64,000 nt of DNA from Geomonas silvestris. Lineage in GTDB: Bacteria; Desulfobacterota; Desulfuromonadia; Geobacterales; Geobacteraceae. The stretch is taken from positions 124,001 to 188,000 of the forward strand of contig NZ_BLXX01000002.1 in the NCBI RefSeq assembly GCF_014193515.1, given 5' to 3'. Of the stretch, positions 1 through 64,000 are shown one piece after another. Below the pieces are notes generated by a model. The model had not been told where the DNA came from. It searched no databases and was given only the letters and a program-made list of their open reading frames with translations. Both the position numbers and the translations under genes were made by a program. Each line of letters opens with the position of its first letter. Positions within the stretch are counted from its first letter, which is position 1.

Positions 1-390
1 AAGGAAATCACCGTGGTGAACCAGGGGAAAAAGAGCGTGAAGCTGGTCCCCGCCACCAAGATCACCCCCAACGAGGTGATCGTCTACACCGTGCACTACG
101 CGAACAAGGGTGACGAGACCGCCACCAACGCGGTGATCGAGGATCCGATCCCCAAGGGGACCGTGTACCTCGCCGACGGCAGCGCGTCCGCCCCCGAGCC
201 GGAGTTCTCCATCGACCACGGCAAGAGCTACAACAAGGCGACCCTCCTGAGCTACGAGATGAAGCTCCCCAGCGGCAAGGCCGAGCGCCGCCAGGCCACC
301 AGCTCCGACTACACCAACATCCGCTGGACCATCAAGGAGATCCCCGCCGGTTCCAGCGGGAAGCTTAAGTTCCGCGTCAAGGTGAAGTAA
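1..390 (+). CDS. C-terminal part of a DUF11-type surface protein (5' end outside window)
   Basis: The reading frame is open from base 1 and ends at a TAA at 388-390, leaving 129 visible residues, so only the C-terminus is seen. The segment has the features of a DUF11 domain: a charged start (VVNQGKKSVKLVPATKI), then EVIVYTVHYANKGDETA, VIEDPIPKGTVYLADGS, and a final beta strand (KLKFRVKVK). DUF11 domains are Ig-like modules of exported surface proteins; exact roles are mostly unknown. It is followed by a clear terminator and two related genes on the same strand, so it is the end of one unit in a surface-protein locus. The GTG at 13 is not a believable start because the frame continues upstream and no ribosome site is visible. 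Confidence 0.8.
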   Translation, partial: KEITVVNQGKKSVKLVPATKITPNEVIVYTVHYANKGDETATNAVIEDPIPKGTVYLADGSASAPEPEFSIDHGKSYNKATLLSYEMKLPSGKAERRQATSSDYTNIRWTIKEIPAGSSGKLKFRVKVK

Positions 391-407
391 CCCGAAAAAG
401 CAGTACC

Positions 408-446
408 CCCGCCGGAACCGGGGCAGCACCGGCCGGCGGGCTTTTT
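408..446 (+). terminator. Rho-independent terminator after the first DUF11 gene
   Basis: CCCGCCGG at 408-415 pairs perfectly with CCGGCGGG at 433-440 and is followed by CTTTTT. It lies 18 bases after the stop codon. The next gene is therefore likely to have its own promoter. Confidence 0.85.
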
Positions 447-519
447 GAGCAGCGACCCTAAGCAGTACCTGCAGCACCTTGCTATGCATTTTTTTCGGCA
501 CTACAAAAAGGAGACAACT

Positions 520-1848
520 GTGAAAAGAATCCTCAACCTCTGCGCTGCCGGCGCACTGGCGCTGGTCGCACTGGCCCCCTGCTCGGCCCACGCGGCGGGG
601 ACCCAGGGATCCGCGGCCAACGCGAAGATCCTCAACGTAGTCACCGTGACCTACTACGACGCCACCGGCAGCAACGTGCACCAGGCGGCCACCTCCACCA
701 GCGTCCTGGTGGCCCTGAAGCCCACCCAGCTTACCGCCACCGTGGTGAACCCGTTCCCCAACGTCGACTCCGGCACCACCACCACCTCGCTCATCGCGCT
801 GACCTCCAACGCGAACGGCCCGGACACCTACAAGGCGACCTGGGCGAGCTCGACCCAGTACCTGGTCACCCCGACCGGCATCACCGGCACCATCCTCACC
901 GACGTAACCGGCGGGAGCTCCACGAGCTACACCTCCGGCGCCGACCTCGCCCTGGGCGCCACCTCGATCGTTTCGGTACAGCCCGCCGCGGGGGGGAGCC
1001 AGGTGATCAACATCCCGGCCGGCTCGCTGAACGGCATCGTCCCCGGGAGCGTCGTGGTGATCAACGATACCTCCTACAAGGTGACCGCCACCAGCGCCGG
1101 CACCCAGGCCGGCTACACCCAGACCGGCGTCTCCACCACCACCGGCACCGCCACCGCCGAGGTGCTGGGCAGCATCACCATCACCACCGACACCCACGGC
1201 TCGAACGTCGCCCCGAGCCTCGCCGGCTCGCTGGCCGGCATGATCGTTGGAGAGCGCAAGTACCTGCAGCTCCAGGACACCGCCGTGGTCTCCTCCAACA
1301 CCAACAACGGCGTGGACACCGTAAGTATCGTGACCGACACCAAGACCGGCGGCTACGCGACCAGCGCCCTCAACGACACGGCCACCTTCTTCTTCGTCTC
1401 GGTCAGCATCGAGAAGACCGTAGCCAACGTGACCTCCCCCGGTGCCAGCGGCGGGAAGCCGGGCGAGGTGCTGGAGTACACGGTAACCGTGCGCAACGCC
1501 TCCTCGGGTAACGCCGGCAAGGTCTCCATCGCCGACGCGGTCCCCAGCTACACCACCCTGGTCTCCGGCCCGGGCGCCTACGGCACCGGCACCGGCAACC
1601 TCACCCCGAGCGCCAGCGACAAGTTCGCCGTGGTAAGCGACGGCACCAACAGCGTCGACATCACCCTGAACCCCAGCGACAGCGAAAGCCAGACGGTTGT
1701 GGTCGGTTACGGCGGCACCCAGAACAACGCCGCGGTCGCCGGAACCCCGATCACCTTCTTCCTCGGGTCCGGCTCCAGCAGCACCCTGGGCGGCACCGTC
1801 GCCGCCTCCAAGACCTACACCATCAAGTACCAGGTGAAGATCAACTAG
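520..1848 (+). CDS. Exported DUF11-domain surface protein
   Basis: The protein has 442 residues. The chosen start is GTG at 520, because AAGGAG at 508-513 sits at the right distance and a standard signal peptide follows (MKRILNLCAAGALALVALAP, cleavage after AHA near residue 25). The frame stays open upstream to 445, but that stretch overlaps the terminator. After the signal comes a segment shared with the next two genes (NAKILNVVTVTYYDATG, then TSVLVAL). A Thr/Gly/Ser-rich middle follows, then a C-terminal DUF11 module (KTVANVTSPG, GKPGEVLEYTVTVRNAS, ADAVPSYTTLVSGPGAYG). It ends in a short beta strand (KYQVKIN), as do its neighbours. Function is unknown. It is probably a cell-surface or outer-membrane-associated Ig-like protein working with the large barrel protein at 3299-9376; that link is an inference from synteny and shared N-terminal motif. 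Confidence 0.85.
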   Translation: MKRILNLCAAGALALVALAPCSAHAAGTQGSAANAKILNVVTVTYYDATGSNVHQAATSTSVLVALKPTQLTATVVNPFPNVDSGTTTTSLIALTSNANGPDTYKATWASSTQYLVTPTGITGTILTDVTGGSSTSYTSGADLALGATSIVSVQPAAGGSQVINIPAGSLNGIVPGSVVVINDTSYKVTATSAGTQAGYTQTGVSTTTGTATAEVLGSITITTDTHGSNVAPSLAGSLAGMIVGERKYLQLQDTAVVSSNTNNGVDTVSIVTDTKTGGYATSALNDTATFFFVSVSIEKTVANVTSPGASGGKPGEVLEYTVTVRNASSGNAGKVSIADAVPSYTTLVSGPGAYGTGTGNLTPSASDKFAVVSDGTNSVDITLNPSDSESQTVVVGYGGTQNNAAVAGTPITFFLGSGSSSTLGGTVAASKTYTIKYQVKIN

Positions 1849-1854
1849 TACCCC

Positions 1855-1909
1855 GGATCGTCCCGCCTCCCGCCGGTACCGCTGCGCCGGCAGGAGGCCC
1901 GGGCGATCC
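1855..1909. other. Long imperfect hairpin between DUF11 genes
   Basis: GGATCG at 1855-1860 pairs with CGATCC at 1904-1909, and the inner parts CCTCC-CGCCGG and CCGGC-A-GGAGG continue the stem with single mismatches. There is no T-run, so it is either an RNA-stability or attenuation structure or a degenerate terminator. Confidence 0.5.
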
Positions 1910-1956
1910 CGGTCTATGGGCACGCTGCCGTGCCGTGGCCCACCTCGACGCACCAC

Positions 1957-2007
1957 GTAGCACCGTAGGACCCGTAACACCGTAGAACCCGCAGCACCGC
2001 AGGACCT
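1957..2007 (+). repeat. Three tandem 17-bp units upstream of a DUF11 gene
   Basis: Units at 1957-1973, 1974-1990 and 1991-2007 read GTAGCACCGTAGGACCC, GTAACACCGTAGAACCC and GCAGCACCGCAGGACCT. They lie 39 bases before the start of the next gene, in its presumed promoter or leader region. No function is assigned. Confidence 0.75.
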
Positions 2008-2045
2008 TTTATTTTTTTATGCAATGCAGTACCAAAGGAGAGCAT

Positions 2046-3281
2046 ATGAAACCGCTGAGAGCAGGGCTTACCCTGCTTTGCCTGGCGGCCCTCGGCCTGG
2101 CCACCCCCTCGGGGAGCGCCTTCGCCAACACGGCTGCCAACACCCAGATCGTCAACTCCGCGAAGCTTACCTACGCGGGGGGGTCCGCCGCGGCGACCGT
2201 CGTGGTCTCCGTCGCGCTGGTCCCCTCGACCCCCAACGTCAACATCACCTACGGCAACGCCGCCTACACCGGCCCGAACACCCCGGCCATCGCCACCTCG
2301 GTGACCATCACCGCCACCGCCAACGGTCCGGCGAGCTACACGGTCACCCCGGCGGTGGGAGCCACCTCTAACGTCGCCGCCGCGAGCCCGGCCTCGGTGA
2401 ACGCCCCGACCCCCAGCGTGACCGTGGGGGCGAGCGTCACCACCGGCACGAGCGGCACCACCTTCGTCACCGTACCCGCCGGCATCGCCTCGGGAAGCGG
2501 CAGCGCGGTGAACGGTATCGGCACCTCCTCCACCATCATCTTCACGGTGAACGGGACGAGCTACACCCGCCAGGTAACCGGCACCGCCGACAACGGCAAC
2601 GGCACCTTCACCATCAACTGGGCGACCCCGATCCCGGCAGCCGACGTGCCGCAGGCCGGCGTCCTGGTAGCCGAGCAGAAGAGCGTGCCGGTGAACGTCC
2701 TCCCCGGTAGCGTGCTCGCCCCGGGGACCAACATCACCGTGATGGTCTCGGCCACCGTGAGCACCCCGGGCGCCGGCGACAAGACCGTAACGACCGCCAC
2801 CCCGAACACCTGGACCACCCCCTCGCCCAACGTCTCGCTCGTGAAGTACGTGCGCAACGTGACTACCGGGGTCGCAGGGACCGGCGCCTACAGCGCCACC
2901 ATCAACACCAAGACCAGCAGCTACTACACCGCGGGAGTAACCGGGAAGCCGGGCGACGTCCTCGAGTACCTGATCGTCGCGAGCAACACCGGCTCGACCG
3001 ACCTCAACTCGAGCGCCATCTCGGACCTGGTCCCGACCGCCTACGTGAACCTGGTCAGCGCCCCGGGCCCCTACGGCGGCAACGAGGTCTTCTACATCGA
3101 CCCGAGCAACACCGGCGTCAGCATCTCCGCCGCAGCGCTCGGCGCCAACCAGGCGAGCTGGGTTCCGGCCAACAACCCGAACCTGGTGGTCAACGTCGGC
3201 ACCGGTGCCAGCAACACGGCAGCGGGGGCGATCCCGGCTCAAAAGAGCGTGTCCATCGCCTACCAGGTCACCATCAAGTAG
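2046..3281 (+). CDS. Exported DUF11-domain surface protein (paralogue of the preceding gene)
   Basis: The protein has 411 residues. The start is ATG at 2046 with AAAGGAG ten bases upstream; the earlier in-frame ATG at 2019 has no ribosome site. A signal peptide (MKPLRAGLTLLCLAALGLAT, cleavage near SAFANT) is followed by the family motif TQIVNSAKLTYAGG and VVVSVALVPS. A long Thr/Ala/Gly-rich beta-type region leads to a C-terminal DUF11 module with GKPGDVLEYLIVASNTGS, SDLVPTAYVNLVSAPGPYG and the terminal strand AYQVTIK. The motif LVSxPGxYG is shared with the gene at 520-1848, so the two are paralogues by tandem duplication. The stop lies 17 bases before the start of the large barrel gene, so the two may be co-transcribed. 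No biochemical role can be assigned. Confidence 0.85.
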   Translation: MKPLRAGLTLLCLAALGLATPSGSAFANTAANTQIVNSAKLTYAGGSAAATVVVSVALVPSTPNVNITYGNAAYTGPNTPAIATSVTITATANGPASYTVTPAVGATSNVAAASPASVNAPTPSVTVGASVTTGTSGTTFVTVPAGIASGSGSAVNGIGTSSTIIFTVNGTSYTRQVTGTADNGNGTFTINWATPIPAADVPQAGVLVAEQKSVPVNVLPGSVLAPGTNITVMVSATVSTPGAGDKTVTTATPNTWTTPSPNVSLVKYVRNVTTGVAGTGAYSATINTKTSSYYTAGVTGKPGDVLEYLIVASNTGSTDLNSSAISDLVPTAYVNLVSAPGPYGGNEVFYIDPSNTGVSISAAALGANQASWVPANNPNLVVNVGTGASNTAAGAIPAQKSVSIAYQVTIK

Positions 3282-3298
3282 GCAGGCCGCTCGCGTAG

Positions 3299-6200
3299 AT
3301 GACCGTCGCCACGTTTCTTAAGCTCTCCCGAAGGCTCCCCGGCTCCAGGGCCGGGGAGCCCGAGGAGTGCCCGGCGCGCGCCGCATGCGCTCCGGGCTCC
3401 ACGGCCCCCGTGCGCCGTGTAGGGAGAGTTGCGTCCGCGGCGCGTCAGGCCTTCCTTTTCCTGGCAGCGTGCCTCTTCTTCCTGCTGCCGGCCTCCCCCG
3501 CGGGGGCCTCGGTGCAGGGGGACCTGATCGTGAACCGTGCAAGCCTCGAGGTGGAAGGGGTCACCCAGGCCACCAGCTCGGTCACCGTCTCGGTGGTCCA
3601 GCGCACCAGTTCCACCATAGAGTTCCTGAAGTACGCCGCGCCGCTTGCCGACGGGAGCCTGATCCCCGGGGCCGCGCCGGTGAACGTCGACACCAGCCAC
3701 TACCGCACCGGGAGCTCCAGCTCCTCCCCGTTCGCGGCGCTCCCTGCCCCGACCCCGTTGGGCGCCGGCGCGCCCCTGTCGCTTTTAAGCCCGCTGCCGC
3801 TCATCGCCGCCACCGCCTACCACGCCGGCGAGCCGGTCTTCATCCGGGTCACCGACCTCGACCAGAACCTGGACCACGGCGTGCGCGAGACCATCACCAC
3901 AACCATCGTGAACACCGCGACCGGCGAAACCGAGGTGCTCAGGCTCACCGAGACCGGCCCGGACACCGGGGTCTTCGTGGGGTATATCCCCTCCCAGGAC
4001 GGCAGCGGCGCAAGCTCCACCGGCTCCTACAACGGGGTGATCCCGGTCACCCAGGGGAACCCGCTCACCGCGCACTACGTGGACCAGGTGGACAGCTCCG
4101 ACTCCTCCACCACCTCGGTCATCGTCGACCCGCTCGGTATCGTCTTCAACAGCTCAACCGGTGCCCCCATCGACGGGGCCACCGTGACCCTGTGGGACGT
4201 GGCCCGCAACCGTGCCGCCACCGTCTTCGGCGACAACGGGGTGAGCAGCTTCCCCTCCACCGTGGTCACCGGCTCGGTCCCCAAGGACTCCACCGGCCGG
4301 GCCTACGCCTTCCCGCCGGGCGGCTTCCGCTTCCCGTTCATCGAGCCGGGGACCTACCAGCTGCGGGTCGTTCCCCCCGCCAGCTTGAGCGTCCCCTCGG
4401 CGACGAGCGACGCGGCACTCGCCCAGCTCTCCGGCGGGCCGTTCCTGATCGCCACCGGCTCGCGCGGCGAGACCTTCACCGTGAACCCGGGGCCCGCGCT
4501 CAGGATCGACATCCCGGCCGACCCGGTCTCCGGGAGGCTCTGGCTGCAGAAGGCCGCCACCAAGTCCCAGGTCTCGGCGGGGGATTTCCTCCCCTACCAG
4601 ATCAACGTCCAGAATAACGACCAGACGCTTCCGGCGAGCGCCATCGAGGTGACCGACCGCCTGCCGCTCGGCTTCCGCTACCGTAAGGGTTCAACGAAGT
4701 TAAACGGCCTCTCCCTTGCCGACCCGACCACCTCGGCGGACGGGCGCACCCTGGTCTTCGCCGTGGGCGACCTGGCCCCCAAAGGGACCGCGAGCCTATC
4801 CTACGTGGTCGAGGTCTCCGCAGGCGCCAGGCTCGGAACCGCCAACAACACCGCCGTCGCGCAGAGCGCCGGGGTGAGCTCGAACACGGCGACCGCGCAG
4901 GTCGAGGTCCGCTCCGACTTTTTGACCAGCCGCAGCCTGATCCTCGGCCGGGTCTACGCCGGGAGCTGCTCCGAAGAGGCACAAGGCGCCGAGCAGGGGG
5001 TCGCCGGGGTGCGCATCTACCTCGAGGACGGCAGCTTCGTGGACACCGACAGGAAGGGGATGTTCCACTTCGAAGGGGTGACCCCGACCCCCCACGTGGT
5101 GCAGCTCGACCTCGACTCGCTCCCCGCAGGTTACGTGGCGCTCCCCTGCGAGGCGAACAGCCGCTTCGCCGGCCGCGCCTACTCGCAGTTCGTCGAACCG
5201 CAGGGGGGAACCCTGTGGCGGACCGACTTCCACGTCGCGAAAAAGAACGAGCGCGCCGCAGCCGGCGAGCACCTCCCCCCTGCCCCGCTCACCCCCGTCG
5301 AGGGTGCCGGCGGCGCCGACGGAGTCCGGGGTGCCGGCAGCGCGACCGAGACCGGCGACCAGCCCGGCTCCCAGGGCTCGTCGCACAGCTCACTGGGGAG
5401 CGTGCACCTCGACCTCTCCTCGACCCTCAAGGACGCTGCCGTCGAATACCTGGTGCGCATCTGGGGACCGGCAGGGGAACTCAAGAACCGCCGTCTCACC
5501 CTCACCCTGCCGCCGGGAGCCACCTACCTCACCGGCTCGAGCGAGCTCGACGGGGTAAAAGCGGGCGACCCGGCCCTGGACGGCCAGGAGATAAGCTTCC
5601 CGCTGGGGGACTCCCGTGAAGAGTGGGTGAAGCTGGTCCGGCTGCGCGCCGAGATCAAAGGCGCCGGTACCGGCGACCTCCTGACCCGCGCCAGGCTCTC
5701 CTTCGAGACCCAGGGGGGGAGCCAGTCCACCCCCGATGCGGAGAACGTGCTGCGCCGGGTGAGCGAGGCGGGGCGCCAGGCGATCCCTGACCTGGTGCTG
5801 CACCCGCACTTCCCGACCTTCGGGGCCGAGTTGAGCGACGAGGACCGCGCCCGTCTGGACGAGCTCGCCCTGCTCCTTTCGGTGCTCGACATCGAAAAGA
5901 TCAGCGTGACCGGCCATACCGACAACGTGCGCATCGCGCCCAGAAGCCGGGAGATCTTCCGGGACAACAAGGCGCTCTCCCTGGGGCGCGCCTCCAGCGT
6001 CGGGCGCTACCTGATCCAGAAGCTGCACCTCCCCCCGGCGAAGCTCGAGCTCTTCGGCTTCGGCGAGACCCGGCCGGTGGCGAGCAACCTCTCCGCCGAG
6101 GGGCGTGCCGAGAACCGCAGGGTCGAGATCCGGGTGCAGGCGGGGCGCCTGTTCAAGAAGGAGCGCCTGGAGCTCGCCAAGGAGCGCGGCTCCCAGGACC

Positions 6201-9200
6201 TGGCACTGGTCCAGCCGCTCGTAGCCCCCAAGGCCGAGCCGGCTCCCGTACCGGCACCCGCCCGCGCCCAAGCCGCCGAGGCGACTCCGGAGAAGGATCG
6301 TGAGGGGGCCGAAGCGGGCCCGAAAATCAAGGAGGAGCCGGGGATCCTGAGCCCGGCAGCAGGAAGCGTCCTGATCCACCCGATCAACGGGGTCCGGGTC
6401 TGCCTGGTGGCGAGCCTCACCCCGCGCCTGCTGCTGGACGGCAAGGAGGTCTCCGCGGAGCGCATCGGCTTCACCATGAAGGACCCGCAGACCGGCAAGG
6501 CGATGTACAGCTACATCGGCGTCGACTTCGGGGGGGCCGGCGAGCACACCCTGACCATCGAGGGGGTCGATCCCTTCGGCAACCCGCGCTTCAGCAAGAG
6601 CGCCAAGGTGACCCGCTCCGGCGAGGTGGTCGGGATGAGGCTGCTCGACAACCGCGGCAACGTGGCCGACGGCAAGACCCCGGTGCGCCTGAAGCTGGAA
6701 CTTCTGGACGGCGCCGGGCACCGGATCCCCGCGGCCGCCGACCTGGAGATCCTGGAAGGGGAACTCAAACCGTACCGCGCCGAGGGGGAAAAGCTCGAGG
6801 CGAAGAACGGCAAGTTCGAAAAGGTCCACCTGGACGCCCAGGGGAACGCCCTGTTCCAGCCCATCACGAAGACCGGCCTGTACCGCCTGGTGCTGGGGAT
6901 CAACGGGGTGCGGCTCGAGGCGGAGACCTACCTGAAGCCGGTGATGCGTGACTGGATCCTGGTCGGTATCGCGGACGGCACCGTGGGGTACCACACCATC
7001 GCCGGGCACATGGAGAGCGTGAAGGACGCCGGCATCGACGACAAGTTCTACGACCAGGAGCGCGTGGCGTTCTTCGCCAAGGGGACCGTGAAGGGGGAGT
7101 GGCTGGTGACCGCCGCCTACGACTCCGCGAAGAGCCGCGGCGCCACCGGGAACGGCCTGTTCCAGAGCATCGACCCGAACACCTACTACACCCTCTACGG
7201 CGACGCGAGCCAGCAGCAGTACGACGCGGCAAGCACGAGGAAGCTCTACCTGAAGATCGAGCGCGACCAGTTCTACGCCCTCTTCGGCGACTTCGACACC
7301 GGGCTTACCGTGACCGAGCTCTCCCGCTACAGCAGGCGCCTGAACGGGGTGAAGACCGAGTACAACGGCAAGAACTTCGAGGTGAGCGCCTTCGGGAGCC
7401 AGACCGGGCAGTCCTACGTGAAGGACGAGATCCAGGGTGACGGCACCTCGGGGCTCTACCACCTCACCCGCAAGGGGATCGTGATCAACTCGGACAAGGT
7501 GCGCATCGAGGTGCGGGACCGCTTCCGCTCCGAGGTGCTCATCTCCAGCCGGCAGCTCTCCCGCTTCGCCGACTACTCGATCGACTACGATTCGGGGACC
7601 CTGCTCTTCAAGGAGCCGATCTACAGCCGCGACGACCAGTTCAACCCGATCTTCATCGTGGCCGAGTACGAGACCAACGACGCGAGCTCCAAGGCGATCA
7701 CCGCCGGCGGGCGCGCCGGGGTGAAGCTTCTGAACGACCGGGTCAAGGCCGGGGTCTCCTTCATCCACGAAGGGCAGGTAAGCGGCCGCGGCGATGCCGT
7801 CGGCTTCGACACCACCGTGAAGCTCACCCCGCAGACCACCGTGAAGGCGGAAGTAGCGCACACCGAGACCAACTTCGGCACCTCGACCAGCGGCAACGCC
7901 TACCTGGCCGAGCTGGCGCAGCGCACCGGCAAGCTGGACTCCCGGGTCTACTACCGCGAGATCGAGACCGGCTTCGGCCTGGGGCAGCAGCAGGGGAGCG
8001 AGGTGGGGACCCGCAAGTTCGGGGTCGACGCCGGCTACAAGCTGACCGACACCATCTCGGGGAGCGCCCAGGCGAACCGGCAGTACAACCTCGCGACCGG
8101 GGCGACCTCCGAGCTCGCCGAAGGAAAGCTGAACTACCAGGGGGCGAACTACGGCGCCAGCGTCGGGCTGCGCCACGCCAGCGACCACCTGGGGGACGGC
8201 AGCACCCAGGATTCCGAGCAGCTGAGCCTGGGGGCCTCCTACCTGACGCTCAACAAGCGGCTCACCCTGCGGGCGAACCGCGACCAGTCCATCGCGGGGA
8301 ACAACAACGCGAGCTACCCGACCCGCACCGCGCTGGGCGCCGAATACAAGCTCACCGAACGGGCGAGCGTCTTCGCCCAGCAGGAGTTCACCGAGGGGAA
8401 CAACGAGCGCAGCAACGCGACCCGCGGCGGGGTGAAGCTCTCCCCCTGGGAGGGGAGTTCGGTGAACAGCTCGCTGGAGCGCAACCTCTCGGAGAGCGCC
8501 GACCGGGTCTTCGCCCTCTTCGGGATCAAGCAGACCCTGAAGCTGACCGAGCGCTGGAGCATGGACGCCGGCCTGGAGCGCAGCCAGACCCTGAGAAACG
8601 CCTACCGCTTCAACCTGAACACCCCGCCGGTCTCCGGCAGCAGCGAGGACTTCACCGCGGTCTCTTTGGGGGCCGAATACCGGGAGAGCCTCTGGACCTG
8701 GAACGGCCGGGTGGAGATGCGCACCGCGGCGTCGCAGGACAAGTGGGGGGTGGTGAGCTCGGTGCTGGGCGAGGTGCGCGAGGGGATAGGCGCCTCGGCC
8801 CGCCTGCAGCTCTTCGATACCATCGGCTCCGGCCAGCGCACCCTGAGCGGCGACCTGCGCTTCGGCCTGGTCTACCGCCCCTTCACCACCCGCTGGATCG
8901 TCCTGGACCGCCTGGACTTCCTGGTGGACCGCGCAACCGGCGGGAGCGGCTCCACGGACAACCGCCGCGTCATGAACAACCTGAGCCTCAACTACAAGCC
9001 GGGCCGCAAGCTGCAGCTCTCTCTGCAGTACGGCGCCAAGTACGTCCTGGAGAGCATCGACGGCGCCGACTACAGCGGGTTCACCGACCTCATGGGGTTC
9101 GAGGGGCGCTACGACATCACCAAGAAGTGGGACCTGGGGGCCCGGGGAACCCTGCTGCACGGCTGGGAGAGCCGGCAGCTCGCCTCAAGCGCCGGGCTCT

Positions 9201-9376
9201 CGGTGGGGTACAACCTGGTGGAGAACGCCTGGCTGAGCCTCGGGTACAACTTCACCGGCTTCACCGACAAGGACTTCTCCCAGGCCGACTACACCGCCCA
9301 GGGCCCCTACCTCCGCTTCCGCTTCAAGTTCGACCAGAACTCGGTGAAGGACGCGGTGAAGTGGCTGAACCAGTAA
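3299..9376 (+). CDS. Giant outer-membrane protein: DUF11 + SdrD/Cna-B-like + OmpA peptidoglycan-binding + C-terminal beta-barrel
   Basis: The protein has 2025 residues. The start at ATG 3299 has no clear ribosome site, and translation could begin further in, nearer the signal peptide (AFLFLAACLFFLLPASPAGA, about residues 51-71). Domains seen: the family N-terminal motif (LIVNRASLEVEG); a DUF11 module at about 410-525 (SAGDFLPYQINVQNN, VTDRLPLGFRY); a Cna-B/SdrD-like module at about 545-612 (GVAGVRIYLEDGSFVDTDRKG); and an OmpA-like domain at about 840-955 with TGHTDN, NKALSLGRA and AENRRVEIRV, the usual diaminopimelate-binding positions. A Pro/Ala/Glu-rich linker and Ig-like modules follow. 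From about residue 1215 comes a long series of alternating strands ending in YLRFRFKFDQ, typical of an outer-membrane barrel. Its motif SIDYDSGTLLFKEPIYSRDD occurs in related barrel proteins. It probably anchors the outer membrane to peptidoglycan and exposes the Ig-like stalk. Export of the neighbouring DUF11 proteins is a possible role but is unproven. Confidence 0.85.
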   Translation: MTVATFLKLSRRLPGSRAGEPEECPARAACAPGSTAPVRRVGRVASAARQAFLFLAACLFFLLPASPAGASVQGDLIVNRASLEVEGVTQATSSVTVSVVQRTSSTIEFLKYAAPLADGSLIPGAAPVNVDTSHYRTGSSSSSPFAALPAPTPLGAGAPLSLLSPLPLIAATAYHAGEPVFIRVTDLDQNLDHGVRETITTTIVNTATGETEVLRLTETGPDTGVFVGYIPSQDGSGASSTGSYNGVIPVTQGNPLTAHYVDQVDSSDSSTTSVIVDPLGIVFNSSTGAPIDGATVTLWDVARNRAATVFGDNGVSSFPSTVVTGSVPKDSTGRAYAFPPGGFRFPFIEPGTYQLRVVPPASLSVPSATSDAALAQLSGGPFLIATGSRGETFTVNPGPALRIDIPADPVSGRLWLQKAATKSQVSAGDFLPYQINVQNNDQTLPASAIEVTDRLPLGFRYRKGSTKLNGLSLADPTTSADGRTLVFAVGDLAPKGTASLSYVVEVSAGARLGTANNTAVAQSAGVSSNTATAQVEVRSDFLTSRSLILGRVYAGSCSEEAQGAEQGVAGVRIYLEDGSFVDTDRKGMFHFEGVTPTPHVVQLDLDSLPAGYVALPCEANSRFAGRAYSQFVEPQGGTLWRTDFHVAKKNERAAAGEHLPPAPLTPVEGAGGADGVRGAGSATETGDQPGSQGSSHSSLGSVHLDLSSTLKDAAVEYLVRIWGPAGELKNRRLTLTLPPGATYLTGSSELDGVKAGDPALDGQEISFPLGDSREEWVKLVRLRAEIKGAGTGDLLTRARLSFETQGGSQSTPDAENVLRRVSEAGRQAIPDLVLHPHFPTFGAELSDEDRARLDELALLLSVLDIEKISVTGHTDNVRIAPRSREIFRDNKALSLGRASSVGRYLIQKLHLPPAKLELFGFGETRPVASNLSAEGRAENRRVEIRVQAGRLFKKERLELAKERGSQDLALVQPLVAPKAEPAPVPAPARAQAAEATPEKDREGAEAGPKIKEEPGILSPAAGSVLIHPINGVRVCLVASLTPRLLLDGKEVSAERIGFTMKDPQTGKAMYSYIGVDFGGAGEHTLTIEGVDPFGNPRFSKSAKVTRSGEVVGMRLLDNRGNVADGKTPVRLKLELLDGAGHRIPAAADLEILEGELKPYRAEGEKLEAKNGKFEKVHLDAQGNALFQPITKTGLYRLVLGINGVRLEAETYLKPVMRDWILVGIADGTVGYHTIAGHMESVKDAGIDDKFYDQERVAFFAKGTVKGEWLVTAAYDSAKSRGATGNGLFQSIDPNTYYTLYGDASQQQYDAASTRKLYLKIERDQFYALFGDFDTGLTVTELSRYSRRLNGVKTEYNGKNFEVSAFGSQTGQSYVKDEIQGDGTSGLYHLTRKGIVINSDKVRIEVRDRFRSEVLISSRQLSRFADYSIDYDSGTLLFKEPIYSRDDQFNPIFIVAEYETNDASSKAITAGGRAGVKLLNDRVKAGVSFIHEGQVSGRGDAVGFDTTVKLTPQTTVKAEVAHTETNFGTSTSGNAYLAELAQRTGKLDSRVYYREIETGFGLGQQQGSEVGTRKFGVDAGYKLTDTISGSAQANRQYNLATGATSELAEGKLNYQGANYGASVGLRHASDHLGDGSTQDSEQLSLGASYLTLNKRLTLRANRDQSIAGNNNASYPTRTALGAEYKLTERASVFAQQEFTEGNNERSNATRGGVKLSPWEGSSVNSSLERNLSESADRVFALFGIKQTLKLTERWSMDAGLERSQTLRNAYRFNLNTPPVSGSSEDFTAVSLGAEYRESLWTWNGRVEMRTAASQDKWGVVSSVLGEVREGIGASARLQLFDTIGSGQRTLSGDLRFGLVYRPFTTRWIVLDRLDFLVDRATGGSGSTDNRRVMNNLSLNYKPGRKLQLSLQYGAKYVLESIDGADYSGFTDLMGFEGRYDITKKWDLGARGTLLHGWESRQLASSAGLSVGYNLVENAWLSLGYNFTGFTDKDFSQADYTAQGPYLRFRFKFDQNSVKDAVKWLNQ

Positions 9377-9509
9377 CGGGAAGCCCGCCGTAGCTGAGAG
9401 GCCCGGCGGAAGGGAGAGCTGCAGATCCCTTATCTGCCTTATCAGTCCCATCGGTCCGACCAGGATCGGTCCCATAACAAAAGGCTTAAACGAAATTTCC
9501 GGGGTACAG

Positions 9510-9609
9510 CCCCTCCCTCGACGGGAGGGGGCCGGGGGATGGGTGAAGCCGCCATCAGCAATGATGTGGCACCTTCCCCCTCACCCTGTCCCGCAAGGGG
9601 AGAGGGGAC
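9510..9609. repeat. Dispersed palindromic intergenic repeat, family 1 copy A
   Basis: C-rich and G-rich arms (CCCTCCCTCGACGGGAGGGG and CTTCCCCCTCACCC followed by CCCGCAAGGGGAGAGGGG) form an imperfect inverted repeat of about 100 bases. Clearly related copies lie at 22645-22761 and 63781-63891. It is probably a non-autonomous, REP- or MITE-like element. The rest of the gap 9377-9774 holds only short direct repeats (for example around 9449-9472) and no gene. Confidence 0.7.
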
Positions 9610-9700
9610 CTCCGTTGAACAGCTCTCCCTGAGTCACTTGAAACACCTGAATCCGTGCCTCCCCCCCTGAAGTCACTGGATCCCCGCAAGCACCTAACAG

Positions 9701-9738
9701 AAGAGGGCCACATTCAACCGAATGTGGCCCTCTTTTTT
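9701..9738. terminator. Bidirectional terminator between convergent surface-protein genes
   Basis: AAGAGGGCCACATTC and GAATGTGGCCCTCTT form a perfect 15-bp stem with loop AACC. It is flanked by T-runs in both readings and lies between the convergent genes ending at 9376 and 9775. Confidence 0.9.
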
Positions 9739-9774
9739 GGTCCTTCGTGGTGGCACCGGCGGCCGCGCATCGCC

Positions 9775-12700
9775 TCAGCGCAGCATCACCTTGTAGTTGA
9801 TGGTGAACCGCGCCCCGCTTGGGTTCATGGTGCCGGCCATGGGGATCTGCCAGTTAGTCACCAGCCCGTCGTAACCGGCCGGTGCGCCGCCGGCGCCCGA
9901 CGTGGGCACATACCCCCAGGTGGCGCCGCCGTCCTTCGAGTAGACCGGCGTCCCCAGGGTGAGCCCCGAAGCCGGGCTCCCCTCGGCGAACTGGAACGGG
10001 ACCCCGACACCGTAGGCGTTGAGGCTCCAGTAGGAATAGGGGCTCAGGACGTCGGTCAAGACGACGCCGGTCGCATACCCGGAACTGGGGTTACTGATAA
10101 CCTCGCTGTAGGTGATGAGCTGCCCGGGCGCCGCGGCGGTCGGCGTCACGGTCTTGGTGACCCCGAGGACCGGCGCCGGCGTGACGATGAGGGTCGCCGA
10201 GGCCGCGCTGCCGGTTCCCGCGTTCCCCGTCGTGATGGCGCCGGTAGTGTCCAGGTAGCTCCCCGCGCTCGCGCTGGTCACGTTGACGGTCACCGTGCAG
10301 CTCCCGTTGCCGGGGATGGTCGCGCCGGAGAGCGCCAGCGAGCTCCCGCCGTTTGCCGCCGCCACGCTGCCGCTGATGCAGGTGGTGGCCCCGGAGGCCG
10401 AGCCCGTGTTCACCAGCCCCGCGGGGTAGCTGTCGGAGAAGGCCGCCCCGGTTATCGCGATGCTGTTGGGGTTACCGAGGCTCACCGTAAGCTGCGTTAC
10501 GTTGTTGAGCAGGATCAGCGCCGGGTTGAAGCTGACGCTCGCGCTCGGTGGCTGCAGCACGTTGAGGGTCGCCGAGGCGGCACTCCCCGTGCCGGCATTG
10601 CCGGTGGTGATGGTCCCGGTGCTGCTCAGGTAGCTCCCCGCGGCTGCCGCGGTCACGGTGACGGTCACCGTGCAGCTGCCGTTGGCGGGGATGCTGGCCC
10701 CGGAGAGCGCGAGCGAACTCCCGTTGTCGGCGGCAACTACCGTCGCGCCGTTGCAGGTGGTGGCGGCTCCGGCACTCGCCGCGTTGACAAGCCCCGTGGG
10801 GTAAGTGTCGGTGAAGGCCGCGCCCGTGATGGCCACGGAGTTCGGGTTGTTCAGGGTCACCTTGAGGAGCGAGCTGCCGCCTACCCCGATCTGGTTCGGC
10901 GTGAAGGCGAGGACCGCGCTCGGGGAGGTCATGGGGGCGACCGTCAGTACCCCGCTCGCCGTCGCCGAGGTCTGCGCGTTGGAGCTCGTCACCGTGGAGG
11001 TGGTGTTGGTGTAGGTCCCTATGGTGGGGGCGGAGACCCCGACCGCCAGGGTGCAGCTGCCGCCGGCCGGGATACTGCCGCCGGTAAGCGAGAAGGAGTA
11101 CTTGTTGGCGGCGATCACCGCCGTGCCGCCGCAGCTGTTACTGAGGGTGCCCCCCGTCGCCACCACCATCTGCCCCGGCGAGGTCGGGAAGCTGTCCGAG
11201 ATGGCCACGCCGGTGAGGGCGCTGGACCCGGGGTTGCTGAGGGTGACGCTTAAGGTCGCGGTGCCGTTCACCACCACCTGGTTGGGGGTGAAGCTCTTCT
11301 GTACGGTGGGGGCGGGCAAAAGCGTGGTGGTCAGGGTGGCGCCCGCTGCCGCGGCGCTCCCCGCGTTGCCGGTCGTGACCGTGCCGGTGGAGTTCGGGTA
11401 GCTCCCCGCCGCGGCGCTGGTGACCCTGACGGTCACGGTGCAGGAACCGTTGGCCGGGATGGTGGCCCCGGAAAGGGTGAGGAGGTCGTCGCCGTCCGCG
11501 GCAGCCACCGTCGCCCCGCTGCAGGTGGTGCTCACCGAGGAGGGGGTGAGGTTCACGAGCCCCGCGGGGTAGTTGTCGGTGAACGCGGCACCGCTGATGG
11601 CGGTCGAGTTCGGGTTACTGAGGGTCACGGTCATGAGCAAGCCGGTGTTCACCAGGACCGAGGCCGGGGCAAAGCTGAGGGCGACGCTCGGGGCGCTCAG
11701 GACGGCGAGGGTGGCGCTCGCTGCCGCGGCGGTTTCGGCATTGCCGCTGGCCACCGCCCCGGTCGAGTTGAGGTAGCTCCCCGCACTCGCACTCGTCACG
11801 TTGACGGTGACCGTGCAGCTGCTGCTCGCCGGGATGCTGGCGCCCGAGAGGGAGAGCGAGCTCCCGCCGTTTGCCGCCGTCACCGTGCCGCCCGGGCAGC
11901 TGGTGGCGCCCCCGGCCGCCGCGGCATTGACGAGCCCCGAGGGGTAGCTGTCGCTTAAAGAGACCCCGGTCACCGTGGTGGCGCTGTTGTTGGTGAGCGT
12001 GATGGTCTGCAGCGAGTTCGAGTTGACCGGGACCTGCGCCGGGGTGAACGACTTCACCACCGTGGGTGCGGCGAGCCGGGTGGTGGTGAGGGTCGCGCTT
12101 GCCGTCGCGGCGCTCCCCGCGTTCGCGGTTCCGATCGGCCCGGTGGAGTTGAGGTAGCTCCCGGCAGTCGCCGAGCTGACGTTGACCGTGACGCTGCAGG
12201 TCCCCCCAGCCGGGATGCTGGCTCCCGAGAGTGCCAGGGAAGTGCCGCCGTTGGTCGCGCTCACGGTCCCCCCGCTGCAGCTGGTCGCGGCGGCGGCACT
12301 CGCCGTGTTCACCAGGTTCGCCGGGTAGCTGTCGCTGAAGGAGACCCCGGTGATGGCGGTGCTGGTGTTCGGGTTGCTGAGCGTGACGGTGAGCTGGGAG
12401 GTGCTGTTCACCAAGAGTGAGGCGGGCGAAAAGCTCATGGTTGCCACAGGGGGAGCCATCACCAGGAGGGTTCCGCTCGCCGCGGCCGCGCTCCCCGCGT
12501 TGCCGGTGGTCACGGTCTCGGTGGAATCGGTGTAGTTGCCGGCTGCCGTCGGGGTTAGGTTCACCGTGACCGTGCAGCTCCCGTTGGCCGGGATGCTGCC
12601 GCCTGCCAGGGAGAGCGAGCTGCCGCCGTTAACCGCGGTCACCGTACCGCCGCAGGTCGTACTCCCCGAGGCGCTCGCCGCGTTGACCAGGCCGGAGGGG

Positions 12701-15700
12701 TAGCTGTCGGTGAAGGCGACCCCGGTGACCGCCACCGCGTTGGGGTTACTGAGGGTCACGCTCAGCTGGGAGTTCGAGCCAAGGACGATGCTCGCCGGGG
12801 TGAAGGCGAGGGCCACGGTGGGGGGCTGCGGTCCGTTCAAAGAGGCGGTTGCCGCCGCGCCGGTTCCCGCGTTACTGCTGCTGATCGGCCCGGTGCTGTC
12901 GGTGAAGGCGCCGGTTGCCGTGACGGTCACGTTGATGGTGACGGTGCAGGAGCCGCCGGCCGGGATGGTGGCGCCGGAAAGGGCGAGCGAGCTGCCGTTG
13001 TTGGCCGCGGTTACCGTACCGCCGCAGCTGCTGGTTCCCGACGCCGAGGCGGTGTTCACCAGGTTCGCGGGATAGCTGTCGGTGAAGGCAGCCCCGGTGA
13101 TGGCCACCGTGTTCGGGTTCGAGAGGGTCACCTTGAGCTGCGAGACCCCTCCGATACCGATACTGCTCGGGGTGAAAAGGAGCGCGGCGGTCGGGGGGGC
13201 CATGACGGTGAGTGTTGCCGAGGCCGCCGTCGCGGTCCCGGCGTTTATGGTAGAGACGGGTCCGGTCGAGTTGGCGTAGACGCCGGCAGAGGCCGAGGTG
13301 GTGGTCACCGTGACGGTACAGCTGCCGCTTGCCGGGATGATGGCCCCGGTGAGCGACAGCGAGTTGCCGTTGTCGGCGGCGACGACGGTGCCGCCGGTGC
13401 AGGTGGTACTTTCCGCGGCGTTGGCCGCGTTCACCAGCCCGGCAGTGTAGGTATCCGTGAAGGAGACCCCGGTGATGGCGGTCGTGTTCGGGTTGCTGAG
13501 CGTCACCTTGTAGACCGAGCCCGCGCCGGGAAGTACCGTGGCCGGGGTGTAGCTCGCGCTCACCGTGGGGGGCTGCAGCACCGTGAGGGTGGCCGAGGCG
13601 GAGCTGCCGGTCCCGGCGTTGCCGGTAGTGACCGTCCCGGAGGGGTCGCTGTAACTCCCCGCGGCTGCCGAGGTGACGTTGACCGTGACTGTGCAGCTGC
13701 CGTTCGCCGGGATGGTGGCACCCGAAAGCGACAGCGAGTTGCCGCCGTCGGCCGCCGTCACCGTCCCGCCGGTGCAGGTGGTGCTCTCCGAGGCGTTGGC
13801 CGTGTTGAGCAGCCCCGCGGTGTAGGTATCGCTGAAGGCGGCGCCGGTGATGGGGGCCGCGTTGGGGTTCGTGATGGTGATGGTCGCCACCGAGGTGCCG
13901 TTCACCCCGATCTGGTTCGGCGTGAAGCTCTTGGTGATGGTGGGGGGAGCCATCGCCACCAGGGTCCCGGAAGCAGCGGCACCGGTCCCTACGTTGGTTG
14001 TCGTGATCGACCCGGTCGAGTTGAGGTAGGACCCTGCCGTGTTGCTCGTGGTGTTGACGGTGACGGTGCAGCTCCCGTTCGCCGGAATGGTGCCGCCGGT
14101 CAGTTTCAGCGAGGTGCCGCCGTTGGCCGCGGTCACCGTGCCGCCGCAGGTGGTGGCGCGCGCCGCCGAGGCGGTGTTGACCAGGTTCGTGGGGTAGTTG
14201 TCGGTGAAGGCGACCCCGGTCGCGGCGACGTTGTTCGGGTTATTGAGGGTCACGGTGAGCAGCGAGGTGCTGCCGCGCGGCACCGAGGCCGGCGTGAAGG
14301 TCTTGGTCGCCACCGGCGGGGCGTAGACCGTGATGGTGGAGCTGGCGCTGTCGTTGTTCGGATAGTAGTCGGTGACGGCACCCGGCTTGACCATGGTCGC
14401 GGTGTTGGTGAGCTGGCCGCCGGGCGGCGCCGCGTTCACCGTGGCGTTCAGGGTGTAGAGTACCCCGCCGTTTTTAGGGAGGTTCGCCGTACTGTTCAGG
14501 TTCCCGGTCCCCGAGGTGGCAGCGCAACTGGTCCCCGCCGGCGAGCCGCTTAGTACCGAGCAGGTCCAGTTCCCCGGGGTGAGGTAGGAGGGCATGGTGT
14601 CCTGCACCCCTACCCCGGTCGCCGTGATGGCGTTGGGGCCGTAGTTGCGCACGTTCAGCTGGTACTGGAAGGAGCCCCCCACCAGTGCGCTCGTGATCGC
14701 CGTGCTGGTGCCGGTGGCGACCGCGGTCTTGGTGACCCCCAGGTCGATCGAGGTGCTCTGGTTGATGGTGGTGATCAGGAGGTTCCTGATCTCGTGGTAG
14801 TTGGTGCTCGCCCCGGTGCTGGCCCCGAAGCCGACCTGGAGCTGCTGCGAGGCCGAGATGGCGGGGAGCGCCTGGTTGCTGATCATCTGCACCGGGGTGG
14901 TGTTGTAGCCGAACTGGATCCAGGCGTTGAGGACCGGGTTGGGGGCCGGCGAGATCGAGATGATCACCTTGCGGTAGTTGCTGCTGGTCTGCACCGGGCG
15001 GGTGGTCCCGCTGTAGCCGAGGGCGCCGTTATTCGAGGAGGTCGCGATCCAGGGGTAGGAGGTGCTCCCGGCGGTGGAGCCGGTGGCGCCCCCTCCGAAG
15101 CCGGCCACCGAACCGCGCACGGTCATGGTGTTGGCGGTCTGCCCCGGCCCCAGGTAGCGCCCTTCGGTGCCGGAGGCGAAGTTGCCGAACTCGTCGACCC
15201 CGATGCCGACGTAGCCGCCGCTCACCCCGGGGACCGCCGGGTTCACGGTCGGGGGGAGCTTCTGGGCGTAGCCCAGCGACCCGCCGAAGGCCCCGATGTT
15301 GAAGGCGGGGACCCCGGCGTCGAAGAGGAAGACCGAGTAGCCGTCCGCGCCGGTGCCGCCCCAGGTGGCGTAGTCGAACTGGACCAGGAGCCCCGAGGAG
15401 AGGTCGAAGGTGGTCGAGTTGGTGGCGTAGCCGGTCTGGTTGGTGGAGTTGCTGGTAAGGCGCAGCCAGCCGTCGCCGACCGCGTCGTCCCCGCCGGCGG
15501 TGTTGCCGGTTCCGGTGAGGCGCGCCGTGGTGGGGTTGCCGCCCAGGGTCCAGCCGGCGGCGTTATTGTCCGTCATCGGCGCGTTGATGATGATATAGCC
15601 GTAGGCAGAGGCGGAGAAGGCGAAACACAGGGCGAGTGCGAGCAGCCAGGCGAAGAGCGACCTGATCCGGCTGCTGCCAATGGTGTTGGCAAGCGGAGGT

Positions 15701-15726
15701 GTAACCAGAGACATTCTCATACTCAT
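9775..15726 (-). CDS. Giant exported lectin-like protein with eleven tandem Ig-like repeats
   Basis: The protein has 1983 residues. Three in-frame ATGs (15726, 15720, 15714) are possible starts and none has a strong ribosome site. A signal peptide (LFAWLLALALCFAFSASAYG, near residues 25-44) precedes a region of about 280 residues that looks like an L-type lectin fold (GGDDAVGDGWLRLT, VQFDYATWGGTGADGYSVFL, GIGVDEFGNF). A DUF11 module with two cysteines follows. Then come eleven repeats of about 125 residues, each with FTP, LSNPN, FTDxYPxGLVN, TTCxGGTV and TIPxNGSCTVTVN, matching the DUF11-related repeat family (DUF7933 type). A final DUF11 module ends in the strand FTINYKVMLR. Each repeat carries a conserved cysteine pair that may form a disulfide. 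It is probably a long surface adhesin with a carbohydrate-binding tip; this is an inference. Very high GC makes antisense frames open over most of its length, but those are shadows. Confidence 0.85.
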   Translation of the reverse strand: MSMRMSLVTPPLANTIGSSRIRSLFAWLLALALCFAFSASAYGYIIINAPMTDNNAAGWTLGGNPTTARLTGTGNTAGGDDAVGDGWLRLTSNSTNQTGYATNSTTFDLSSGLLVQFDYATWGGTGADGYSVFLFDAGVPAFNIGAFGGSLGYAQKLPPTVNPAVPGVSGGYVGIGVDEFGNFASGTEGRYLGPGQTANTMTVRGSVAGFGGGATGSTAGSTSYPWIATSSNNGALGYSGTTRPVQTSSNYRKVIISISPAPNPVLNAWIQFGYNTTPVQMISNQALPAISASQQLQVGFGASTGASTNYHEIRNLLITTINQSTSIDLGVTKTAVATGTSTAITSALVGGSFQYQLNVRNYGPNAITATGVGVQDTMPSYLTPGNWTCSVLSGSPAGTSCAATSGTGNLNSTANLPKNGGVLYTLNATVNAAPPGGQLTNTATMVKPGAVTDYYPNNDSASSTITVYAPPVATKTFTPASVPRGSTSLLTVTLNNPNNVAATGVAFTDNYPTNLVNTASAARATTCGGTVTAANGGTSLKLTGGTIPANGSCTVTVNTTSNTAGSYLNSTGSITTTNVGTGAAASGTLVAMAPPTITKSFTPNQIGVNGTSVATITITNPNAAPITGAAFSDTYTAGLLNTANASESTTCTGGTVTAADGGNSLSLSGATIPANGSCTVTVNVTSAAAGSYSDPSGTVTTGNAGTGSSASATLTVLQPPTVSASYTPATVLPGAGSVYKVTLSNPNTTAITGVSFTDTYTAGLVNAANAAESTTCTGGTVVAADNGNSLSLTGAIIPASGSCTVTVTTTSASAGVYANSTGPVSTINAGTATAASATLTVMAPPTAALLFTPSSIGIGGVSQLKVTLSNPNTVAITGAAFTDSYPANLVNTASASGTSSCGGTVTAANNGSSLALSGATIPAGGSCTVTINVTVTATGAFTDSTGPISSSNAGTGAAATASLNGPQPPTVALAFTPASIVLGSNSQLSVTLSNPNAVAVTGVAFTDSYPSGLVNAASASGSTTCGGTVTAVNGGSSLSLAGGSIPANGSCTVTVNLTPTAAGNYTDSTETVTTGNAGSAAAASGTLLVMAPPVATMSFSPASLLVNSTSQLTVTLSNPNTSTAITGVSFSDSYPANLVNTASAAAATSCSGGTVSATNGGTSLALSGASIPAGGTCSVTVNVSSATAGSYLNSTGPIGTANAGSAATASATLTTTRLAAPTVVKSFTPAQVPVNSNSLQTITLTNNSATTVTGVSLSDSYPSGLVNAAAAGGATSCPGGTVTAANGGSSLSLSGASIPASSSCTVTVNVTSASAGSYLNSTGAVASGNAETAAAASATLAVLSAPSVALSFAPASVLVNTGLLMTVTLSNPNSTAISGAAFTDNYPAGLVNLTPSSVSTTCSGATVAAADGDDLLTLSGATIPANGSCTVTVRVTSAAAGSYPNSTGTVTTGNAGSAAAAGATLTTTLLPAPTVQKSFTPNQVVVNGTATLSVTLSNPGSSALTGVAISDSFPTSPGQMVVATGGTLSNSCGGTAVIAANKYSFSLTGGSIPAGGSCTLAVGVSAPTIGTYTNTTSTVTSSNAQTSATASGVLTVAPMTSPSAVLAFTPNQIGVGGSSLLKVTLNNPNSVAITGAAFTDTYPTGLVNAASAGAATTCNGATVVAADNGSSLALSGASIPANGSCTVTVTVTAAAAGSYLSSTGTITTGNAGTGSAASATLNVLQPPSASVSFNPALILLNNVTQLTVSLGNPNSIAITGAAFSDSYPAGLVNTGSASGATTCISGSVAAANGGSSLALSGATIPGNGSCTVTVNVTSASAGSYLDTTGAITTGNAGTGSAASATLIVTPAPVLGVTKTVTPTAAAPGQLITYSEVISNPSSGYATGVVLTDVLSPYSYWSLNAYGVGVPFQFAEGSPASGLTLGTPVYSKDGGATWGYVPTSGAGGAPAGYDGLVTNWQIPMAGTMNPSGARFTINYKVMLR
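10177..14322 (-). repeat. Eleven tandem ~375-bp coding repeats in the giant lectin-like gene
   Basis: Eleven units encode the pattern PPxxxxxFTPxx...GSCTVTVN...AGSYxxSTG. The period is about 124-126 codons. Units differ by many substitutions, so the array is old or actively diverging rather than freshly amplified. Long direct repeats like this are prone to unit gain and loss. Confidence 0.85.
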
Positions 15727-16094
15727 AGAACTTCAGTAGTGTGCATGTCGTTACACACCAGGTGAAACGAGGCAGACCACCGCTTGGACCTACGCGGTTC
15801 CGACAACGTCTGCGCAGTTAATCCGATTTGAAGCGCCTCTAGCTGATTAGAATGAGGAGCCGTGAAGATATCAGGAAAAGCACTGTGCTACAATCGAAAA
15901 TTACTGTGACTCCAACAACTTTCCTCGATACAGCTTGCAATGGATGAACTACAGGCATCCTCGCTGGATTTCCTGTCCTGCTTCAGAAACGGCCGAGGGA
16001 ATCTCGAAGAAAGAAGTACCCGGCAGTAAGCCCTGGCCCGCGCATCATTTGGGAGCCCCACCGGAAAAAAAACGGCACCCCTTGCAACTAATGC
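15727..16094. other. Gene-free stretch with a structured leader candidate
   Basis: No convincing gene is seen. On the minus strand, which would be the leader of the lectin-like gene, GCAGAC (15772-15777) and GTCTGC (15808-15813) pair around an inner ACCGC/GCGGT stem, giving a 42-base hairpin. No known riboswitch class was recognised. Confidence 0.3.
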
Positions 16095-16123
16095 TTGCAA
16101 TCCGTTTCGAAACTTGCTATACG
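16095..16123 (+). promoter_or_regulatory. Sigma-70 promoter of tRNA-Pro
   Basis: TTGCAA at 16095-16100, a 17-base spacer and TATACG at 16118-16123 lie 36 bases before the mature tRNA. Confidence 0.65.
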
Positions 16124-16159
16124 TGTCCATCTGGTTGGCCCGCCAGACGAAGTACTCGC

Positions 16160-16236
16160 CGGAATGTAGCGCAGCCTGGTAGCGCACCTGCTTCGGGAGC
16201 AGGGGGTCGGAGGTTCGAATCCTCTCATTCCGACCA
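16160..16236 (+). tRNA. tRNA-Pro(CGG)
   Basis: This is a 77-nt cloverleaf. The acceptor arm CGGAATG (16160-16166) pairs with CATTCCG (16226-16232), with discriminator A and an encoded CCA end. The anticodon arm is CCTGC-TTCGGGA-GCAGG with anticodon CGG, and the T arm contains TTCGAAT. A terminator follows. Two partial copies of this tRNA lie downstream at 17770-17836 and 18967-19008, so its 3' end has served as an integration site. Confidence 0.95.
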
Positions 16237-16247
16237 TTACAAATCAA

Positions 16248-16280
16248 GGTCTTTGGAGAAATCCAAGGACCTTTTTGTTT
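16248..16280 (+). terminator. Terminator after tRNA-Pro
   Basis: GGTCTTTGGA and TCCAAGGACC form a 10-bp stem with loop GAAA, followed by TTTTTGTTT. The CCATT..AAAtCAA flank is shared with the two tRNA remnants downstream. Confidence 0.85.
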
Positions 16281-16473
16281 ATCTATTCCGGTCCATCCTG
16301 TCCTGTTCCGGTACCGGAGCTATCGCCCCACCTCGTTTAGCACGACCCATAGCAATTTTTTCTTTCTTCGAACCCTTGGACCTCCTGGCTAGTGCAGGGG
16401 TAATCCCTCCGGTTCTTCCGGTACGCCTCCGTTACACTTGCCCTACTTCCCATCACTAACCCATCGGAACGTT

Positions 16474-16602
16474 TTAAACATTCCTGCCTGGTTGCTGTAG
16501 CACGAAAAGAATTCCCCTACCTGCTTCCATGGTGATTACGAACACTGCCTCCGAAAGGTTAACGGTGCTAGAAAGGCGGGTAACTATCTCTTTTTGTTGC
16601 AT
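16474..16602 (-). CDS. Possible 42-residue small protein
   Basis: ATG at 16602 is preceded by AAGGAG at a spacing of seven bases, one of the better ribosome sites in the region. The frame runs 42 codons to TAA. The peptide begins MQQKEIVTRLSSTVNLSEAV and ends with ILFVLQQPGRNV. No family is recognised and no promoter or terminator was identified, so it could be chance or a relic carried by the inserted segment. The rest of 16281-17049 shows no gene. Confidence 0.35.
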   Translation of the reverse strand: MQQKEIVTRLSSTVNLSEAVFVITMEAGRGILFVLQQPGRNV

Positions 16603-17049
16603 ACTGGCTCCTTCTGTGGCAGATAGTGGACAAAAAAACCCCCAATAGCCGATATGGACAAAGGGGCTGGAAACCGCAACTACCTTTATATAAAATTTGT
16701 GCACCGCCCCGGCGCTCTCCCCCTCTTTCACCTGTCACCGTGGAACTGATACCTCGAGGTCAGAACAAGGCAAAGGGCCACGCATGACACAGGTTCAGGC
16801 CAGCACTGTCATAGCTTACGGCCTTGAACACATAGGAGGGTGCAAGTCTTTCGTCTCAAACACCAATCCTCGGACCTTCTGTCCATCCGCCACAGTCGAA
16901 ATGCTGCTCTCCTTGTGTCGACATTCCTTACAAAGCATCATAAATCTTGTCGATTCTCCTTACACTCTACATTCTCTTTAACCATTGCCAGAGGATGCCC
17001 GGGCCTAGAAATTACTGAAAAATTGAGCACTTCGAAAACACCCTATTCT

Positions 17050-17064
17050 TGGCACAAAGAGTGC
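17050..17064 (+). promoter_or_regulatory. Sigma-54 promoter of the PEP-CTERM gene
   Basis: TGGCAC-AAAGA-GTGC has GG and GC exactly 12 bases apart, as sigma-54 requires (consensus TGGCAC-N5-TTGC, one mismatch). It sits about 58 bases before the start codon. The inverted pair TTGAGCACT (17023-17031) and AGTGCTCAA overlaps it and could be an operator. Confidence 0.6.
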
Positions 17065-17121
17065 TCAATCTTTAACACCAATATCTTTCTGCAGGACCAA
17101 ACGCAGCTCAGGGAGAAAAAA

Positions 17122-17769
17122 ATGAAAAAATTCGTTGCGGTGCTGGTTGGCGGCATGGTGTTTGGATTGGCCGGAATGGCTTCCGCCTATACCCTTAACT
17201 ACAACTACCAACTTGACGGAAACGGTGGCATGACCTCTCCGTACGCGTCGGTCTTGGTGGAAACGTTCGACGCAGGCGACACTTTAAATCTGACCTTATC
17301 AGGCGATTTCAACATCGTTCAAGGTAACGCGTCAGGCCTGCATGCCGCACCTACGGGTCCCAGCGGGCAAGACCAGACTAATTACCTGACCGTCCCCAAT
17401 GCTCGGAGTACTGGTTCCACCTTTGCAACTGGATTTGGCACTGCGAATTATCTTGGCCTCTGGTGGGGTTCCATAGATGTCTATAACACATTTAACTTCT
17501 ACAATAACAACGTCTTGGTGCAGTCCTTCACCGGATCCCAAGTTTCAACCTTGGCAAACGGCAGTTGGACAAACCCAGCAACTAACAAATACGTGAACAT
17601 CCTCGACCTGCCGGATTTCGACAAAATCGAGTTCGTCAGCACTCAGTATGCCTTTGAAACTGACAATATCGCTGTAGGCACCGTTGTGCCCGAACCGGGC
17701 ACCATGATGCTTTTGGGCGCCGGCTTCCTCGGCCTCGCCATCTTCGTCAAGCGCCGTAAATCTGCCTGA
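17122..17769 (+). CDS. PEP-CTERM-sorted exported protein
   Basis: The protein has 215 residues. The start is ATG at 17122, preceded by AGGGAG; the frame is open earlier but without a signal sequence. A signal peptide (MKKFVAVLVGGMVFGLAGMA, cleavage at SAYT) is followed by a beta-rich body (TFDLS-like strands, DNIAVG). The classic C-terminal sorting tail is VPEPG, a hydrophobic helix (TMMLLGAGFLGLAIFV) and KRRKSA. PEP-CTERM proteins are cleaved by an exosortase and are usually tied to exopolysaccharide; no exosortase is in this window. The stop codon TGA is directly joined to a tRNA-Pro remnant. Base composition is clearly more AT-rich than the flanking genes, which supports lateral arrival. 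A sigma-54 promoter lies upstream. Confidence 0.9.
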   Translation: MKKFVAVLVGGMVFGLAGMASAYTLNYNYQLDGNGGMTSPYASVLVETFDAGDTLNLTLSGDFNIVQGNASGLHAAPTGPSGQDQTNYLTVPNARSTGSTFATGFGTANYLGLWWGSIDVYNTFNFYNNNVLVQSFTGSQVSTLANGSWTNPATNKYVNILDLPDFDKIEFVSTQYAFETDNIAVGTVVPEPGTMMLLGAGFLGLAIFVKRRKSA

Positions 17770-17836
17770 TAGCGAGCCTGGTAGCGCACCTGCTTCGGGA
17801 GCAGGGGGGGAGTTTCGAATCCTCTCATTCCGACCA
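17770..17836 (+). pseudogene. Truncated tRNA-Pro copy (integration scar 1)
   Basis: The stretch matches tRNA-Pro from TAGCG of the D-arm side to the encoded CCA. It lacks the 5' acceptor strand, one base in the D region and bases in the variable/T region, and the T stem has a mismatch. The last 23 bases to CCA are identical to the intact tRNA. It starts directly after the stop of the PEP-CTERM gene. It cannot form an acceptor stem, so it is not functional. Confidence 0.85.
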
Positions 17837-17848
17837 TTTTAAAGCAAA

Positions 17849-17877
17849 GGCCCCTGGAGAGACCCAGGGGCCTTTTT
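17849..17877 (+). terminator. Terminator after tRNA remnant 1
   Basis: GGCCCCTGG and CCCAGGGGCC with a GAGAGA-type loop are followed by TTTTT. The placement relative to CCA is the same as at the intact tRNA-Pro, so tRNA end and terminator were duplicated together. It would also end the PEP-CTERM transcript. Confidence 0.85.
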
Positions 17878-18017
17878 CGTTTTGAGTTGCAACACCCCTG
17901 CCACTTGGGGCACGCCTTTCCTTGCTCATCAGCAAGGAACGCGCCACGTCCCTCCCCCATCGCCGCCCGGGCTGCCATATTCCCGAGTCTGTCCTTCCAA
18001 GAGACGCCACTTTTAAG

Positions 18018-18046
18018 TTGCAACCCACCAAATTCGACTGTATATG
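18018..18046 (+). promoter_or_regulatory. Sigma-70-like promoter of the FkbM gene
   Basis: TTGCAA at 18018-18023, a 17-base spacer and TATATG at 18041-18046 sit 72 bases before the start codon in AT-rich DNA. Confidence 0.5.
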
Positions 18047-18117
18047 AATTAATTACTACTTTTAAAAGAAAGCGACTGGCCGCTGTTGTGACAACCTGGT
18101 CTGACTTGGGAGAGTTG

Positions 18118-18954
18118 ATGAAGAGCACCATAAAGCGTGGCTGGCGTAGGCTGGCGGCAAGGCAGTCCTTCAGGAAGATTAACGAGCTCATGTTCGATTG
18201 TGCTATTGCTGGGCTCGGAATACTTAACTATGAAAACGAGTATTGGTCCGGCGAAAAATTTTTTAGCGAGAAGTTGTTGCCGCTTTATCTGACAGCTCCC
18301 AATCCCGTCCTCATGGATGTCGGTGGCAATACTGGCGACTACACGAAGATGTTGAAGACTGCCGTTCCCGAGTCAACCGTCTGGACTTTTGAGCCGAATC
18401 CCAAAACATTTGCGAAGATGTCGGAAGAGATAGCCGACCTGGGCGCACACGCGATCAACAAGGGTCTAGGTTCTGAGGAAGGAATACTGAAGTTCTACGA
18501 TAGAAAGGATCAGGCTTCGTCGTCTCAGCACGGCTCTCTCTATCGTGAAGTAATCGAGGAGTTACATCGAGTCGATTCGGAAGAGATGGAAGTTTCCATC
18601 ACGACACTGGACAAATTTTGTGAGGCCAACAGCATTGAGCGAATAAACCTGCTCAAGATAGACACCGAGGGGCACGAGCTTGAGGTTTTGAAGGGTGCAC
18701 GGGGGCTCATTGAGGCAGACAAGATCGATGTACTCCACATCGAGTTCAACGAGATGAACATCGTAAGCCGAGTATTTTTCAGGGATCTTGCGAAGATTTT
18801 GCCCAATCATTTGCCTTACCGGCTGCTTCCCCAAGGTGCCATCCCCCTGAGCGGGTCACCGCTCAAGACTGAGCTTTTTGCCTTTCAGAACCTGATATTT
18901 GTGCATCGCAAGTTTTCCCCGGACAAGTCGATGAAGCCGGGCAAGTACGCATGA
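18118..18954 (+). CDS. FkbM-family SAM-dependent methyltransferase
   Basis: The protein has 278 residues. The start is ATG at 18118 with GGGAGAG just upstream; the longer upstream frame is Cys/Pro/Arg-rich and unlike protein. Motif I of a SAM-binding Rossmann fold is seen (VLMDVGGNTGDYTKMLK), then WTFEPNPKTF. The FkbM signature LLKIDTEGHELEVLKGA and LHIEFNEMN follow. FkbM-type enzymes O-methylate sugars or other small substrates, often of surface polysaccharides or glycans; the substrate here is unknown. The gene is AT-richer than its surroundings. It is enclosed by tRNA-Pro remnants (17770-17836 and 18967-19008), with no integrase nearby, so it looks like cargo of a small integrated segment. 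Confidence 0.85.
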   Translation: MKSTIKRGWRRLAARQSFRKINELMFDCAIAGLGILNYENEYWSGEKFFSEKLLPLYLTAPNPVLMDVGGNTGDYTKMLKTAVPESTVWTFEPNPKTFAKMSEEIADLGAHAINKGLGSEEGILKFYDRKDQASSSQHGSLYREVIEELHRVDSEEMEVSITTLDKFCEANSIERINLLKIDTEGHELEVLKGARGLIEADKIDVLHIEFNEMNIVSRVFFRDLAKILPNHLPYRLLPQGAIPLSGSPLKTELFAFQNLIFVHRKFSPDKSMKPGKYA

Positions 18955-18966
18955 CGCATTTGCATT

Positions 18967-19008
18967 GGGAGCAGGGGATCGGGGGTTCGAATCCTCTCAT
19001 TCCGACCA
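18967..19008 (+). pseudogene. Truncated tRNA-Pro copy (integration scar 2)
   Basis: A 42-base match to the 3' half of tRNA-Pro (from GGGAGCAGG to CCA) with two substitutions. The last 23 bases are identical to the intact gene. It begins 12 bases after the FkbM stop codon. It probably represents the right attachment site of the array, with the original host sequence beyond it. Confidence 0.85.
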
Positions 19009-19020
19009 TTTAAATCAAAA

Positions 19021-19047
19021 GCCCTCGGCTCTTAGCCGAGGGCTTTT
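19021..19047 (+). terminator. Terminator after tRNA remnant 2
   Basis: GCCCTCGGCT and AGCCGAGGGC form a perfect stem followed by TTTTT. If the array grew by insertion at the tRNA end, this is the original terminator of tRNA-Pro. Confidence 0.85.
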
Positions 19048-19163
19048 TGCGTTGCTGTTCCGTGGCTCCTCCGGTCCGCGCAGCATGCTCCTTTCACGCG
19101 TTGACACCTTTTGTCTCCCCCAACTCCCCCATCAACAGCCACAGCAGGCAATCTCGCTCTTTC

Positions 19164-19190
19164 ATTGGTTTTGACCTAGGTCAAACCAAT
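19164..19190. promoter_or_regulatory. 27-bp dyad with FNR/DNR-type core
   Basis: The core TTGACCTAGGTCAA is a perfect palindrome of the TTGAC-N4-GTCAA type bound by CRP/FNR-family regulators. Flanks ATTGGTT and ACCAAT extend the symmetry with one base missing. It lies 29 bases before the next gene, so it could be an activator or repressor site for 19219-20299. The regulator is not in the window. Confidence 0.6.
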
Positions 19191-19218
19191 GCAGCAGGTA
19201 AGACGCCATGATTAGGTC

Positions 19219-19578
19219 ATGATGGCATATCGTGCGACGATACGGCGTGTCGCGATCCTGACGGTGCTGGCGCTCTTTATGGCGTCTTCTGCCGCTCCCG
19301 CCCACAGCCTGCGGCTCTTGAACCTCGACGCTCTCGATACGGTGACGGATTGCCATGAAAGCGACCAGAGCGGGGGCAACGGCTCCGGCGCCGGCAACGC
19401 GGACACAACAAGCCGCTGCGGGTTAGATCATCCTTTCGACACCTCCCCCACGGGAGATCTCATGGTCACGAGAGTCGAGGGGAAACTGGCCTGGCGTTTC
19501 CTGGGTGGAAGCCGCGAGGGCTACACCAGGCAGATCTATGTTCCTCCACGGTGTTCTCCTGGGCCCCGGGCTTCGTAG
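19219..19578 (+). CDS. Small exported protein of unknown function
   Basis: The protein has 119 residues. ATG at 19219 (a double ATG) has only a weak upstream ribosome site. A signal-like N-terminus (RRVAILTVLALFMASSAAPA, cleavage near AHS) is followed by a hydrophilic stretch with two cysteines and several His/Asp (DCHESDQSGG, SRCGLDHPFD), then FLGGSREGYTRQIYVPPRC. The layout resembles small periplasmic proteins found with metal or redox genes, but no family is recognised. It is 61 bases upstream of the DUF6448 gene and probably shares its promoter and the FNR-type dyad. Confidence 0.55.
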   Translation: MMAYRATIRRVAILTVLALFMASSAAPAHSLRLLNLDALDTVTDCHESDQSGGNGSGAGNADTTSRCGLDHPFDTSPTGDLMVTRVEGKLAWRFLGGSREGYTRQIYVPPRCSPGPRAS

Positions 19579-19639
19579 CAGCCTGAGGACTTCAGGCTGT
19601 TACCAGTGGACCACTTCCAACGGAACAGGAGATCTCGCC

Positions 19640-20299
19640 ATGAAAACAAAAAATCTGACACTTGCACTGGCAACGGCTGCCGTTGTCGCCTTAAGCTCAC
19701 TTTCAGCGCCTCGGCTTGCATCCGCACATTGCGATACGCTGGACGGCCCCGTGGTTCGCGATGCGCACCGGGCTCTTGAGAGCAAAAACGTCACCCCTGT
19801 CCTTAAATGGGTAAAAGCAAAGGATGAGTACGCAGTCAAAGCTGCCTTTGACAAGGCACTTGCGGCGGGCGGCGGAAAAACCGAAGCTGCCCACGAAGAA
19901 TTCTTCGCGACCCTGGTAAGGATCCACCGTGCCGGCGAAGGCGCCCCTTTTACCGGGTTGAAACCGGCTGGAGCAGTGGAACCTGCGGTGGCCGAGGCCG
20001 ACAAGGCACTGGCAAGCGGCTCTGCCGAGACCCTGGAGCACCTGGTCACCAAGGCTGTGCAGGAGGGAATCAGGAAACGCTTCGAGCGCGTGGCGGCGGC
20101 CTACCGGCACAAGGATGAAAGCGTCGTCCAAGGCAGGGAGTTCGTCGAGGCCTACGTGGACTTCACCCACTTCGTCGAGAACCTGCATACCGCCGGATCG
20201 GCTCCTGCTCATGGCGGGGGTGATGCGCATTCCGGGCACGGATCTTTCGAGGGTGCCGGGGAAAAACACCCGGACCGGGAACCGACCCATTCCCACTGA
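19640..20299 (+). CDS. DUF6448 family exported protein
   Basis: The protein has 219 residues. The start is ATG at 19640 with AGGAG at 19627-19631. A signal peptide (about 29 residues, ending LASA) is followed at once by the hallmark HCDTLDGPVV. Helical repeats come next (DAHRALESKNVTPVLKWVK, HEEFFATLVRIHRAGEGAPF, FVEAYVDFTHFVENLH), then a His-rich tail (HGGGDAHSGHG, PTHSH). The family has no known function. The N-terminal HC and the His-rich tail suggest metal or heme contact in the periplasm; that is an inference. It is followed by a strong hairpin and is probably in an operon with the preceding small gene. Confidence 0.8.
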   Translation: MKTKNLTLALATAAVVALSSLSAPRLASAHCDTLDGPVVRDAHRALESKNVTPVLKWVKAKDEYAVKAAFDKALAAGGGKTEAAHEEFFATLVRIHRAGEGAPFTGLKPAGAVEPAVAEADKALASGSAETLEHLVTKAVQEGIRKRFERVAAAYRHKDESVVQGREFVEAYVDFTHFVENLHTAGSAPAHGGGDAHSGHGSFEGAGEKHPDREPTHSH

Positions 20300-20306
20300 C
20301 ACACCT

Positions 20307-20336
20307 GGGGTTGCGGCAGACGTGCCGCAACCCCTT
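20307..20336 (+). terminator. Terminator-like hairpin after the DUF6448 gene
   Basis: GGGGTTGCGGCA and TGCCGCAACCCC form a perfect 12-bp stem with loop GACG; the following T-run is short. Confidence 0.75.
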
Positions 20337-20698
20337 CCCTCGCGCCCCATCTGCCACGGATACTGTACGTGGGGCCCGTTTCCGGCCTTTCTCCCCTTGG
20401 TCTTGATGCGGGAACTGGTCCAGCAGCACCCGTACCGGTTTTGAGACCGTCACGGGCTACTCGTCGTCCCTCGCCACTGCTTCCCATTCGTAGTGCGATG
20501 CGACACCTTCCGTTCCATTTCAAAGCGACCTCGTCGAACGAAATTGCCCCTTCCTTCCTGTTTTCTTGCCTGCTGTGGACTTACAAGCTCCACAATTCAC
20601 GGCCGAGATTCTAGAGCTTAGCTTAAAAATCTGCTCCAAATGCATTTCTCTTTCCTGGGAATGCAGCACCAGCGGCAGAGATCGCAGTTTCGGACGGC

Positions 20699-21000
20699 GG
20701 AAATTCATGACGGCACCGCGGGAATTCCAACCGGAAACGTGGAAATTCATACTGGCGACGTGGGAATGGATTCCCGCCCTTGGGAAATGCCAGTCGCGGG
20801 TGTAGTTAGAAATTCCGCCTCGGCGGGAATCGATTACCAGAGGGTGGAATTGTAATTCGTGGTGGAGAATAGGCCATCCCAGGAGTCAGTGAAGCATGTG
20901 TGGAACAAAACAATGCATCCCCGACGGGTGATCATCCTTGCGTGGAGCAAAGGAATGCATTCTCAGAGGATGGTTCAGGGTTTCGGTGCAGCGGGAATAG
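20699..21000. repeat. Degenerate 20-22-bp periodic repeat in a gene-free region
   Basis: Motifs of the type GGAAATTCAT, GGAATTCCA, GGAATGGATTCC and GGAATCGATT start near 20699, 20721, 20741, 20763, 20783, 20807, 20826, 20846, 20864, 20882, 20902 and 20944, so the spacing is mostly 18-24 bases. Copies are strongly diverged and many contain small palindromes. Two helical turns per unit would put the A/T-rich blocks on one face of the helix. The rest of 20337-21226 shows no gene that can be supported. Confidence 0.45.
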
Positions 21001-21226
21001 AATTGACCCGAAGAGAGCTCATTGTGATGGGCGAAAACTGGCTGAACAGCGCCAGTTTGACTTCGGAGGTGGGCATTTACGGGTGAGCGACGGTGAGTTT
21101 CCAACAGCGCGTGCATCAGTATCGCGCGACCGCAGGAATTACTGCAGGCAGGTTCAGCTCGAGGGGCGTGGTTGGGTTTTCTGCTGAATGAATACTCTGT
21201 GCCGACCGGGCGGTCAGCGACGGGTG

Positions 21227-21652
21227 CTACGATGCTCCTTCCGCAACAGGGATCTTTGCAGGTGCGGACTTCCGGCAGGCTCTCTTCCTGCCTCCAGGAC
21301 TCACGATACACAGCCCTTGATTGCGGAATTCCTTAAAATCCTCCTCGGTCGCTACCGATTCCAGGAAGCTGAAGATTTTGTCGAAGGCTGCCGCGATTTC
21401 TCTCATCGTTTCGTTGCGCCAGGCGACTTCCCGCGTGTCCCGGAAGGACGCAGCCGAGATCTTCTCCAAAAGACGCCCCAAAAGAGTGCGCAAAAGGTCC
21501 GGACCGGGGACTCTGTCCGGTCGGGACAGGTACAAGGTCAACTCGGAGACGACTCTGAAGAGCCGGCATGCTTCAGCCCAGAACGCGGCAGGGTTTTTTG
21601 GCATTTTGCGGGCGATACGGTCTTTGATCCACCTCCTTTCCGTTGCCGGCAC
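21227..21652 (-). CDS. Possible helical protein of unknown function
   Basis: A 141-codon frame opens with GTG at 21652. The translated sequence has the charge and hydrophobic rhythm of a helical protein (FWAEACRLFRVVSELTLYLS, LRTLLGRLLEKISAASF, AAAFDKIFSFLESVATEEDF). A very good ribosome-binding sequence, AAAGGAGGTGGATC, lies inside its first ten codons, but no usable start codon follows at the right distance. The start is therefore unclear and the gene may be damaged. A second minus-strand frame (21792 to 21538) with a short hydrophobic segment overlaps its beginning and might be an N-terminal part in another frame. No family is recognised. Confidence 0.35.
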   Translation of the reverse strand: MPATERRWIKDRIARKMPKNPAAFWAEACRLFRVVSELTLYLSRPDRVPGPDLLRTLLGRLLEKISAASFRDTREVAWRNETMREIAAAFDKIFSFLESVATEEDFKEFRNQGLCIVSPGGRKRACRKSAPAKIPVAEGAS

Positions 21653-21878
21653 TCTTCAACGGCTTCGACTTTGGGTACGGCGTGTCCTCCCGACCTTTTG
21701 TAGGCAGCCAGGGCGACCATGGTTGCGACTGGGGCAAACCCCGCCCCCAGCCATCGGCCAGTCAAGAGTATCCTTCCAATTCCGGAACGCAAGCGGATTC
21801 AGTTCCGCCAACCTACACTGACAGCTCCTGTGGCAGAATGCGGCGGTCAGGCCATCATTCCCGGCTCGGACCATAGCC

Positions 21879-22598
21879 TTAAAACGGCAGGCTGCGTGCC
21901 ACCGTTACGGCAGAAACCGCCTGTGCCCCCGCCTCCTCCAGCGCCTCCGCGCAGGCGCTCAGCGTGCTCCCGGTGGTGCAGACGTCATCCACCAAGAGCA
22001 CCCGTTTCCCCCTCAGGCGCTCCGGCCTGCGTACCGCAAACGCCCCCTTCACGTTATCCCGGCGCTGTTCCGCATCGAGGCTCGTTTGCGGTTCGGTCCA
22101 GCGCTCCCGGCACAGGCTCCCCGTGTCTATGCGCAGCTTCCAGCGCTTGGCCAGCACTTCCCCGATCAGTTGCGACTGGTTGAAGCCGCGCTGGCGCAGG
22201 CGCTTGCGGTGCAACGGCACCGGAACGACAAGATCCGGTGCGGCGTCTTCCCGAAACGGCGACAGCGCCTGGGACATCATAATCCCCAGCGGGTCGCCCA
22301 GGTGCACCTTGTAGCCGTACTTGAAGCGGTGGATGAGCTCCTGCACCGGCCCGGCGTAGAGCGTGGCGGAGCGGCTCAGGTGTGAGGGGGGATGTTTGAG
22401 GCAGGCGCCGCAGAGATGGTCGCGGCCGTTTTCAGTCTTGAAGGGGGTGCCGCAGCTCGGGCAGAGCGGGGTAACCAGGAAGGTGATCTTCTCGAGACAG
22501 GCGGGGCAGATGAGGAGGTCGCCCGCGTTGGGGATGAAGGTCTTGCAGCAGTGGCAAAGCGGCGGAAAGAGGAGATCCAGCAGAGGCCGAAGCAACAT
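21879..22598 (-). CDS. comF: ComF-family phosphoribosyltransferase-like protein
   Basis: The protein has 239 residues. The start is ATG at 22598, with GGAGGG just upstream; the longer frame to 22640 lacks a ribosome site. N-terminal zinc-ribbon cysteines are seen (FPPLCHCCKTF, LICPACLEK, LCPSCGTPF, LCGACLKHPP). A type I phosphoribosyltransferase fold follows, with VVPVPLHRKRLRQRGFNQSQ and the PRPP loop VLLVDDVCTTGSTLSAC. ComF proteins are needed for DNA uptake in some bacteria and are widely conserved in others without known competence, possibly in DNA repair or nucleotide salvage. The gene stands alone; a palindromic repeat element lies just upstream of it. Confidence 0.9.
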   Translation of the reverse strand: MLLRPLLDLLFPPLCHCCKTFIPNAGDLLICPACLEKITFLVTPLCPSCGTPFKTENGRDHLCGACLKHPPSHLSRSATLYAGPVQELIHRFKYGYKVHLGDPLGIMMSQALSPFREDAAPDLVVPVPLHRKRLRQRGFNQSQLIGEVLAKRWKLRIDTGSLCRERWTEPQTSLDAEQRRDNVKGAFAVRRPERLRGKRVLLVDDVCTTGSTLSACAEALEEAGAQAVSAVTVARSLPF

Positions 22599-22644
22599 GG
22601 TGCCCTCCGGTGCTGCGTGGGTGCAAGGTAGAAGGCCCAAGAGT

Positions 22645-22761
22645 CCCCCCTCCCCTTGCGGGAGGGGGTTAGGGGGTGGGGGAAGCTGCTACGGAGTGAC
22701 CGGGTCGGTGCTTTCCGCTGCCCCCTCACCCCGACCCTCCCCCGCCAGGGGGGAGGGGGAG
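22645..22761. repeat. Dispersed palindromic intergenic repeat, family 1 copy B
   Basis: Same design as 9510-9609 and 63781-63891: CCCTCCCCTTGCGGGAGGGG, then GGGTGGGGGAAGCTGCTACG, and a right arm CCCCCTCACCCCGACCC ending in GGGGGGAGGGGGAG. It fills most of the gap between comF and the LUD gene. Confidence 0.75.
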
Positions 22762-22811
22762 CTGGGAGAAAGCGGGGCAACTGCCAGCTTGCCGCGTCAA
22801 CCTGGAGAAGT

Positions 22812-23465
22812 CTACAGCCCCATGTCTTCGTTGACCACCAACACGCGGATGTCGGTGTTGCGGGGCTTCTTGTCGATGATGGTGGTGACGCGGCAGATGC
22901 GCTGCGGGGAGTCGCAGTTGGAGCAGAAGCCGGTGGTCGCACACGGGGTCGCAAAATTCAGCCGCTTGGCATTGGCGGGAGCCGCAAAATTCTTGATCCG
23001 CTGGATCGCGTCCTCGACGCCGCCGTCCACCAGCTTGTTGCGCCCCACCACGACGATCACCTTCTTGGGGCCGAAGAACATGGAGGCGACGCGGTTGCCG
23101 TTGCCGTCGATGTTCACGAGGACGCCGGAAAGGGTCACCGCGTTGCTCCCGGTGAGGAAGAGGTCGCAGGTCAGCTCGCGGCGGCAGAGCTCCAGCTTCT
23201 CTTCGGGGGTGAGGTCGGGCAGATTGTGGTCCACGATCTCCTTACCCATGCCCTTCAGCTTCTCCCCGAGTTTCAGATCGGCCACCGACAGCGAGCCTCC
23301 GAAGCCGACGGTCTTGGCGTCGCCGACTTCGTTCAGGATGTAGTGGAACACCTCGCCGCTGTCCTGGCAGAAGACTGCGGTGAAACCGTTTTTCGCGAGG
23401 CCGGCCACCGCCTTCTCGCACTTCTTGGCATAGGCCCAGTGGTTGAGTTCTTCGGTTTTGCTCAT
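22812..23465 (-). CDS. LUD-domain (DUF162) protein, lactate-utilisation-type
   Basis: The protein has 217 residues and starts at ATG 23465 behind GGAGAG. It reads as a single LUD domain: AVAGLAKNGFTAVFCQDSGE, VGFGGSLSVADLKLG, DLFLTGSNAVTLSGVLVNID, KKVIVVVGRNKLVDG, then a Cys cluster (CATTGFCSNCDSPQRIC) seen in stand-alone members. LUD proteins of the LutB/LutC type belong to the iron-sulfur lactate dehydrogenase complex. Stand-alone ones like this are annotated as lactate utilisation proteins without direct evidence. It lies 27 bases downstream of the flavoprotein gene on the same strand, so the two are probably co-transcribed and may act in a common redox process. Confidence 0.85.
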   Translation of the reverse strand: MSKTEELNHWAYAKKCEKAVAGLAKNGFTAVFCQDSGEVFHYILNEVGDAKTVGFGGSLSVADLKLGEKLKGMGKEIVDHNLPDLTPEEKLELCRRELTCDLFLTGSNAVTLSGVLVNIDGNGNRVASMFFGPKKVIVVVGRNKLVDGGVEDAIQRIKNFAAPANAKRLNFATPCATTGFCSNCDSPQRICRVTTIIDKKPRNTDIRVLVVNEDMGL

Positions 23466-23492
23466 GGTTCTCTCCGGGAGGTAGGTGATGGT

Positions 23493-24158
23493 TCAGCCGC
23501 GGTTGGCCCAGAATTCGCGCTCGTAGGTCCAGTAGTCCCCCATGAAGCCCACGAGCTGCTTCATCCGCTCCTTGAAGGCGTTGTGCGCCGCCATCTGGTC
23601 CGGGAAGGCGCGTTTTTCGGCGATGCTGGCGCAGAGCTCGGCGCCCAGGGTGCGGGCGTTTTCGAAGAGTTCATCCTGGTCGGGGAACTGGCGCGGTCCC
23701 GCCCCGGGGGAGGCCACGGAGCCCACGGTCAGGGCACCCAGCGCCGATACGACGCGCTCCAGGTACTCGATGACCTCCTCGTCGCCGCCGCCACCGGAGG
23801 TCTCCACCAGGGCCGCGTACTTCCCTTCCAGTGCGGTGCAGTGGACCAGGCCGTTCAGGCGGTCGATGAAGGCCTTCATCTGGGCCGAGACGTTGAAGAT
23901 GTAGTTGGGGGTGGCGAGGATGAAGCCGTCGGCGTTCATGAGCTTGGTGCGCACCTCGCTGAAATCGTCCTTGATCGGGCAGTCGCCCACCTTGTGGCAG
24001 GCGTCGCAGGCGACGCAGGGGCCGACTTCGGTGCGGTCCAGACAGACCACTTCGACCTCGGCGCCGACCTGGGCGACCCCGGCCAAAACTTCTTCGAGCA
24101 AACGGCCGGTGGTGCCGCGCATGCCGCGCGGGCTGCCGTTGATAGCAATGATTTTCAT
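23493..24158 (-). CDS. Iron-sulfur flavoprotein, NADPH-dependent FMN reductase family
   Basis: The protein has 221 residues with a flavodoxin-like fold. IIAINGSPRGMRGTTGRLLE is the FMN phosphate loop. The cysteine motif PCVACDACHKVGDC is C-x2-C-x2-C-x5-C, the compact 4Fe-4S site of the archaeal/anaerobe iron-sulfur flavoprotein family. TPNYIFNVSAQMKAFIDRL is the usual FMN contact region. Such proteins shuttle electrons or reduce oxygen and quinone-like acceptors in anaerobes. The C-terminal extension (KERMKQLVGFMGDYWTYERE) is helical. The LUD gene follows 27 bases downstream, which suggests a shared operon. The physiological acceptor cannot be told from sequence. Confidence 0.85.
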   Translation of the reverse strand: MKIIAINGSPRGMRGTTGRLLEEVLAGVAQVGAEVEVVCLDRTEVGPCVACDACHKVGDCPIKDDFSEVRTKLMNADGFILATPNYIFNVSAQMKAFIDRLNGLVHCTALEGKYAALVETSGGGGDEEVIEYLERVVSALGALTVGSVASPGAGPRQFPDQDELFENARTLGAELCASIAEKRAFPDQMAAHNAFKERMKQLVGFMGDYWTYEREFWANRG

Positions 24159-24175
24159 CGGGTTCTCCTGTTTCG

Positions 24176-24242
24176 GGCGGCGCCTCGTCAGATCGCACCG
24201 GTCGGTCGGATCTGTCGGACCGGTCCTATCGGATGCGCCGCC
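24176..24242. repeat. Inverted repeat enclosing short CGGTC-type repeats
   Basis: GGCGGCGCC-type left arm (24176-24184) and GCGCCGCC right arm (24235-24242) enclose repeated CGGTCGG/CGGACCGG units. It lies between gpmI and the flavoprotein gene and may act as terminator or spacer. A related tract with CGGTCCGACCAGGATCGG is at 9449-9472. Confidence 0.5.
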
Positions 24243-24261
24243 TCGCGAAAGTTGCCAGCTG

Positions 24262-25803
24262 CTACTTCACAATAACGCTTTTGCCGGTCATCTCCGACGG
24301 CTGGGGGATCCCCAGCATCTCCAGCATGGTGGGCGCCAGGTCCGCCAGCACCCCTTTTCTCAGCTTCACCTCTTTGCGGCTTTCGTCCACCAGCACCAGG
24401 GGGGCCATGTCGCAGGTGTGCGCGGTGTGCGGGCCGCCGGTCGTGTCGTCCACCATCATCTCGGCGTTGCCGTGGTCGGCGGTGATGATCGCCGCCCCTC
24501 CCAGCTGAAGCACCCGGTCCACCAGCTTGCCCACGCACTCGTCCACCGCCTCGACGGCACGCACCGCGGCTTCCATGATGCCGGTGTGCCCGACCATGTC
24601 GGCGTTGGCGAAGTTGAGGATGATCACGTCGTACTTGTCCTCGTCAAGCCGCTTCAAAAGCTCGTCGGTCACCAGGTAGGCGCTCATCTCGGGTTTCTGG
24701 TCGTAGGTCGCCACCTCCTTCGGGGAAGGGATCAGGGCGCGGTCCTCGCCGGCAAAGGGGGCCTCGCGGCCGCCGTTGAAGAAGAAGGTGACGTGGGCGT
24801 ACTTCTCGGTCTCGGCGATGCGCAGCTGGGTAAGACCCGCCTTGGCGATCACCTCGGGGAAGATGTTGGTGAGCTCCTCCGGACCGAAGGCGACGGGGAG
24901 GTCGAAGGTCTCGTCGTAGCTGGTCATGCAGACGTAGCTCGCGAGCTGCGGGAGCGCACCGCGCTCGAAGCCGCTGAAGGAGTTCTCGGTGAGGCTGCGG
25001 GTGATCTCGCGGGCCCGGTCCGAGCGGAAATTGAAGAAGATGAAGCCGTCGCCGTCCTGCACCTTTCCGGTGTGCGCCCCTTCGGCAGCGATCACGCTCG
25101 GCACCACGAACTCGTCGGAAACCCCTTCGCGGTAGCTCTCGCGCATGGCGGTCGCGGCAGACGGGTACGGTTTCCCCTCGCCCAGGACGATGGCCCGGTA
25201 GGCCTGCTCCACGCGCTCCCAGCGGTTGTCGCGGTCCATGGCATAGTAGCGCCCGATCACGGTGGCGATGCGCCCGAGGCCGATCTCGGCGATCTTCTCC
25301 TCGAGCCGGTCGATGTAGTCGGCACCGCTTCGCGGCGGGGTGTCGCGCCCGTCCATCAGGCAGTGCACCAGTACTTCCTTGATCCCCTGGCGCTTGGCCA
25401 TCTCGATCAGGGCGTAGAGGTGGGTCTCGTGGGAGTGCACCCCGCCGTCGGAGAGCAGCCCCGCCAGGTGCAGCCGCCCGGTCGCCTCCTTCGCCTTCTT
25501 CATGCACTCGACAAGCTCCGGGTTCTCGAAGAACACGCCGTCCTGAATCGCCTTGCTGATCCGGGTCAGGTCCTGGTACACCACGCGGCCGGCGCCGATG
25601 TTGGTGTGGCCCACCTCCGAGTTCCCCATCTGCCCGTCGGGAAGCCCCACCGACATCCCCGAACCGTCGATCTCGCCCGAAGGGTAGTTCGCCATCAGCC
25701 GGTTCATGTTGGGGGTCTTCGCCTTGGCTACCGCGTTGGTTTCGGTTTCGGGGGCGATTCCCCAGCCGTCCAGGATCATCAAGAGCAGAGGCTTCTTTGG
25801 CAT
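24262..25803 (-). CDS. gpmI: 2,3-bisphosphoglycerate-independent phosphoglycerate mutase
   Basis: The protein has 513 residues, the normal length. ATG at 25803 follows AAGGAGAG. It interconverts 3- and 2-phosphoglycerate in glycolysis and gluconeogenesis with two manganese ions in the cytoplasm. Family marks are [10 protein letters not shown] at the N-terminus, the catalytic serine in [15 protein letters not shown], the insert that binds substrate ([27 protein letters not shown]), and metal-binding NADMVGHTG and ITADHGNAE. It is the first gene of the minus-strand housekeeping row, with rlmH upstream by 58 bases. Confidence 0.97.
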
Positions 25804-25861
25804 GTCACTCTCCTTGAATACTAGAATAAAAAAAGGTGAAGAAAAACTTCACCTTAATCGT

Positions 25862-26326
25862 TTACTCGTGGTGGTACGGCTCGCCGTTCATGATGGTGAA
25901 CCCGCGGTAGATCTGTTCCAGGAGAAACACCCGGACCATCTGGTGGGTCAGCGTCATTTTGGAGAGCGAGATTGCCTTGAAGGCCTGGCTGCGGAAGCCG
26001 TCGGTAAAGCCGTAGGCCCCGCCGATGGCGAAGACCAGGTCCTGGGTCCCCTGGTCGCGCTGCTTGGTGAGAAAGTTTGCGAGCTCGGGGGAGGTCAGCT
26101 GATCGCCCCGCTCGTCCAGGACCACCAGCTTCGCCCCCTTGGGGAGCAGCTTCACGAGGCGCTCACATTCGCGCTCCCGCATCACTGCCGCCTGGGCTCC
26201 TTTTTCCTCGCGTGCCTCCAGGATCTCCAGGGGGCAGTAACGTTTGATGCGGCCTGCGTACTCCTCGATTCCTGTCTTGACCCACGCCTCCTGGGTCTTG
26301 CCGACCCAGAGGAGCTTCAGCCTCAT
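25862..26326 (-). CDS. rlmH: 23S rRNA pseudouridine-1915 N3-methyltransferase
   Basis: The protein has 154 residues, typical for RlmH, a SPOUT methyltransferase acting on the 70S ribosome. The SAM knot region reads VFAIGGAYGFTDGFR, and the C-terminus LTHQMVRVFLLEQIYRGFTI with GEPYHHE is the family signature. Its ATG overlaps the rsfS stop by four bases (ATGA), so translation is coupled. The order nadD-rsfS-rlmH is conserved in many bacteria. Confidence 0.96.
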   Translation of the reverse strand: MRLKLLWVGKTQEAWVKTGIEEYAGRIKRYCPLEILEAREEKGAQAAVMRERECERLVKLLPKGAKLVVLDERGDQLTSPELANFLTKQRDQGTQDLVFAIGGAYGFTDGFRSQAFKAISLSKMTLTHQMVRVFLLEQIYRGFTIMNGEPYHHE

Positions 26327-26709
26327 TTTTCCTTATGCTCCCAGAGGAACTCCTCGGGGATCTCCAGCTGGGGAGCGCGCTCCCACAGTTCGTCCAGGTT
26401 GTAGTGGGCGCGCACCTCTTCCTGGAAGATGTGCACGATGATGTCGCCGTAATCCATGACCACCCAGCGCCCTTCCTGCAGCCCTTCGGTGTCGATGGTA
26501 CGGTCGAAGGGCTTGAGCCCCATCTTCACGGAATCCGCGATCGCCTGGACCTGCTTGTCGGAGCGGCCGCTCGCGAGCACCAGGTAGTCGGCGATGCTGG
26601 AGATCCTGCTGATATTGAGCACCCTCACGTTGAGGGCCTTCTTGTCGAGGGCGAAAGCGGCGCACTTGATGGCACGCTCCTCCGCCGGCATTACTACTTT
26701 ATCTTCCAT
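26323..26709 (-). CDS. rsfS: Ribosome silencing factor RsfS (YbeB/Iojap family)
   Basis: The protein has 128 residues. The start at ATG 26709 is preferred (MEDKVVMPAEERAIKC); the longer frame to 26850 runs through nadD and is not protein-like. Family features: VRVLNISRISSIADYLVLASG, RSDKQVQAIADSV, and EGRWVVMDYGDIIVHIFQEE with NLDELW. RsfS binds L14 of the large ribosomal subunit and blocks subunit joining when nutrients are low. The gene overlaps nadD by 11 bases and rlmH by four, so all three form one operon. Confidence 0.95.
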   Translation of the reverse strand: MEDKVVMPAEERAIKCAAFALDKKALNVRVLNISRISSIADYLVLASGRSDKQVQAIADSVKMGLKPFDRTIDTEGLQEGRWVVMDYGDIIVHIFQEEVRAHYNLDELWERAPQLEIPEEFLWEHKEK

Positions 26710-27349
26710 CCGTGTATAACCTTTGTCCTTTGAGGTAATCTGCCACGGCTTCCGGAACCAGGTACCTGATCGAGCGGCCGGTCCGGGCCAGTTGCCGTAT
26801 GTGACTGGACGAGATGTCCAGGAGCACTCCGTCCAGCGCGTAAACTGCATTTCCCGAGCTGTGACTGAGTTTTTTAGCCTGATGGTTATAGCAGAATTCC
26901 CCTGCTATAGCAACAGGGAGGGCCTGAGCCAAGCTCTTGATAGTAGAGCCCGGACGCTGCATGCAGACCACGTTTGCCAGGGTGAAAATGGCCGCGTACT
27001 CGCGCCAGGTCCCGATGTCCGCAAACGAGTCGCCCCCAACGATGAAGTAGAGCTCGTCGTCGGGGTGTTCCCGCTTCAGCTCCCTTAAGGTGTCGATCGA
27101 GTAGGAGCGCCCGCCGCGCACCCCCTCCATGTCCGAGACCGCGAAGGCAGGGTTGTCCTGGATGGCCAGGCGCACCATCTGGTAGCGGTCGGTGAAGGAG
27201 AGCTGTCCCACCGAGGGCTTGTGCGGCGGCGTCGAGGCCGGGATGAAGAGCACCCGGTCCAGGGCGAAGCGGTCCCTGACCTCCTCCGCGATGCGCAGGT
27301 GCGCCAGGTGGATCGGGTTGAAGGTCCCCCCGAGGATCCCAATCTTCAT
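26699..27349 (-). CDS. nadD: Nicotinate-nucleotide adenylyltransferase
   Basis: The protein has 216 residues. ATG 27349 is preceded by GGAGG. It makes nicotinate adenine dinucleotide from NaMN and ATP in NAD synthesis. GILGGTFNPIHLAHL is the nucleotidyltransferase signature and DISSSHIRQL near the end is the ISSTxIR motif. LYFIVGGDSFADIGTWREY is also typical. It is followed without a gap by rsfS and lies 37 bases downstream of proA, so it may be read through from proA. Confidence 0.96.
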   Translation of the reverse strand: MKIGILGGTFNPIHLAHLRIAEEVRDRFALDRVLFIPASTPPHKPSVGQLSFTDRYQMVRLAIQDNPAFAVSDMEGVRGGRSYSIDTLRELKREHPDDELYFIVGGDSFADIGTWREYAAIFTLANVVCMQRPGSTIKSLAQALPVAIAGEFCYNHQAKKLSHSSGNAVYALDGVLLDISSSHIRQLARTGRSIRYLVPEAVADYLKGQRLYTDGR

Positions 27350-27386
27350 GGAACCGCGACCTCCGCGCGCCGGGAGCTCGTGAACA

Positions 27387-28643
27387 TCAGGCGCGCACCT
27401 GCCCTTCGCCGTAGACGATGAACTTGGTCGTGGTGAGGTCGGTGAGCCCCATCGGGCCGAAGGAGTGCAGCTTGGTGGTCGAGATGCCGATCTCCGCCCC
27501 GAGACCCAGCTGGTTGCCGTCCGAGAAACGGGTCGAGGCGTTCACCATGACGACGCCGGAGTTCACCTCGCGGATGAAGCGCTGTGCGTTGCCGTAGTCC
27601 GAGGTGATGATCGACTCGGTGTGCAGCGAGCAGTACTTGTTGATGTGCTCGATCGCCGCATCCATGTCGTCCACCACGCGGGCCGCGAGGATGAGCTCCA
27701 GGTACTCGGCGTACCAGTCCTCCTCGGTGGCGGCGCCGGCTGCGGGCGCGTACTTCCTGAAGGCCTCGTCGCCGCGCAGCTCCACCTTCTCCTGGGTGAG
27801 CGCCTCGGCGATGAAGGGGACGAAGCGCTCGGCGATGTCGCGGTGGATCAAAAGCGTCTCCAGCGCGTTGCAGACCCCGGGGCGCTGCACCTTGGCGTTC
27901 ACGATGATCCGCTTGGCCATCTCGAAGTCGGCCGAGGCGTCCACGAAGACGTGGCAGACCCCCTTGTAGTGCTTGATCACCGGGATCTTCGAGTTCTGCA
28001 CCACGAAGCGGATCAGCCCCTCGCCGCCGCGCGGGATGATGACGTCGATGTACTCCTCCTGCTTGAGCATCTCGGTCACCCCTTCGCGCTCGGTGAACGG
28101 GATGAGCGAGAGCGCCGCGGCCGGGATGTTCCGGTTGGCGAGCGCCTTTTGCAGGATGGTGGCGATGGCGAGGTTCGAGTGGATCGCCTCGGAGCCGCCG
28201 CGCAAGACCACCGCGTTCCCGCTCTTAAGGCACAGGGCCGCAGCGTCCGAGGTGACGTTCGGGCGCGACTCGTAGATGATGCCGATCACCCCCAGGGGGA
28301 TGCGCATCTTGCCGACCATGAGGTCGTTGGGGCGCTTCCACATGCCGGTCACCTCGCCCACCGGGTCGGGGAGCGCCGCCACCTCGCGGATCGCGTCGGC
28401 CATCCCCTTGATGCGCGCCTCGTTCAGCATGAGCCTATCCAGCATGGCCGCGGAGAGCCCGTTCTTCTCGCCGGCCTCCAGGTCCTTCTTGTTCTCCTCG
28501 ACGATCTTGGGGGCGTTGTCGACAAGGGCCTGTGCCATGTCGAGCAGGAGCTCGTTCTTGACGCCCGGGGAGAGCTTCGCCATGGCGAAGGAAGCCTGGC
28601 GTGCCGCGCTGGCAATGCTCTTGATCTGTTCTGCTACGGTCAT
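27387..28643 (-). CDS. proA: Glutamate-5-semialdehyde dehydrogenase (gamma-glutamyl phosphate reductase)
   Basis: The protein has 418 residues, the normal length. ATG 28643 follows AAGGAG. It catalyses the second step of proline synthesis, with NADPH reduction of glutamyl phosphate. Recognised stretches: GVIGIIYESRPNVTSDAAALC, NAVVLRGGSEAIHSN, the catalytic cysteine in VQRPGVCNALETLL, and VVMVNASTRFSDGNQLGLGAEIGIST. proB lies 116 bases upstream on the same strand, with a hairpin between. Confidence 0.97.
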   Translation of the reverse strand: MTVAEQIKSIASAARQASFAMAKLSPGVKNELLLDMAQALVDNAPKIVEENKKDLEAGEKNGLSAAMLDRLMLNEARIKGMADAIREVAALPDPVGEVTGMWKRPNDLMVGKMRIPLGVIGIIYESRPNVTSDAAALCLKSGNAVVLRGGSEAIHSNLAIATILQKALANRNIPAAALSLIPFTEREGVTEMLKQEEYIDVIIPRGGEGLIRFVVQNSKIPVIKHYKGVCHVFVDASADFEMAKRIIVNAKVQRPGVCNALETLLIHRDIAERFVPFIAEALTQEKVELRGDEAFRKYAPAAGAATEEDWYAEYLELILAARVVDDMDAAIEHINKYCSLHTESIITSDYGNAQRFIREVNSGVVMVNASTRFSDGNQLGLGAEIGISTTKLHSFGPMGLTDLTTTKFIVYGEGQVRA

Positions 28644-28682
28644 GGGAAACTCCTTCCGCGGGGAACCGCTCTAAGACGTAAA

Positions 28683-28711
28683 GCTCCCGCCTGTGAGTAC
28701 GGCGCGGGAGC
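28683..28711. other. Hairpin between proB and proA
   Basis: GCTCCCGC (28683-28690) and GCGGGAGC (28704-28711) form a perfect 8-bp stem without a T-run. It may limit read-through or stabilise the proA message. Next to it AACAGTACCAGATTG (28738-28752) and AACAATACCAGATTG (28764-28778) form a short direct duplication reaching into the 3' end of proB. Confidence 0.5.
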
Positions 28712-28759
28712 CTATGAGTAGCAAAGGTACCGCCTTTAACAGTACCAGATTGGGCGAAG

Positions 28760-29881
28760 CTATAACAATACCAGATTGTCCCGGTGAATCACGTCGTCGC
28801 CGTAGCGGAAACCGAGGATCTGCTCGATCTCCGAGCTCTTGTGCCGGCTGATCTGCTCGATCTCCTGGCTTGAGTAATCGACCAGGCCGCGGGCGAACTC
28901 GACTCCCTCGGTATCCACGATCCTCACGCAGGCGCCGCGGGCGAAACGCCCCTCGACCTTGGCGATGCCGGAGGGGAGCAGGCTTTTCCCGTGCTTCGCG
29001 AGCACCTCGCGCGCGCCGGCGTCCACGACGATGCTCCCGGCAGGCCTCAGGGTGTAGGCGATCCAGTGCTTGCGGCGGTTCAGGCTCTCCCCGGCGGGTA
29101 GGAACAGGGTCCCCACCAGTTCGCCGTCCATCACGCGCGTCAGGTTCCCCGGCACCTTGCCGGCGAAGACCACTGCGGCCACCCCCGACTTCATCGCCTT
29201 CTTGGCGGCGGCGAGCTTGGTCGCCATGCCGCCGGTCCCCACGCTGGTGCCGCTGCCGCCGGCGCCGCGCTCCATGTCGCGGGTGATGCTGCGCACCTGG
29301 TGGATGAGCGCCGCGTCCGGGTTGGAGCGCGGGTCGGCGGTGTAGAGCCCGTCGATGTCGGTCATGATGAGCAAAAGCTGCGCTTCCACGAGGTTCGTCA
29401 CCAGGGCGGAGAGGTTGTCGTTGTCGCCGAACTTCAATTCGTCCACCACGACGGTGTCGTTCTCGTTGATGACCGGGATGATGCCGCAGGATAGAAGCGT
29501 ATCGAGCGTGCCGCGGGCGTTCTGGAAGCGGCGCCGGTTGGCGAGGTCGTCACGGGTCAAAAGGATCTGCGCCACGTTGAGGCCGAAGCCGGAGAAGGCC
29601 TCCTCGTAGGAGCGCATCAGGCGCGACTGCCCGACCGCGGCCGCCGCCTGCTTCTGCGGCAGGGTGCGCGGCCGGTCCGGCAGACCCAAAACCGGGCGCC
29701 CTGCGGCCACCGCGCCGGAGGAGACGATCACCACCTCCATGCCGCGCTTCTTGAGACCGGCGACCTCCGAGGCGAGCCCCGCGAGGAAATCCGGATCGAT
29801 CCCGGTTCCCGCTCCGGTCAGTACGCCCGAGCCTATCTTCACAACGATCCGCTTTACCTTCTTGAGTAGTTCTTTACGCAT
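28760..29881 (-). CDS. proB: Glutamate 5-kinase
   Basis: From ATG 29881 the protein has 373 residues (MRKELLKK), the usual family start; an in-frame ATG seven codons upstream at 29902 is possible, and neither has a strong ribosome site. It phosphorylates glutamate, the feedback-inhibited first step of proline synthesis. The amino-acid-kinase domain shows [49 protein letters not shown] and [13 protein letters not shown]-terminal PUA domain starts near [13 protein letters not shown]. ProB with a PUA domain is the standard bacterial form. Confidence 0.96.
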
Positions 29882-29981
29882 CACTCTAGTCGCACCGATC
29901 ATGATATTTTTTTAAAGGAGCAGATACTAGCACGTTTGTAAACATCTGGCAAACCCTTGCTTGTAGGCCGGGTTAAATGAA

Positions 29982-30010
29982 TTGACAAACCACCGGTCGG
30001 CCTTTAGACT
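29982..30010 (+). promoter_or_regulatory. Strong sigma-70 promoter of the DUF2062 gene
   Basis: TTGACA at 29982-29987 (perfect), a 17-base spacer and TAGACT at 30005-30010. Confidence 0.75.
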
Positions 30011-30035
30011 GAGCGCTTCACATCGAGGTGACTGT

Positions 30036-30524
30036 TTGCTGAACAAGAAACGCTGGAAAAAAACGCTCTATAAGATCCTATCTCTAGACAGCCATCCCGG
30101 GCACATCTCCGCCGGATTCGCCGTCGGCGTTTTCATCAGCTTCACCCCGTTTTTCGGTCTGCACACCCCGATGGCCATCGCGGCCGCCTTCATCTTCCGC
30201 CTCAACAAACTCACCTGCGTCACCGGCGCCTGGATCAACACCCCGCTCACCATCGTCCCTATTTTGGGCATCAGCTACAAGCTGGGGCGCTTTCTGCGCG
30301 GCCGCCCCGTGAACGAGCTGCCGCTTACCGGGGGGAGCCTCGAGTGGCACAACCTGGAGAAGTACGCCAAGTCGCTGCTCCTGGGGACCTCGATCCTCGG
30401 TTTCTGCGCCGCCATCATCGCCTACTTCGTCTGCTACTACCTGGTGATCCGCTTCCGCTCCCGCGACGCCGCCCAGAAGGAGCTCACCGAGGAGATGGAA
30501 GAGGTCGGCGAGGAGCTGGAGTAG
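30036..30524 (+). CDS. DUF2062 membrane protein
   Basis: The protein has 162 residues from TTG at 30036, chosen because GAGGTG lies five bases upstream. The longer frame from 29982 starts inside the -35 box of the promoter and is rejected. The DUF2062 family signature is present: HPGHISAGFAVGVFISFTPFFGLHTPMAIAAAFIFRLNK, with NTPLTIVPILGISYKLG. It has two or three membrane segments and a charged acidic tail (EEMEEVGEELE). The family has no known reaction; members are often linked to envelope or glycosyltransferase genes. It is monocistronic, with its own promoter and terminator. Confidence 0.85.
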   Translation: MLNKKRWKKTLYKILSLDSHPGHISAGFAVGVFISFTPFFGLHTPMAIAAAFIFRLNKLTCVTGAWINTPLTIVPILGISYKLGRFLRGRPVNELPLTGGSLEWHNLEKYAKSLLLGTSILGFCAAIIAYFVCYYLVIRFRSRDAAQKELTEEMEEVGEELE

Positions 30525-30560
30525 GCGGGGAGAGGGGAGTCGTACCTTACTCAAAACGAA

Positions 30561-30599
30561 AAGCGCCGGCAGCTTCTTGGCTACCGGCGCTCTTTTTTT
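30561..30599. terminator. Terminator between convergent genes
   Basis: AGCGCCGG-C-AGC and GCT-A-CCGGCGCT pair and are followed by TTTTTTT on the plus strand. The minus reading also ends in a short T-run, so it serves the DUF2062 gene and the Pit gene. Confidence 0.85.
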
Positions 30600-30618
30600 G
30601 CCTTCAGTTCCTGACGCC

Positions 30619-31620
30619 TTAGCGCCCCAGGAACGGTGACAGCACCGTGTAGCTCAGAAAGCCGACGCCGGCGGAGGCTGGGATGGTGATGATCCAGGCG
30701 GCCACGATGCGGTAGGCGACCGTCCAGTTCACCGCCGACATGCGCTTGGAAAGTCCCACCCCCAGGATGGCGGAGGTGATCACGTGGGTGGTACTGGTCG
30801 GCAGCCCCATGGCCGAGGCGCCCAGGATGACGCCCGCCGAGGCGGTCTCCACGCAGAAGCCGTGCACCGGTTGCAGCTTCACGAAGTCGTGCCCCACGGT
30901 CTTGATGATCCTCCAGCCGCCGGCCGCGGTACCGAGCGCCATGGCGACCGCGCAGGCGATCTTCACCCAGGTCGGCACCTCGAAGCTGCTCAGGGTCCCG
31001 TACGAGACCAGCGCCATGGTGATGACCCCCATGGACTTCTGGGCGTCGGCGGTGCCGTGCGAGAAGGCCATGACCGCCGCGGAAAGGATCTGCAGCTTGC
31101 GGAACACCTTGTTGAGGGTGTACGGGGCCTTGTTGCGGAAGGTCCACATCATGATGATCATGAACAGGAACCCGAAGAACGCGCCGACCACCGGAGAGAC
31201 CAGCAAAACGGTGACGATCTTCTTAAGACCCGCCCAGTGCAGCGCACTCATCCCGGCATGGGCGACCACCGAACCGGCCAGGCCGCCGATGATGGCGTGC
31301 GAGGAGGACGAGGGGAGTCCGTAGTACCAGGTGATCAGGTTCCAGACGATGGCACCGAGAACCCCCGCCAGCACCACCATCTGGGTGATGTTGTTGGCGT
31401 CCACGATCCCCTTTCCGATGGTGGCTGCCACCTTGGTGGAGATCATGGCTCCCACGAAGTTGAGCCCGGCAGCCATGAAGATGGCGCTCCTGACGGTCAA
31501 GGCACGGGTCGAGACGCAGGTGGCGATGGCGTTGGCCGTGTCGTGGAATCCGTTGATGTAATCGAAGGCAAGCGCCGCGACGATCACGGCGACCAGCATC
31601 ACGAGCATCGCATCAGGCAT
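30619..31620 (-). CDS. PiT-family inorganic phosphate transporter
   Basis: The protein has 333 residues with about ten membrane segments and belongs to the short bacterial PiT group that is paired with DUF47 proteins. The N-terminal PiT signature FDYINGFHDTANAIATCVSTRAL and its C-terminal inverted copy (GASAMGLPTSTTHVITSAILGVG) are both present. Other motifs are WYYGLPSSSSHAIIGGLAGSV and FSHGTADAQKSMGVITMAL. It imports phosphate as a metal-phosphate complex driven by protons. Its start overlaps the DUF47 stop by eight bases, so the pair is translationally coupled. Confidence 0.92.
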   Translation of the reverse strand: MPDAMLVMLVAVIVAALAFDYINGFHDTANAIATCVSTRALTVRSAIFMAAGLNFVGAMISTKVAATIGKGIVDANNITQMVVLAGVLGAIVWNLITWYYGLPSSSSHAIIGGLAGSVVAHAGMSALHWAGLKKIVTVLLVSPVVGAFFGFLFMIIMMWTFRNKAPYTLNKVFRKLQILSAAVMAFSHGTADAQKSMGVITMALVSYGTLSSFEVPTWVKIACAVAMALGTAAGGWRIIKTVGHDFVKLQPVHGFCVETASAGVILGASAMGLPTSTTHVITSAILGVGLSKRMSAVNWTVAYRIVAAWIITIPASAGVGFLSYTVLSPFLGR

Positions 31621-32230
31621 TTTTTACCACCACGCTTTCCAGGATGTTTGCCGCGTCCTCGCACTTGTCGGTCGCGGTTTCCAGCGTCTCGTAGATCTCT
31701 TTCCACTTGATGAGCTGGATCGGGTCCTTCTCCTCGTCGAACAGGCGGCTGATCGCCTCGCGGCTCACCCGGTCCGCCTCGTTCTCCAGGGCGTTTACCT
31801 CGATGCAGTAGGCGCTGATCGGCTCCAGTTTGCCCCCCAGGAGCGCCACGGTCTTATCGATGGTCTGGCAGGCCTTCAGGATCAAAAAGCCCAGCTCCTT
31901 GGATTCCGGGGTCGGCTTCTCGACGTTGTACATCACGATCCGCGCGGCGCAGGCGTCGATCAGGTCGAGGATATCGTCCAGCGCGCCGGACAGGGCGTAG
32001 ATATCCTCGCGGTCGAACGGAGTGATGAAGCTCTTGTTCAGCTTCTTGATGATGTCATGGGTGATGGTGTCACCCTTGTGCTCGATGTCCTTGATCTTCC
32101 GCTGGCTTTGGGCGGGGTCGGTGAAATTGTCCAGCATGTCCTTGAGAAGCTCAGCACCTACGACGATGTTGTGCGACATTTCACGGAACATCACGAAATA
32201 CTGTTCGTCTTTCGGAATCAGTCCAAACAT
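31613..32230 (-). CDS. DUF47 / PhoU-like phosphate transport partner protein
   Basis: The protein has 205 residues and starts at ATG 32230 after GGAGGAG. It reads as the TIGR00153/DUF47 family: EQYFVMFREMSHNIVVGAELL, KIKDIEHKGDTITHDIIKKLNKSFITPFDREDIYALSGALDDILDLID and NALENEADRVSREAI, with conserved acidic metal-binding positions. These all-helical PhoU-like proteins usually sit next to PiT transporters and regulate them. It overlaps the transporter gene by eight bases and is first in the pair. Confidence 0.9.
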   Translation of the reverse strand: MFGLIPKDEQYFVMFREMSHNIVVGAELLKDMLDNFTDPAQSQRKIKDIEHKGDTITHDIIKKLNKSFITPFDREDIYALSGALDDILDLIDACAARIVMYNVEKPTPESKELGFLILKACQTIDKTVALLGGKLEPISAYCIEVNALENEADRVSREAISRLFDEEKDPIQLIKWKEIYETLETATDKCEDAANILESVVVKNA

Positions 32231-32296
32231 GTATACTCCTCCACATGGGCGGCCCCTGCCGGGCCAAGGTTACAAAACTGGCAAGATATAACACAA

Positions 32297-32314
32297 CTGT
32301 CACAAAGATCACAG
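32297..32314. promoter_or_regulatory. CRP/FNR-type dyad between the phosphate operon and uppP
   Basis: CTGTCAC-AAAG-ATCACAG is a near-perfect 18-bp palindrome; its core TGTCA-N6-TCACA differs from the CRP consensus TGTGA-N6-TCACA by one base. It lies 67 bases upstream of the DUF47 start and 117 bases upstream of uppP. A Pho box would need 11-base direct repeats, which are not seen. Confidence 0.4.
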
Positions 32315-32430
32315 CACGAAATGAGTAATAAGTCCTTATGTGATGAATACATACCCCTTTCCGCCTTGATTTATGTCGGAATTTCGCTTATGGTTGCGAT
32401 ATTTTGCGACGAAACAGGAGTTAAGCCAGC

Positions 32431-33243
32431 ATGAATCCAACGCACGCCGCGGTCCTTGGAGCGGTCCAGGGGCTCACCGAAGTTCTCCCCATCAGCAGCT
32501 CGGCCCACCTCATCCTGATACCTGACTTTTTGAAGTGGCCGGAATCCGGCCTCACCTTCGACGTGGCGCTGCATGTGGGTACCCTCCTCGCGCTGCTCCT
32601 CTACTTCTGGCGCGACTGCCTGGAACTGGTCGGCAACTTCTTCGCAGCCTGCCGCGGCGGCCTCACCACCCCGGCCCGCCGGCTCCCCTTCTACATCATC
32701 GCCTCCACGATTCCCGCAGCCCTGGTGGGGAAGACCCTGGAAGGGCCCATCGAGGAGATCTTCCGCAAAAGCCCCGCCACCATCGCCGTTTTCCTGATCC
32801 TCTTCGGCCTCCTGCTGGCCTTTGCCGACACCACCGGCGCCAAGCGCTGGCGCATGGACCGCATGACCCTTAGGTGCGCGGTCATCATCGGCCTTGCCCA
32901 GTGCCTCGCGCTGGTGCCGGGGGTCTCCCGCTCGGGGATCACCATCACCGCGGCGCTTCTTCTGGGCTTCCACCGCGATGCTGCGGCCCGCTTCTCCTTC
33001 CTCATCTCGCTCCCCATCGTGGCCGGTGCCGCGATCCTCAAGGTGGGCCACCTGGTGAAAGCGGGGATCCCTGCCGACGAGCAGCTCCCGCTTGCCATCG
33101 GCATCGCCACCTCCGCAGTCTTCGGGTTCATCAGCGTCGCCTTCCTGCTCAAGCTGGTGCAGCGCGATTCCCTCTACCCCTTCGTCTGGTACCGGCTGGT
33201 CGCCGGCTGCGCCGCGCTGGCCTTCGTCTTTCTGGGCGCCTGA
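32431..33243 (+). CDS. uppP: Undecaprenyl-diphosphate phosphatase
   Basis: The protein has 270 residues with about eight membrane helices. ATG 32431 follows AGGAG. It dephosphorylates undecaprenyl diphosphate to recycle the lipid carrier for peptidoglycan and O-antigen, giving bacitracin resistance when abundant. Catalytic motifs: VQGLTEVLPISSSAHLIL at the N-terminus and LVPGVSRSGITI at about residues 160-171. It is followed after 65 bases by radC on the same strand. Confidence 0.96.
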   Translation: MNPTHAAVLGAVQGLTEVLPISSSAHLILIPDFLKWPESGLTFDVALHVGTLLALLLYFWRDCLELVGNFFAACRGGLTTPARRLPFYIIASTIPAALVGKTLEGPIEEIFRKSPATIAVFLILFGLLLAFADTTGAKRWRMDRMTLRCAVIIGLAQCLALVPGVSRSGITITAALLLGFHRDAAARFSFLISLPIVAGAAILKVGHLVKAGIPADEQLPLAIGIATSAVFGFISVAFLLKLVQRDSLYPFVWYRLVAGCAALAFVFLGA

Positions 33244-33308
33244 ACTGGCAAACCCCGCTTCCTGAGGTATCATTCCCTTCGTTTGGCGTCCGCCAGGGGA
33301 GGTAAACC

Positions 33309-33995
33309 ATGGGAAGCGGGATCAAGGATTGGCCGGAAAACGAGCGTCCCCGGGAGAAGCTGCTCCGCCTGGGGAGTGGCGCCCTGAGCGAGGCGGAACT
33401 CCTCGCCCTCATCCTCGGCAGCGGCGACGCCGCCTCTAACCGCAGCGCCCTCGACCTGGGGCGCGCCCTTTTGACCGAGTTCGGTGCGCTGCGCCGGCTG
33501 GCCGACGCCTCCTGCAGCGAGCTGCAGCGGGTGAAGGGGGTCGGGCTCGCCAAGGCCACCAGCATCAAAGCCGCACTCGAGCTCTCCAACCGCTGCAAGG
33601 CACGCCCACTCGAGAGCCTCGCCAGCTACACCTCCCCCTCGCAGGTCTTCGAACATCTCAACTACGAATTTAGGGATCGCCGCAAGGAGTACTTCATGGC
33701 GCTGCTCTTGGACGGCAAGAACCGGATCATCAGGCGCGCCCAGATCTCCGAGGGGTCGCTGAACCAGAGCCTGGTGCACCCGCGCGAGGTGTTCAACGTG
33801 GCGGTGCGCGAATCCGCCGCGGCCCTGATCCTTCTGCACAACCACCCGACCGGCGACCCCACCCCCAGTCCCGAGGACCTGGAGGTGACCCGGCGCCTGT
33901 GCGAGGCGGGCGAACTGATGGGGATCAAGGTGCTCGACCACATCATCATCGGCGACGGCAGCTTCTACAGCTTCACCGAGCGCGGCATCATGTAG
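33309..33995 (+). CDS. radC: RadC-family JAB1/MPN domain protein
   Basis: The protein has 228 residues, with ATG 33309 after GGGGAGG. A helix-hairpin-helix N-terminus (ELQRVKGVGLAKATSIKAALE) is followed by the RadC JAMM domain, with the metal motif LLHNHPTGDPTPSPED and FNVAVRESAAALI. Despite the name, a role in DNA repair is not established; the fold resembles metalloproteases that cleave isopeptide bonds. The unknown gene at 34011 starts 15 bases after the stop with its own ribosome site. Confidence 0.93.
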   Translation: MGSGIKDWPENERPREKLLRLGSGALSEAELLALILGSGDAASNRSALDLGRALLTEFGALRRLADASCSELQRVKGVGLAKATSIKAALELSNRCKARPLESLASYTSPSQVFEHLNYEFRDRRKEYFMALLLDGKNRIIRRAQISEGSLNQSLVHPREVFNVAVRESAAALILLHNHPTGDPTPSPEDLEVTRRLCEAGELMGIKVLDHIIIGDGSFYSFTERGIM

Positions 33996-34010
33996 CCCAA
34001 AGGAGGCATC

Positions 34011-34478
34011 ATGCGCAAGGAACTGATCACCCCCAACGACCAGGCGGAAAAATCGTCGCGCTGGCTCGACCTGGAAAACCTGGCCAAGGTCGAGCTCAGC
34101 TCGGAGGATCCGCGCCACCCCATCGAAGCCGCCCTAACACCCGGCACCGGCGACGGCTGGCTCGCTTCACAGCTCGGCCCGCAGACCATCCGGATCGTCT
34201 TCGACACCCCGCAGTTCGTGCGCCAGATCTACCTCGAATTCCGCGAGGAAAAGGCGAGCCGCACCCAGGAGTTCCTCCTGCGCTGGTCGCCGGACCCGGG
34301 ACAGAGCTACCGCGAGATCGTGCGCCAGCAGTACAACTTCAACCCGCCGGGCACCACGACCGAGCGCGAGGAGTACCAGGTGAACCTGACCGGGGTGAGC
34401 GTCATCGAGTTGCAGTTGGTCCCGGACCTGGGGGGTGCCGAGGTTCTGGCCTCGCTGGCCCGACTGCTGATCGCCTGA
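34011..34478 (+). CDS. Conserved-looking protein of unknown function, possible beta-sandwich
   Basis: The protein has 155 residues. ATG 34011 has a very strong ribosome site (AAAGGAGG). The sequence alternates short beta strands (TIRIVFDTPQFVRQIYLEFRE, TQEFLLRWSPD, SVIELQLVPDLGG) with acidic loops. This looks like a discoidin/XRCC1-type jelly roll, but no family motif is certain. No signal peptide is seen, so it is cytoplasmic. It is sandwiched between radC and the flavin reductase, 26 bases from the latter, in what looks like one transcript. Confidence 0.75.
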   Translation: MRKELITPNDQAEKSSRWLDLENLAKVELSSEDPRHPIEAALTPGTGDGWLASQLGPQTIRIVFDTPQFVRQIYLEFREEKASRTQEFLLRWSPDPGQSYREIVRQQYNFNPPGTTTEREEYQVNLTGVSVIELQLVPDLGGAEVLASLARLLIA

Positions 34479-34504
34479 CGCGGCGCGCTTCGAGGAGGTT
34501 TCCC

Positions 34505-35854
34505 ATGCTGCACAGCTTCGATGTCCTGGTTATCGGAACGGGAACGGCCGGCTACACCCTGGCCCTCGCGCTCAGCAAGGCGGGGCGGCAGGTTGCCGTC
34601 GTCGACCAGCTCCCCTACGGCGGCACCTGCGCCATGCGCGGCTGCCAACCCAAGAAGTACCTGGTGGCGGCCGCCGAAGTGGCGCAACTCTCCCACCAGA
34701 TGTCCGAGATCGGGATCCACCCCGAGGCGAAGATCGATTGGCCCGCCCTGATGCGCTCCAAGTCCGCCTTCACCGACGCGGTTCCGGAGCGCACCGAGCG
34801 CAGCTTCGAGAAGGCCGGCATCCACCTCTTCCACGGCAGCGCCAGATTCAGCTCGCCCGGCGAGGTCGTCATCGGCGACGAGGAGAACGTGCAGGCCGAA
34901 CACTTCGTCATCGCGACCGGCTCGCGCCCCGCGCCGCTCAACTTCCCCGGGGCGGAACTGATGAGCACGAGCGACGACTTTTTGAGCCTCAGCTCCCTGC
35001 CGCGCCGCATCCTGTTCATCGGCGGAGGCTACATCTCGCTGGAACTCGCCCACGTGGCGCGCGCCGCCGGAGCCGCAGTCACCATCCTGCACCGCGGGGA
35101 GCGCATCCTGAAGCGCTTCGACGCCGAGCTCACCGTCCGGCTCGCCGAAGCGGCCCACGCCCGGGGGATCGTCATCGTCACCGGCATCAACGCCTGCTCG
35201 TTCGAGCGCTACCGTGGAGCCCTGATGACCTACGGCGCCGCGGGGTGCACCGAGAGCTTCGTCTCCGACATGATCGTGAACGGCGGCGGCCGGATCGCCG
35301 ACCTGGAGAGCCTCGATCTCGAGGCCGGGGGGGTGGAGCGGGTGCCGCGCGGGGTCGCCGTGAACCAGTACCTGCAGAGCACCACGAACCCGCGGGTCTA
35401 CGCCATCGGCGACGCCTGCGACTCCCCCTACCAGCTGGCCACGGTGGCCGACATGCAGGCGGAGGTGGCCGCCTTCAATATCCTGCACGGCAACCAGGTG
35501 GCACCGGACTACGCCGCGGTGCCGACCGTGGTCTTCAGCCATCCCCCGCTGGCGAGCGTCGGGGTGACCGAGGAACAGGCCCTGAAGTCCGGCGCCCGTT
35601 TCCGGGTGAACCGCGGCTCGATGGCCAACTGGCCGTCCTCGCGGCGCATCGGGCAGCAGCACGCCTACTTCAAGGTGCTCCTGGAGGCGGGCACCGGGAA
35701 GGTCCTCGGCGCGCACCTCCTGGGGCACGGAGCGGAAGAGGCGATCAACATCTTCGCCATGGCCATGAAGTTCGGCCTCACCAACCGCGACCTGAAGCGG
35801 GTGCTCTGGGCCTATCCCACCCACGTTTCCGATCTGAAATACATGATTTCCTGA
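34505..35854 (+). CDS. FAD-dependent pyridine nucleotide-disulfide oxidoreductase (glutathione/mercuric reductase-like)
   Basis: The protein has 449 residues; ATG 34505 follows GAGGAGG. The FAD-binding motif is VLVIGTGTAGYTLALAL and the redox disulfide motif GGTCAMRGCQPKK has C42 and C47. The NAD(P)H Rossmann motif is ILFIGGGYISLELAHVARAAG, the second FAD contact NPRVYAIGDAC, and the dimerisation domain starts at VPTVVFSHPPLASVGVTE. In most members the C-terminus has HPT..E with a catalytic His; here it is AYPTHVSD, so the usual base is replaced by Tyr. The enzyme may use another acceptor, or the neighbouring His may stand in. The substrate is unknown. Confidence 0.88.
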   Translation: MLHSFDVLVIGTGTAGYTLALALSKAGRQVAVVDQLPYGGTCAMRGCQPKKYLVAAAEVAQLSHQMSEIGIHPEAKIDWPALMRSKSAFTDAVPERTERSFEKAGIHLFHGSARFSSPGEVVIGDEENVQAEHFVIATGSRPAPLNFPGAELMSTSDDFLSLSSLPRRILFIGGGYISLELAHVARAAGAAVTILHRGERILKRFDAELTVRLAEAAHARGIVIVTGINACSFERYRGALMTYGAAGCTESFVSDMIVNGGGRIADLESLDLEAGGVERVPRGVAVNQYLQSTTNPRVYAIGDACDSPYQLATVADMQAEVAAFNILHGNQVAPDYAAVPTVVFSHPPLASVGVTEEQALKSGARFRVNRGSMANWPSSRRIGQQHAYFKVLLEAGTGKVLGAHLLGHGAEEAINIFAMAMKFGLTNRDLKRVLWAYPTHVSDLKYMIS

Positions 35855-35896
35855 TCCAGACCCGGATCGCATTCAATGCCCCCAGGAGGATGTCCC

Positions 35897-36190
35897 ATGC
35901 CAGTCCAGCTCCGTATCTACACCATCACCCCCGGCAACCTGCAGCAGTTCGCCCGCGAATGGCAGGAAAAGATCCGGCCGGCCCGCGAGAAGGTCGGCTT
36001 CAGCATCCCCGGTGCCTGGAGTGTCCCGGAAACCGGCCAGTTCGTCTGGCTGATGGAGTACCCGGACCAGGCGGCCTGGGAGGAGCGGGACCGCGCCTAC
36101 TTCGATTCCGACGAGCGGAAGGCGATGGATCCCAACCCGGCGCGCCTCATCGCCAAGATGGAGCAGTACTTCGTCGAACCGGTTACCTGA
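35897..36190 (+). CDS. NIPSNAP family protein
   Basis: The protein has 97 residues from ATG 35897, chosen because AGGAGGAT lies just upstream; an in-frame ATG at 35876 has none. It is a ferredoxin-like dimeric alpha-beta barrel type protein: QLRIYTITPGNLQQFAREW, WSVPETGQFVWLMEYPD and AAWEERDRAYFDS match NIPSNAP. No catalytic role is known. It is the last gene of the row starting at uppP or radC; no simple terminator follows. Confidence 0.85.
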   Translation: MPVQLRIYTITPGNLQQFAREWQEKIRPAREKVGFSIPGAWSVPETGQFVWLMEYPDQAAWEERDRAYFDSDERKAMDPNPARLIAKMEQYFVEPVT

Positions 36191-36208
36191 CGGAAAAAAG
36201 TTTTTTTG

Positions 36209-36225
36209 TTTGACGCACCGTCAAA
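36209..36225. promoter_or_regulatory. Orphan palindromic operator-like site
   Basis: TTTGACG-CAC-CGTCAAA is a perfect 17-bp dyad of the type used by TetR/MarR-like repressors. No plus-strand gene follows it, so it may belong to a lost gene or act on the minus strand. Confidence 0.4.
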
Positions 36226-36269
36226 TCTTTGAAGAGAAGAGACCGGCACTGCGGGGCGGGGGTTGAGGC

Positions 36270-36311
36270 AAAAAAAGGCGCCCTTGGCGAATGGAGGGTT
36301 CGCAAGGGCGC
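36270..36311 (-). terminator. Terminator of the decayed micro-gene copy
   Basis: On the minus strand GCGCCCTTGCGAA pairs with TTCGCCAAGGGCGCC (one bulge) and is followed by TTTTTTTGCC. The flanks CCCCxTTTTGCGCC and GGCGCCTTTTTTTGCC are shared with the terminator at 36539-36583, so the two are duplicates. Confidence 0.75.
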
Positions 36312-36329
36312 AAAAGGGGATCCTGCTTG

Positions 36330-36470
36330 TTACGTCTGGTACTGGTCCCAGGTTCTCTTCCCGGTGAAACGGTATCCGGGGGTATCCGGGAAGTTCCCCG
36401 TTTGGTCCAGTAACCTCCATATTTCAATTATGGTGCCAAGAAGATCTTTTGCGGTGACACCGAAGAACAA
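36330..36470 (-). pseudogene. Decayed tandem copy of the 59-residue micro-gene
   Basis: A frame of 46 codons (TTG 36470 to TAA 36330) contains IIEIWRLLDQTGN, which matches LWELLDRNIS of the neighbouring small gene codon by codon, and both copies carry TGGACCA-type repeats before their stops. There is no ribosome site for the TTG, and another piece of similarity (YWTKRG) lies in a different frame, so it is probably a frameshifted pseudogene. It is followed by a terminator homologous to that of the intact copy. Confidence 0.5.
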
Positions 36471-36495
36471 GGTTGGACCGCACGATGGTGGGGAG

Positions 36496-36528
36496 AAAAA
36501 AAAGACAACCGGGGGGGCCTCAGTTGTC
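36496..36528 (-). terminator. Second minus-strand terminator-like hairpin
   Basis: GACAAC (36504-36509) and GTTGTC (36523-36528) flank a G/C-rich loop, and the minus reading ends in TTTTTTTT. It sits directly upstream of the decayed micro-gene. Confidence 0.6.
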
Positions 36529-36538
36529 GGATTACGGC

Positions 36539-36583
36539 AAAAAAAAGGCGCCGACCAAAAGAAGGAGAACTCTCAGTCGGCGC
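36539..36583 (-). terminator. Terminator of the micro-gene
   Basis: On the minus strand GCGCCGAC and GTCGGCGCC pair around a 20-base loop, followed by eight T. It begins 20 bases after the TAA of the small gene. Confidence 0.8.
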
Positions 36584-36603
36584 AAAAAGTGGGGTGTTGC
36601 TGG

Positions 36604-36783
36604 TTACTGCTGTGCTACCTCGGTTACCTTGGTCCAGACTGCTATGCTAATGTTTCGGTCGAGAAGTTCCCACAGCCTGCCCGGGTCTGGGAGAGCTGGC
36701 TCGACGGAACGGGTCGTCGTCGTTGAGTCGGTGTTTCGCCGCGCCCTGAAGGCGGCCAGCGAAACCAACATGCCCTTGCTCAT
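36604..36783 (-). CDS. 59-residue protein of unknown function with sigma-54 promoter
   Basis: ATG 36783 has ACGAGGTAAGTC directly upstream, a good ribosome site. The peptide starts MSKGMLVSLAAFRARRN, has a Thr-rich stretch (DSTTTTRSVE) and ends with DPGRLWELLDRNIS and IAVWTKVTEVAQQ. The C-terminal half is predicted helical with a WxLLD core that is conserved in the decayed copy next door. There is no signal peptide or recognised family. Support that it is real: sigma-54-type promoter upstream, ribosome site, a terminator 20 bases after the stop, and a homologous copy. It could be a regulatory peptide, a small toxin or a phage-like relic; the sequence does not decide. Confidence 0.6.
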   Translation of the reverse strand: MSKGMLVSLAAFRARRNTDSTTTTRSVEPALPDPGRLWELLDRNISIAVWTKVTEVAQQ

Positions 36784-36851
36784 GACTTACCTCGTCATCT
36801 TTCTGGTCAGGCGCCCTAGCGTCACTCGTTCGCCCGACGCCTTATCCCTTT

Positions 36852-36866
36852 ACAAATCCGGTGCCA
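36852..36866 (-). promoter_or_regulatory. Sigma-54 promoter of the micro-gene
   Basis: The minus reading is TGGCAC-CGGAT-TTGT, which differs from the consensus TGGCAC-N5-TTGC only in the last base. It lies 69 bases upstream of ATG 36783. The stretch 36867-37054 holds no supported gene. Confidence 0.6.
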
Positions 36867-37054
36867 GAACGCGATAAAACCAAAAAAGCAGCGTAAATCG
36901 CATAGTTACGCCTCGCCGGCAGGGTTTCCGAAAGCGCCTGAAAAGTGCAGGCGCTGAACAGCATCCGGGCCAGAGCCGGCCAAGTCGCCGGAGTGGCGCG
37001 GAATAGCAGATTTTCAACAGCAGTTCAACATCTGCACAGTCGCCCACCAACAAG

Positions 37055-37085
37055 AAAAGGCCACGGTTCGCACCGTGGCCTTTTC
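37055..37085. terminator. Bidirectional terminator
   Basis: AAAAGGCCACGG and CCGTGGCCTTTT form a 12-bp stem around TTCGCA, with T-runs in both readings. It ends the lipoprotein gene at 37115. Confidence 0.9.
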
Positions 37086-37114
37086 TGCGTCCTACCTGCT
37101 ATCTTCCCGGGAAA

Positions 37115-37801
37115 CTACTTCTGGACCCAGCGCCCGTTCTGCAACTGGACCCACCAGCCGGGCTGGGCCGCCTCGCGCTTGGTGTCGGCGTAGGTCGCTG
37201 CGGCCTTCCCCATCACCTGGTCCAGGGCGGCTTTGCTCTCTTTCTGCTTGTTCAGCTTGACGATCGCCTTGGCCATGCTGGTAACCACGGTCTTTCTGCT
37301 CTGGTTTTCCGCGGCGAGCAGGCTCTCGTCCTGCGCCGCCAGCTTCGCCTTGTCACGCACCGACACCAGCCCCTGGTTGGTAAGTCCGACTGCGCCACTT
37401 GCGAACAGGTCGTTCAGCCTGGAGAGCCTGCGGTTCATCTCGTCGTAGGCCTTGAGCACCTCCGGCATGCTGGAGAGCTCCACCGCCAGGGCGTCGGCAT
37501 CCACGTCGGCGGCAAGCGCCTCCGACACCAGGGAGAAGGAAGGGATCTCGTCGAAGAGCCGGCTCTGCGGCTTATCCGGTTGCGCCTGCTGACCGGGCGC
37601 CGGAGCGGGCGGAGCGGGCTCGCCGGTCGGAGTACCCGGGGTACCCTTGTCGCCCGGCGCTTTCAGGAGCATCTCGTCCAGGGACTTGTAGGCTTCCTTG
37701 GCGGCCTTCTCCGGGAAATACACGTTCACGGTTATCACCGCGCACGCGGCCAAAACTGAGCAGGCAGCGGCCAGCAGGCACTTCAAAAGTCGTCGCTTCA
37801 T
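37115..37801 (-). CDS. Lipoprotein with YdbL (DUF1318) domain
   Basis: The protein has 228 residues. A lipoprotein signal (LLKCLLAAACSVLAAC, lipidated C20) is followed by AVITVNVYFPEKAAKEAY, which resembles the short YnbE-type segment. A Pro/Ala/Gly-rich linker (about 50-80) and a C-terminal DUF1318 domain follow (SRLNDLFASGAVGLTNQGLV, AENQSRKTVVTSMAKAIVKLN, final GWWVQLQNGRWVQK). In E. coli ydbH-ynbE-ydbL encodes an AsmA-like bridge with its lipoprotein and chaperone-like partners for lipid transport to the outer membrane. Here YnbE-like and YdbL-like parts seem fused into one protein, and the AsmA-like gene is 134 bases upstream on the same strand. The fusion is my reading, not established. 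Confidence 0.8.
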   Translation of the reverse strand: MKRRLLKCLLAAACSVLAACAVITVNVYFPEKAAKEAYKSLDEMLLKAPGDKGTPGTPTGEPAPPAPAPGQQAQPDKPQSRLFDEIPSFSLVSEALAADVDADALAVELSSMPEVLKAYDEMNRRLSRLNDLFASGAVGLTNQGLVSVRDKAKLAAQDESLLAAENQSRKTVVTSMAKAIVKLNKQKESKAALDQVMGKAAATYADTKREAAQPGWWVQLQNGRWVQK

Positions 37802-37935
37802 GTGAACCTCCAGGTGATGGATAAGGTAACGGCAGCCTGTGTCGGGGGCGCCGGAATCATCAGCTTTGCGCCGTGCCAGCTAACAATATAGCACGCTTAG
37901 CATTTATGGGAAGCCTCTCGTGGCTGCGCAGCCGC

Positions 37936-40900
37936 TTACTCGCCCCATTTGAACTCCGGGGCCGGCGCCGCCTCGGGTGCCGCCTCGGGAGCACCCGCCG
38001 GAGCCGGCTCGCCGGTGGCAGCCTTCCCACGGGTGGCAGCCTGCTTCACCGAGTCGAGCAGGTGGTCCAGGGCGATCCGGTTCTGGGTCGGTGCGATGGA
38101 GACGTTCAGGTCCTTCACGCCGATGAAGTTGGTGTGCAGGATCTTCAGGCTGTCGAAGGTGAGGTAGCCACCCTCCATGATCGCCTTGATCTCGGCTTCG
38201 TCGTAGCTGCGGTCCGAGCGGAAGAAGAAGCCGCTCAGCTTCTGCTTGGCAAGCCGCTGCAGGAACTCCTTGCTCACCAGCATCTTCTCCCCCTTCCCGT
38301 CGCGCGCCCAGAGTTCGGTGAACCCCGTGATGCCGGCCAGGCCGTGCGCGCCGCCGCTTACGCTGAAGACGCCATCCACCCGCCCCGAGATGTACCCCTG
38401 GATCCCGGGGAAGATGCTGCAGAGCTGGCGCAGGCTCATGCCGTTGAGCAAGAGGTCGCCGCGGTAGTTCACCCCCTGGTGCAGGGTAAGATACCCCTTC
38501 CCCAGGAGCGCCCCTTCGTAGAGCGAGGAACTGAGCGCGGAGATCTCGGTTGTGCCGCGGGTGGCGTTCAGGTGCATGGTCAGCGCCCCAAGCTCGAGCG
38601 GTCCGAAGGCTATCTTGGCGACCCGGACCACCTCGCCGCTGGAGCGCTGGCTGCGCAACTGTTCCAGGAGCTTTTGGTAGTTGTCCCGGCTAAACGCCAT
38701 GCTGGCCGGTGGCTTCCCCCCCGCTTTCCCGGAGAGGTCGAGCGAGAAGGGGAACCTGCCGTCGATTCCGGAGACGGTCAGCTTCTGCTGCGGGAGCTCG
38801 AAGCGCGCCCCCTTGAAGTCCAGGGTCCCCTCGAGGAGCCGGCTCCCCTGCCCCAGGTCGAGCCGCCCCTGCGCGGCCAGCGCTCCGTCCAGGTTTGCCT
38901 CCTGGAGCGCACGCGGCAGCAGGTCGATGAGCGCGTCGACCAGGTTAGTGGCGCTGACCTCTGCCAGGGTGAAGGTGAACCACCCGGCACGCTCGGGGGC
39001 GAAGGGGCGGTTGAGAGTTCCCCGGATCCCGAGGTTGACGCCAGGGCCGGGCATGAGCTGCGCCTTGGTGACGCTGAGCTGGTCCTTGGCAAGCTCGCCG
39101 CTCAGATTCAGGGCGGCGCCACGGACGAGCCCCTTGCCGCCGGATCTGGTAAGTGCCACCTCGCGCGCCGCACCGTCCAGCCGGCAGGCGAAGCCGGGAC
39201 CCTTCTGGTAGCTCCCCGCCAGGTGCAGGTCGACCTTGCCGGCCGCCGGGAGCACGCTCGGGTTCTTGGGGAGAAACGGGGCAACGTTAACCAGCTCCGC
39301 ATCCTTGAGCGTGAGATCGAAACGGGTGCCGCTTCCGGGCGCGAAGGGATCCGCGGAGACCACCCCGGAAAGGGCGCCGCCGGCGAGTTTGCCCCCCAGC
39401 TCTGCCTTGCCGCCGGCCTTGGCAAAGCTGAGCTTCAGCACCGGGGCGGCAACCGGTTTCCGCTGCCAGGTAAGCGCTGCGGCACTGAGCTCCCCGGAGC
39501 CGTCGATCCAGCGCCCGCCCGCCTCGGAAACGATCCGGCCGCGCAGCGCACCGGCAAGCGAACTCACGGCCAGCTCCTTCCAGGAAAGCGAGGCACCGTC
39601 GAACTGCAGCACGAGCGGTGCCGGGCCCCCCTTCGCACCCGAGGCGGCCGGCAGCGTGGTGTTGAGATGCGCGAAGGAGAACCTAGTCGCGCCGAGCTCC
39701 GCGCGGGCCGCTTCCAGGCTCAGCTGGCGGTCGGCAAGGCGGTAGGCGAACCCGGCCGAGCCGCGGGTGGCGTCCCAGGCGGCGCCCTTGAGATCGGCGT
39801 TCCCCTCGGCGAAGAGATGCCCTGCCGAGCGACGCAGCTTCGCCGCCACGACGCCGTCCTTCAGCTCGACCGCGTTTTTGCCGCGCCTGCCGGAAACACC
39901 TGCGAGGTGTACGTTAAGCGTCGCCGTCAGCTGCTGCAGGTCCCGCCCCGAGGCTTCGAGCTCGAGCGCGGCCGTGCCGGAGCTTGCGCTGACCTGGTAT
40001 TTTTGCAAAAGCGACTGGAAGTTGGCCAGCCGCGCCGCCGGCACCTTGAGCGAGAGGTTCAGGGGGGCGGGGCGCGCAGGGTGGTAGGCTCCCTTCCCGG
40101 AGAGATCGGTTCCGAAGACCCGGGCGCTGAAGCCCGAGCTCTCGGCGCTTACCGGTTTGAGCCGCGGAGAGAGCTCGACCCGCACCGGCAGGTCGAGCGC
40201 CTCGACGAGCGCCGCGCTCTTTGCTGCAGAAGCGCTGCAGCGCCCCTGGGCAAGCACGCCTTCCGGGCTGCGCGAGAAGGTCAGGTCGCTGCTGAGCCCC
40301 GCCACCAGCAAACGGCCGGCCCGCTCCAGCCTCCCCTCCCGCAGGTGCAGGCTTCCCGTTGCCGTGGTCAGCTCATTGCCGCGCCCCGCCAGGTGCAGGG
40401 TATCGCCGGAGAGCCGCCCCGCCACGCTGAGGCCGCGGCGCGCTTTCTCGGGGACCAGCGCCCCCAGGTGCGCCAGGTCGACGTCGCTGAAGCCGAGGTC
40501 GGCGGCGAAGGCCCGCTCTTTCTTCACCCCCCGCACGGTTGCGCTCGCGCTGACGCGGACCAGGCCGTCCAGCTCCAGCCGGGCCATCTCGAGCCGGGCC
40601 GTATCGCGCTTAAGGCCGTAGCCGGCGGCGAACTCGAGCCGGCCGGCGAGCGGGTACGGCTTTCCGGCGACCCGGTAGCTCATGCCGGCGAAGCGGAACA
40701 GGCCCGAGGCGGAGAGTTCCTTACGGTGCAGTCCCGCCTTGAGTTCGAGGCTCCCGGTGCCGCCCTGCAGCAGTTCCGGCACCTTGAGCTGCAACAGGGC
40801 AGCGGTTTTTGCCAGGGCGAGCCGCGGCGCCGCCAGCTGCAGGTCGAGGTCCGGCTCCGGGCCGGGGCGCAGCTTGCCGGTGAGGGTAAAGCGGTTGCGG

Positions 40901-41499
40901 CCGGAGTCCTCGAAAGAGAGGTCGAGGTCAGAGGAGGTGGAACCCTTGGTGGCGAGGTTGTACACCTTGAGCGAGATCCCCTCGACCCCCTGGCCGTTTA
41001 TCGTGAGGGAGCCGGAGTCGAGTGCCAGCCGATCGATCCTGGTTTCGGTGGGTGAGGGTTTGCGTGCGGCGAGCAGTTTCTGCAGCTGGCTGAAGTTCCA
41101 GGTCCCCCGGCTGTTCTGCTCCAGGTTCACCTTGAGTCCCTTCAGCTCGATGAGCCGGTAGCGCTGCCGCCCCGCCATGAGGTCGCTCCAGCTGGGCGCA
41201 ACGGCCACGGTATCGGCTGCGGCCAGGTTCCCCCTGGCAAATCCCGGCGGGTTTTCCAGTTTCAGGCCGCGCAGGTAGAGCGTGGCGCCCGAGATCTCGA
41301 GCCGCTCCACCACCAGGCCCTGGTGCAGGAAGGACGAGCCGAGCCGGGAGAGGTGGCGGGCCGGAAGCGGCGTGGCCAGGTAGAGCCCCGCAGTCAGCAC
41401 CATAAGGATCAGCAGGCACGCAACTGCCAGCAAGATGCGCCGCAGCAGGCTGCGCCTTGTCCCCTGGTTTTCGGTTTTCTCGTGCGCCGGTTCAGACAT
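37936..41499 (-). CDS. AsmA/YdbH-like intermembrane transport protein
   Basis: The protein has 1187 residues. One N-terminal membrane anchor (LLRRILLAVACLLILMVLTAGLYLA, about 19-43) is followed by an almost purely beta-strand body with repeated short amphipathic strands (LSLKVPAARLANFQSLLQK, DLTLKDAELVNVAPFLPK). This is typical for AsmA-like repeating beta-groove proteins that span the periplasm and carry phospholipids. The C-terminal part reads like the YdbH/DUF748 end: LLGKGYLTLHQGVNYRGDLLLNGMSLRQLCSIFPGIQGYISGRVDG, then SKEFLQRLAKQKLSGFFFR. A Pro/Ala/Glu-rich tail ends in FKWGE. The partner lipoprotein gene lies just downstream. Confidence 0.85.
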   Translation of the reverse strand: MSEPAHEKTENQGTRRSLLRRILLAVACLLILMVLTAGLYLATPLPARHLSRLGSSFLHQGLVVERLEISGATLYLRGLKLENPPGFARGNLAAADTVAVAPSWSDLMAGRQRYRLIELKGLKVNLEQNSRGTWNFSQLQKLLAARKPSPTETRIDRLALDSGSLTINGQGVEGISLKVYNLATKGSTSSDLDLSFEDSGRNRFTLTGKLRPGPEPDLDLQLAAPRLALAKTAALLQLKVPELLQGGTGSLELKAGLHRKELSASGLFRFAGMSYRVAGKPYPLAGRLEFAAGYGLKRDTARLEMARLELDGLVRVSASATVRGVKKERAFAADLGFSDVDLAHLGALVPEKARRGLSVAGRLSGDTLHLAGRGNELTTATGSLHLREGRLERAGRLLVAGLSSDLTFSRSPEGVLAQGRCSASAAKSAALVEALDLPVRVELSPRLKPVSAESSGFSARVFGTDLSGKGAYHPARPAPLNLSLKVPAARLANFQSLLQKYQVSASSGTAALELEASGRDLQQLTATLNVHLAGVSGRRGKNAVELKDGVVAAKLRRSAGHLFAEGNADLKGAAWDATRGSAGFAYRLADRQLSLEAARAELGATRFSFAHLNTTLPAASGAKGGPAPLVLQFDGASLSWKELAVSSLAGALRGRIVSEAGGRWIDGSGELSAAALTWQRKPVAAPVLKLSFAKAGGKAELGGKLAGGALSGVVSADPFAPGSGTRFDLTLKDAELVNVAPFLPKNPSVLPAAGKVDLHLAGSYQKGPGFACRLDGAAREVALTRSGGKGLVRGAALNLSGELAKDQLSVTKAQLMPGPGVNLGIRGTLNRPFAPERAGWFTFTLAEVSATNLVDALIDLLPRALQEANLDGALAAQGRLDLGQGSRLLEGTLDFKGARFELPQQKLTVSGIDGRFPFSLDLSGKAGGKPPASMAFSRDNYQKLLEQLRSQRSSGEVVRVAKIAFGPLELGALTMHLNATRGTTEISALSSSLYEGALLGKGYLTLHQGVNYRGDLLLNGMSLRQLCSIFPGIQGYISGRVDGVFSVSGGAHGLAGITGFTELWARDGKGEKMLVSKEFLQRLAKQKLSGFFFRSDRSYDEAEIKAIMEGGYLTFDSLKILHTNFIGVKDLNVSIAPTQNRIALDHLLDSVKQAATRGKAATGEPAPAGAPEAAPEAAPAPEFKWGE

Positions 41500-41614
41500 G
41501 CACTAGGGCCCTCGACCGTAGAATTTGCCAGCACCTCATTGTACTACAGGTTTTCCGATTGGTGCCGCGGTCTCCCGCCATCCCTGGGGATCCGGAACAG
41601 CCGCGGCAAAAGGA

Positions 41615-41645
41615 GCAAAGGGCACCCCGACGAGGTGCCCTTTGC
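41615..41645 (-). terminator. Terminator-like hairpin after the GAPDH gene
   Basis: GCAAAGGGCACC (41615-41626) and GGTGCCCTTTGC (41634-41645) form a perfect 12-bp stem; the minus reading continues TCCTTTTG, a weak T-run. Confidence 0.7.
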
Positions 41646-41670
41646 GGTAAGGCGGACTGCAGAAGGGGTG

Positions 41671-43116
41671 CTACTCCGGCAGGGAGGGGAGTTCCAGTCC
41701 CGCCATGCGCTGTACCATGCGCACCACCTGGCAGCTGTAGCCGAACTCGTTGTCGTACCAGACGTAGACCACGCAGCGGTTTTTCTGCACGATGGTGGCG
41801 AGCGAATCGACCACGCCGGCGTGCCGCGAGCCCACGAAGTCGCTGGAGACCACGTCCGGCGAGTTGGTGAAGTCGATCTGGTTCTGCAGCGGCGAGTCGA
41901 GAGAGGCGGCGCGCAGTTCGCCGTTCAGCTCCTCGACGCCGGTCGCGGCGCCCAGCTCGAGGTTCAGGATCGCCAGCGAGACGTTGGGGGTCGGGACCCG
42001 GATCGCGTTGCCGGTGAGCCTGCCGGTCAGCTCCGGGAGCACCTTGGCCACCGCCTTGGCGGCGCCGGTCTCGGTGATCACCATGTTCAAGGGGGCGCTG
42101 CGCCCGCGGCGGTCGGCCTTGTGGTAGTTGTCGATCAGGTTCTGGTCGTTGGTGTAGGAGTGGCAGGTCTCCACGTGGCCGCTCACGATCCCGAAGCGGT
42201 CGTGGATCACCTTGAGAACCGGGACGATGGCGTTGGTGGTGCAGCTTGCCGCCGAGAAGATCTTCTCCTGCGAGACGATGAGCTCGTTGTTCACCCCGGA
42301 CACCACGTTCGGGATGTCCCCCTTGCCCGGTGCGGTCAGGAGTACCTGCGCGACGCCGGGTGCCTTCAGGTGGCGCCCCAGCCCTTCGCGGTCGCGCCAC
42401 TTGCCGGTGTTGTCGATGAGGATCGCGTTGTGGATGCCGTACTGGGTGTAGTCGACGTTCTCCGGGGCATCGGCGTAGATGATCCGGATCATGTTGCCGT
42501 TGGCGATGATGGCGTTTTCTTCCTCGTCGATGGTGATGATCCCGTTGAAGGGGCCGTGCACCGAGTCGCGGCGCAAGAGGCTCGCGCGCTTCACCAGGTC
42601 GTCGGGACTCCCTTTGCGCACCACCGCGGCGCGCAGCCTGAGCTTCTCGCCGCTGCCGGACTTCTCGATGAGGATGCGGGCCAAAAGGCGCCCGATGCGG
42701 CCGAAGCCGTAGAGCACGATGTCCTGAGGTTCGCTCAAAAGCGGGGTGCGGCCGGTGTTGACCGCGGCCAGTTCCTGGCGCACGAAGCTGTCCAGGTCGA
42801 GCTTGCCCGCCTGCGCCTGGTAGCGCACGGTGAGCCGGCCGATATCGATGCGGGCCGGGGCCAGGTCCAGCTTGGCCAGGGCCTCGAGGACGGGAAAGGT
42901 TTCCAACACGGTAAGCTCGTCGTCCAGGATCAGGCGAGCGAAGCGGTGCGCCTTCAGGATGTCGATGGTCGGCGTGTTGACCAGGGAGCGGCCGTACACG
43001 GTGGTGACCACGTTGTTGTCGCGGTACAGGTGACCGATGATGGGGAGCATGCGCTCGGCATACTCTTCGTGCCCCTGCCATTCCTTCAGATAGACTTCTT
43101 GTTTCTCGGTGTTCAT
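41671..43116 (-). CDS. Long-form glyceraldehyde-3-phosphate dehydrogenase
   Basis: The protein has 481 residues from ATG 43116, chosen because AAAGGATC lies nine bases upstream; the longer frame to 43239 begins with a sequence unlike the family. About 130 extra N-terminal residues (helical, EEYAERMLPIIGHLYRDNNV) precede a normal GAPDH core: IVLYGFGRIGRLLARILIE (NAD site), SAASCTTNAIVPVLKVI (catalytic Cys), RGRSAPLNMVITETGAAKAV, and WYDNEFGYSCQVVRMVQ. Ordinary GAPDH has about 335 residues; an extended form of this type exists in several proteobacteria and may work in gluconeogenesis or with a different cofactor. No glycolytic neighbour is present. Confidence 0.9.
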   Translation of the reverse strand: MNTEKQEVYLKEWQGHEEYAERMLPIIGHLYRDNNVVTTVYGRSLVNTPTIDILKAHRFARLILDDELTVLETFPVLEALAKLDLAPARIDIGRLTVRYQAQAGKLDLDSFVRQELAAVNTGRTPLLSEPQDIVLYGFGRIGRLLARILIEKSGSGEKLRLRAAVVRKGSPDDLVKRASLLRRDSVHGPFNGIITIDEEENAIIANGNMIRIIYADAPENVDYTQYGIHNAILIDNTGKWRDREGLGRHLKAPGVAQVLLTAPGKGDIPNVVSGVNNELIVSQEKIFSAASCTTNAIVPVLKVIHDRFGIVSGHVETCHSYTNDQNLIDNYHKADRRGRSAPLNMVITETGAAKAVAKVLPELTGRLTGNAIRVPTPNVSLAILNLELGAATGVEELNGELRAASLDSPLQNQIDFTNSPDVVSSDFVGSRHAGVVDSLATIVQKNRCVVYVWYDNEFGYSCQVVRMVQRMAGLELPSLPE

Positions 43117-43275
43117 GTGCGATCCTTTCTGTTGATGTACCGCCAGCCAGGCATCGCTTCCACTGTCCCAGTAACCAAAGCGAACCGTTAACACAGCACC
43201 TTGTCCTACTATGGCACAGCGAGGTGGATCCACTGTCAAAGGGCGGCAGGCGACGTATCGGCGAGGGCTGAACTG

Positions 43276-43304
43276 AGTATATTACTGCATAAATTTCGCG
43301 TAAA
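43276..43304 (-). promoter_or_regulatory. Sigma-70 promoter of the GAPDH gene
   Basis: On the minus strand TTTACG, a 17-base spacer and TATACT. It would give a leader of about 150 bases. The rest of the gap 43117-43483 shows nothing certain. Confidence 0.5.
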
Positions 43305-43483
43305 CAAACAGAAAAACTCGGACACCTCCTTAAAGATTCTTTGCACGATGTCCGCTTCGCAGCAACGCCTCCCCCCGCTTTTGCCGCGCGTCCTGCGCCC
43401 GTGGCGTCCCCCGCACCTTGCTTAGCCTTGGCAAGTCGTGGTATTCTCACTTGGTTTTAATCCCCGTGAAGGATGCACTTTTC

Positions 43484-43797
43484 ATGAAAACCGTCGTACT
43501 TCTCGTCATGTCCAACGTCTTTATGACCTTTGCCTGGTACGCCCACCTGCGCAACCTGCGCGCCGCGCCGCTGATCGTCGCGGTGCTGGCCAGCTGGGGG
43601 ATCGCCTTTTTCGAGTACCTGCTGCAGCGGGGTACGGGATCTTCACCCTGGCGCAGCTCAAGATCATCCAGGAGGTGATCACCCTTTCGGTGTTCGTCCC
43701 CTTCGCGGTCTTCTACATGGGGCAGCCGCTCAAGCTCGACTACCTGTGGGCCGCCCTGTGCCTCGCCGGAGCGGTCTTCTTCATCTTTCGCAGCTGA
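43484..43797 (+). pseudogene. Frameshifted DMT-type DUF486 membrane protein
   Basis: The first frame (ATG 43484) encodes MKTVVLLVMSNVFMTFAWYA to ASWGIAFFEYLLQ, and the second frame resumes at GYGIFTLAQLKIIQ to the end AALCLAGAVFFIFRS. DUF486 proteins read straight through this point, with a few residues between EYLLQ and the Gly-Tyr segment. A deletion at about 43628-43635 has removed that stretch and broken the frame, so the gene is probably inactive unless rescued by frameshifting. Intact homologues are about 110-115 residues with four helices. Composition and codon use are normal, so decay is recent. Confidence 0.8.
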
Positions 43798-43866
43798 CGC
43801 GCGGCAGCGTCTCTTGTGCCCGCGGGAAAACTCTTTACTATTTCTCGTGTCAAAGGAGGGAACCTT

Positions 43867-44439
43867 ATGAGTGACAAGCCCATCGGCGCCGGCAAGAGCA
43901 GTTTCGAGCTCATCGACTTCCCGGCCCTTTTGGCCGAGCTCCCCATGGCCGACGACACCTGCCTCTTGGACCTGGCCTGCGGCGCGGGGGCCTACTCCCT
44001 GGCACTTGCAGAGCGTCTGGGCAAGGAGGCGGAGATCTTCGCCTACGACTTGTGGGCCGAAGGGATCGAAAGGCTCAACCGGGAGATCGAGGCCCGGCAG
44101 ATCAAGCAGATCCAGGCCGGGCTCGCCGACGTGACCCAGTCGATCCCCCTGGAGGACGGCTGCGTCGACGTCTGCCTCATGGCGACGGTGCTGCACGACT
44201 TCGTGGCCATCAAGGCTGAGCAAGGGGTCTTGGGCGAGTTGGCACGGGTGGTGAAACCCGGGGGGACGCTGGCGGTCGTCGAGTTCAAGGTGCTGGACGG
44301 CCCGCCGGGCCCGCCGCGCGAGGTGCGCATCAGCGCCGAGACCGTGGCAAAGCTGGTCTGCAGCCACGGGTTCCGTCTCGCCGGGATGAAGGAACTGGGC
44401 CCTTACAACTACCTCTCGCTCTTCCAGAGAAACAAATAA
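43867..44439 (+). CDS. Class I SAM-dependent methyltransferase
   Basis: The protein has 190 residues from ATG 43867 (AAAGGAGG upstream); the longer frame to 43816 lacks a ribosome site. SAM motif I is LLDLACGAGAYSLALAERLG; later motifs are EIFAYDLWAEGIERL, IPLEDGCVDVCLMATVLHDF and LARVVKPGGTLAVVEFK, as in the UbiE/Methyltransf_11 type. The substrate is unknown. It starts a plus-strand row with the monooxygenase-like, DUF2127 and thioesterase-like genes at gaps of about 20-45 bases, so it is probably an operon. Confidence 0.88.
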   Translation: MSDKPIGAGKSSFELIDFPALLAELPMADDTCLLDLACGAGAYSLALAERLGKEAEIFAYDLWAEGIERLNREIEARQIKQIQAGLADVTQSIPLEDGCVDVCLMATVLHDFVAIKAEQGVLGELARVVKPGGTLAVVEFKVLDGPPGPPREVRISAETVAKLVCSHGFRLAGMKELGPYNYLSLFQRNK

Positions 44440-44457
44440 CGTCACACGGGAGTTTTC

Positions 44458-44769
44458 ATGATCAGCGTCATCGCCTCCATCCGCCTCAACGAAGGTGCGC
44501 GGGAGAGTTTTCTGCAGATTTTTAACGCCAATGTCCCCGCAGTGCGCCGGGAGGACGGCTGCCTGGAGTACTACCCCGCGGTCGACGTCGACTCGGGAAT
44601 CCCGGTGCAGCGCCTCGACGCCGACATAGTGACCATCCTCGAGAAGTGGCAGAGCCTCGAGGCACTCCGGGCGCACCTCGCCGCCCCGCACATGCTCGCC
44701 TACAAGGAAAAAGTCGCCCCCCTGGTCAAGGAGACCGTGCTCAAGGTGCTGACCAGCGCCGAAGGGTGA
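44458..44769 (+). CDS. Antibiotic biosynthesis monooxygenase-type (ABM, YgiN-like) protein
   Basis: The protein has 103 residues; ATG 44458 follows GGGAG. The dimeric alpha-beta barrel pattern is clear: MISVIASIRLNEGARESFLQ, RREDGCLEYYPAVDVDSG, VTILEKWQSLEALRAHLAAPHM. Relatives include quinol monooxygenases and heme-degrading enzymes, but many members have no known reaction. It lies 18 bases after the methyltransferase and 22 bases before the DUF2127 gene. Confidence 0.88.
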   Translation: MISVIASIRLNEGARESFLQIFNANVPAVRREDGCLEYYPAVDVDSGIPVQRLDADIVTILEKWQSLEALRAHLAAPHMLAYKEKVAPLVKETVLKVLTSAEG

Positions 44770-44791
44770 GCGACCCGCTCCGGAGGGATCC

Positions 44792-45280
44792 ATGAAAAAG
44801 AAACCGGTCAAACCCGCCTCGAAAGGTGGCCTGCGCGTCGTTGCCCTCTTCGAGGCGATGAAGGGTGTGCTGGTGCTGCTGGCGGGGTGCGGCCTGTTGA
44901 CCTTCATCCACAAGGACCTGCACGAGGCCGCCATTCACCTGGTCCGGGTGCTCCACCTGAACCCTGCGAAGCACTACCCGAGCATCTTCATCGACGCCAC
45001 CAACAAGGTCACTGACCTGCAGCTCTGGATGATCGCGCTCTCGGCGCTGCTCTACGCGACGGTGCGCCTGGTCGAGGCCTACGGGCTCTGGCGCCAGATG
45101 CAGTGGGCCGAGTGGTTCGGGCTCCTTTCCGGGGCGATGTACATCCCGCTGGAGATCTTCGAGGCCTCCCGGGAGTTCACCTGGCCCAGGATCACCGTCC
45201 TCGTGGTGAACCTGGCGGTGGTCGGCTACCTGGGCGACGCGCTTTTGCGCTCGCGCAAGAGTCCCAAGTTCGTCAAATAA
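44792..45280 (+). CDS. DUF2127 membrane protein
   Basis: The protein has 162 residues with four membrane segments. ATG 44792 follows CGGAGGG. GLRVVALFEAMKGVLVLLAG at the N-terminus, LWMIALSALLYATVRLVEAYGLWRQMQWAEWFG in the middle and LSGAMYIPLEIFEASREFTW match DUF2127. No activity is known for this family. It sits in the small plus-strand operon with the methyltransferase and thioesterase-like genes. Confidence 0.87.
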   Translation: MKKKPVKPASKGGLRVVALFEAMKGVLVLLAGCGLLTFIHKDLHEAAIHLVRVLHLNPAKHYPSIFIDATNKVTDLQLWMIALSALLYATVRLVEAYGLWRQMQWAEWFGLLSGAMYIPLEIFEASREFTWPRITVLVVNLAVVGYLGDALLRSRKSPKFVK

Positions 45281-45322
45281 AGGTTCCTGAATTCCAGATG
45301 GGCCTGAAAGAGAGGAGCTACC

Positions 45323-45829
45323 ATGCAGCACAGGATCGTGAAGAAACAGTACAACTCGAAGCTCTGCTTCATCTGCGGGCTGAAAAACGGCTCCGGGTTG
45401 CAGGCCTCCTTCTACGAGACCGAGGGGGGCGAACTGATCGCCACCTTCACCCCGAGCGACGAGCACCAAAGCTACCCCGGGCGGCTGCACGGCGGTATCG
45501 CCTCGGCGATCCTGGACGAGACCATCGGGCGCGCCATCCTGGTCGGGCGCGAGGAGGAGATCTGGGGGATCACCATCGACCTGAGCCTGAGCTACAAAAA
45601 GCCGATACCGCTCGGGGTCGAGCTGAAGGTGGTGGGGAGGATCACTGAGGAGAACAGCCGCTTCTTCCACGGCACCGGCGAGATCGTGCTGCCCGGCGGC
45701 GAGGTGGCGGTGACGGGTAAGGGGAAGTATCTGAAAGCGCCCTTGGACAAGATCGCCGATTTCGACCGCGACGCCCAGGAGTGGGCCGTGGTAGCGAGCG
45801 AGCGGGATCCCGAAATTATCGACATTTAA
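45323..45829 (+). CDS. PaaI/4HBT hot-dog-fold thioesterase-like protein
   Basis: The protein has 168 residues. ATG 45323 follows GAGAGGAG. The N-terminus has two cysteines (KLCFICGLKN), and the hot-dog signature GRLHGGIASAILDETIGRAI contains the HGG of 4HBT enzymes. ITIDLSLSYKKPIPLGVELKV is also typical. It probably hydrolyses an acyl-CoA or acts on a polyketide-like ester; the substrate is unknown. It is the last gene of the row and is followed by repeat DNA. Confidence 0.85.
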   Translation: MQHRIVKKQYNSKLCFICGLKNGSGLQASFYETEGGELIATFTPSDEHQSYPGRLHGGIASAILDETIGRAILVGREEEIWGITIDLSLSYKKPIPLGVELKVVGRITEENSRFFHGTGEIVLPGGEVAVTGKGKYLKAPLDKIADFDRDAQEWAVVASERDPEIIDI

Positions 45830-45837
45830 CAGGCTTC

Positions 45838-46066
45838 TGCCGCAAAAAGGCACAAAAGGCACAAGAGAAACCCGAAGGGGGGCAGGCACCGTCTCGTAAA
45901 GGCGGGACAGTTATAAAAAAGGGGACCGGCACCTTGCGGAGCCAGTCCCCTTCACCATTCACCGCCGACCGATTACTTCGAAACCCTCAACGAAAAAAAC
46001 CCGGCCCGCCTTTCGCGCCAGCCGGTTTTTTTGTGTCTTTTGTGCTTTTTTTTGCGGCAAAAAGAT
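45838..46066. repeat. Composite intergenic inverted repeat, family 2 copy A
   Basis: The outer arms are GCCGCAAAAAGGCACAAAAG (left) and the reverse complement of the right arm GCCGCAAAAAAAAGCACAAA (46035-46066); both continue into CACAA-A-AAACC. Inside lie two hairpins: GGGGAC...GTCCCC (45921-45950) and AACCCGGC...GCCGG-TTTTTTT (45994-46032), the latter a terminator for the convergent genes. A related element is at 53542-53637. Confidence 0.7.
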
Positions 46067-46074
46067 TTTGCTAG

Positions 46075-46845
46075 TTACTTCAGCCACTTCTCCAACGCGA
46101 CCAGCGAGCGCTCCAGATCGGCCTTGCTGTGAGCCTCGATGGTGTAGGCGGCGTTCGGGGCGTAGCGCTCCATGAGATCGAAGTAGAGCTCGAAATCGAT
46201 GGCCCCCTCGCCCGGCGGCGCGTGATCGTCCCGGGTGCCGCTGTTGTCGTGGATGTGCACCTCGGTGATCCGCTCGCCGAGCACCTCGAACCACTCCGGC
46301 ATCCCCACCTTCTTGAACAGGTTCCAGTGCCCCACATCGAAGCAGTGTCCAAGCTGCGGATCCCCCACCGCCTCGAAAAGCCGCCTGAGCATCTCCGGGT
46401 CCTCGTCGAAGATGTTCTCCACCGCGATCCGGGTGTCGATCCGCCGCGCCCGCTCGAGCACCATCTGCCAGGCCGGCACGCTGTGGGCGAGCCACAAGTC
46501 GCTCGCCTCGCCGTAGCGCCAGCGGTCGAAACCGGGGTGGAATACCATCACCTCGGGACGCAGCATCTCGGCGGCGTCGAGCACCTGGTTGAAGCGGTTG
46601 AGCGTCGCCTCGCGCAGGTAGCGCTCGAAGGAGCCGGGGTTCAGGTCCATGAAGGGGGCGTGGATGGTGCAGCCGAGCCCCCCCTCACGCAACTTCTCAG
46701 CCACCCCCTCCAGCTCGCCCGGATTGAGCGTCTCGAGCGCATCGGCGGAGAGGAAGATCTCGGGGTTCAGGCGGTTTTCCAGAAGGTACGGGAGATGCCC
46801 GGCGAGCTGCGGGAAGGGGACGTGGACGAAGACGCGTTTACTCAT
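46075..46845 (-). CDS. Sugar phosphate isomerase/epimerase-like TIM-barrel protein
   Basis: The protein has 256 residues. It is an AP-endonuclease-2-type barrel: IHAPFMDLNPGSFERYLREA, EVMVFHPGFDRWRYGEASD, IAVENIFDEDPEML, HCFDVGHWNLFKKVG, ITEVHIHDNSGTRDDHAPPGEGAIDF and AYTIEAHSKADLERSL. The His, Asp and Glu of these motifs are the usual metal ligands. It may isomerise a sugar or act on abasic DNA; the family is too broad to decide. Its start overlaps the end of the potassium channel gene by eight bases, so the two are co-translated. Confidence 0.87.
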   Translation of the reverse strand: MSKRVFVHVPFPQLAGHLPYLLENRLNPEIFLSADALETLNPGELEGVAEKLREGGLGCTIHAPFMDLNPGSFERYLREATLNRFNQVLDAAEMLRPEVMVFHPGFDRWRYGEASDLWLAHSVPAWQMVLERARRIDTRIAVENIFDEDPEMLRRLFEAVGDPQLGHCFDVGHWNLFKKVGMPEWFEVLGERITEVHIHDNSGTRDDHAPPGEGAIDFELYFDLMERYAPNAAYTIEAHSKADLERSLVALEKWLK

Positions 46846-47890
46846 GGGGCCTCTTGTGCTTCTTGATGGTTTCCTCGGCGCAGCTCGAGCAGCGCACCAG
46901 CTGGTCCAGCTTGGTGATGGCGGTCGGCTCGCCCAGGACGATCAGGGTGTCGCCGGACTCGATCCTGGTGTGCGACTCGGGGTTGAACCCCATCTTGCCG
47001 CTCTCCTTCTTGATGCCGACGATGATGACGCCGGTCTCCTTGCGAAAGCCGGAACTCGCCAGGCTCTCGCCGATGAACCCGGAATGCTCCGGTATCACGA
47101 TCTCCTCCATCTGCAGTTCCATGTGCTCGTGGCCGGTCGCTATCTCGATGAAGTCGACCACCGTGGGGCGCAGGATCGCCTGGGCCATCCTGGAGCCGCC
47201 GATCAGGTAGGGGGAGACCACCTTGTTGGCGCCGGCGCGCTTCAGCTTGATCTCGGACCCCTCCTCGCCGGAGCGGGCCAGGATGTAGAGGTCCGGGTTC
47301 AGCCCCCGCGCGGTCAGGGTGATGTAGACATTCTCGGTATCGGAGGTGACGACCGAGATGAGCCCCTTGGCGGTCTTGATCCCGGCCTTCAACAGGGTGT
47401 CGTCCACGGTGGCGTCGCCGCGCAGGAAGAGGTAGCCGTGACCGTCGGCCTCCATCCGTTCGATGGTCTCGGCGTCCTTCTCCACCACAACGAAGGGGAG
47501 CGGTTTCGCCGCGAACTCCTTGCAGATGAGGGCACCGATGCGGCCGAAACCGCAGATGATGTAGTGATCCTGCAATGCCGCAATCGCCTTTTCCACCTTC
47601 TTCCTCCCGATGATGCGATGGAACTGCCCTTCGAACATGATCTGGGCCAAGCTGCCGACGATGTAACCGATGACGCTCACCCCGAAGAAGATGAGCAGCA
47701 TGGTGAAGACCTTGCCCGGGGCGCTTAAGGGCTGCACCTCGCGGAATCCGACGGTCCCCAGCGTGATCACGGTCATGTACAGGGCGTCCAGCGTGTCCCA
47801 TCCCTCGATCGCGATGTAGCCGAAGGTCCCGAAGGAGAGCAGCAAGAATAGCACGCAGATGGATATCTTCAGATGTCGGACCGGATCCAT
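46838..47890 (-). CDS. Potassium channel protein with TrkA-N and TrkA-C (RCK) domains
   Basis: The protein has 350 residues. Two membrane helices (LKISICVLFLLLSFGTFGYI and VFTMLLIFFGVSVIGYIVGS) flank a pore with the filter TLGTVGFREV; the usual GYG/GFG followed by D or E is here GF-R-E. The TrkA-N domain starts at HYIICGFGRIGALICKEFA, and TrkA-C ends in SGDTLIVLGEPTAITKLDQL. A Cys pair follows (CSSCAEE). It is probably a ligand-gated K+ channel or a related monovalent ion channel in the inner membrane. ATG 47890 is preceded by AAGGGGG. Confidence 0.9.
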   Translation of the reverse strand: MDPVRHLKISICVLFLLLSFGTFGYIAIEGWDTLDALYMTVITLGTVGFREVQPLSAPGKVFTMLLIFFGVSVIGYIVGSLAQIMFEGQFHRIIGRKKVEKAIAALQDHYIICGFGRIGALICKEFAAKPLPFVVVEKDAETIERMEADGHGYLFLRGDATVDDTLLKAGIKTAKGLISVVTSDTENVYITLTARGLNPDLYILARSGEEGSEIKLKRAGANKVVSPYLIGGSRMAQAILRPTVVDFIEIATGHEHMELQMEEIVIPEHSGFIGESLASSGFRKETGVIIVGIKKESGKMGFNPESHTRIESGDTLIVLGEPTAITKLDQLVRCSSCAEETIKKHKRPHE

Positions 47891-47978
47891 GAAAGCCCCC
47901 TTGGCGCGACAAGATACCGTTGCAGAGCCTAAATTTCAAGACAATTGCGCGAAATAGCTTGAAACTTCGGGGAAGTCC

Positions 47979-48006
47979 TTGACAAATTATGGATACTGTA
48001 TACAAT
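47979..48006 (+). promoter_or_regulatory. Promoter of the GntR gene with overlapping dyad
   Basis: TTGACA (47979-47984), a 16-base spacer and TACAAT (48001-48006). The 8-bp palindrome TGTATACA at 47997-48004 overlaps the -10 box and looks like a GntR/FadR-type operator, which suggests autoregulation. Confidence 0.6.
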
Positions 48007-48029
48007 ACTCCGCGATCTTGGGGGGGCCA

Positions 48030-48722
48030 ATGAAGAAGAACGTCGAGAAGCATCTAACCCTTAGGGAACGGATCCTGGAAACGATCCGCGACGCCATCAT
48101 GACCGGTGCCCTGAAGCCAGGGGAGAAGGTAGCGGAGCCGGAGCTCGCCTCCCGCTTCGGCATCAGCCGCACCCCGATCCGAGAGGCCTTCCGCCAGCTG
48201 GAGTCCGAAGGGTACCTCACCGTGGTGCCGCGCAAGGGTGCCTTGGTTGCCTCGTTTTCTCCCAAGGATGTCGAGGAGTTCTACGCCATCAAGAGCATTT
48301 TGGAAGGGTACGCGGCCCGCAAGGCGTGCAGTCGGCTCAGCACCCGCGAGATCGCCAAGCTCGAGGGGATCAACGAGAAGCTCCGCGAGATCGCGGCGGA
48401 AGGGGACGTGCGCCACTTCTTCAAGGTGCACAACACCTTCCACGACACCTTCATCAAGGGGGCCGGCAACGAGAAGCTGCACGAGATGATCGGCGGGCTT
48501 TTAAAGAAGTTCCAGCGCCTCAGGCTCGCCTCGCTCAGCAAGCCCGGGCGCATGCTGATCTCGGTCGAGGAGCACGAGAAGATCATCGAGGCCTTCCGCA
48601 ACCGCGACGCGGTGCTCGCCGAGATGCTGGTGCAGAAAAACGCCGAGTTCGGCGGCAAGGTGCTCATCGAGGAGGAGCGCCTCCAACTGAACGCCGGCGG
48701 CTACCCGGAGACCGATCTCTAA
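48030..48722 (+). CDS. GntR-family (FadR/FCD) transcriptional regulator
   Basis: The protein has 230 residues from ATG 48030. Winged-helix part: ILETIRDAIMTGALKPGEKV, ELASRFGISRTPIREAFRQLESEGYLTVVPRKG. The FCD effector domain has DVEEFYAIKSILEGYAARKA, HNTFHDTFIKGAGNEKL and EEHEKIIEAFRNRD, with metal-binding Asp/His positions. FCD regulators sense organic acids or fatty acyl molecules. The gene is transcribed divergently from the K+ channel gene with 139 bases between the starts, and a palindrome covers its promoter. It could control itself and the divergent genes. Confidence 0.9.
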   Translation: MKKNVEKHLTLRERILETIRDAIMTGALKPGEKVAEPELASRFGISRTPIREAFRQLESEGYLTVVPRKGALVASFSPKDVEEFYAIKSILEGYAARKACSRLSTREIAKLEGINEKLREIAAEGDVRHFFKVHNTFHDTFIKGAGNEKLHEMIGGLLKKFQRLRLASLSKPGRMLISVEEHEKIIEAFRNRDAVLAEMLVQKNAEFGGKVLIEEERLQLNAGGYPETDL

Positions 48723-48760
48723 CCGTATCGTCCACCGTCTCTGCCGCGGCCCCGCCTCGA

Positions 48761-48790
48761 GCGCCCCTCCTTGCAGCGCCCCTCCTTGCA
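48761..48790 (+). repeat. Two tandem 15-bp units
   Basis: GCGCCCCTCCTTGCA is repeated exactly at 48761-48775 and 48776-48790 in the C-rich gap (48723-49016) before selA. No gene is seen in this gap. Confidence 0.8.
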
Positions 48791-49016
48791 GCGGCGCCCA
48801 AGGAGCATGCTACCTGTCGCTCTTTCTGGCTCCCGTGCAACACGCTTCCGCCCCCTTTCCTCGATCCGTCCCTGCCCCAGCCTTTTTACCTGTTCCGCCT
48901 CGAGCGCTCTTCCTCTCTCCCACCCTCGCCCGCCGAAACCACCGTTGTTCTTGCCTCTCACCCGACTTTGGGTTAAATTTGCCGCTGGAATTTTCTCATG
49001 GGAAAAGGGAGGCGGC

Positions 49017-50402
49017 GTGCAGCAGCTCAAAATGATACCCAAGGTGGACAAGGTCCTGGAATGGCCCGCAGTGCGCGCGCTTTTGGAGCGCCATGCCCGG
49101 CCCCTGGTGCTGAAAGCCCTGCGCGTCGTGCTCGATGAACTCCGTGCCGCCGCCCTGAAGGGGACGCTCGCCAAGGACGCCTTCGGCGAGGCGGAGCTGG
49201 TAGCCTCCCTTACCCGGGAACTCGAGAAGCTCCAGGCGCCGAGCCTCAGGCGGGTGATCAACGGCTCCGGTATCGTGATCCACACGAACCTGGGGCGCTC
49301 CATCCTCCCCGAACCCGCCCGTCAGGCCCTGAACAACATCGCCTTTTGCTACTCGAACCTCGAGTTCGACCTGGCCGCAGGGGAGCGCGGCAGCCGCTAC
49401 AGCCACGTCGAGTCGCTGATCTGCGAGCTGACCGGCGCCGAGGCCGCCATCGTGGTGAACAACAACGCCGCGGCGGTGCTCCTCGCCCTGACCGCGCTCG
49501 CCAATGGCCGCGAGGCGGTGGTGTCGCGCGGCGAACTGGTGGAGATCGGCGGTTCCTTCAGGATCCCGGACGTGATGCGGCTTTCCGGGGTGACGCTCAA
49601 GGAGGTCGGCACCACCAACCGGACCCACGCGAAGGACTACCGCGGCGCGGTGACCACCGAAACTGCACTCTTTCTCAAAGTGCACTGCAGCAACTTCGCG
49701 GTGGTCGGCTTCACCGCCGAGGTGGGCGCGGCGGACCTGGTCTCCCTGGGCGCCGAGTGCGGGGTGCCGGTACTGGCGGACATGGGGAGCGGCAACCTGG
49801 TGGACTTCGCCGGCAAGCTCCCCTGCGATGAGCCGACGGTGCAGGAGTTCGTGCGCGCCGGGGTGGACGTGATCACCTTCAGCGGCGACAAGCTTTTGGG
49901 CGGCCCGCAGGCCGGCATCATCGTCGGCAAGAAGGCCTTCATCGAGCCGATGAAGAAGCACCAGCTCCTGCGCGCCCTGCGCATGGACAAGCTGACCCTC
50001 GCCTCGCTGGAGGCGACCCTGGGGCTGTACCGCGACGAGCTCGTGGCCTTGCGCGAGATCCCCACCCTGCGCATGCTCACCATCCCCTACTCCGAACTCG
50101 CCGAGCGGGCCCGGCGTCTCGCGCGCCAGCTGCGGCGTAGGATCCCCGCAGCTGTGACCCTGGCGCTCGTCGAGGGGTTCTCCCAGGCCGGCGGCGGCAC
50201 ACTGCCGCTTTTGAACCTCCCCACCCTGCTCATCGAGGTGCGCCGCGAGGGGCTCTCCCCCAACGACATCGAGGCCGCCCTGCGCGGTTTCTGCGTCCCG
50301 GTCATCGGCAGGATCTCCAAGGGGGGCTTCCTGCTCGACCCGCGCACCCTCCTGGAGGGCGATCTCGCCGACTTGGCCGCGGCACTCACCTCGCTCGCCT
50401 GA
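49017..50402 (+). CDS. selA: L-seryl-tRNA(Sec) selenium transferase
   Basis: The protein has 461 residues. GTG 49017 follows GGGAGG; the frame is open far upstream, but that part is Pro/Ser/Arg-rich and unlike SelA. It converts seryl-tRNA(Sec) to selenocysteinyl-tRNA(Sec) with selenophosphate; PLP is held by the lysine in ITFSGDKLLGGPQAGIIVG (about residue 290). Other marks: VINGSGIVIHTNLGRSIL, EFDLAAGERGSRYSHVE, EVGTTNRTHAKDY, LADMGSGNLVDF. It implies that the organism makes selenoproteins. selB often follows selA directly, but here the next gene is ispD, so selB must be elsewhere. Confidence 0.97.
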   Translation: MQQLKMIPKVDKVLEWPAVRALLERHARPLVLKALRVVLDELRAAALKGTLAKDAFGEAELVASLTRELEKLQAPSLRRVINGSGIVIHTNLGRSILPEPARQALNNIAFCYSNLEFDLAAGERGSRYSHVESLICELTGAEAAIVVNNNAAAVLLALTALANGREAVVSRGELVEIGGSFRIPDVMRLSGVTLKEVGTTNRTHAKDYRGAVTTETALFLKVHCSNFAVVGFTAEVGAADLVSLGAECGVPVLADMGSGNLVDFAGKLPCDEPTVQEFVRAGVDVITFSGDKLLGGPQAGIIVGKKAFIEPMKKHQLLRALRMDKLTLASLEATLGLYRDELVALREIPTLRMLTIPYSELAERARRLARQLRRRIPAAVTLALVEGFSQAGGGTLPLLNLPTLLIEVRREGLSPNDIEAALRGFCVPVIGRISKGGFLLDPRTLLEGDLADLAAALTSLA

Positions 50403-50498
50403 GCCTGGGATCCCCGGCTGCACGAAGTTCTTGGATATTTGAGCGCGCCGCTGTATAATCGGCCCCTTATACCAGACAACTCTTTCATGAGGCATCGT

Positions 50499-51197
50499 GT
50501 GAAAAAGATCTACGCCCTGATTCCCGCCGCGGGGATGGGAAAACGGATGGGGGCGGGGCACAACAAGCAGTACCTGCAGTTGGAGGGGAGGCCGATCCTG
50601 GCCCACACCCTCAAGGTGTTCCAGGAGGCTCCCTGCATCGACGGGATCTACCTGGTCTCCCCTGAGGCGGAGATCCCCTTCTGCCAAAAAGACGTGGTGG
50701 AGCGCTACGGCTTCTCCAAGGTGCGCGCCGTGGTACCGGGTGGGGCCGAGCGCCAGCACTCGGTGTACAACGGGCTCTGTGCCATCGAGGAGGCGGGCCC
50801 TGACGACCTGGTGCTGATCCACGACGGGGTGCGCCCCTTCGTGACCGGCGCCATCCTCGAGGCGGCCGCCCAGGCCGCGGACCGCTTCGGCGGCTGCGTG
50901 GTGGCGGTACCGGTGAAGGACACCGTGAAGGTCGCCCGCGACGGCATCGTCACCGCGACGCCCCCCCGCGAGGAGCTCTGGCTCGCCCAGACCCCGCAGG
51001 CCTTCCGTTACGGCATGATCCGCGCGGCTCACGACGCCGCGGCCGCCCAGGGGTTCCTGGGGACCGACGACGCCTCCCTCTTCGAGCGCCAGGGGTGGCC
51101 GCTGCACCTCGTCGCCGGCGACTACCGCAACATAAAGATCACCACGCCCGAGGACATGATCCTCGCCCAGGCGTTTTTGGACCACGCGCAGCACTGA
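50499..51197 (+). CDS. ispD: 2-C-methyl-D-erythritol 4-phosphate cytidylyltransferase
   Basis: From GTG 50499 (GAGG six bases upstream) the protein has 232 residues; an ATG four codons earlier is possible. It makes CDP-methylerythritol in the MEP isoprenoid pathway. Signature stretches: [25 protein letters not shown] (CTP-binding loop), [38 protein letters not shown], and [13 protein letters not shown] at the end. It is followed after 23 bases by ispF, the classical pair. Confidence 0.96.
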
Positions 51198-51220
51198 TAC
51201 TTTAAGAAGGGGGGACATCA

Positions 51221-51697
51221 ATGAGGATTGGACACGGCTACGACGTACACCGGCTGGTTGCCGGCAGAAAGCTCATCCTGGGCGGCGTCGACGTCCCCTA
51301 CACCAAGGGCCTTCTGGGGCACTCGGACGCCGACGTGCTCCTGCACGCGCTCTCCGACGCCATCTTGGGCGCCATCGGCGAGGGGGACATCGGCAAGCAT
51401 TTCCCGGACACCGACCCCGCCTACAAGGGGGCCGACAGCCTGAAACTCTTGCGCCACGTGATGGCGCTCGCCGACGCCAAGGGGTACCGGATCGGCAACG
51501 TTGACGTGACGGTAGTGGCGCAGCGCCCGAAGCTTGCCGGTTACATCCCGCAGATGCGGGTGAACATCGCGCGCACCCTCTCCTGCGACGAGGAGCGGGT
51601 CAACGTGAAGGCGACCACCACCGAGGAACTCGGCTTCGCCGGCCGCGGCGAGGGGATCGCCTCCTACGCGGTGGCACTATTGGAAAACAAGCGCTAG
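51221..51697 (+). CDS. ispF: 2-C-methyl-D-erythritol 2,4-cyclodiphosphate synthase
   Basis: The protein has 158 residues, normal length, with ATG 51221 after AGGGGGG. It cyclises CDP-ME-2-phosphate in the MEP pathway, using zinc and a trimer. Marks: [58 protein letters not shown], and [25 protein letters not shown]. ispD lies directly upstream, so the two steps around IspE are co-expressed. Confidence 0.97.
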
Positions 51698-51849
51698 CGG
51701 TTTGCCGCGCCAGACGGCGCCAGCGTATAATGAGAGCGGCGGCACCCGGCAACTGCGGCGCACCAGCGCGCGGCAGAACACGGCCCGCTCAGTGAACAGA
51801 CCAACTACTCCAACGCGCCTCACCCATGAAGGCGCCAGGGATCGAGCTC

Positions 51850-53532
<1,683 letters not shown>

Positions 53533-53541
53533 TCAGGCATT

Positions 53542-53637
53542 GAACCGCAGAGGGGCACAGAGGAACACAGGGGAAGACCTAAAGCTCTTTTAGGTTTTTT
53601 GGTTTTCCTCGGTGATCCTCCGTGTCCTCTGTGGTTC
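53542..53637. repeat. Intergenic inverted repeat, family 2 copy B, with terminator core
   Basis: GAACCGCAGAGGGGCACAGA is mirrored by the reverse complement of CCGTGTCCTCTGTGGTTC. In the centre ACCTAAA and TTTAGGT with a following T-run form a terminator for glnS. The CACAGAGG/CACAA words relate it to 45838-46066, and repeats of this wording occur in many bacterial genomes. Confidence 0.7.
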
Positions 53638-53672
53638 ACGCTTTTACTGCAATCACCAAAGAGGAAATCCCC

Positions 53673-55115
53673 ATGTCCCTTCGCGTCTATAACACCCTCT
53701 CCGGCAGCAAGGAGGAGTTCGTCCCGCTTACCCCCGGCAAGGTCGGCATGTACGTCTGCGGCGTCACCGTCTACGACAACTGCCACATCGGCCACGCCCG
53801 CGCCGGCGTGGTCTTCGACATGATCTACCGCTACCTGGGCGCCAAGGGGTTCGAGGTCAACTACGTCCGCAACTACACGGACATCGACGACAAGATCATC
53901 AACCGCGCCAACCGCGAAGGGGTCCCCTACAACGTGATCTCCGAGCGCTACATCCACGAGTTCGACGTGGACATGGCGCGCCTGTTCATGCTGCTCCCCA
54001 CCCACCAGCCCAAGGCGACCGAGCACATAGCCGAGATCATCGGCCTCATCGAGCGGCTCATCGAGCGCGGCTTCGCCTACCAGGCCGGCAGCGACGTGAA
54101 CTTCTCGGTGGACAAGTACGAAAGCTACCTGAAGCTCTCCAAAAGGAACCTCGAGGACATGCAGGCCGGCGCCCGCATCGAGGTGGACGAGCGCAAACAG
54201 CACCCGATGGACTTCGCCCTCTGGAAGGGATCGAAGCCTGGCGAGCCGTTCTGGGAATCCCCCTGGGGACAGGGGCGTCCCGGGTGGCACATCGAGTGCT
54301 CCGCCATGAGCATGAAGTACCTGGGCGAGACCTTCGACATCCACGGCGGCGGTAAGGACCTGGTCTTCCCGCACCACGAGAACGAGATGGCGCAGACCGA
54401 GGCGGCCACCGGCAAGCCCTTCGTCAAGTACTGGATCCACAACGGCTTCGTGAACATCAACGCCGAGAAGATGTCCAAGTCGCTGGGGAACTTCTTCACC
54501 ATCAAAGAGGTGCTCGAGCGCTACGACGCCGAGGTGCTGCGCTTCTTCCTGCTCTCGGCCCACTACCGCTCGCCCATCGACTTCTCGGACCAGAACCTCA
54601 AAGACGCCGAGGCTGGCCTGGAGCGGATCTACAAGGCGCTGGCCGGCGTGGACGAGAGGCTTCAGGGAGCCGAGGATCCGGCCCGGACCGAGGAGTGCGC
54701 CGAGCTCGAGGAGAAGTGCCAGGGGCTCGCGACGCGCTTTACCGAGGCGATGGACGACGACTTCAACACGGCCCTTGCCCTGGGTCACGTCTTCGACCTG
54801 GTGCGCGCCATCAACAAGTGCCTCCCGCACGCCCCGAAGGCGCTCCTGGGCCAGGTACAGGCCGAGGTGGCCACGGTGGCAACGGTTTTGGGGGTGCTGG
54901 ATTCGAAGCCGGCCGAGTTCCTGGAGCGGATCAAGGCACGCAAGACCGAGGGGATGGAGATTGCGGTAGAGGAGATCGAGCGCCTCATCGCGGAGCGTGC
55001 CGAGGCGCGCAAGGCGAAGGACTTCAAGAAGAGCGATCAGATCAGGGACGAGCTCCTGGCGAAAAACATCGTCCTGCTGGACAGCGCTCAGGGGACTACC
55101 TGGCAGGTCAAGTAG
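53673..55115 (+). CDS. cysS: Cysteinyl-tRNA synthetase
   Basis: The protein has 480 residues from ATG 53673 (GAGGAA upstream). The HIGH motif and zinc cysteine are seen in [19 protein letters not shown], and [17 protein letters not shown] carries the other zinc ligands. KMSKS is exact in [13 protein letters not shown]. The C-terminal helical DALR-like domain ends in [25 protein letters not shown]. It attaches cysteine to tRNA-Cys. It follows glnS, a common arrangement of aminoacyl-tRNA synthetase genes in a row. Confidence 0.97.
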
Positions 55116-55282
55116 GAAAAACTCCGTCAAAATTTCGTCTTTTCTGTCAGAAGCGTGGCGGGAGAGGCGTGGTGTCGGGTGCTTAAACCCTGCTGTTGCG
55201 GCTGCATCGGGGCGGCTGGCCCGGTTCTAAAACCGGCCGCCGCTACCGGGCCGCCTTCGGGAAGGGTGTCCCAGAATGACAC

Positions 55283-55313
55283 AAAAAAAGGCCGCAGCAA
55301 GCGGCCGTTTTTT
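55283..55313. terminator. Bidirectional terminator between cysS and the RHH gene
   Basis: GGCCGC-AGCAA-GCGGCC with AAAAAAA before and GTTTTTT after; it ends both the plus-strand cysS transcript and the minus-strand RHH transcript. Confidence 0.85.
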
Positions 55314-55339
55314 GGTTTGCGGTGGGTGCAGGCGGCCCG

Positions 55340-55513
55340 TTAGGCCGCCTGTTTGTCCATAGCCCTCGACTTCACGAGCTCCATCGCTTCGCGCATGATG
55401 TCGGAGACGCTCTTCTTGGTGCTCAGCATGATCTGCTCGAGGGTCTCGCGCTCTGCGTCGCTGATCCTCATGGAAATGACGTTGTACCTCGGATTCTCTC
55501 TCATTCTGCCCAT
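55340..55513 (-). CDS. Ribbon-helix-helix (CopG-type) DNA-binding protein
   Basis: The protein has 57 residues from ATG 55513, with AAGGGGTG seven bases upstream; a GTG at 55522 is an alternative. The ribbon strand RYNVISMRISDAERETLEQI is followed by helices LEQIMLSTKKSVSDIMREAMELV, the RHH_1 fold. Such short proteins are repressors or antitoxins; no toxin gene is adjacent. A sigma-54 promoter (55568-55582) and a dyad at 55531-55563 lie just upstream, and the sigma-54 activator gene is the next gene upstream on the same strand. Regulation by that activator is an inference. Confidence 0.85.
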   Translation of the reverse strand: MGRMRENPRYNVISMRISDAERETLEQIMLSTKKSVSDIMREAMELVKSRAMDKQAA

Positions 55514-55530
55514 TTTGTTCACCCCTTAGG

Positions 55531-55563
55531 TTATGTGTGAAATGATGTGCTACACACCCATAA
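55531..55563. promoter_or_regulatory. Dyad in the RHH leader, possible autoregulatory site
   Basis: TTATGTGTG (55531-55539) is mirrored by CACACCCATAA (55553-55563). It lies between the sigma-54 promoter and the start codon, where a repressor would block transcription. Confidence 0.4.
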
Positions 55564-55567
55564 TATT

Positions 55568-55582
55568 GCTATATGCGTGCCA
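55568..55582 (-). promoter_or_regulatory. Sigma-54 promoter of the RHH gene
   Basis: The minus reading is TGGCAC-GCATA-TAGC, with GG and GC 12 bases apart; one base differs from the consensus TTGC. Confidence 0.6.
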
Positions 55583-55687
55583 AGCACCCAAAATGGTAAA
55601 GCGTCTACATAACTCTCTGTAATCTCACGCGATTTAAAAACACCATTAATATTTTGTTATATTTCTCCGTATACAAAGTGCGCCACT

Positions 55688-55707
55688 TTTGGCACACGCC
55701 TGCCAAA
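55688..55707. promoter_or_regulatory. Enhancer-like dyad upstream of the sigma-54 promoter
   Basis: TTTGGCA-N6-TGCCAAA is a perfect inverted repeat about 105 bases upstream of the sigma-54 promoter, a typical distance for an activator site. The word ACTTTTGGC also occurs near the activator's own promoter at 58085-58093 (minus reading). Confidence 0.5.
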
Positions 55708-55758
55708 TCTACCCAATTGTATCATTTTGACCTATCTGGGGCCGCCTTGTTCTGAAAA

Positions 55759-58044
55759 TCACTCGTCGAACTCCTCCTCACGGGCGCGAATGAACCTCCC
55801 TTTGAGCCCGTGCTTGTCCAAAAGCCGGTAAAACGTGCGCCTGGGGATATTGGCAAGCTGTGCCGCTTTTGACACATTGCCTCCGGCGTCCGCTAAATAG
55901 CGTTGAATGAGCTTCTTCTCCACCCGGAGCACGTGGGGCTCCCGCTCCTTCTTAAAGGACCGCAGATCAATGGGTTCCTCCCCTTCTTCGGCGTAGCTCT
56001 CGGCGAAGGAGAGCGGCAGGTTCCCCAGCTTTATCACGTCGTCGTGGGTGAGCACCGCAGCACGCTCGATGACGTTCTGCATCTCGCGGATGTTCCCCGG
56101 CCACGGGTACTTCACCATGGCGTTAACCGCGCGCTCCTCGATCCCCTCGATGTTCTTGTTCAGCTTGTTGCGGGCCTTCTCGAGGAAGTGGTGTGCCAGT
56201 TGGGGGATCGACTCCACGCGGCTTCTCAAGGGGGGCATCATGATCGAGAAGACGTTCAATCGGTAGTAGAGGTCCTCGCGGAACCACCCTTCCCGCACCC
56301 CGTCCTCGAGCGACTTATTGGTGGCGGCGATAAGGCGCACGTCTACCCGCTTGGCTACCGTGCCACCTACCGGGCGCACCTCGCCCAGGTCGAGTACGCG
56401 CAAAAGCTCCCCCTGCAGCTTCGGGGTGATGTCGCCGATCTCATCCAGGAAGATGGTGCCGCCGTCGGCCGCCTCGAAGAGCCCCTTCTTGTCCGCGACC
56501 GCGCCAGTGAAGGACCCCTTCTTGTGGCCGAAGAGCTCGCTTTCCAAGAGCGAATCGGTGATGGTGGTGCAGTTAACGGTGACCAGCGGCTTGTCGTTTC
56601 TCTTGGAGTAGCGGTGGATGGCGCGCGCCGCGAGCTCCTTGCCGGTCCCGGACTCGCCGCGCACCAGCACCGTCGTCGGGGTCGGCCCGACCTGCTTAAT
56701 CTGCTCCAACACCTCCAGGGTGCGGCTGTCGCTCCCCACGATGAACTCGTCGCCATACTCGCGGTCCAGTTCGCGTTTGGCCAGTTCGTACTTCTGGATC
56801 AGGCGGCCGCGCTCCTCCTCGAGCTGCTGCAGGTTGTGGGGGAGGCACATCTCCAGGTCGGCGAGCCCCTGGTAGACCGCCACCGCGTACTCCCGGCAGG
56901 TCCGGTAGCCGCAGGTCCTGCAGTTGAGCTCGTCCTTCTGGGTGAACTTGTTGGTGGCCTGCAGGATCTTCTTGACGTCGGCCCCTTTCGGGATCGGGAG
57001 CTTCGCGTGCTTGCTCGAGAAGGTGCGCTTCAGCGGCACCGGATCCGCGTCCTGGTACGCGGGGGTGACCCGGTAGGGGGTCTTCTTGCGGTAGTGGGAG
57101 ATCACCAGGTTGCGCCTGGAGTACTCGGTGAGGTCGTCGTTGCGCCCCGGGCCGCCGATGCAGCCGTCGTAGCAAAAGCGCAGGTCGACGAGTTTCGGGC
57201 TGATCCTCCCGGCGGCGAGGTCTTTCACGATCCCCATGACGTTCACCTCCCCCTCGGCGGTCACCACCTCGGTGTCCAGGGGATCCGCCTCGATGCCGAA
57301 GGCCTTGAAGGAGCCCTGGGAGAGGGCGAAGATGCGTCCCATGTTGGGCTCGCGGCCGTCGAAGGGGGCGTCGTCCAGCGCGGCGAGGTCAATGGCGCGG
57401 GCCCGGAACATCGATTCGAGTTCGCGGTAGGTGAGCACCACGTCCACGGCCCCCTTGGTCTCCTCGGCCTGCACCTCGAACTTTCCCGCCATGCAGGAGC
57501 TGATGTAGATCACCTTGACCCGGTCACCCAGGACCTGCTTCACGAAGCGCCCCATGGCGAGCATGTGGGTGACCACCGGGACCAGGTTGCCGATCAGCTG
57601 CGGGTAGTGCCGCTCGACCAGGTCGACGACCGCCGGGCAGTGCGACGAGATGAGCGGCAAGTCCGCCGAGCGGATCGCCTCGGCGTACTCGCCGGCAATA
57701 AGCTCGACGCCGCTCGCCCCCTCGTGTACCTCGGCAAACCCCAGCTGGTGCAGCCCCGCCGCGAGCTGCCCCGGCGAGGCGTAGTGGAAAAAGGCGGGGA
57801 ACGAGCAGCCGAGTACCGCCACCACCGGCCCCCCCGAGCCGAGCAGCTCTTCGGTTTTGGTGATGTTGTCGGCGATGACCTTGGCGTGCTGGGGGCAGGT
57901 GCTCAGGCAGTTGCCGCAGCCGATACAGCGGTCGAAGATGATCTCGGTGTAGTTTTTCTCGACCTTGATCGCCTTGACCGGGCAGCTGCGCACGCAGGAG
58001 TAGCATTTGCGGCACTGATCGGTAATGGTGACTATCGGGTACAT
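55759..58044 (-). CDS. Sigma-54 activator fused to ferredoxin and [FeFe]-hydrogenase-like sensor domains
   Basis: The protein has 761 residues; ATG 58044 follows GAGG. Residues 1-60 hold two 4Fe-4S clusters (C11, C14, C17, C21 and C40, C43, C46, C50). Residues about 75-330 form an iron-only-hydrogenase large-subunit-like domain that keeps all four H-cluster ligand positions: C136 (SSHCP), C184 (SSCMAGK), C291 and C295 (CYDGCIGG). A further 4Fe-4S motif is C375-x2-C378-x4-C383-x16-C400. A coiled linker follows, then the AAA+ domain: Walker A GESGTGKE at 463-470, the sigma-54 contact loop GSFTGA at 510-515 (Ser for the usual Ala), GGTIFLDEIGDI. A Fis-type helix-turn-helix is at the end (NVSKAAQLANIPRRTFYRLL). 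It probably senses H2 or redox state and opens sigma-54 promoters. Targets are not proven; the RHH gene is the best local candidate. Confidence 0.9.
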   Translation of the reverse strand: MYPIVTITDQCRKCYSCVRSCPVKAIKVEKNYTEIIFDRCIGCGNCLSTCPQHAKVIADNITKTEELLGSGGPVVAVLGCSFPAFFHYASPGQLAAGLHQLGFAEVHEGASGVELIAGEYAEAIRSADLPLISSHCPAVVDLVERHYPQLIGNLVPVVTHMLAMGRFVKQVLGDRVKVIYISSCMAGKFEVQAEETKGAVDVVLTYRELESMFRARAIDLAALDDAPFDGREPNMGRIFALSQGSFKAFGIEADPLDTEVVTAEGEVNVMGIVKDLAAGRISPKLVDLRFCYDGCIGGPGRNDDLTEYSRRNLVISHYRKKTPYRVTPAYQDADPVPLKRTFSSKHAKLPIPKGADVKKILQATNKFTQKDELNCRTCGYRTCREYAVAVYQGLADLEMCLPHNLQQLEEERGRLIQKYELAKRELDREYGDEFIVGSDSRTLEVLEQIKQVGPTPTTVLVRGESGTGKELAARAIHRYSKRNDKPLVTVNCTTITDSLLESELFGHKKGSFTGAVADKKGLFEAADGGTIFLDEIGDITPKLQGELLRVLDLGEVRPVGGTVAKRVDVRLIAATNKSLEDGVREGWFREDLYYRLNVFSIMMPPLRSRVESIPQLAHHFLEKARNKLNKNIEGIEERAVNAMVKYPWPGNIREMQNVIERAAVLTHDDVIKLGNLPLSFAESYAEEGEEPIDLRSFKKEREPHVLRVEKKLIQRYLADAGGNVSKAAQLANIPRRTFYRLLDKHGLKGRFIRAREEEFDE

Positions 58045-58070
58045 GGCGCCTCGTATAGGATTTTTGCGCT

Positions 58071-58110
58071 ACTATAAACCATCAGCCAAAAGTGTGCAAC
58101 AAATGGCACA
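58071..58110 (-). promoter_or_regulatory. Sigma-70 promoter and dyad of the activator gene
   Basis: On the minus strand TTGCAC (58099-58094), a 17-base spacer and TATAGT (58076-58071). The dyad TGTGC-N8-GCACA at 58093-58110 covers the -35 box. The start codon is 27 bases below the -10 box. Confidence 0.65.
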
Positions 58111-58197
58111 GACCCTCTGCAAAGGGAAACAACCGGCACGACACTGCCCCGAAGGCGCCCTGGGACGGCAGTCCAACTGGGGAGGCGGAGTTCGGAC

Positions 58198-58275
58198 AAA
58201 AAAAACCCTAGCGACTAGGAGGGCAAGTCAGCTAGGGGAAGGAGGATCCGACGATCCTCCGCAACTCTAAACTTT
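58198..58275 (-). ncRNA. Putative ~80-nt small RNA with C-rich loop
   Basis: Downstream of a good promoter the minus strand reads a perfect hairpin GGAGGATC-GTCG-GATCCTCC (58260-58241), a short spacer, and a second stem CCCTAGC/GCTAGGG with inner GACT/AGTC pairs and loop TGCCCTCC. Eight T follow, a full terminator. The loop could pair with ribosome sites of the GGAGG type. It lies 153 bases upstream of the activator gene, which has its own promoter, so this is more likely a free small RNA than a leader. No known family was recognised. Confidence 0.55.
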
Positions 58276-58281
58276 GATTTT

Positions 58282-58310
58282 ATTATAGCTCCCCCCCCAA
58301 AGTCGGGCAA
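58282..58310 (-). promoter_or_regulatory. Promoter of the putative small RNA
   Basis: On the minus strand TTGCCC (58310-58305), a 17-base spacer and a perfect TATAAT (58287-58282). Confidence 0.65.
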
Positions 58311-58494
58311 GGTACTTATTTGTCGGCTTTTTTACCTCACCTGTGGTTATCCGGGGCTAATGCGGCCTACCGGGGACTCCCCGCGTAGGCGGGATTGCAC
58401 CTCCCCCCTTTGCTGTGCTATACCTCTGCTTAGTGTTGATGGTACTTGAAAAGGCCGCTCACGTTGGACCGAGCCGGCCACAATGGAGTCTAGA

Positions 58495-59940
58495 ATGCGC
58501 GCCCGTCACGCCGCCTTGCGGCTGCTTCTCATTGTCACCCTGCTCTGCCTCCCGCTCCTGCTGCACGCTGCCGAGATCCCGAAAATCCCTGCGCCACCCG
58601 TTGGCGAGCGCTGGTTCACCATCATCGTCGGCGGCGAGCGGGTCGGTTTCGCCCACTTGAGCATCGCAGAGGCCCCCGGCGGCTACCGGATCGACAGCGA
58701 CGGCAGCGTCAAGATGCGGATCATGGCGGTTTCCCGCGAGGCAACCACCAAGGAAAGCTACCTGGTGGGAAGAGATCTGGCCCTGCGCTCCTTCAGCGCC
58801 GAGAGCCGGGTCGATGGCAGCCCGCTCACGGTGCGCGGCGAGCTGACCTCCAAGGGGATCAAGGTCACCACGGAGTCGGGGGACGGCAAAAAAGAGCGCA
58901 CGCTGAAAGTCAAGGGGCCCGTATACCCACCGCCGGTGCTCAACTTTTACCCGCTGATCCAGGGCGCCCCGGTCGGCAAGACCCTGAAGCTCGCCATGCT
59001 GGACAGCGAATCGGTTAAGGTCAAGCAGGTCAAGGTCGAGGTGGTCGGTGTCGAGACCCTGGCCCCGCAGGGGACCGTGGTGCACCTGCGCAACAACCTG
59101 TATCCCGTGGTCGACAACGACATCTGGGTCGACCTGAAGGGGAACACCGTCAAGGAATCGGTGCGTGACGACCTGGTGCTGACCGTGGCCGAGGAGGAAA
59201 CCACCGCCAAGGCGGCCCTGGCCGAGGCCGCGCTCGCCAAGAACGACCTGGCCCTCGATTTCAGCCTGGTGAAGCTGAGCCCGCCGCTGGAGCGCCCCGC
59301 GCAGCTGAAGAAGCTGGTGCTCGACCTCTCCGGGTTCCCCGCTGAGTTTCCGCTGCTCCAGGGAAGCGCACAACAGGTGAGCCGGCTCGACAACGGCACG
59401 GTCCGCTTTACCAACCCCAATCCCGCCTTCCACCCCGCGCCCGCTGACCAACCGGTGGCGGCGGACCTGGAACCGGGACAACGGATTCCCAGCGACAACC
59501 CGAAGATCGTAGCCCTGAAAAACGAGATCCTCGGTTCCCAGACGGATCCGGCCCAGGGCGTCCGTCTCCTGGTTCAGTGGGTAGCCAGGGAGATCAAGGC
59601 TGCGGTGACCGACAACCAGTCACCGGTCGAGACGCTCACCTCCCGGGCCGGCAACTGCCAAACCCACACCCGGCTCTACACCGCGCTGGCCAGGAGCGCC
59701 GGCATCCCGACCCGCTTCGTTTCCGGGCTGGTGTACGCCGACGGCAAGGGATTTCTTTACCACGCCTGGGCCGAAAGCTACCTGAACGGCACCTGGGTTC
59801 CAGTGGATCCGACCTTCGGCGAGGTCCCCGCGAACCTCACCCACCTGAAGCTGGTGCAGGGTGACAGCAACGACGATCTCGCCCTGTTGGCGGGCGTGAT
59901 CGGCAGGCTGAAGGCAAAGGTCGTGGAACAGGGTTACTGA
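58495..59940 (+). CDS. Exported transglutaminase-like domain protein
   Basis: The protein has 481 residues from ATG 58495 (GGAG seven bases before); an ATG four codons earlier is in frame. A signal peptide (ALRLLLIVTLLCLPLLLHAA) is followed by a beta-rich N-terminal half (WFTIIVGGERVGFAHLSI, KVEVVGVETLAPQGTVVHL). The C-terminal transglutaminase-like domain has the triad cysteine in SRAGNCQTHTRLYTALARSAGIPTRF, His in YHAWAESYLNGTW and Asp in PVDPTFGEVPA. Such periplasmic proteins may cleave or cross-link peptides; the substrate is unknown. A terminator follows 45 bases after the stop. Confidence 0.87.
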   Translation: MRARHAALRLLLIVTLLCLPLLLHAAEIPKIPAPPVGERWFTIIVGGERVGFAHLSIAEAPGGYRIDSDGSVKMRIMAVSREATTKESYLVGRDLALRSFSAESRVDGSPLTVRGELTSKGIKVTTESGDGKKERTLKVKGPVYPPPVLNFYPLIQGAPVGKTLKLAMLDSESVKVKQVKVEVVGVETLAPQGTVVHLRNNLYPVVDNDIWVDLKGNTVKESVRDDLVLTVAEEETTAKAALAEAALAKNDLALDFSLVKLSPPLERPAQLKKLVLDLSGFPAEFPLLQGSAQQVSRLDNGTVRFTNPNPAFHPAPADQPVAADLEPGQRIPSDNPKIVALKNEILGSQTDPAQGVRLLVQWVAREIKAAVTDNQSPVETLTSRAGNCQTHTRLYTALARSAGIPTRFVSGLVYADGKGFLYHAWAESYLNGTWVPVDPTFGEVPANLTHLKLVQGDSNDDLALLAGVIGRLKAKVVEQGY

Positions 59941-59984
59941 AGCGGTTTCGATTAATCGGGACGGCGTAGCTGCTGAGCCCGCGA

Positions 59985-60013
59985 GGTCCCGTCTTTTAGG
60001 CGGGACCTTTTTT
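59985..60013 (+). terminator. Terminator after the transglutaminase-like gene
   Basis: GGTCCCG and CGGGACC with loop TCTTTTAGG, then TTTTTT. Confidence 0.9.
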
Positions 60014-60052
60014 GCGCCCACCCCCCCCATCTCGCGGAGACACCGCCCCAGC

Positions 60053-60592
60053 CTAGGTGAGGTGCAGTAGCGGATAGCGCTCCAACTCTTCCCGGGTCCA
60101 CAGCGACAGCCCCGCCCGCGGGCCGACCGTCTCCAGCGCGAGGATGGCGTCCGGATCGTCGAAACTGATCTCCCCTTCGTTGCCCGCCATCTCGAGCGCC
60201 TCAAGGAGGTAGGTGTCCAGAAAGCGCTCCTCGTCGAGGCTGGAGAGCTTCCCCTTGAAACCGCGCCAGTGCATGCGCAGATAGAAGCTGCACCCGCCGA
60301 GCTCCGGGAGCCAGCGCTGTACCGCGCGGCGCGCCTTCCCCTCGAAATCCGCCGCATTTTGAAAGGAAAAGGTCTCGAAAACCGGCATGACCCGCGCCAG
60401 CGGAGCCAGCGCTTCGGGGTCGCGCACGGCCTCGCGGCGCAGCGTCTCCAGCAGTTGCCAGGGCTCCTCCTGGTGCATGAGCAGGATGTTGAAGTAGTCG
60501 GTGCGATCCACGTTGCCGTAGTGTTCCAGAAGCTTGCGCGCCGGATTGAAGCCACCCTCGTTGACGGTGATCACCACGTTCCAGTCGTGCAT
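60053..60592 (-). CDS. Protein of unknown function, THUMP-like
   Basis: The protein has 179 residues. The start at ATG 60592 is chosen for the strong GGAGGAGAGG upstream; the frame extends to 60679 without one. It begins MHDWNVVITVNEGGFNPARK, then LLEHYGNVDRTDYFNILLMH, FETFSFQNAADFEGKARRAVQRWLPELGG, CSFYLRMHWRGFKG. The arrangement of strands and the final basic stretch recall THUMP RNA-binding domains, but this is not certain. No catalytic domain is attached. It stands alone, convergent with the transglutaminase-like gene. Confidence 0.7.
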   Translation of the reverse strand: MHDWNVVITVNEGGFNPARKLLEHYGNVDRTDYFNILLMHQEEPWQLLETLRREAVRDPEALAPLARVMPVFETFSFQNAADFEGKARRAVQRWLPELGGCSFYLRMHWRGFKGKLSSLDEERFLDTYLLEALEMAGNEGEISFDDPDAILALETVGPRAGLSLWTREELERYPLLHLT

Positions 60593-60771
60593 CGCCCTCT
60601 CCTCCAGCAACAGCGGAACCGGTGTCTGAAATCCCGGAAACACATTAACAGACCCCAAGGAACTCGCCAAGTCTAGCATGACATCGGGAAGTCGTCAAAG
60701 CGGCGCAGATTTTTCTGGTGGGAAGGACCGTAAGGCCAATGAATACGCGGGGGATAGGACCTTCACACGAC

Positions 60772-60808
60772 AAAAAAAGGGCCGGCATCGAGGAGATGCC
60801 GGCCCTTT
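60772..60808 (-). terminator. Terminator of the cobalt transporter operon
   Basis: GGGCCGGCATC-GAGGA-GATGCCGGCCC is a perfect stem; the minus reading continues TTTTTTTG. It lies 55 bases below the cbiO stop. Confidence 0.9.
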
Positions 60809-60862
60809 ACCTATAGGGTCGTACGGAAAACAGACAGGAAACTTCCGAGGGGAACCAGGATC

Positions 60863-61702
60863 CTAACGCCCCAGGGCCTCCACGATTTCCCGGCGGGCTT
60901 CGCCGATGGTGAGGGGGATGCGGGAGAAGGGTACCCCCTCCTCGTGTTTAAGTTTGTAGATCAGCTCGGCTATGTGGGGGAGACGCAGCTTCACCTGCTG
61001 CAGTTCTTCGGGGGCGGTGAAGACCTCTTCGGGCGTCCCGCCGCGCACCAGGCGGCCGCGGCTTAGAATGTGGAGTTGGTGCAGGAAGATGGGAACCAGG
61101 TCCACGCTGTGGGTGGCCATGACGATGGTGACCCCCTGTTCGCGGTTGAGCCGGGTCAAGAGCTCCATCATCCGGTATTCGCCCATCGGGTCCAGCCCCG
61201 CCGTCGGCTCGTCCAAGAGCAGGATCTCGTGCCCCATGGCCAGGAGCCCGGCGATGCAGACCCGCTTCTTCTGGCCATAGCTTAAGTTGTGGATCCCCTT
61301 GGCGGCAAACTCCGCCATGTCGACGCTGGCCAGGGCCGAGAGCACACGCTCGCGCACCTCCGGCTCGGCACACCCCATGTTACGCGGCCCGAACGCGGTG
61401 TCCTCGAAAACCGTGGTGGCAAAGAGCTGATCGTCGGGGTTCTGGAAGACGAGGCCGACCTTGCGGTAGATGTCGCGCGGGTGCAGCTTCGTCACGTTCT
61501 CACCGTCGAGGAGCACCTCGCCCCGGTACCCCTTGATGAGCCCGTCCATGATCTTGAGCAGGGTGGTCTTACCCGAGCCATTGGATCCGAGGATTCCGGC
61601 GAACTCGCCGCGCGCCACCTGAAGGCGCAGATCGGCAAGCGCGACGGTGCCGTCGGCGTATTTGTACTGTTCGAGGTTGACGGAAATCCTGACCGGGTTC
61701 AC
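60863..61702 (-). CDS. cbiO: Cobalt ECF transporter ATP-binding subunit
   Basis: The protein has 279 residues; the start is GTG 61702 with AAGGA upstream. Walker A is GILGSNGSGKTTLLKIMDGL, the signature LSYGQKKRVCIAGLLAMG and Walker B LLLDEPTAGLDPMG. The Q-loop region FQNPDDQLFATTV is typical of ECF ATPases. It powers cobalt uptake with CbiQ, CbiM and CbiN and is the last gene of the operon, 29 bases after cbiQ. Confidence 0.95.
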   Translation of the reverse strand: MNPVRISVNLEQYKYADGTVALADLRLQVARGEFAGILGSNGSGKTTLLKIMDGLIKGYRGEVLLDGENVTKLHPRDIYRKVGLVFQNPDDQLFATTVFEDTAFGPRNMGCAEPEVRERVLSALASVDMAEFAAKGIHNLSYGQKKRVCIAGLLAMGHEILLLDEPTAGLDPMGEYRMMELLTRLNREQGVTIVMATHSVDLVPIFLHQLHILSRGRLVRGGTPEEVFTAPEELQQVKLRLPHIAELIYKLKHEEGVPFSRIPLTIGEARREIVEALGR

Positions 61703-61731
61703 GGGGGTCCTTAAAAGCGGCAGCGTTGCCG

Positions 61732-62490
61732 TCAGATGAAGCGGATGAGCGCCAGGGAGCTCACGAAGAAGAGGGAGCAGAAGACCTGGCGCGCCACGAA
61801 CGGTTTATGCAGCAGCATCGGCATCTGGCCGTCGTAGCCGCGCTGCACCATTGCAGTGGTGACGCTCTGGCTGTTGTCGAATGCCTTGATGACCAAGACG
61901 CCGGCGAGAGTGCCGAAGGAGCTCAGGCCGCGCCGGTAGCCGACGTAGCCAAGCCGGTTGCGCTGGGCATGGTAGACCACCTGGGCGTCCTCCAAAAGCA
62001 GGAAGAGATAGCGCCAGGCGAAGAGCGCTACGTCGATGAGCGACTGGGGGACCCGCAGCCAGGAGAGCGCCGCCATGAGTTCAGTGAAGGGGGTGGAGAA
62101 ACCGACCACCGCGAGGATGGTGACCCCGCCGGCGATCCGTCCGGCGATCTGCACCCCCTCCCAGAGCCCGTCCCGGTGCCCCACCAGCTCGATGCCGGCC
62201 AGGTGCCAGGTGAAGAGCGGCAGGTTCCCGGCGCAGAACAGCTTGAGGATCAATACGGTGCCCGCGATGAAGACGGGCTCCGAAAAGCGCAGCGCCAGTG
62301 TCTTCGGAGTAACGCCGAGGTTCAGGCAGAGGGCCAGCGACAGCACCGTCACCACGAGAGAGAAGGCGATTCCGTGCGAGCTGATCACCAGCCCCAAGAG
62401 CGCGAAGGCGCTCAAGAGCTTCACCCGCGGATCGAGCGCGCTGACCCAGTGCGAGGGATCGAAGGTCTGTCGGGTGATGTGATGGTGCAT
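61732..62490 (-). CDS. cbiQ: Cobalt ECF transporter T component
   Basis: The protein has 252 residues with about five membrane helices. ATG 62490 follows GAGG. The N-terminus is MHHHITRQTFDPSHWVSALDPRVKLL, with a His cluster and the family DPRVKL motif. The coupling-helix region is ALSWLRVPQSLIDVALFAWRYL, and AQRNRLGYVGYRRGLSSFG is the Ala-Arg-Gly type coupling motif. It links the S component CbiM to the ATPase. Confidence 0.94.
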   Translation of the reverse strand: MHHHITRQTFDPSHWVSALDPRVKLLSAFALLGLVISSHGIAFSLVVTVLSLALCLNLGVTPKTLALRFSEPVFIAGTVLILKLFCAGNLPLFTWHLAGIELVGHRDGLWEGVQIAGRIAGGVTILAVVGFSTPFTELMAALSWLRVPQSLIDVALFAWRYLFLLLEDAQVVYHAQRNRLGYVGYRRGLSSFGTLAGVLVIKAFDNSQSVTTAMVQRGYDGQMPMLLHKPFVARQVFCSLFFVSSLALIRFI

Positions 62491-62630
62491 GCTGGTAATC
62501 CTCGGGAGCGGCTCCGGCTTTCCGGGGGAAAGCCACCGGGCACAGTAGCAGAAGCGTGCGGCAAACTCAACCGTTCAGGTGAGAAGGCTCCTTGGGCCTC
62601 GCCTGCGGCCGGGTGCGGCCCCGGTTGCGG

Positions 62631-62912
62631 CTATGCCTTCTTTTTCACCAGCTCGCGCCAGTAGTAGCCGCCGGCAAAGCCGCCCAACGCACCGGCGACC
62701 AGGAAGGCGAAGAGCAGCAGATCGCCCGAGCCGGGATCGATAACCGGGGGCACGGCTTCACGCCCGTGTTCCTTGGCGATTTTCTCCACCACCGCCTCGT
62801 CCACCCCGTTCCAGGACTTCGGCGCGACGTTGAAGTGGCTGACCGCGAAGTAGAAGGTCGGCAGCGTGACGAGGTGCACCAGCACCATCTTCCAGGCGCA
62901 TTTGTTAAACAT
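62631..62912 (-). CDS. cbiN: CbiN-like small cobalt transporter subunit
   Basis: The protein has 93 residues with two membrane helices and a periplasmic loop. The first helix is KMVLVHLVTLPTFYFAVSHF; the second is GSGDLLLFAFLVAGALGGFAGGYYWREL. The stretch PPVIDPGSGDLLLFA resembles the CbiN end (PPSGEIESLLFALQ type) and the position between cbiM and cbiQ fits. Similarity is weak, so the assignment rests mainly on topology and synteny. Its start overlaps the cbiM stop by eight bases. The 140-base gap to cbiQ contains only short hairpins. Confidence 0.75.
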   Translation of the reverse strand: MFNKCAWKMVLVHLVTLPTFYFAVSHFNVAPKSWNGVDEAVVEKIAKEHGREAVPPVIDPGSGDLLLFAFLVAGALGGFAGGYYWRELVKKKA

Positions 62913-63648
62913 GGTCAGGAACCTCCTGTTCGGTAATCACCTTCATCCTGACCAGGAGATCCGGACGTTTCTTGTACAAAAGCTGCACCATTCCCGCCGT
63001 GATCACCCCTTCCAGGATGCCGAGCGGCAACTGGGTCGGGATGAAGGCGATGACGACCTTGCTGAACAGCGGCAGGAACGGGGAGTTCCCCCGGATCCCG
63101 GCGGCGAGGATCAGGGAGGTGGTGGCATAGGTGCCCCAGTCGGCGAGGATGCCGGCGAGGAATCCGGCGACGCCGAGGCTCGCGCCCATGCGCCGCAGCG
63201 CCTTGAAGGTGAACCACCCCAGGAAGGAACCGACCACCCCCATGGAGAAGACGTTGGCTCCCAGGGTGGAGAGACCGCCGTGGGCCAGGAAGAGGGCCTG
63301 GATCAAGAGGGCGACTGCCGAGATCAGGACGCTCGCCAGCGGACCGACCAGGATGGCGGAGACCCCGGTGCCGCAGGGGTGCGAGCAGGTTCCGGCGGTC
63401 GGCACGGGGATCGGCATGCAGGAGATGATGAAGACGACCGCGGCTAATAGCCCCACCAGCGGCTTGAGCGAGAGGTCGTCACGGCTGAGGGCATTCAGCT
63501 GCCGCACCCCCAGGGCCACAAAGGGGAGCACCAGCACCGACCATAACACCGCCCAGTCAAAGGGGAGGATCCCCTCCGAGATGTGCATGGCGAAGGCAGG
63601 CATGGCGGAGAGAAGGCAACATATGGTGAGGCAGGTGATTCTGCCCAT
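62905..63648 (-). CDS. cbiM: Cobalt ECF transporter S component
   Basis: The protein has 247 residues from ATG 63648 (CAGGAG upstream); the longer frame to 63681 has no ribosome site. A cleavable signal (GRITCLTICCLLSAMPAFA) leaves the mature N-terminus MHISEGILP, in which the His binds the metal, as known for CbiM/NikM. Other marks: MPIPVPTAGTCSHPCGTGVSAILVGPLASVLIS and FLAHGGLSTLGANVFSMGVVGSFLGW. It is the first gene of the operon and binds Co2+. Confidence 0.95.
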   Translation of the reverse strand: MGRITCLTICCLLSAMPAFAMHISEGILPFDWAVLWSVLVLPFVALGVRQLNALSRDDLSLKPLVGLLAAVVFIISCMPIPVPTAGTCSHPCGTGVSAILVGPLASVLISAVALLIQALFLAHGGLSTLGANVFSMGVVGSFLGWFTFKALRRMGASLGVAGFLAGILADWGTYATTSLILAAGIRGNSPFLPLFSKVVIAFIPTQLPLGILEGVITAGMVQLLYKKRPDLLVRMKVITEQEVPDHV

Positions 63649-63780
63649 GGAAAAAACTCCTGTTGTACGGCCCGATGGCAAGCACGTTTCGACTTCGGGA
63701 CGCCGGAGCGTCCCTGGCTGCCTTCCCGCGCCGGAGCGTGGGAACGAGGTTACGGGGTCATGAGGTCATGCGCCTCTGCT

Positions 63781-63891
63781 CCTCCCCCTTGCGGGAGGGG
63801 GCAGGGGGGTGGGGGAAGTTGCTACGAAGCACCTTGGTAGCTGGTGCCGACGTCCCCCTCACCCCGCCCCACACCCGCCAGGGGGGAGGGA
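63781..63891. repeat. Dispersed palindromic intergenic repeat, family 1 copy C
   Basis: Left arm CCTCCCCCTTGCGGGAGGGG, then GGGGTGGGGGAAGTTGCTACGAAGC, and right arm CCCCCTCACCCCGCCCC ending GGGGGGAGGG. It is closest to the copy at 22645-22761. It lies upstream of cbiM; 63649-63780 has no gene. Confidence 0.75.
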
Positions 63892-63949
63892 GACTGTGTT
63901 AGCGGTTCCTTTTCCTGGACTGAAATGAGCCGGTGACGCGAAAAGAGCA

Positions 63950-64000
63950 AGCCCTTTTACACTTTGTCGCCGCAGAGGTACCCGGCGAAGAGTTTCCCGG
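63950..64000 (-). promoter_or_regulatory. Possible 3' end of a cobalamin riboswitch, cut by window edge
   Basis: Read on the minus strand, the window starts CCGGGAAACTCTTC and continues GCCGGGTACCTCTGC, which resembles the CGGGAA element and the B12 box (GCCRGGAGACCTGCC type). It precedes the cobalt transporter operon, which is often under such control. Only the last part is visible, so the call is tentative. Confidence 0.35.

What the first reader, a model, noticed from the sequence alone, without database searches (positions are those of the whole stretch)
16160..19052. tRNA-Pro as a repeated landing site: two cargo segments separated by tRNA 3' ends and terminators
An intact tRNA-Pro(CGG) is followed by two truncated copies (17770-17836 and 18967-19008). 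The last 23 bases to the encoded CCA are identical in all three, and each is followed at the same distance by its own terminator. The enclosed segments (about 1.6 and 1.2 kb) are AT-richer than the flanks and carry one surface-related gene each: a PEP-CTERM protein with a sigma-54 promoter and an FkbM methyltransferase. No integrase is present. This looks like stepwise accretion of very small integrase-less cargo units at a tRNA end, similar in logic to satellite islands. The alternative is tandem tRNA-terminator duplication followed by decay.
Basis: partly seen in the sequence, partly recalled or inferred. Interest (0 to 1): 0.75.

Follow-up and report, generated by a model that had tools for sequence, protein, structure and literature searches.

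The report
Relics of islands beside tRNA-Pro gene
A tRNA gene in a Geomonas-type bacterium has been used again and again as a docking site for mobile DNA islands, and the two tiny gene segments behind it look like leftovers of such islands, the first one trimmed of its integration gene; this is a new example of a known process.

Summary
In detail: an intact tRNA-Pro(CGG) (16160-16236) is followed by two same-strand 3' remnants (17770-17836, tRNA positions 8-77; 18955-19008, positions 24-77), each ahead of its own terminator, with AT-rich segments carrying a PEP-CTERM gene and an FkbM gene. No integrase lies in the window. Comparison with 18 congeners (GTDB genus of Geomonas and Citrifermentans bremense) shows that this tRNA end is an island hotspot. 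Remnants lie downstream in 9 of 19 genomes, and in 2 more on another contig that a contig break seems to have cut off. In 5 of 19 a tyrosine integrase sits at the island edge. Segment 1 is not an independent mini-cargo: it keeps the left end of an integrase+primase island seen in C. bremense and G. propionica, plus the start of one of its genes, and lacks about 7.3 kb including the integrase. No close copy of that integrase was found in the genome. Segment 2's parent was not traced. Best reading: tandem, deletion-derived, integrase-less islands (CIME-like accretion), probably fossil. The length of remnant 1, and 1.5-1.8 kb beta-helix units in three congeners, leave local duplication or trans-moved cassettes open.

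The parts
16160..16236 (+). intact tRNA-Pro(CGG); its 3' half is the attachment core (left boundary)
   Evidence: one full-length copy in each of 19 congeneric genomes, 17 of them identical and 2 at 99%
16237..16469 (+). island left end: terminator (16246-16273) and flank with repeated TCCGGTAC motifs, perhaps integrase arm sites (inference)
   Evidence: BLAST stretches starting in the tRNA are 74-80% identical to the tRNA-proximal end of islands in G005 (to 16469), G014 (to 16436), G013 (to 16438) and to G014's second copy (to 16439); in the other congeners they end by 16303
16474..16731 (-). ORF holding the start (MQQKEIVTRLSSTVNLSEAVFVITME...) of a small island gene, broken soon after; right side of the internal deletion
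   Evidence: gene intact in G014 (92 aa) and G005 (95 aa); tblastn E 2.8e-9; DNA 16526-16668 is 73% identical to G014 +7699..+7837
17050..17064 (+). sigma-54-type -24/-12 pattern TGGCAC-N6-TGC in an inverted repeat (17018-17073)
   Evidence: sigma-54 sites are usual before proteobacterial PEP-CTERM genes (PMC1569441 passages)
17122..17769 (+). PEP-CTERM protein, 215 aa; stop codon abuts remnant 1
   Evidence: PF07589 2.1e-7
17770..17836 (+). tRNA-Pro remnant 1 (positions 8-77)
17846..17875 (+). terminator after remnant 1
   Evidence: remnant 1 with its terminator is 91% over 90 nt to the remnant and terminator of G009
18118..18954 (+). FkbM-type methyltransferase, 278 aa
   Evidence: PF05050 2.6e-21; no match at 1e-25 in 18 of 18 congeners, 40-45% homologues in 2 of 29 other family genomes
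18955..19008 (+). tRNA-Pro remnant 2 (positions 24-77)
19017..19047 (+). terminator after remnant 2
   Evidence: remnant plus terminator 86% over 121 nt to a remnant on G005:C47, taken as the right boundary of the G005 island

Best explanation
The 3' end of tRNA-Pro(CGG) is an attachment site for several tyrosine-integrase islands in this genus. Each insertion leaves the tRNA whole and puts a copy of its 3' half at the far end, and the tRNA-proximal island ends bring a new terminator. In this genome two insertions seem to be stacked. The proximal unit (tRNA to remnant 1, PEP-CTERM) descends from a G. propionica/C. bremense-type integrase+primase island by an internal deletion of about 7.3 kb. 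The distal unit (remnant 1 to remnant 2, FkbM) is perhaps the older, as its boundary has more changes; this rests on few bases. What remains are integrase-less segments between attachment-site copies, which could move only if a compatible integrase arrived. Shown: remnants, hotspot, integrases in relatives, shared left end, broken gene. Inferred: the order of events, cutting in the anticodon arm, and present immobility.
For: Remnants on the same strand downstream of tRNA-Pro in 9 of 19 genomes on the same contig, and in G005 and G014 on another contig after a contig break. In one search, 10 of 12 remnants start at tRNA positions 20-33. Integrases at an island edge in 5 of 19: G005, G008, G009, G014, G015. 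G007 against G008: the G008 remnant and the DNA after it match the G007 tRNA 3' half and the DNA after it (96% over 131 nt), and then 2470 nt at 96%; G008 alone has a 9-kb island with integrase, KAP NTPase and Abi_2 there. Segment 1: left end and gene fragment shared with G014 and G005 islands. Low GC, deviant codon use and FkbM restricted in the genus fit acquisition. Control tRNAs, in a capped list: Pro-TGG and Arg-TCT showed no truncated copies beside those of Pro-CGG; Leu-TAG partial copies occur in 7 genomes, in G000 beside an integrase.
Against: Remnant 1 reaches back to tRNA position 8, further than a cut in the anticodon arm needs; G017 (12) and G001 (full-length by eye, with a 13-nt deletion) are similar. 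The right part of segment 1 (16669-17769) shows no match to the G014 or G005 island, so the PEP-CTERM gene may have come separately. Segment 2 has no traced parent. No integrase trace is left in either segment. The deletion's left end is placed only within 16437-16526. The G007/G008 pair is not a clean empty site: G007 has an extra 2-kb tandem unit. No empty site was found for this genome itself, since the right flank is rearranged in most congeners. The tRNA is not unique: in the control search tRNA-His looks split in G008 and Leu-TAG is another island site.
Confidence: 0.74

Rival explanations
1. Tandem duplication of the tRNA-Pro/terminator unit, with intervening genes, followed by decay; no site-specific integration is needed for the window's own segments.
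For: Remnant 1 covers tRNA positions 8-77; G001 has a copy that by eye is full-length with a 13-nt deletion between short repeats; G025, another genus, has a 7-77 copy 2.1 kb downstream that matches its own tRNA variant; G007 carries two beta-helix units 90% alike in tandem.
Against: One full-length copy in each of 19 congeneric genomes; 10 of 12 remnants start at 20-33; cargo differs between genomes; integrases sit at boundaries in 5 of 19; segment 1 has pieces of an integrase island.
Confidence: 0.15
2. The segments are independent small integrase-less cargo units moved in trans by integrases that recognise the tRNA-Pro end (tycheposon- or satellite-like cassettes).
For: Recurring small units between tRNA-Pro 3' ends: the window's two; beta-helix units in G007 (two), G008 and G010; a 2-kb unit between two remnants away from the tRNA in G009. 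Segment 1 and the G013 insertion, where no integrase was seen, keep the conserved left end.
Against: Segment 1 shows an internal deletion of a larger island; no close relative of the island integrase in this genome (33%); searches with the window DNA and FkbM showed no second copy of either segment.
Confidence: 0.1

Closest known systems
CIMEs (cis-mobilizable elements) and accretion in streptococci (PMC7563491 and PMC5704250, passages)
   Same: integrase-less segments of 1.2-13 kb with cargo, between attachment-site copies, in tandem at the 3' end of a gene (tRNA-Lys in S. agalactiae), formed by deletion from integrative elements
   Different: the parent here is an integrase+primase island whose conjugative nature was not shown; no functional island is now next to the segments
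ssrA islands of Dehalococcoides (PMC3146451, passages)
   Same: tandem islands separated by 3'-end repeats of one RNA gene; 15 of those islands lack an integration module
   Different: serine recombinase and tmRNA gene there; tyrosine integrases and tRNA-Pro here
Additive fGI-2 at tRNA-Lys, and tycheposons, in Methylophilaceae (PMC10872708, passages)
   Same: recurring 3' tRNA repeats (20 bp) beside variable islands from 330 bp
   Different: other lineage and tRNA; in the passages read no deletion from an integrase island is traced

Membership tests
CIME | attachment-site copies retained at both ends | tested here: met
   tRNA plus two remnants; the 45-nt core is altered (remnant 1: 2 deleted bases, 1 mismatch; remnant 2: 4 mismatches), so function is doubtful
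CIME | no recombination or transfer genes | tested here: met
   only PEP-CTERM and FkbM genes plus one gene fragment recognised; no PF00589 match in the window; relaxase families were not searched separately
CIME | derived by deletion from an ICE or IME | tested here: inconclusive
   deletion from an integrase+primase island for segment 1; no relaxase seen in that parent, of which only parts were scanned
CIME | mobilised in cis by an adjacent integrative element | not testable with these tools
   needs excision and transfer assays; none is adjacent here
Tandem tRNA array in decay | extra intact copies in relatives | tested here: not met
   one full-length tRNA-Pro(CGG) in each of 19 of 19 genomes of the genus
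Tycheposon or phage satellite | tyrosine recombinase, or packaging/phage genes, in the unit (partly recalled) | tested here: not met
   neither recognised gene in the segments is of that kind; phage libraries were not searched

The most novel reading that the evidence does not exclude
In this genus the module 'tRNA-Pro 3' half plus terminator' acts as the boundary of a family of 1-2 kb cassettes with one or a few genes (PEP-CTERM, FkbM, beta-helix protein, permease-like/regulator) that move in trans with tRNA-Pro integrases and can land away from the tRNA, much like integron cassettes with a transcription-insulating end.
Probability: 0.1. Interest if true: 0.75.

Novelty: new member of a known kind. 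Interest (0 to 1): 0.4.

Why it matters
It documents an integration hotspot of Geomonas-type bacteria in which full, trimmed and nearly erased islands can be lined up at one tRNA gene, and shows how an integrase-less segment with a single cargo gene can arise by deletion. If the cassette reading were true, it would be a simple way to swap surface genes without disturbing the tRNA or its transcription stop.

Tried and rejected
Empty site for this genome: not found. The window's right flank (LUD and proA genes) lies about 0.54-0.8 Mb from tRNA-Pro in the 9 congeners where both are on one contig (two of these counted round a single-contig genome), and near it only in G009 and G011; 6 congeners have them on different contigs and G015 gave no match. 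G004 as an empty site for the G005 island: only approximate, since about 2.7 kb of extra DNA follows the G005 remnant. Free-end-gap identities were gap-prone (left-end controls 70-78%, true left ends 76-80%) and are not used; the BLAST matches are. TCCGGTAC motifs at the islands' right ends as proof of arm sites: absent from the G005 right end and from a G006:C21 stretch, so arm sites remain an inference. Integrase or primase traces in the segments: nothing better than E 0.09. Rfam: only the tRNA passed its gathering score. In one search one of 9 background ORFs (41492-43450) gave an odd codon score (2.08, GC3 0.43) and is probably not a real frame; the other 8 gave 0.74-1.05 against 1.32 for both cargo genes. 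Papers: no hit for Geomonas with genomic islands and tRNA; one hit for Geobacter with genomic island, tRNA-Pro and integrase, on dnd islands, whose two passages do not describe this site. The library holds open-licence papers only.

Full report
What is there. Behind the intact tRNA-Pro(CGG) lie two remnants of its 3' part on the same strand, each with its own terminator 8-9 nt after CCA. Chance is excluded: 0 matches in 100 shuffles. Segment 1 (16237-17769) ends with a PEP-CTERM gene and segment 2 (17837-18954) with an FkbM gene; by the alignment's boundaries each reading frame stops right before its remnant. Both segments are AT-rich with deviant codon use; the 433 nt before the tRNA are AT-rich too.

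The site in relatives. Each of the 19 genomes has one full-length tRNA-Pro(CGG). I scanned about 36 kb downstream of it in 17 genomes and what the contig allowed (about 6 and 9 kb) in G005 and G014. At a set score, remnants lie downstream on the same strand in 9 of 19: G000 (two), G001, G007, G008, G009, G010, G015 (two), G016, G017. G014 and G005 have one on another contig whose surroundings fit the far side of the island. Eight had none there: G002, G003, G004, G006, G011, G012, G013, G018; of these G006, G012 and G013 have a stray one elsewhere. Weaker end pieces were seen in G007 and G008 as well. The arrangement of the window was found in none of the 18 congeners.

Integrases. Tyrosine integrases with an arm-binding domain lie at the island edge in G005 and, as a homologue, in G014 (next to the tRNA, followed by a Prim-Pol/PriCT_2 primase, scanned in G005) and in G008, G009 and G015 (just inside the remnant). 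G008 and G009 integrases are 68% identical; the types share about 25-28% otherwise. G007 and G008 show the insertion: the G008 remnant and what follows match the G007 tRNA 3' half and what follows (96% over 131 nt, then 96% over 2470 nt), while the first 2 kb after the G008 tRNA have no match in the compared stretch of G007. The pair is not clean, because G007 has an extra 2-kb unit, a second beta-helix gene with a remnant, in between. In G008 and G009 the island end next to the tRNA brings a terminator unlike the usual one, which sits after the remnant.

Segment 1. Its first 200-233 nt match, at 74-80% together with the tRNA end, the tRNA-proximal end of the G005 and G014 islands, of the G013 insertion (no integrase seen in the genes scanned), and the stretch behind G014's remnant. 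In other congeners similarity ends by 16303. Next, 16526-16668 matches G014 at +7699 to +7837 (counted from about 45 nt before its tRNA), the start of a small gene that is whole in G014 and G005 but broken here. So about 7.3 kb, including integrase and primase, is missing relative to G014. The rest of segment 1 has no match in that island. The island integrase has no close relative in G000 (33%); a 45% one is in G012.

Segment 2. FkbM has no match at E 1e-25 in 18 of 18 congeners and 40-45% homologues in 2 of 29 other genomes of the family; weak 29-31% relatives occur in two congeners. Over positions 24-77 remnant 2 has 6 mismatches, remnant 1 one mismatch and one 2-nt deletion, which hints that segment 2 is older. 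Remnant 2 with its terminator is 86% identical over 121 nt to the remnant on G005:C47.

Points that do not fit neatly. Remnant 1 reaches tRNA position 8; G001 and G017, and G025 in another genus, also have long copies. G007's two beta-helix units are 90% alike, while its second is 97.5% identical to that of G008; this could be gain of a related unit or an old duplication. Remnants also occur away from the tRNA, in G009 two of them around a 2-kb unit. These keep the cassette and duplication readings alive.

Controls. Partial copies of Leu-TAG appear in 7 genomes (G000, G001, G002, G005, G007, G014, G018), tRNA-His looks split in G008, and no truncated Pro-TGG or Arg-TCT copies stood out. So tRNA ends with islands show remnants, but tRNA-Pro(CGG) is not the only such site.

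Known or new. The pattern matches published accounts of CIMEs and accretion and of tandem ssrA islands (passages), down to integrase-less units of little over 1 kb. I found no paper on this site in this genus with the searches. It works like a CIME array; membership is not settled because conjugative ancestry and mobilisation were not shown. Verdict: a real, well-supported hotspot with partly explained small segments; new member of a known kind.

Noticed in passing
L076 9862-11893 (G009, matched to G. limicola, C5): A 2-kb unit (two membrane permease-like ORFs and a PadR-like regulator, my reading of the ORFs without a family scan) lies between two tRNA-Pro remnants with terminators, far from the tRNA; sequences matching its two flanks are 110-130 kb apart in 9 congeners, so it sits at a rearranged junction.
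   Followed up: partly
L044 12556-15696; L045 13208-14503; L047 14560-15846: Beta-helix genes (lipoprotein-like start, read by eye) form 1.5-1.8 kb units between tRNA-Pro 3' ends in G007 (two in tandem), G008 and G010.
   Followed up: partly
window 19054-28643: LUD and proA genes right of the site are 0.54-0.8 Mb from tRNA-Pro in 9 congeners and near it only in G009 and G011, which suggests a large rearrangement with an end near the tRNA.
   Followed up: partly
L103 (G000:C12:200000-206000): A remnant of tRNA-Leu(TAG) (positions 35-85) lies about 200 nt from a tyrosine integrase domain; Leu-TAG is a second island site.
   Followed up: partly
L101 8073-8360 (G024, matched to Geomesophilobacter sediminis): A stray tRNA-Pro remnant in another genus is followed by a terminator very like the one after the window's tRNA and by TCCGGTAC-like motifs.
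   Followed up: no
window 9775-15726 (-): A 1983-aa repeat protein with eleven DUF7933 stretches and DUF11 lies just upstream of the tRNA; a homologue lies at the same place in G009.
   Followed up: no
L050 14785-15417 (G013): G013 has a different PEP-CTERM gene behind the same type of island left end.
   Followed up: partly
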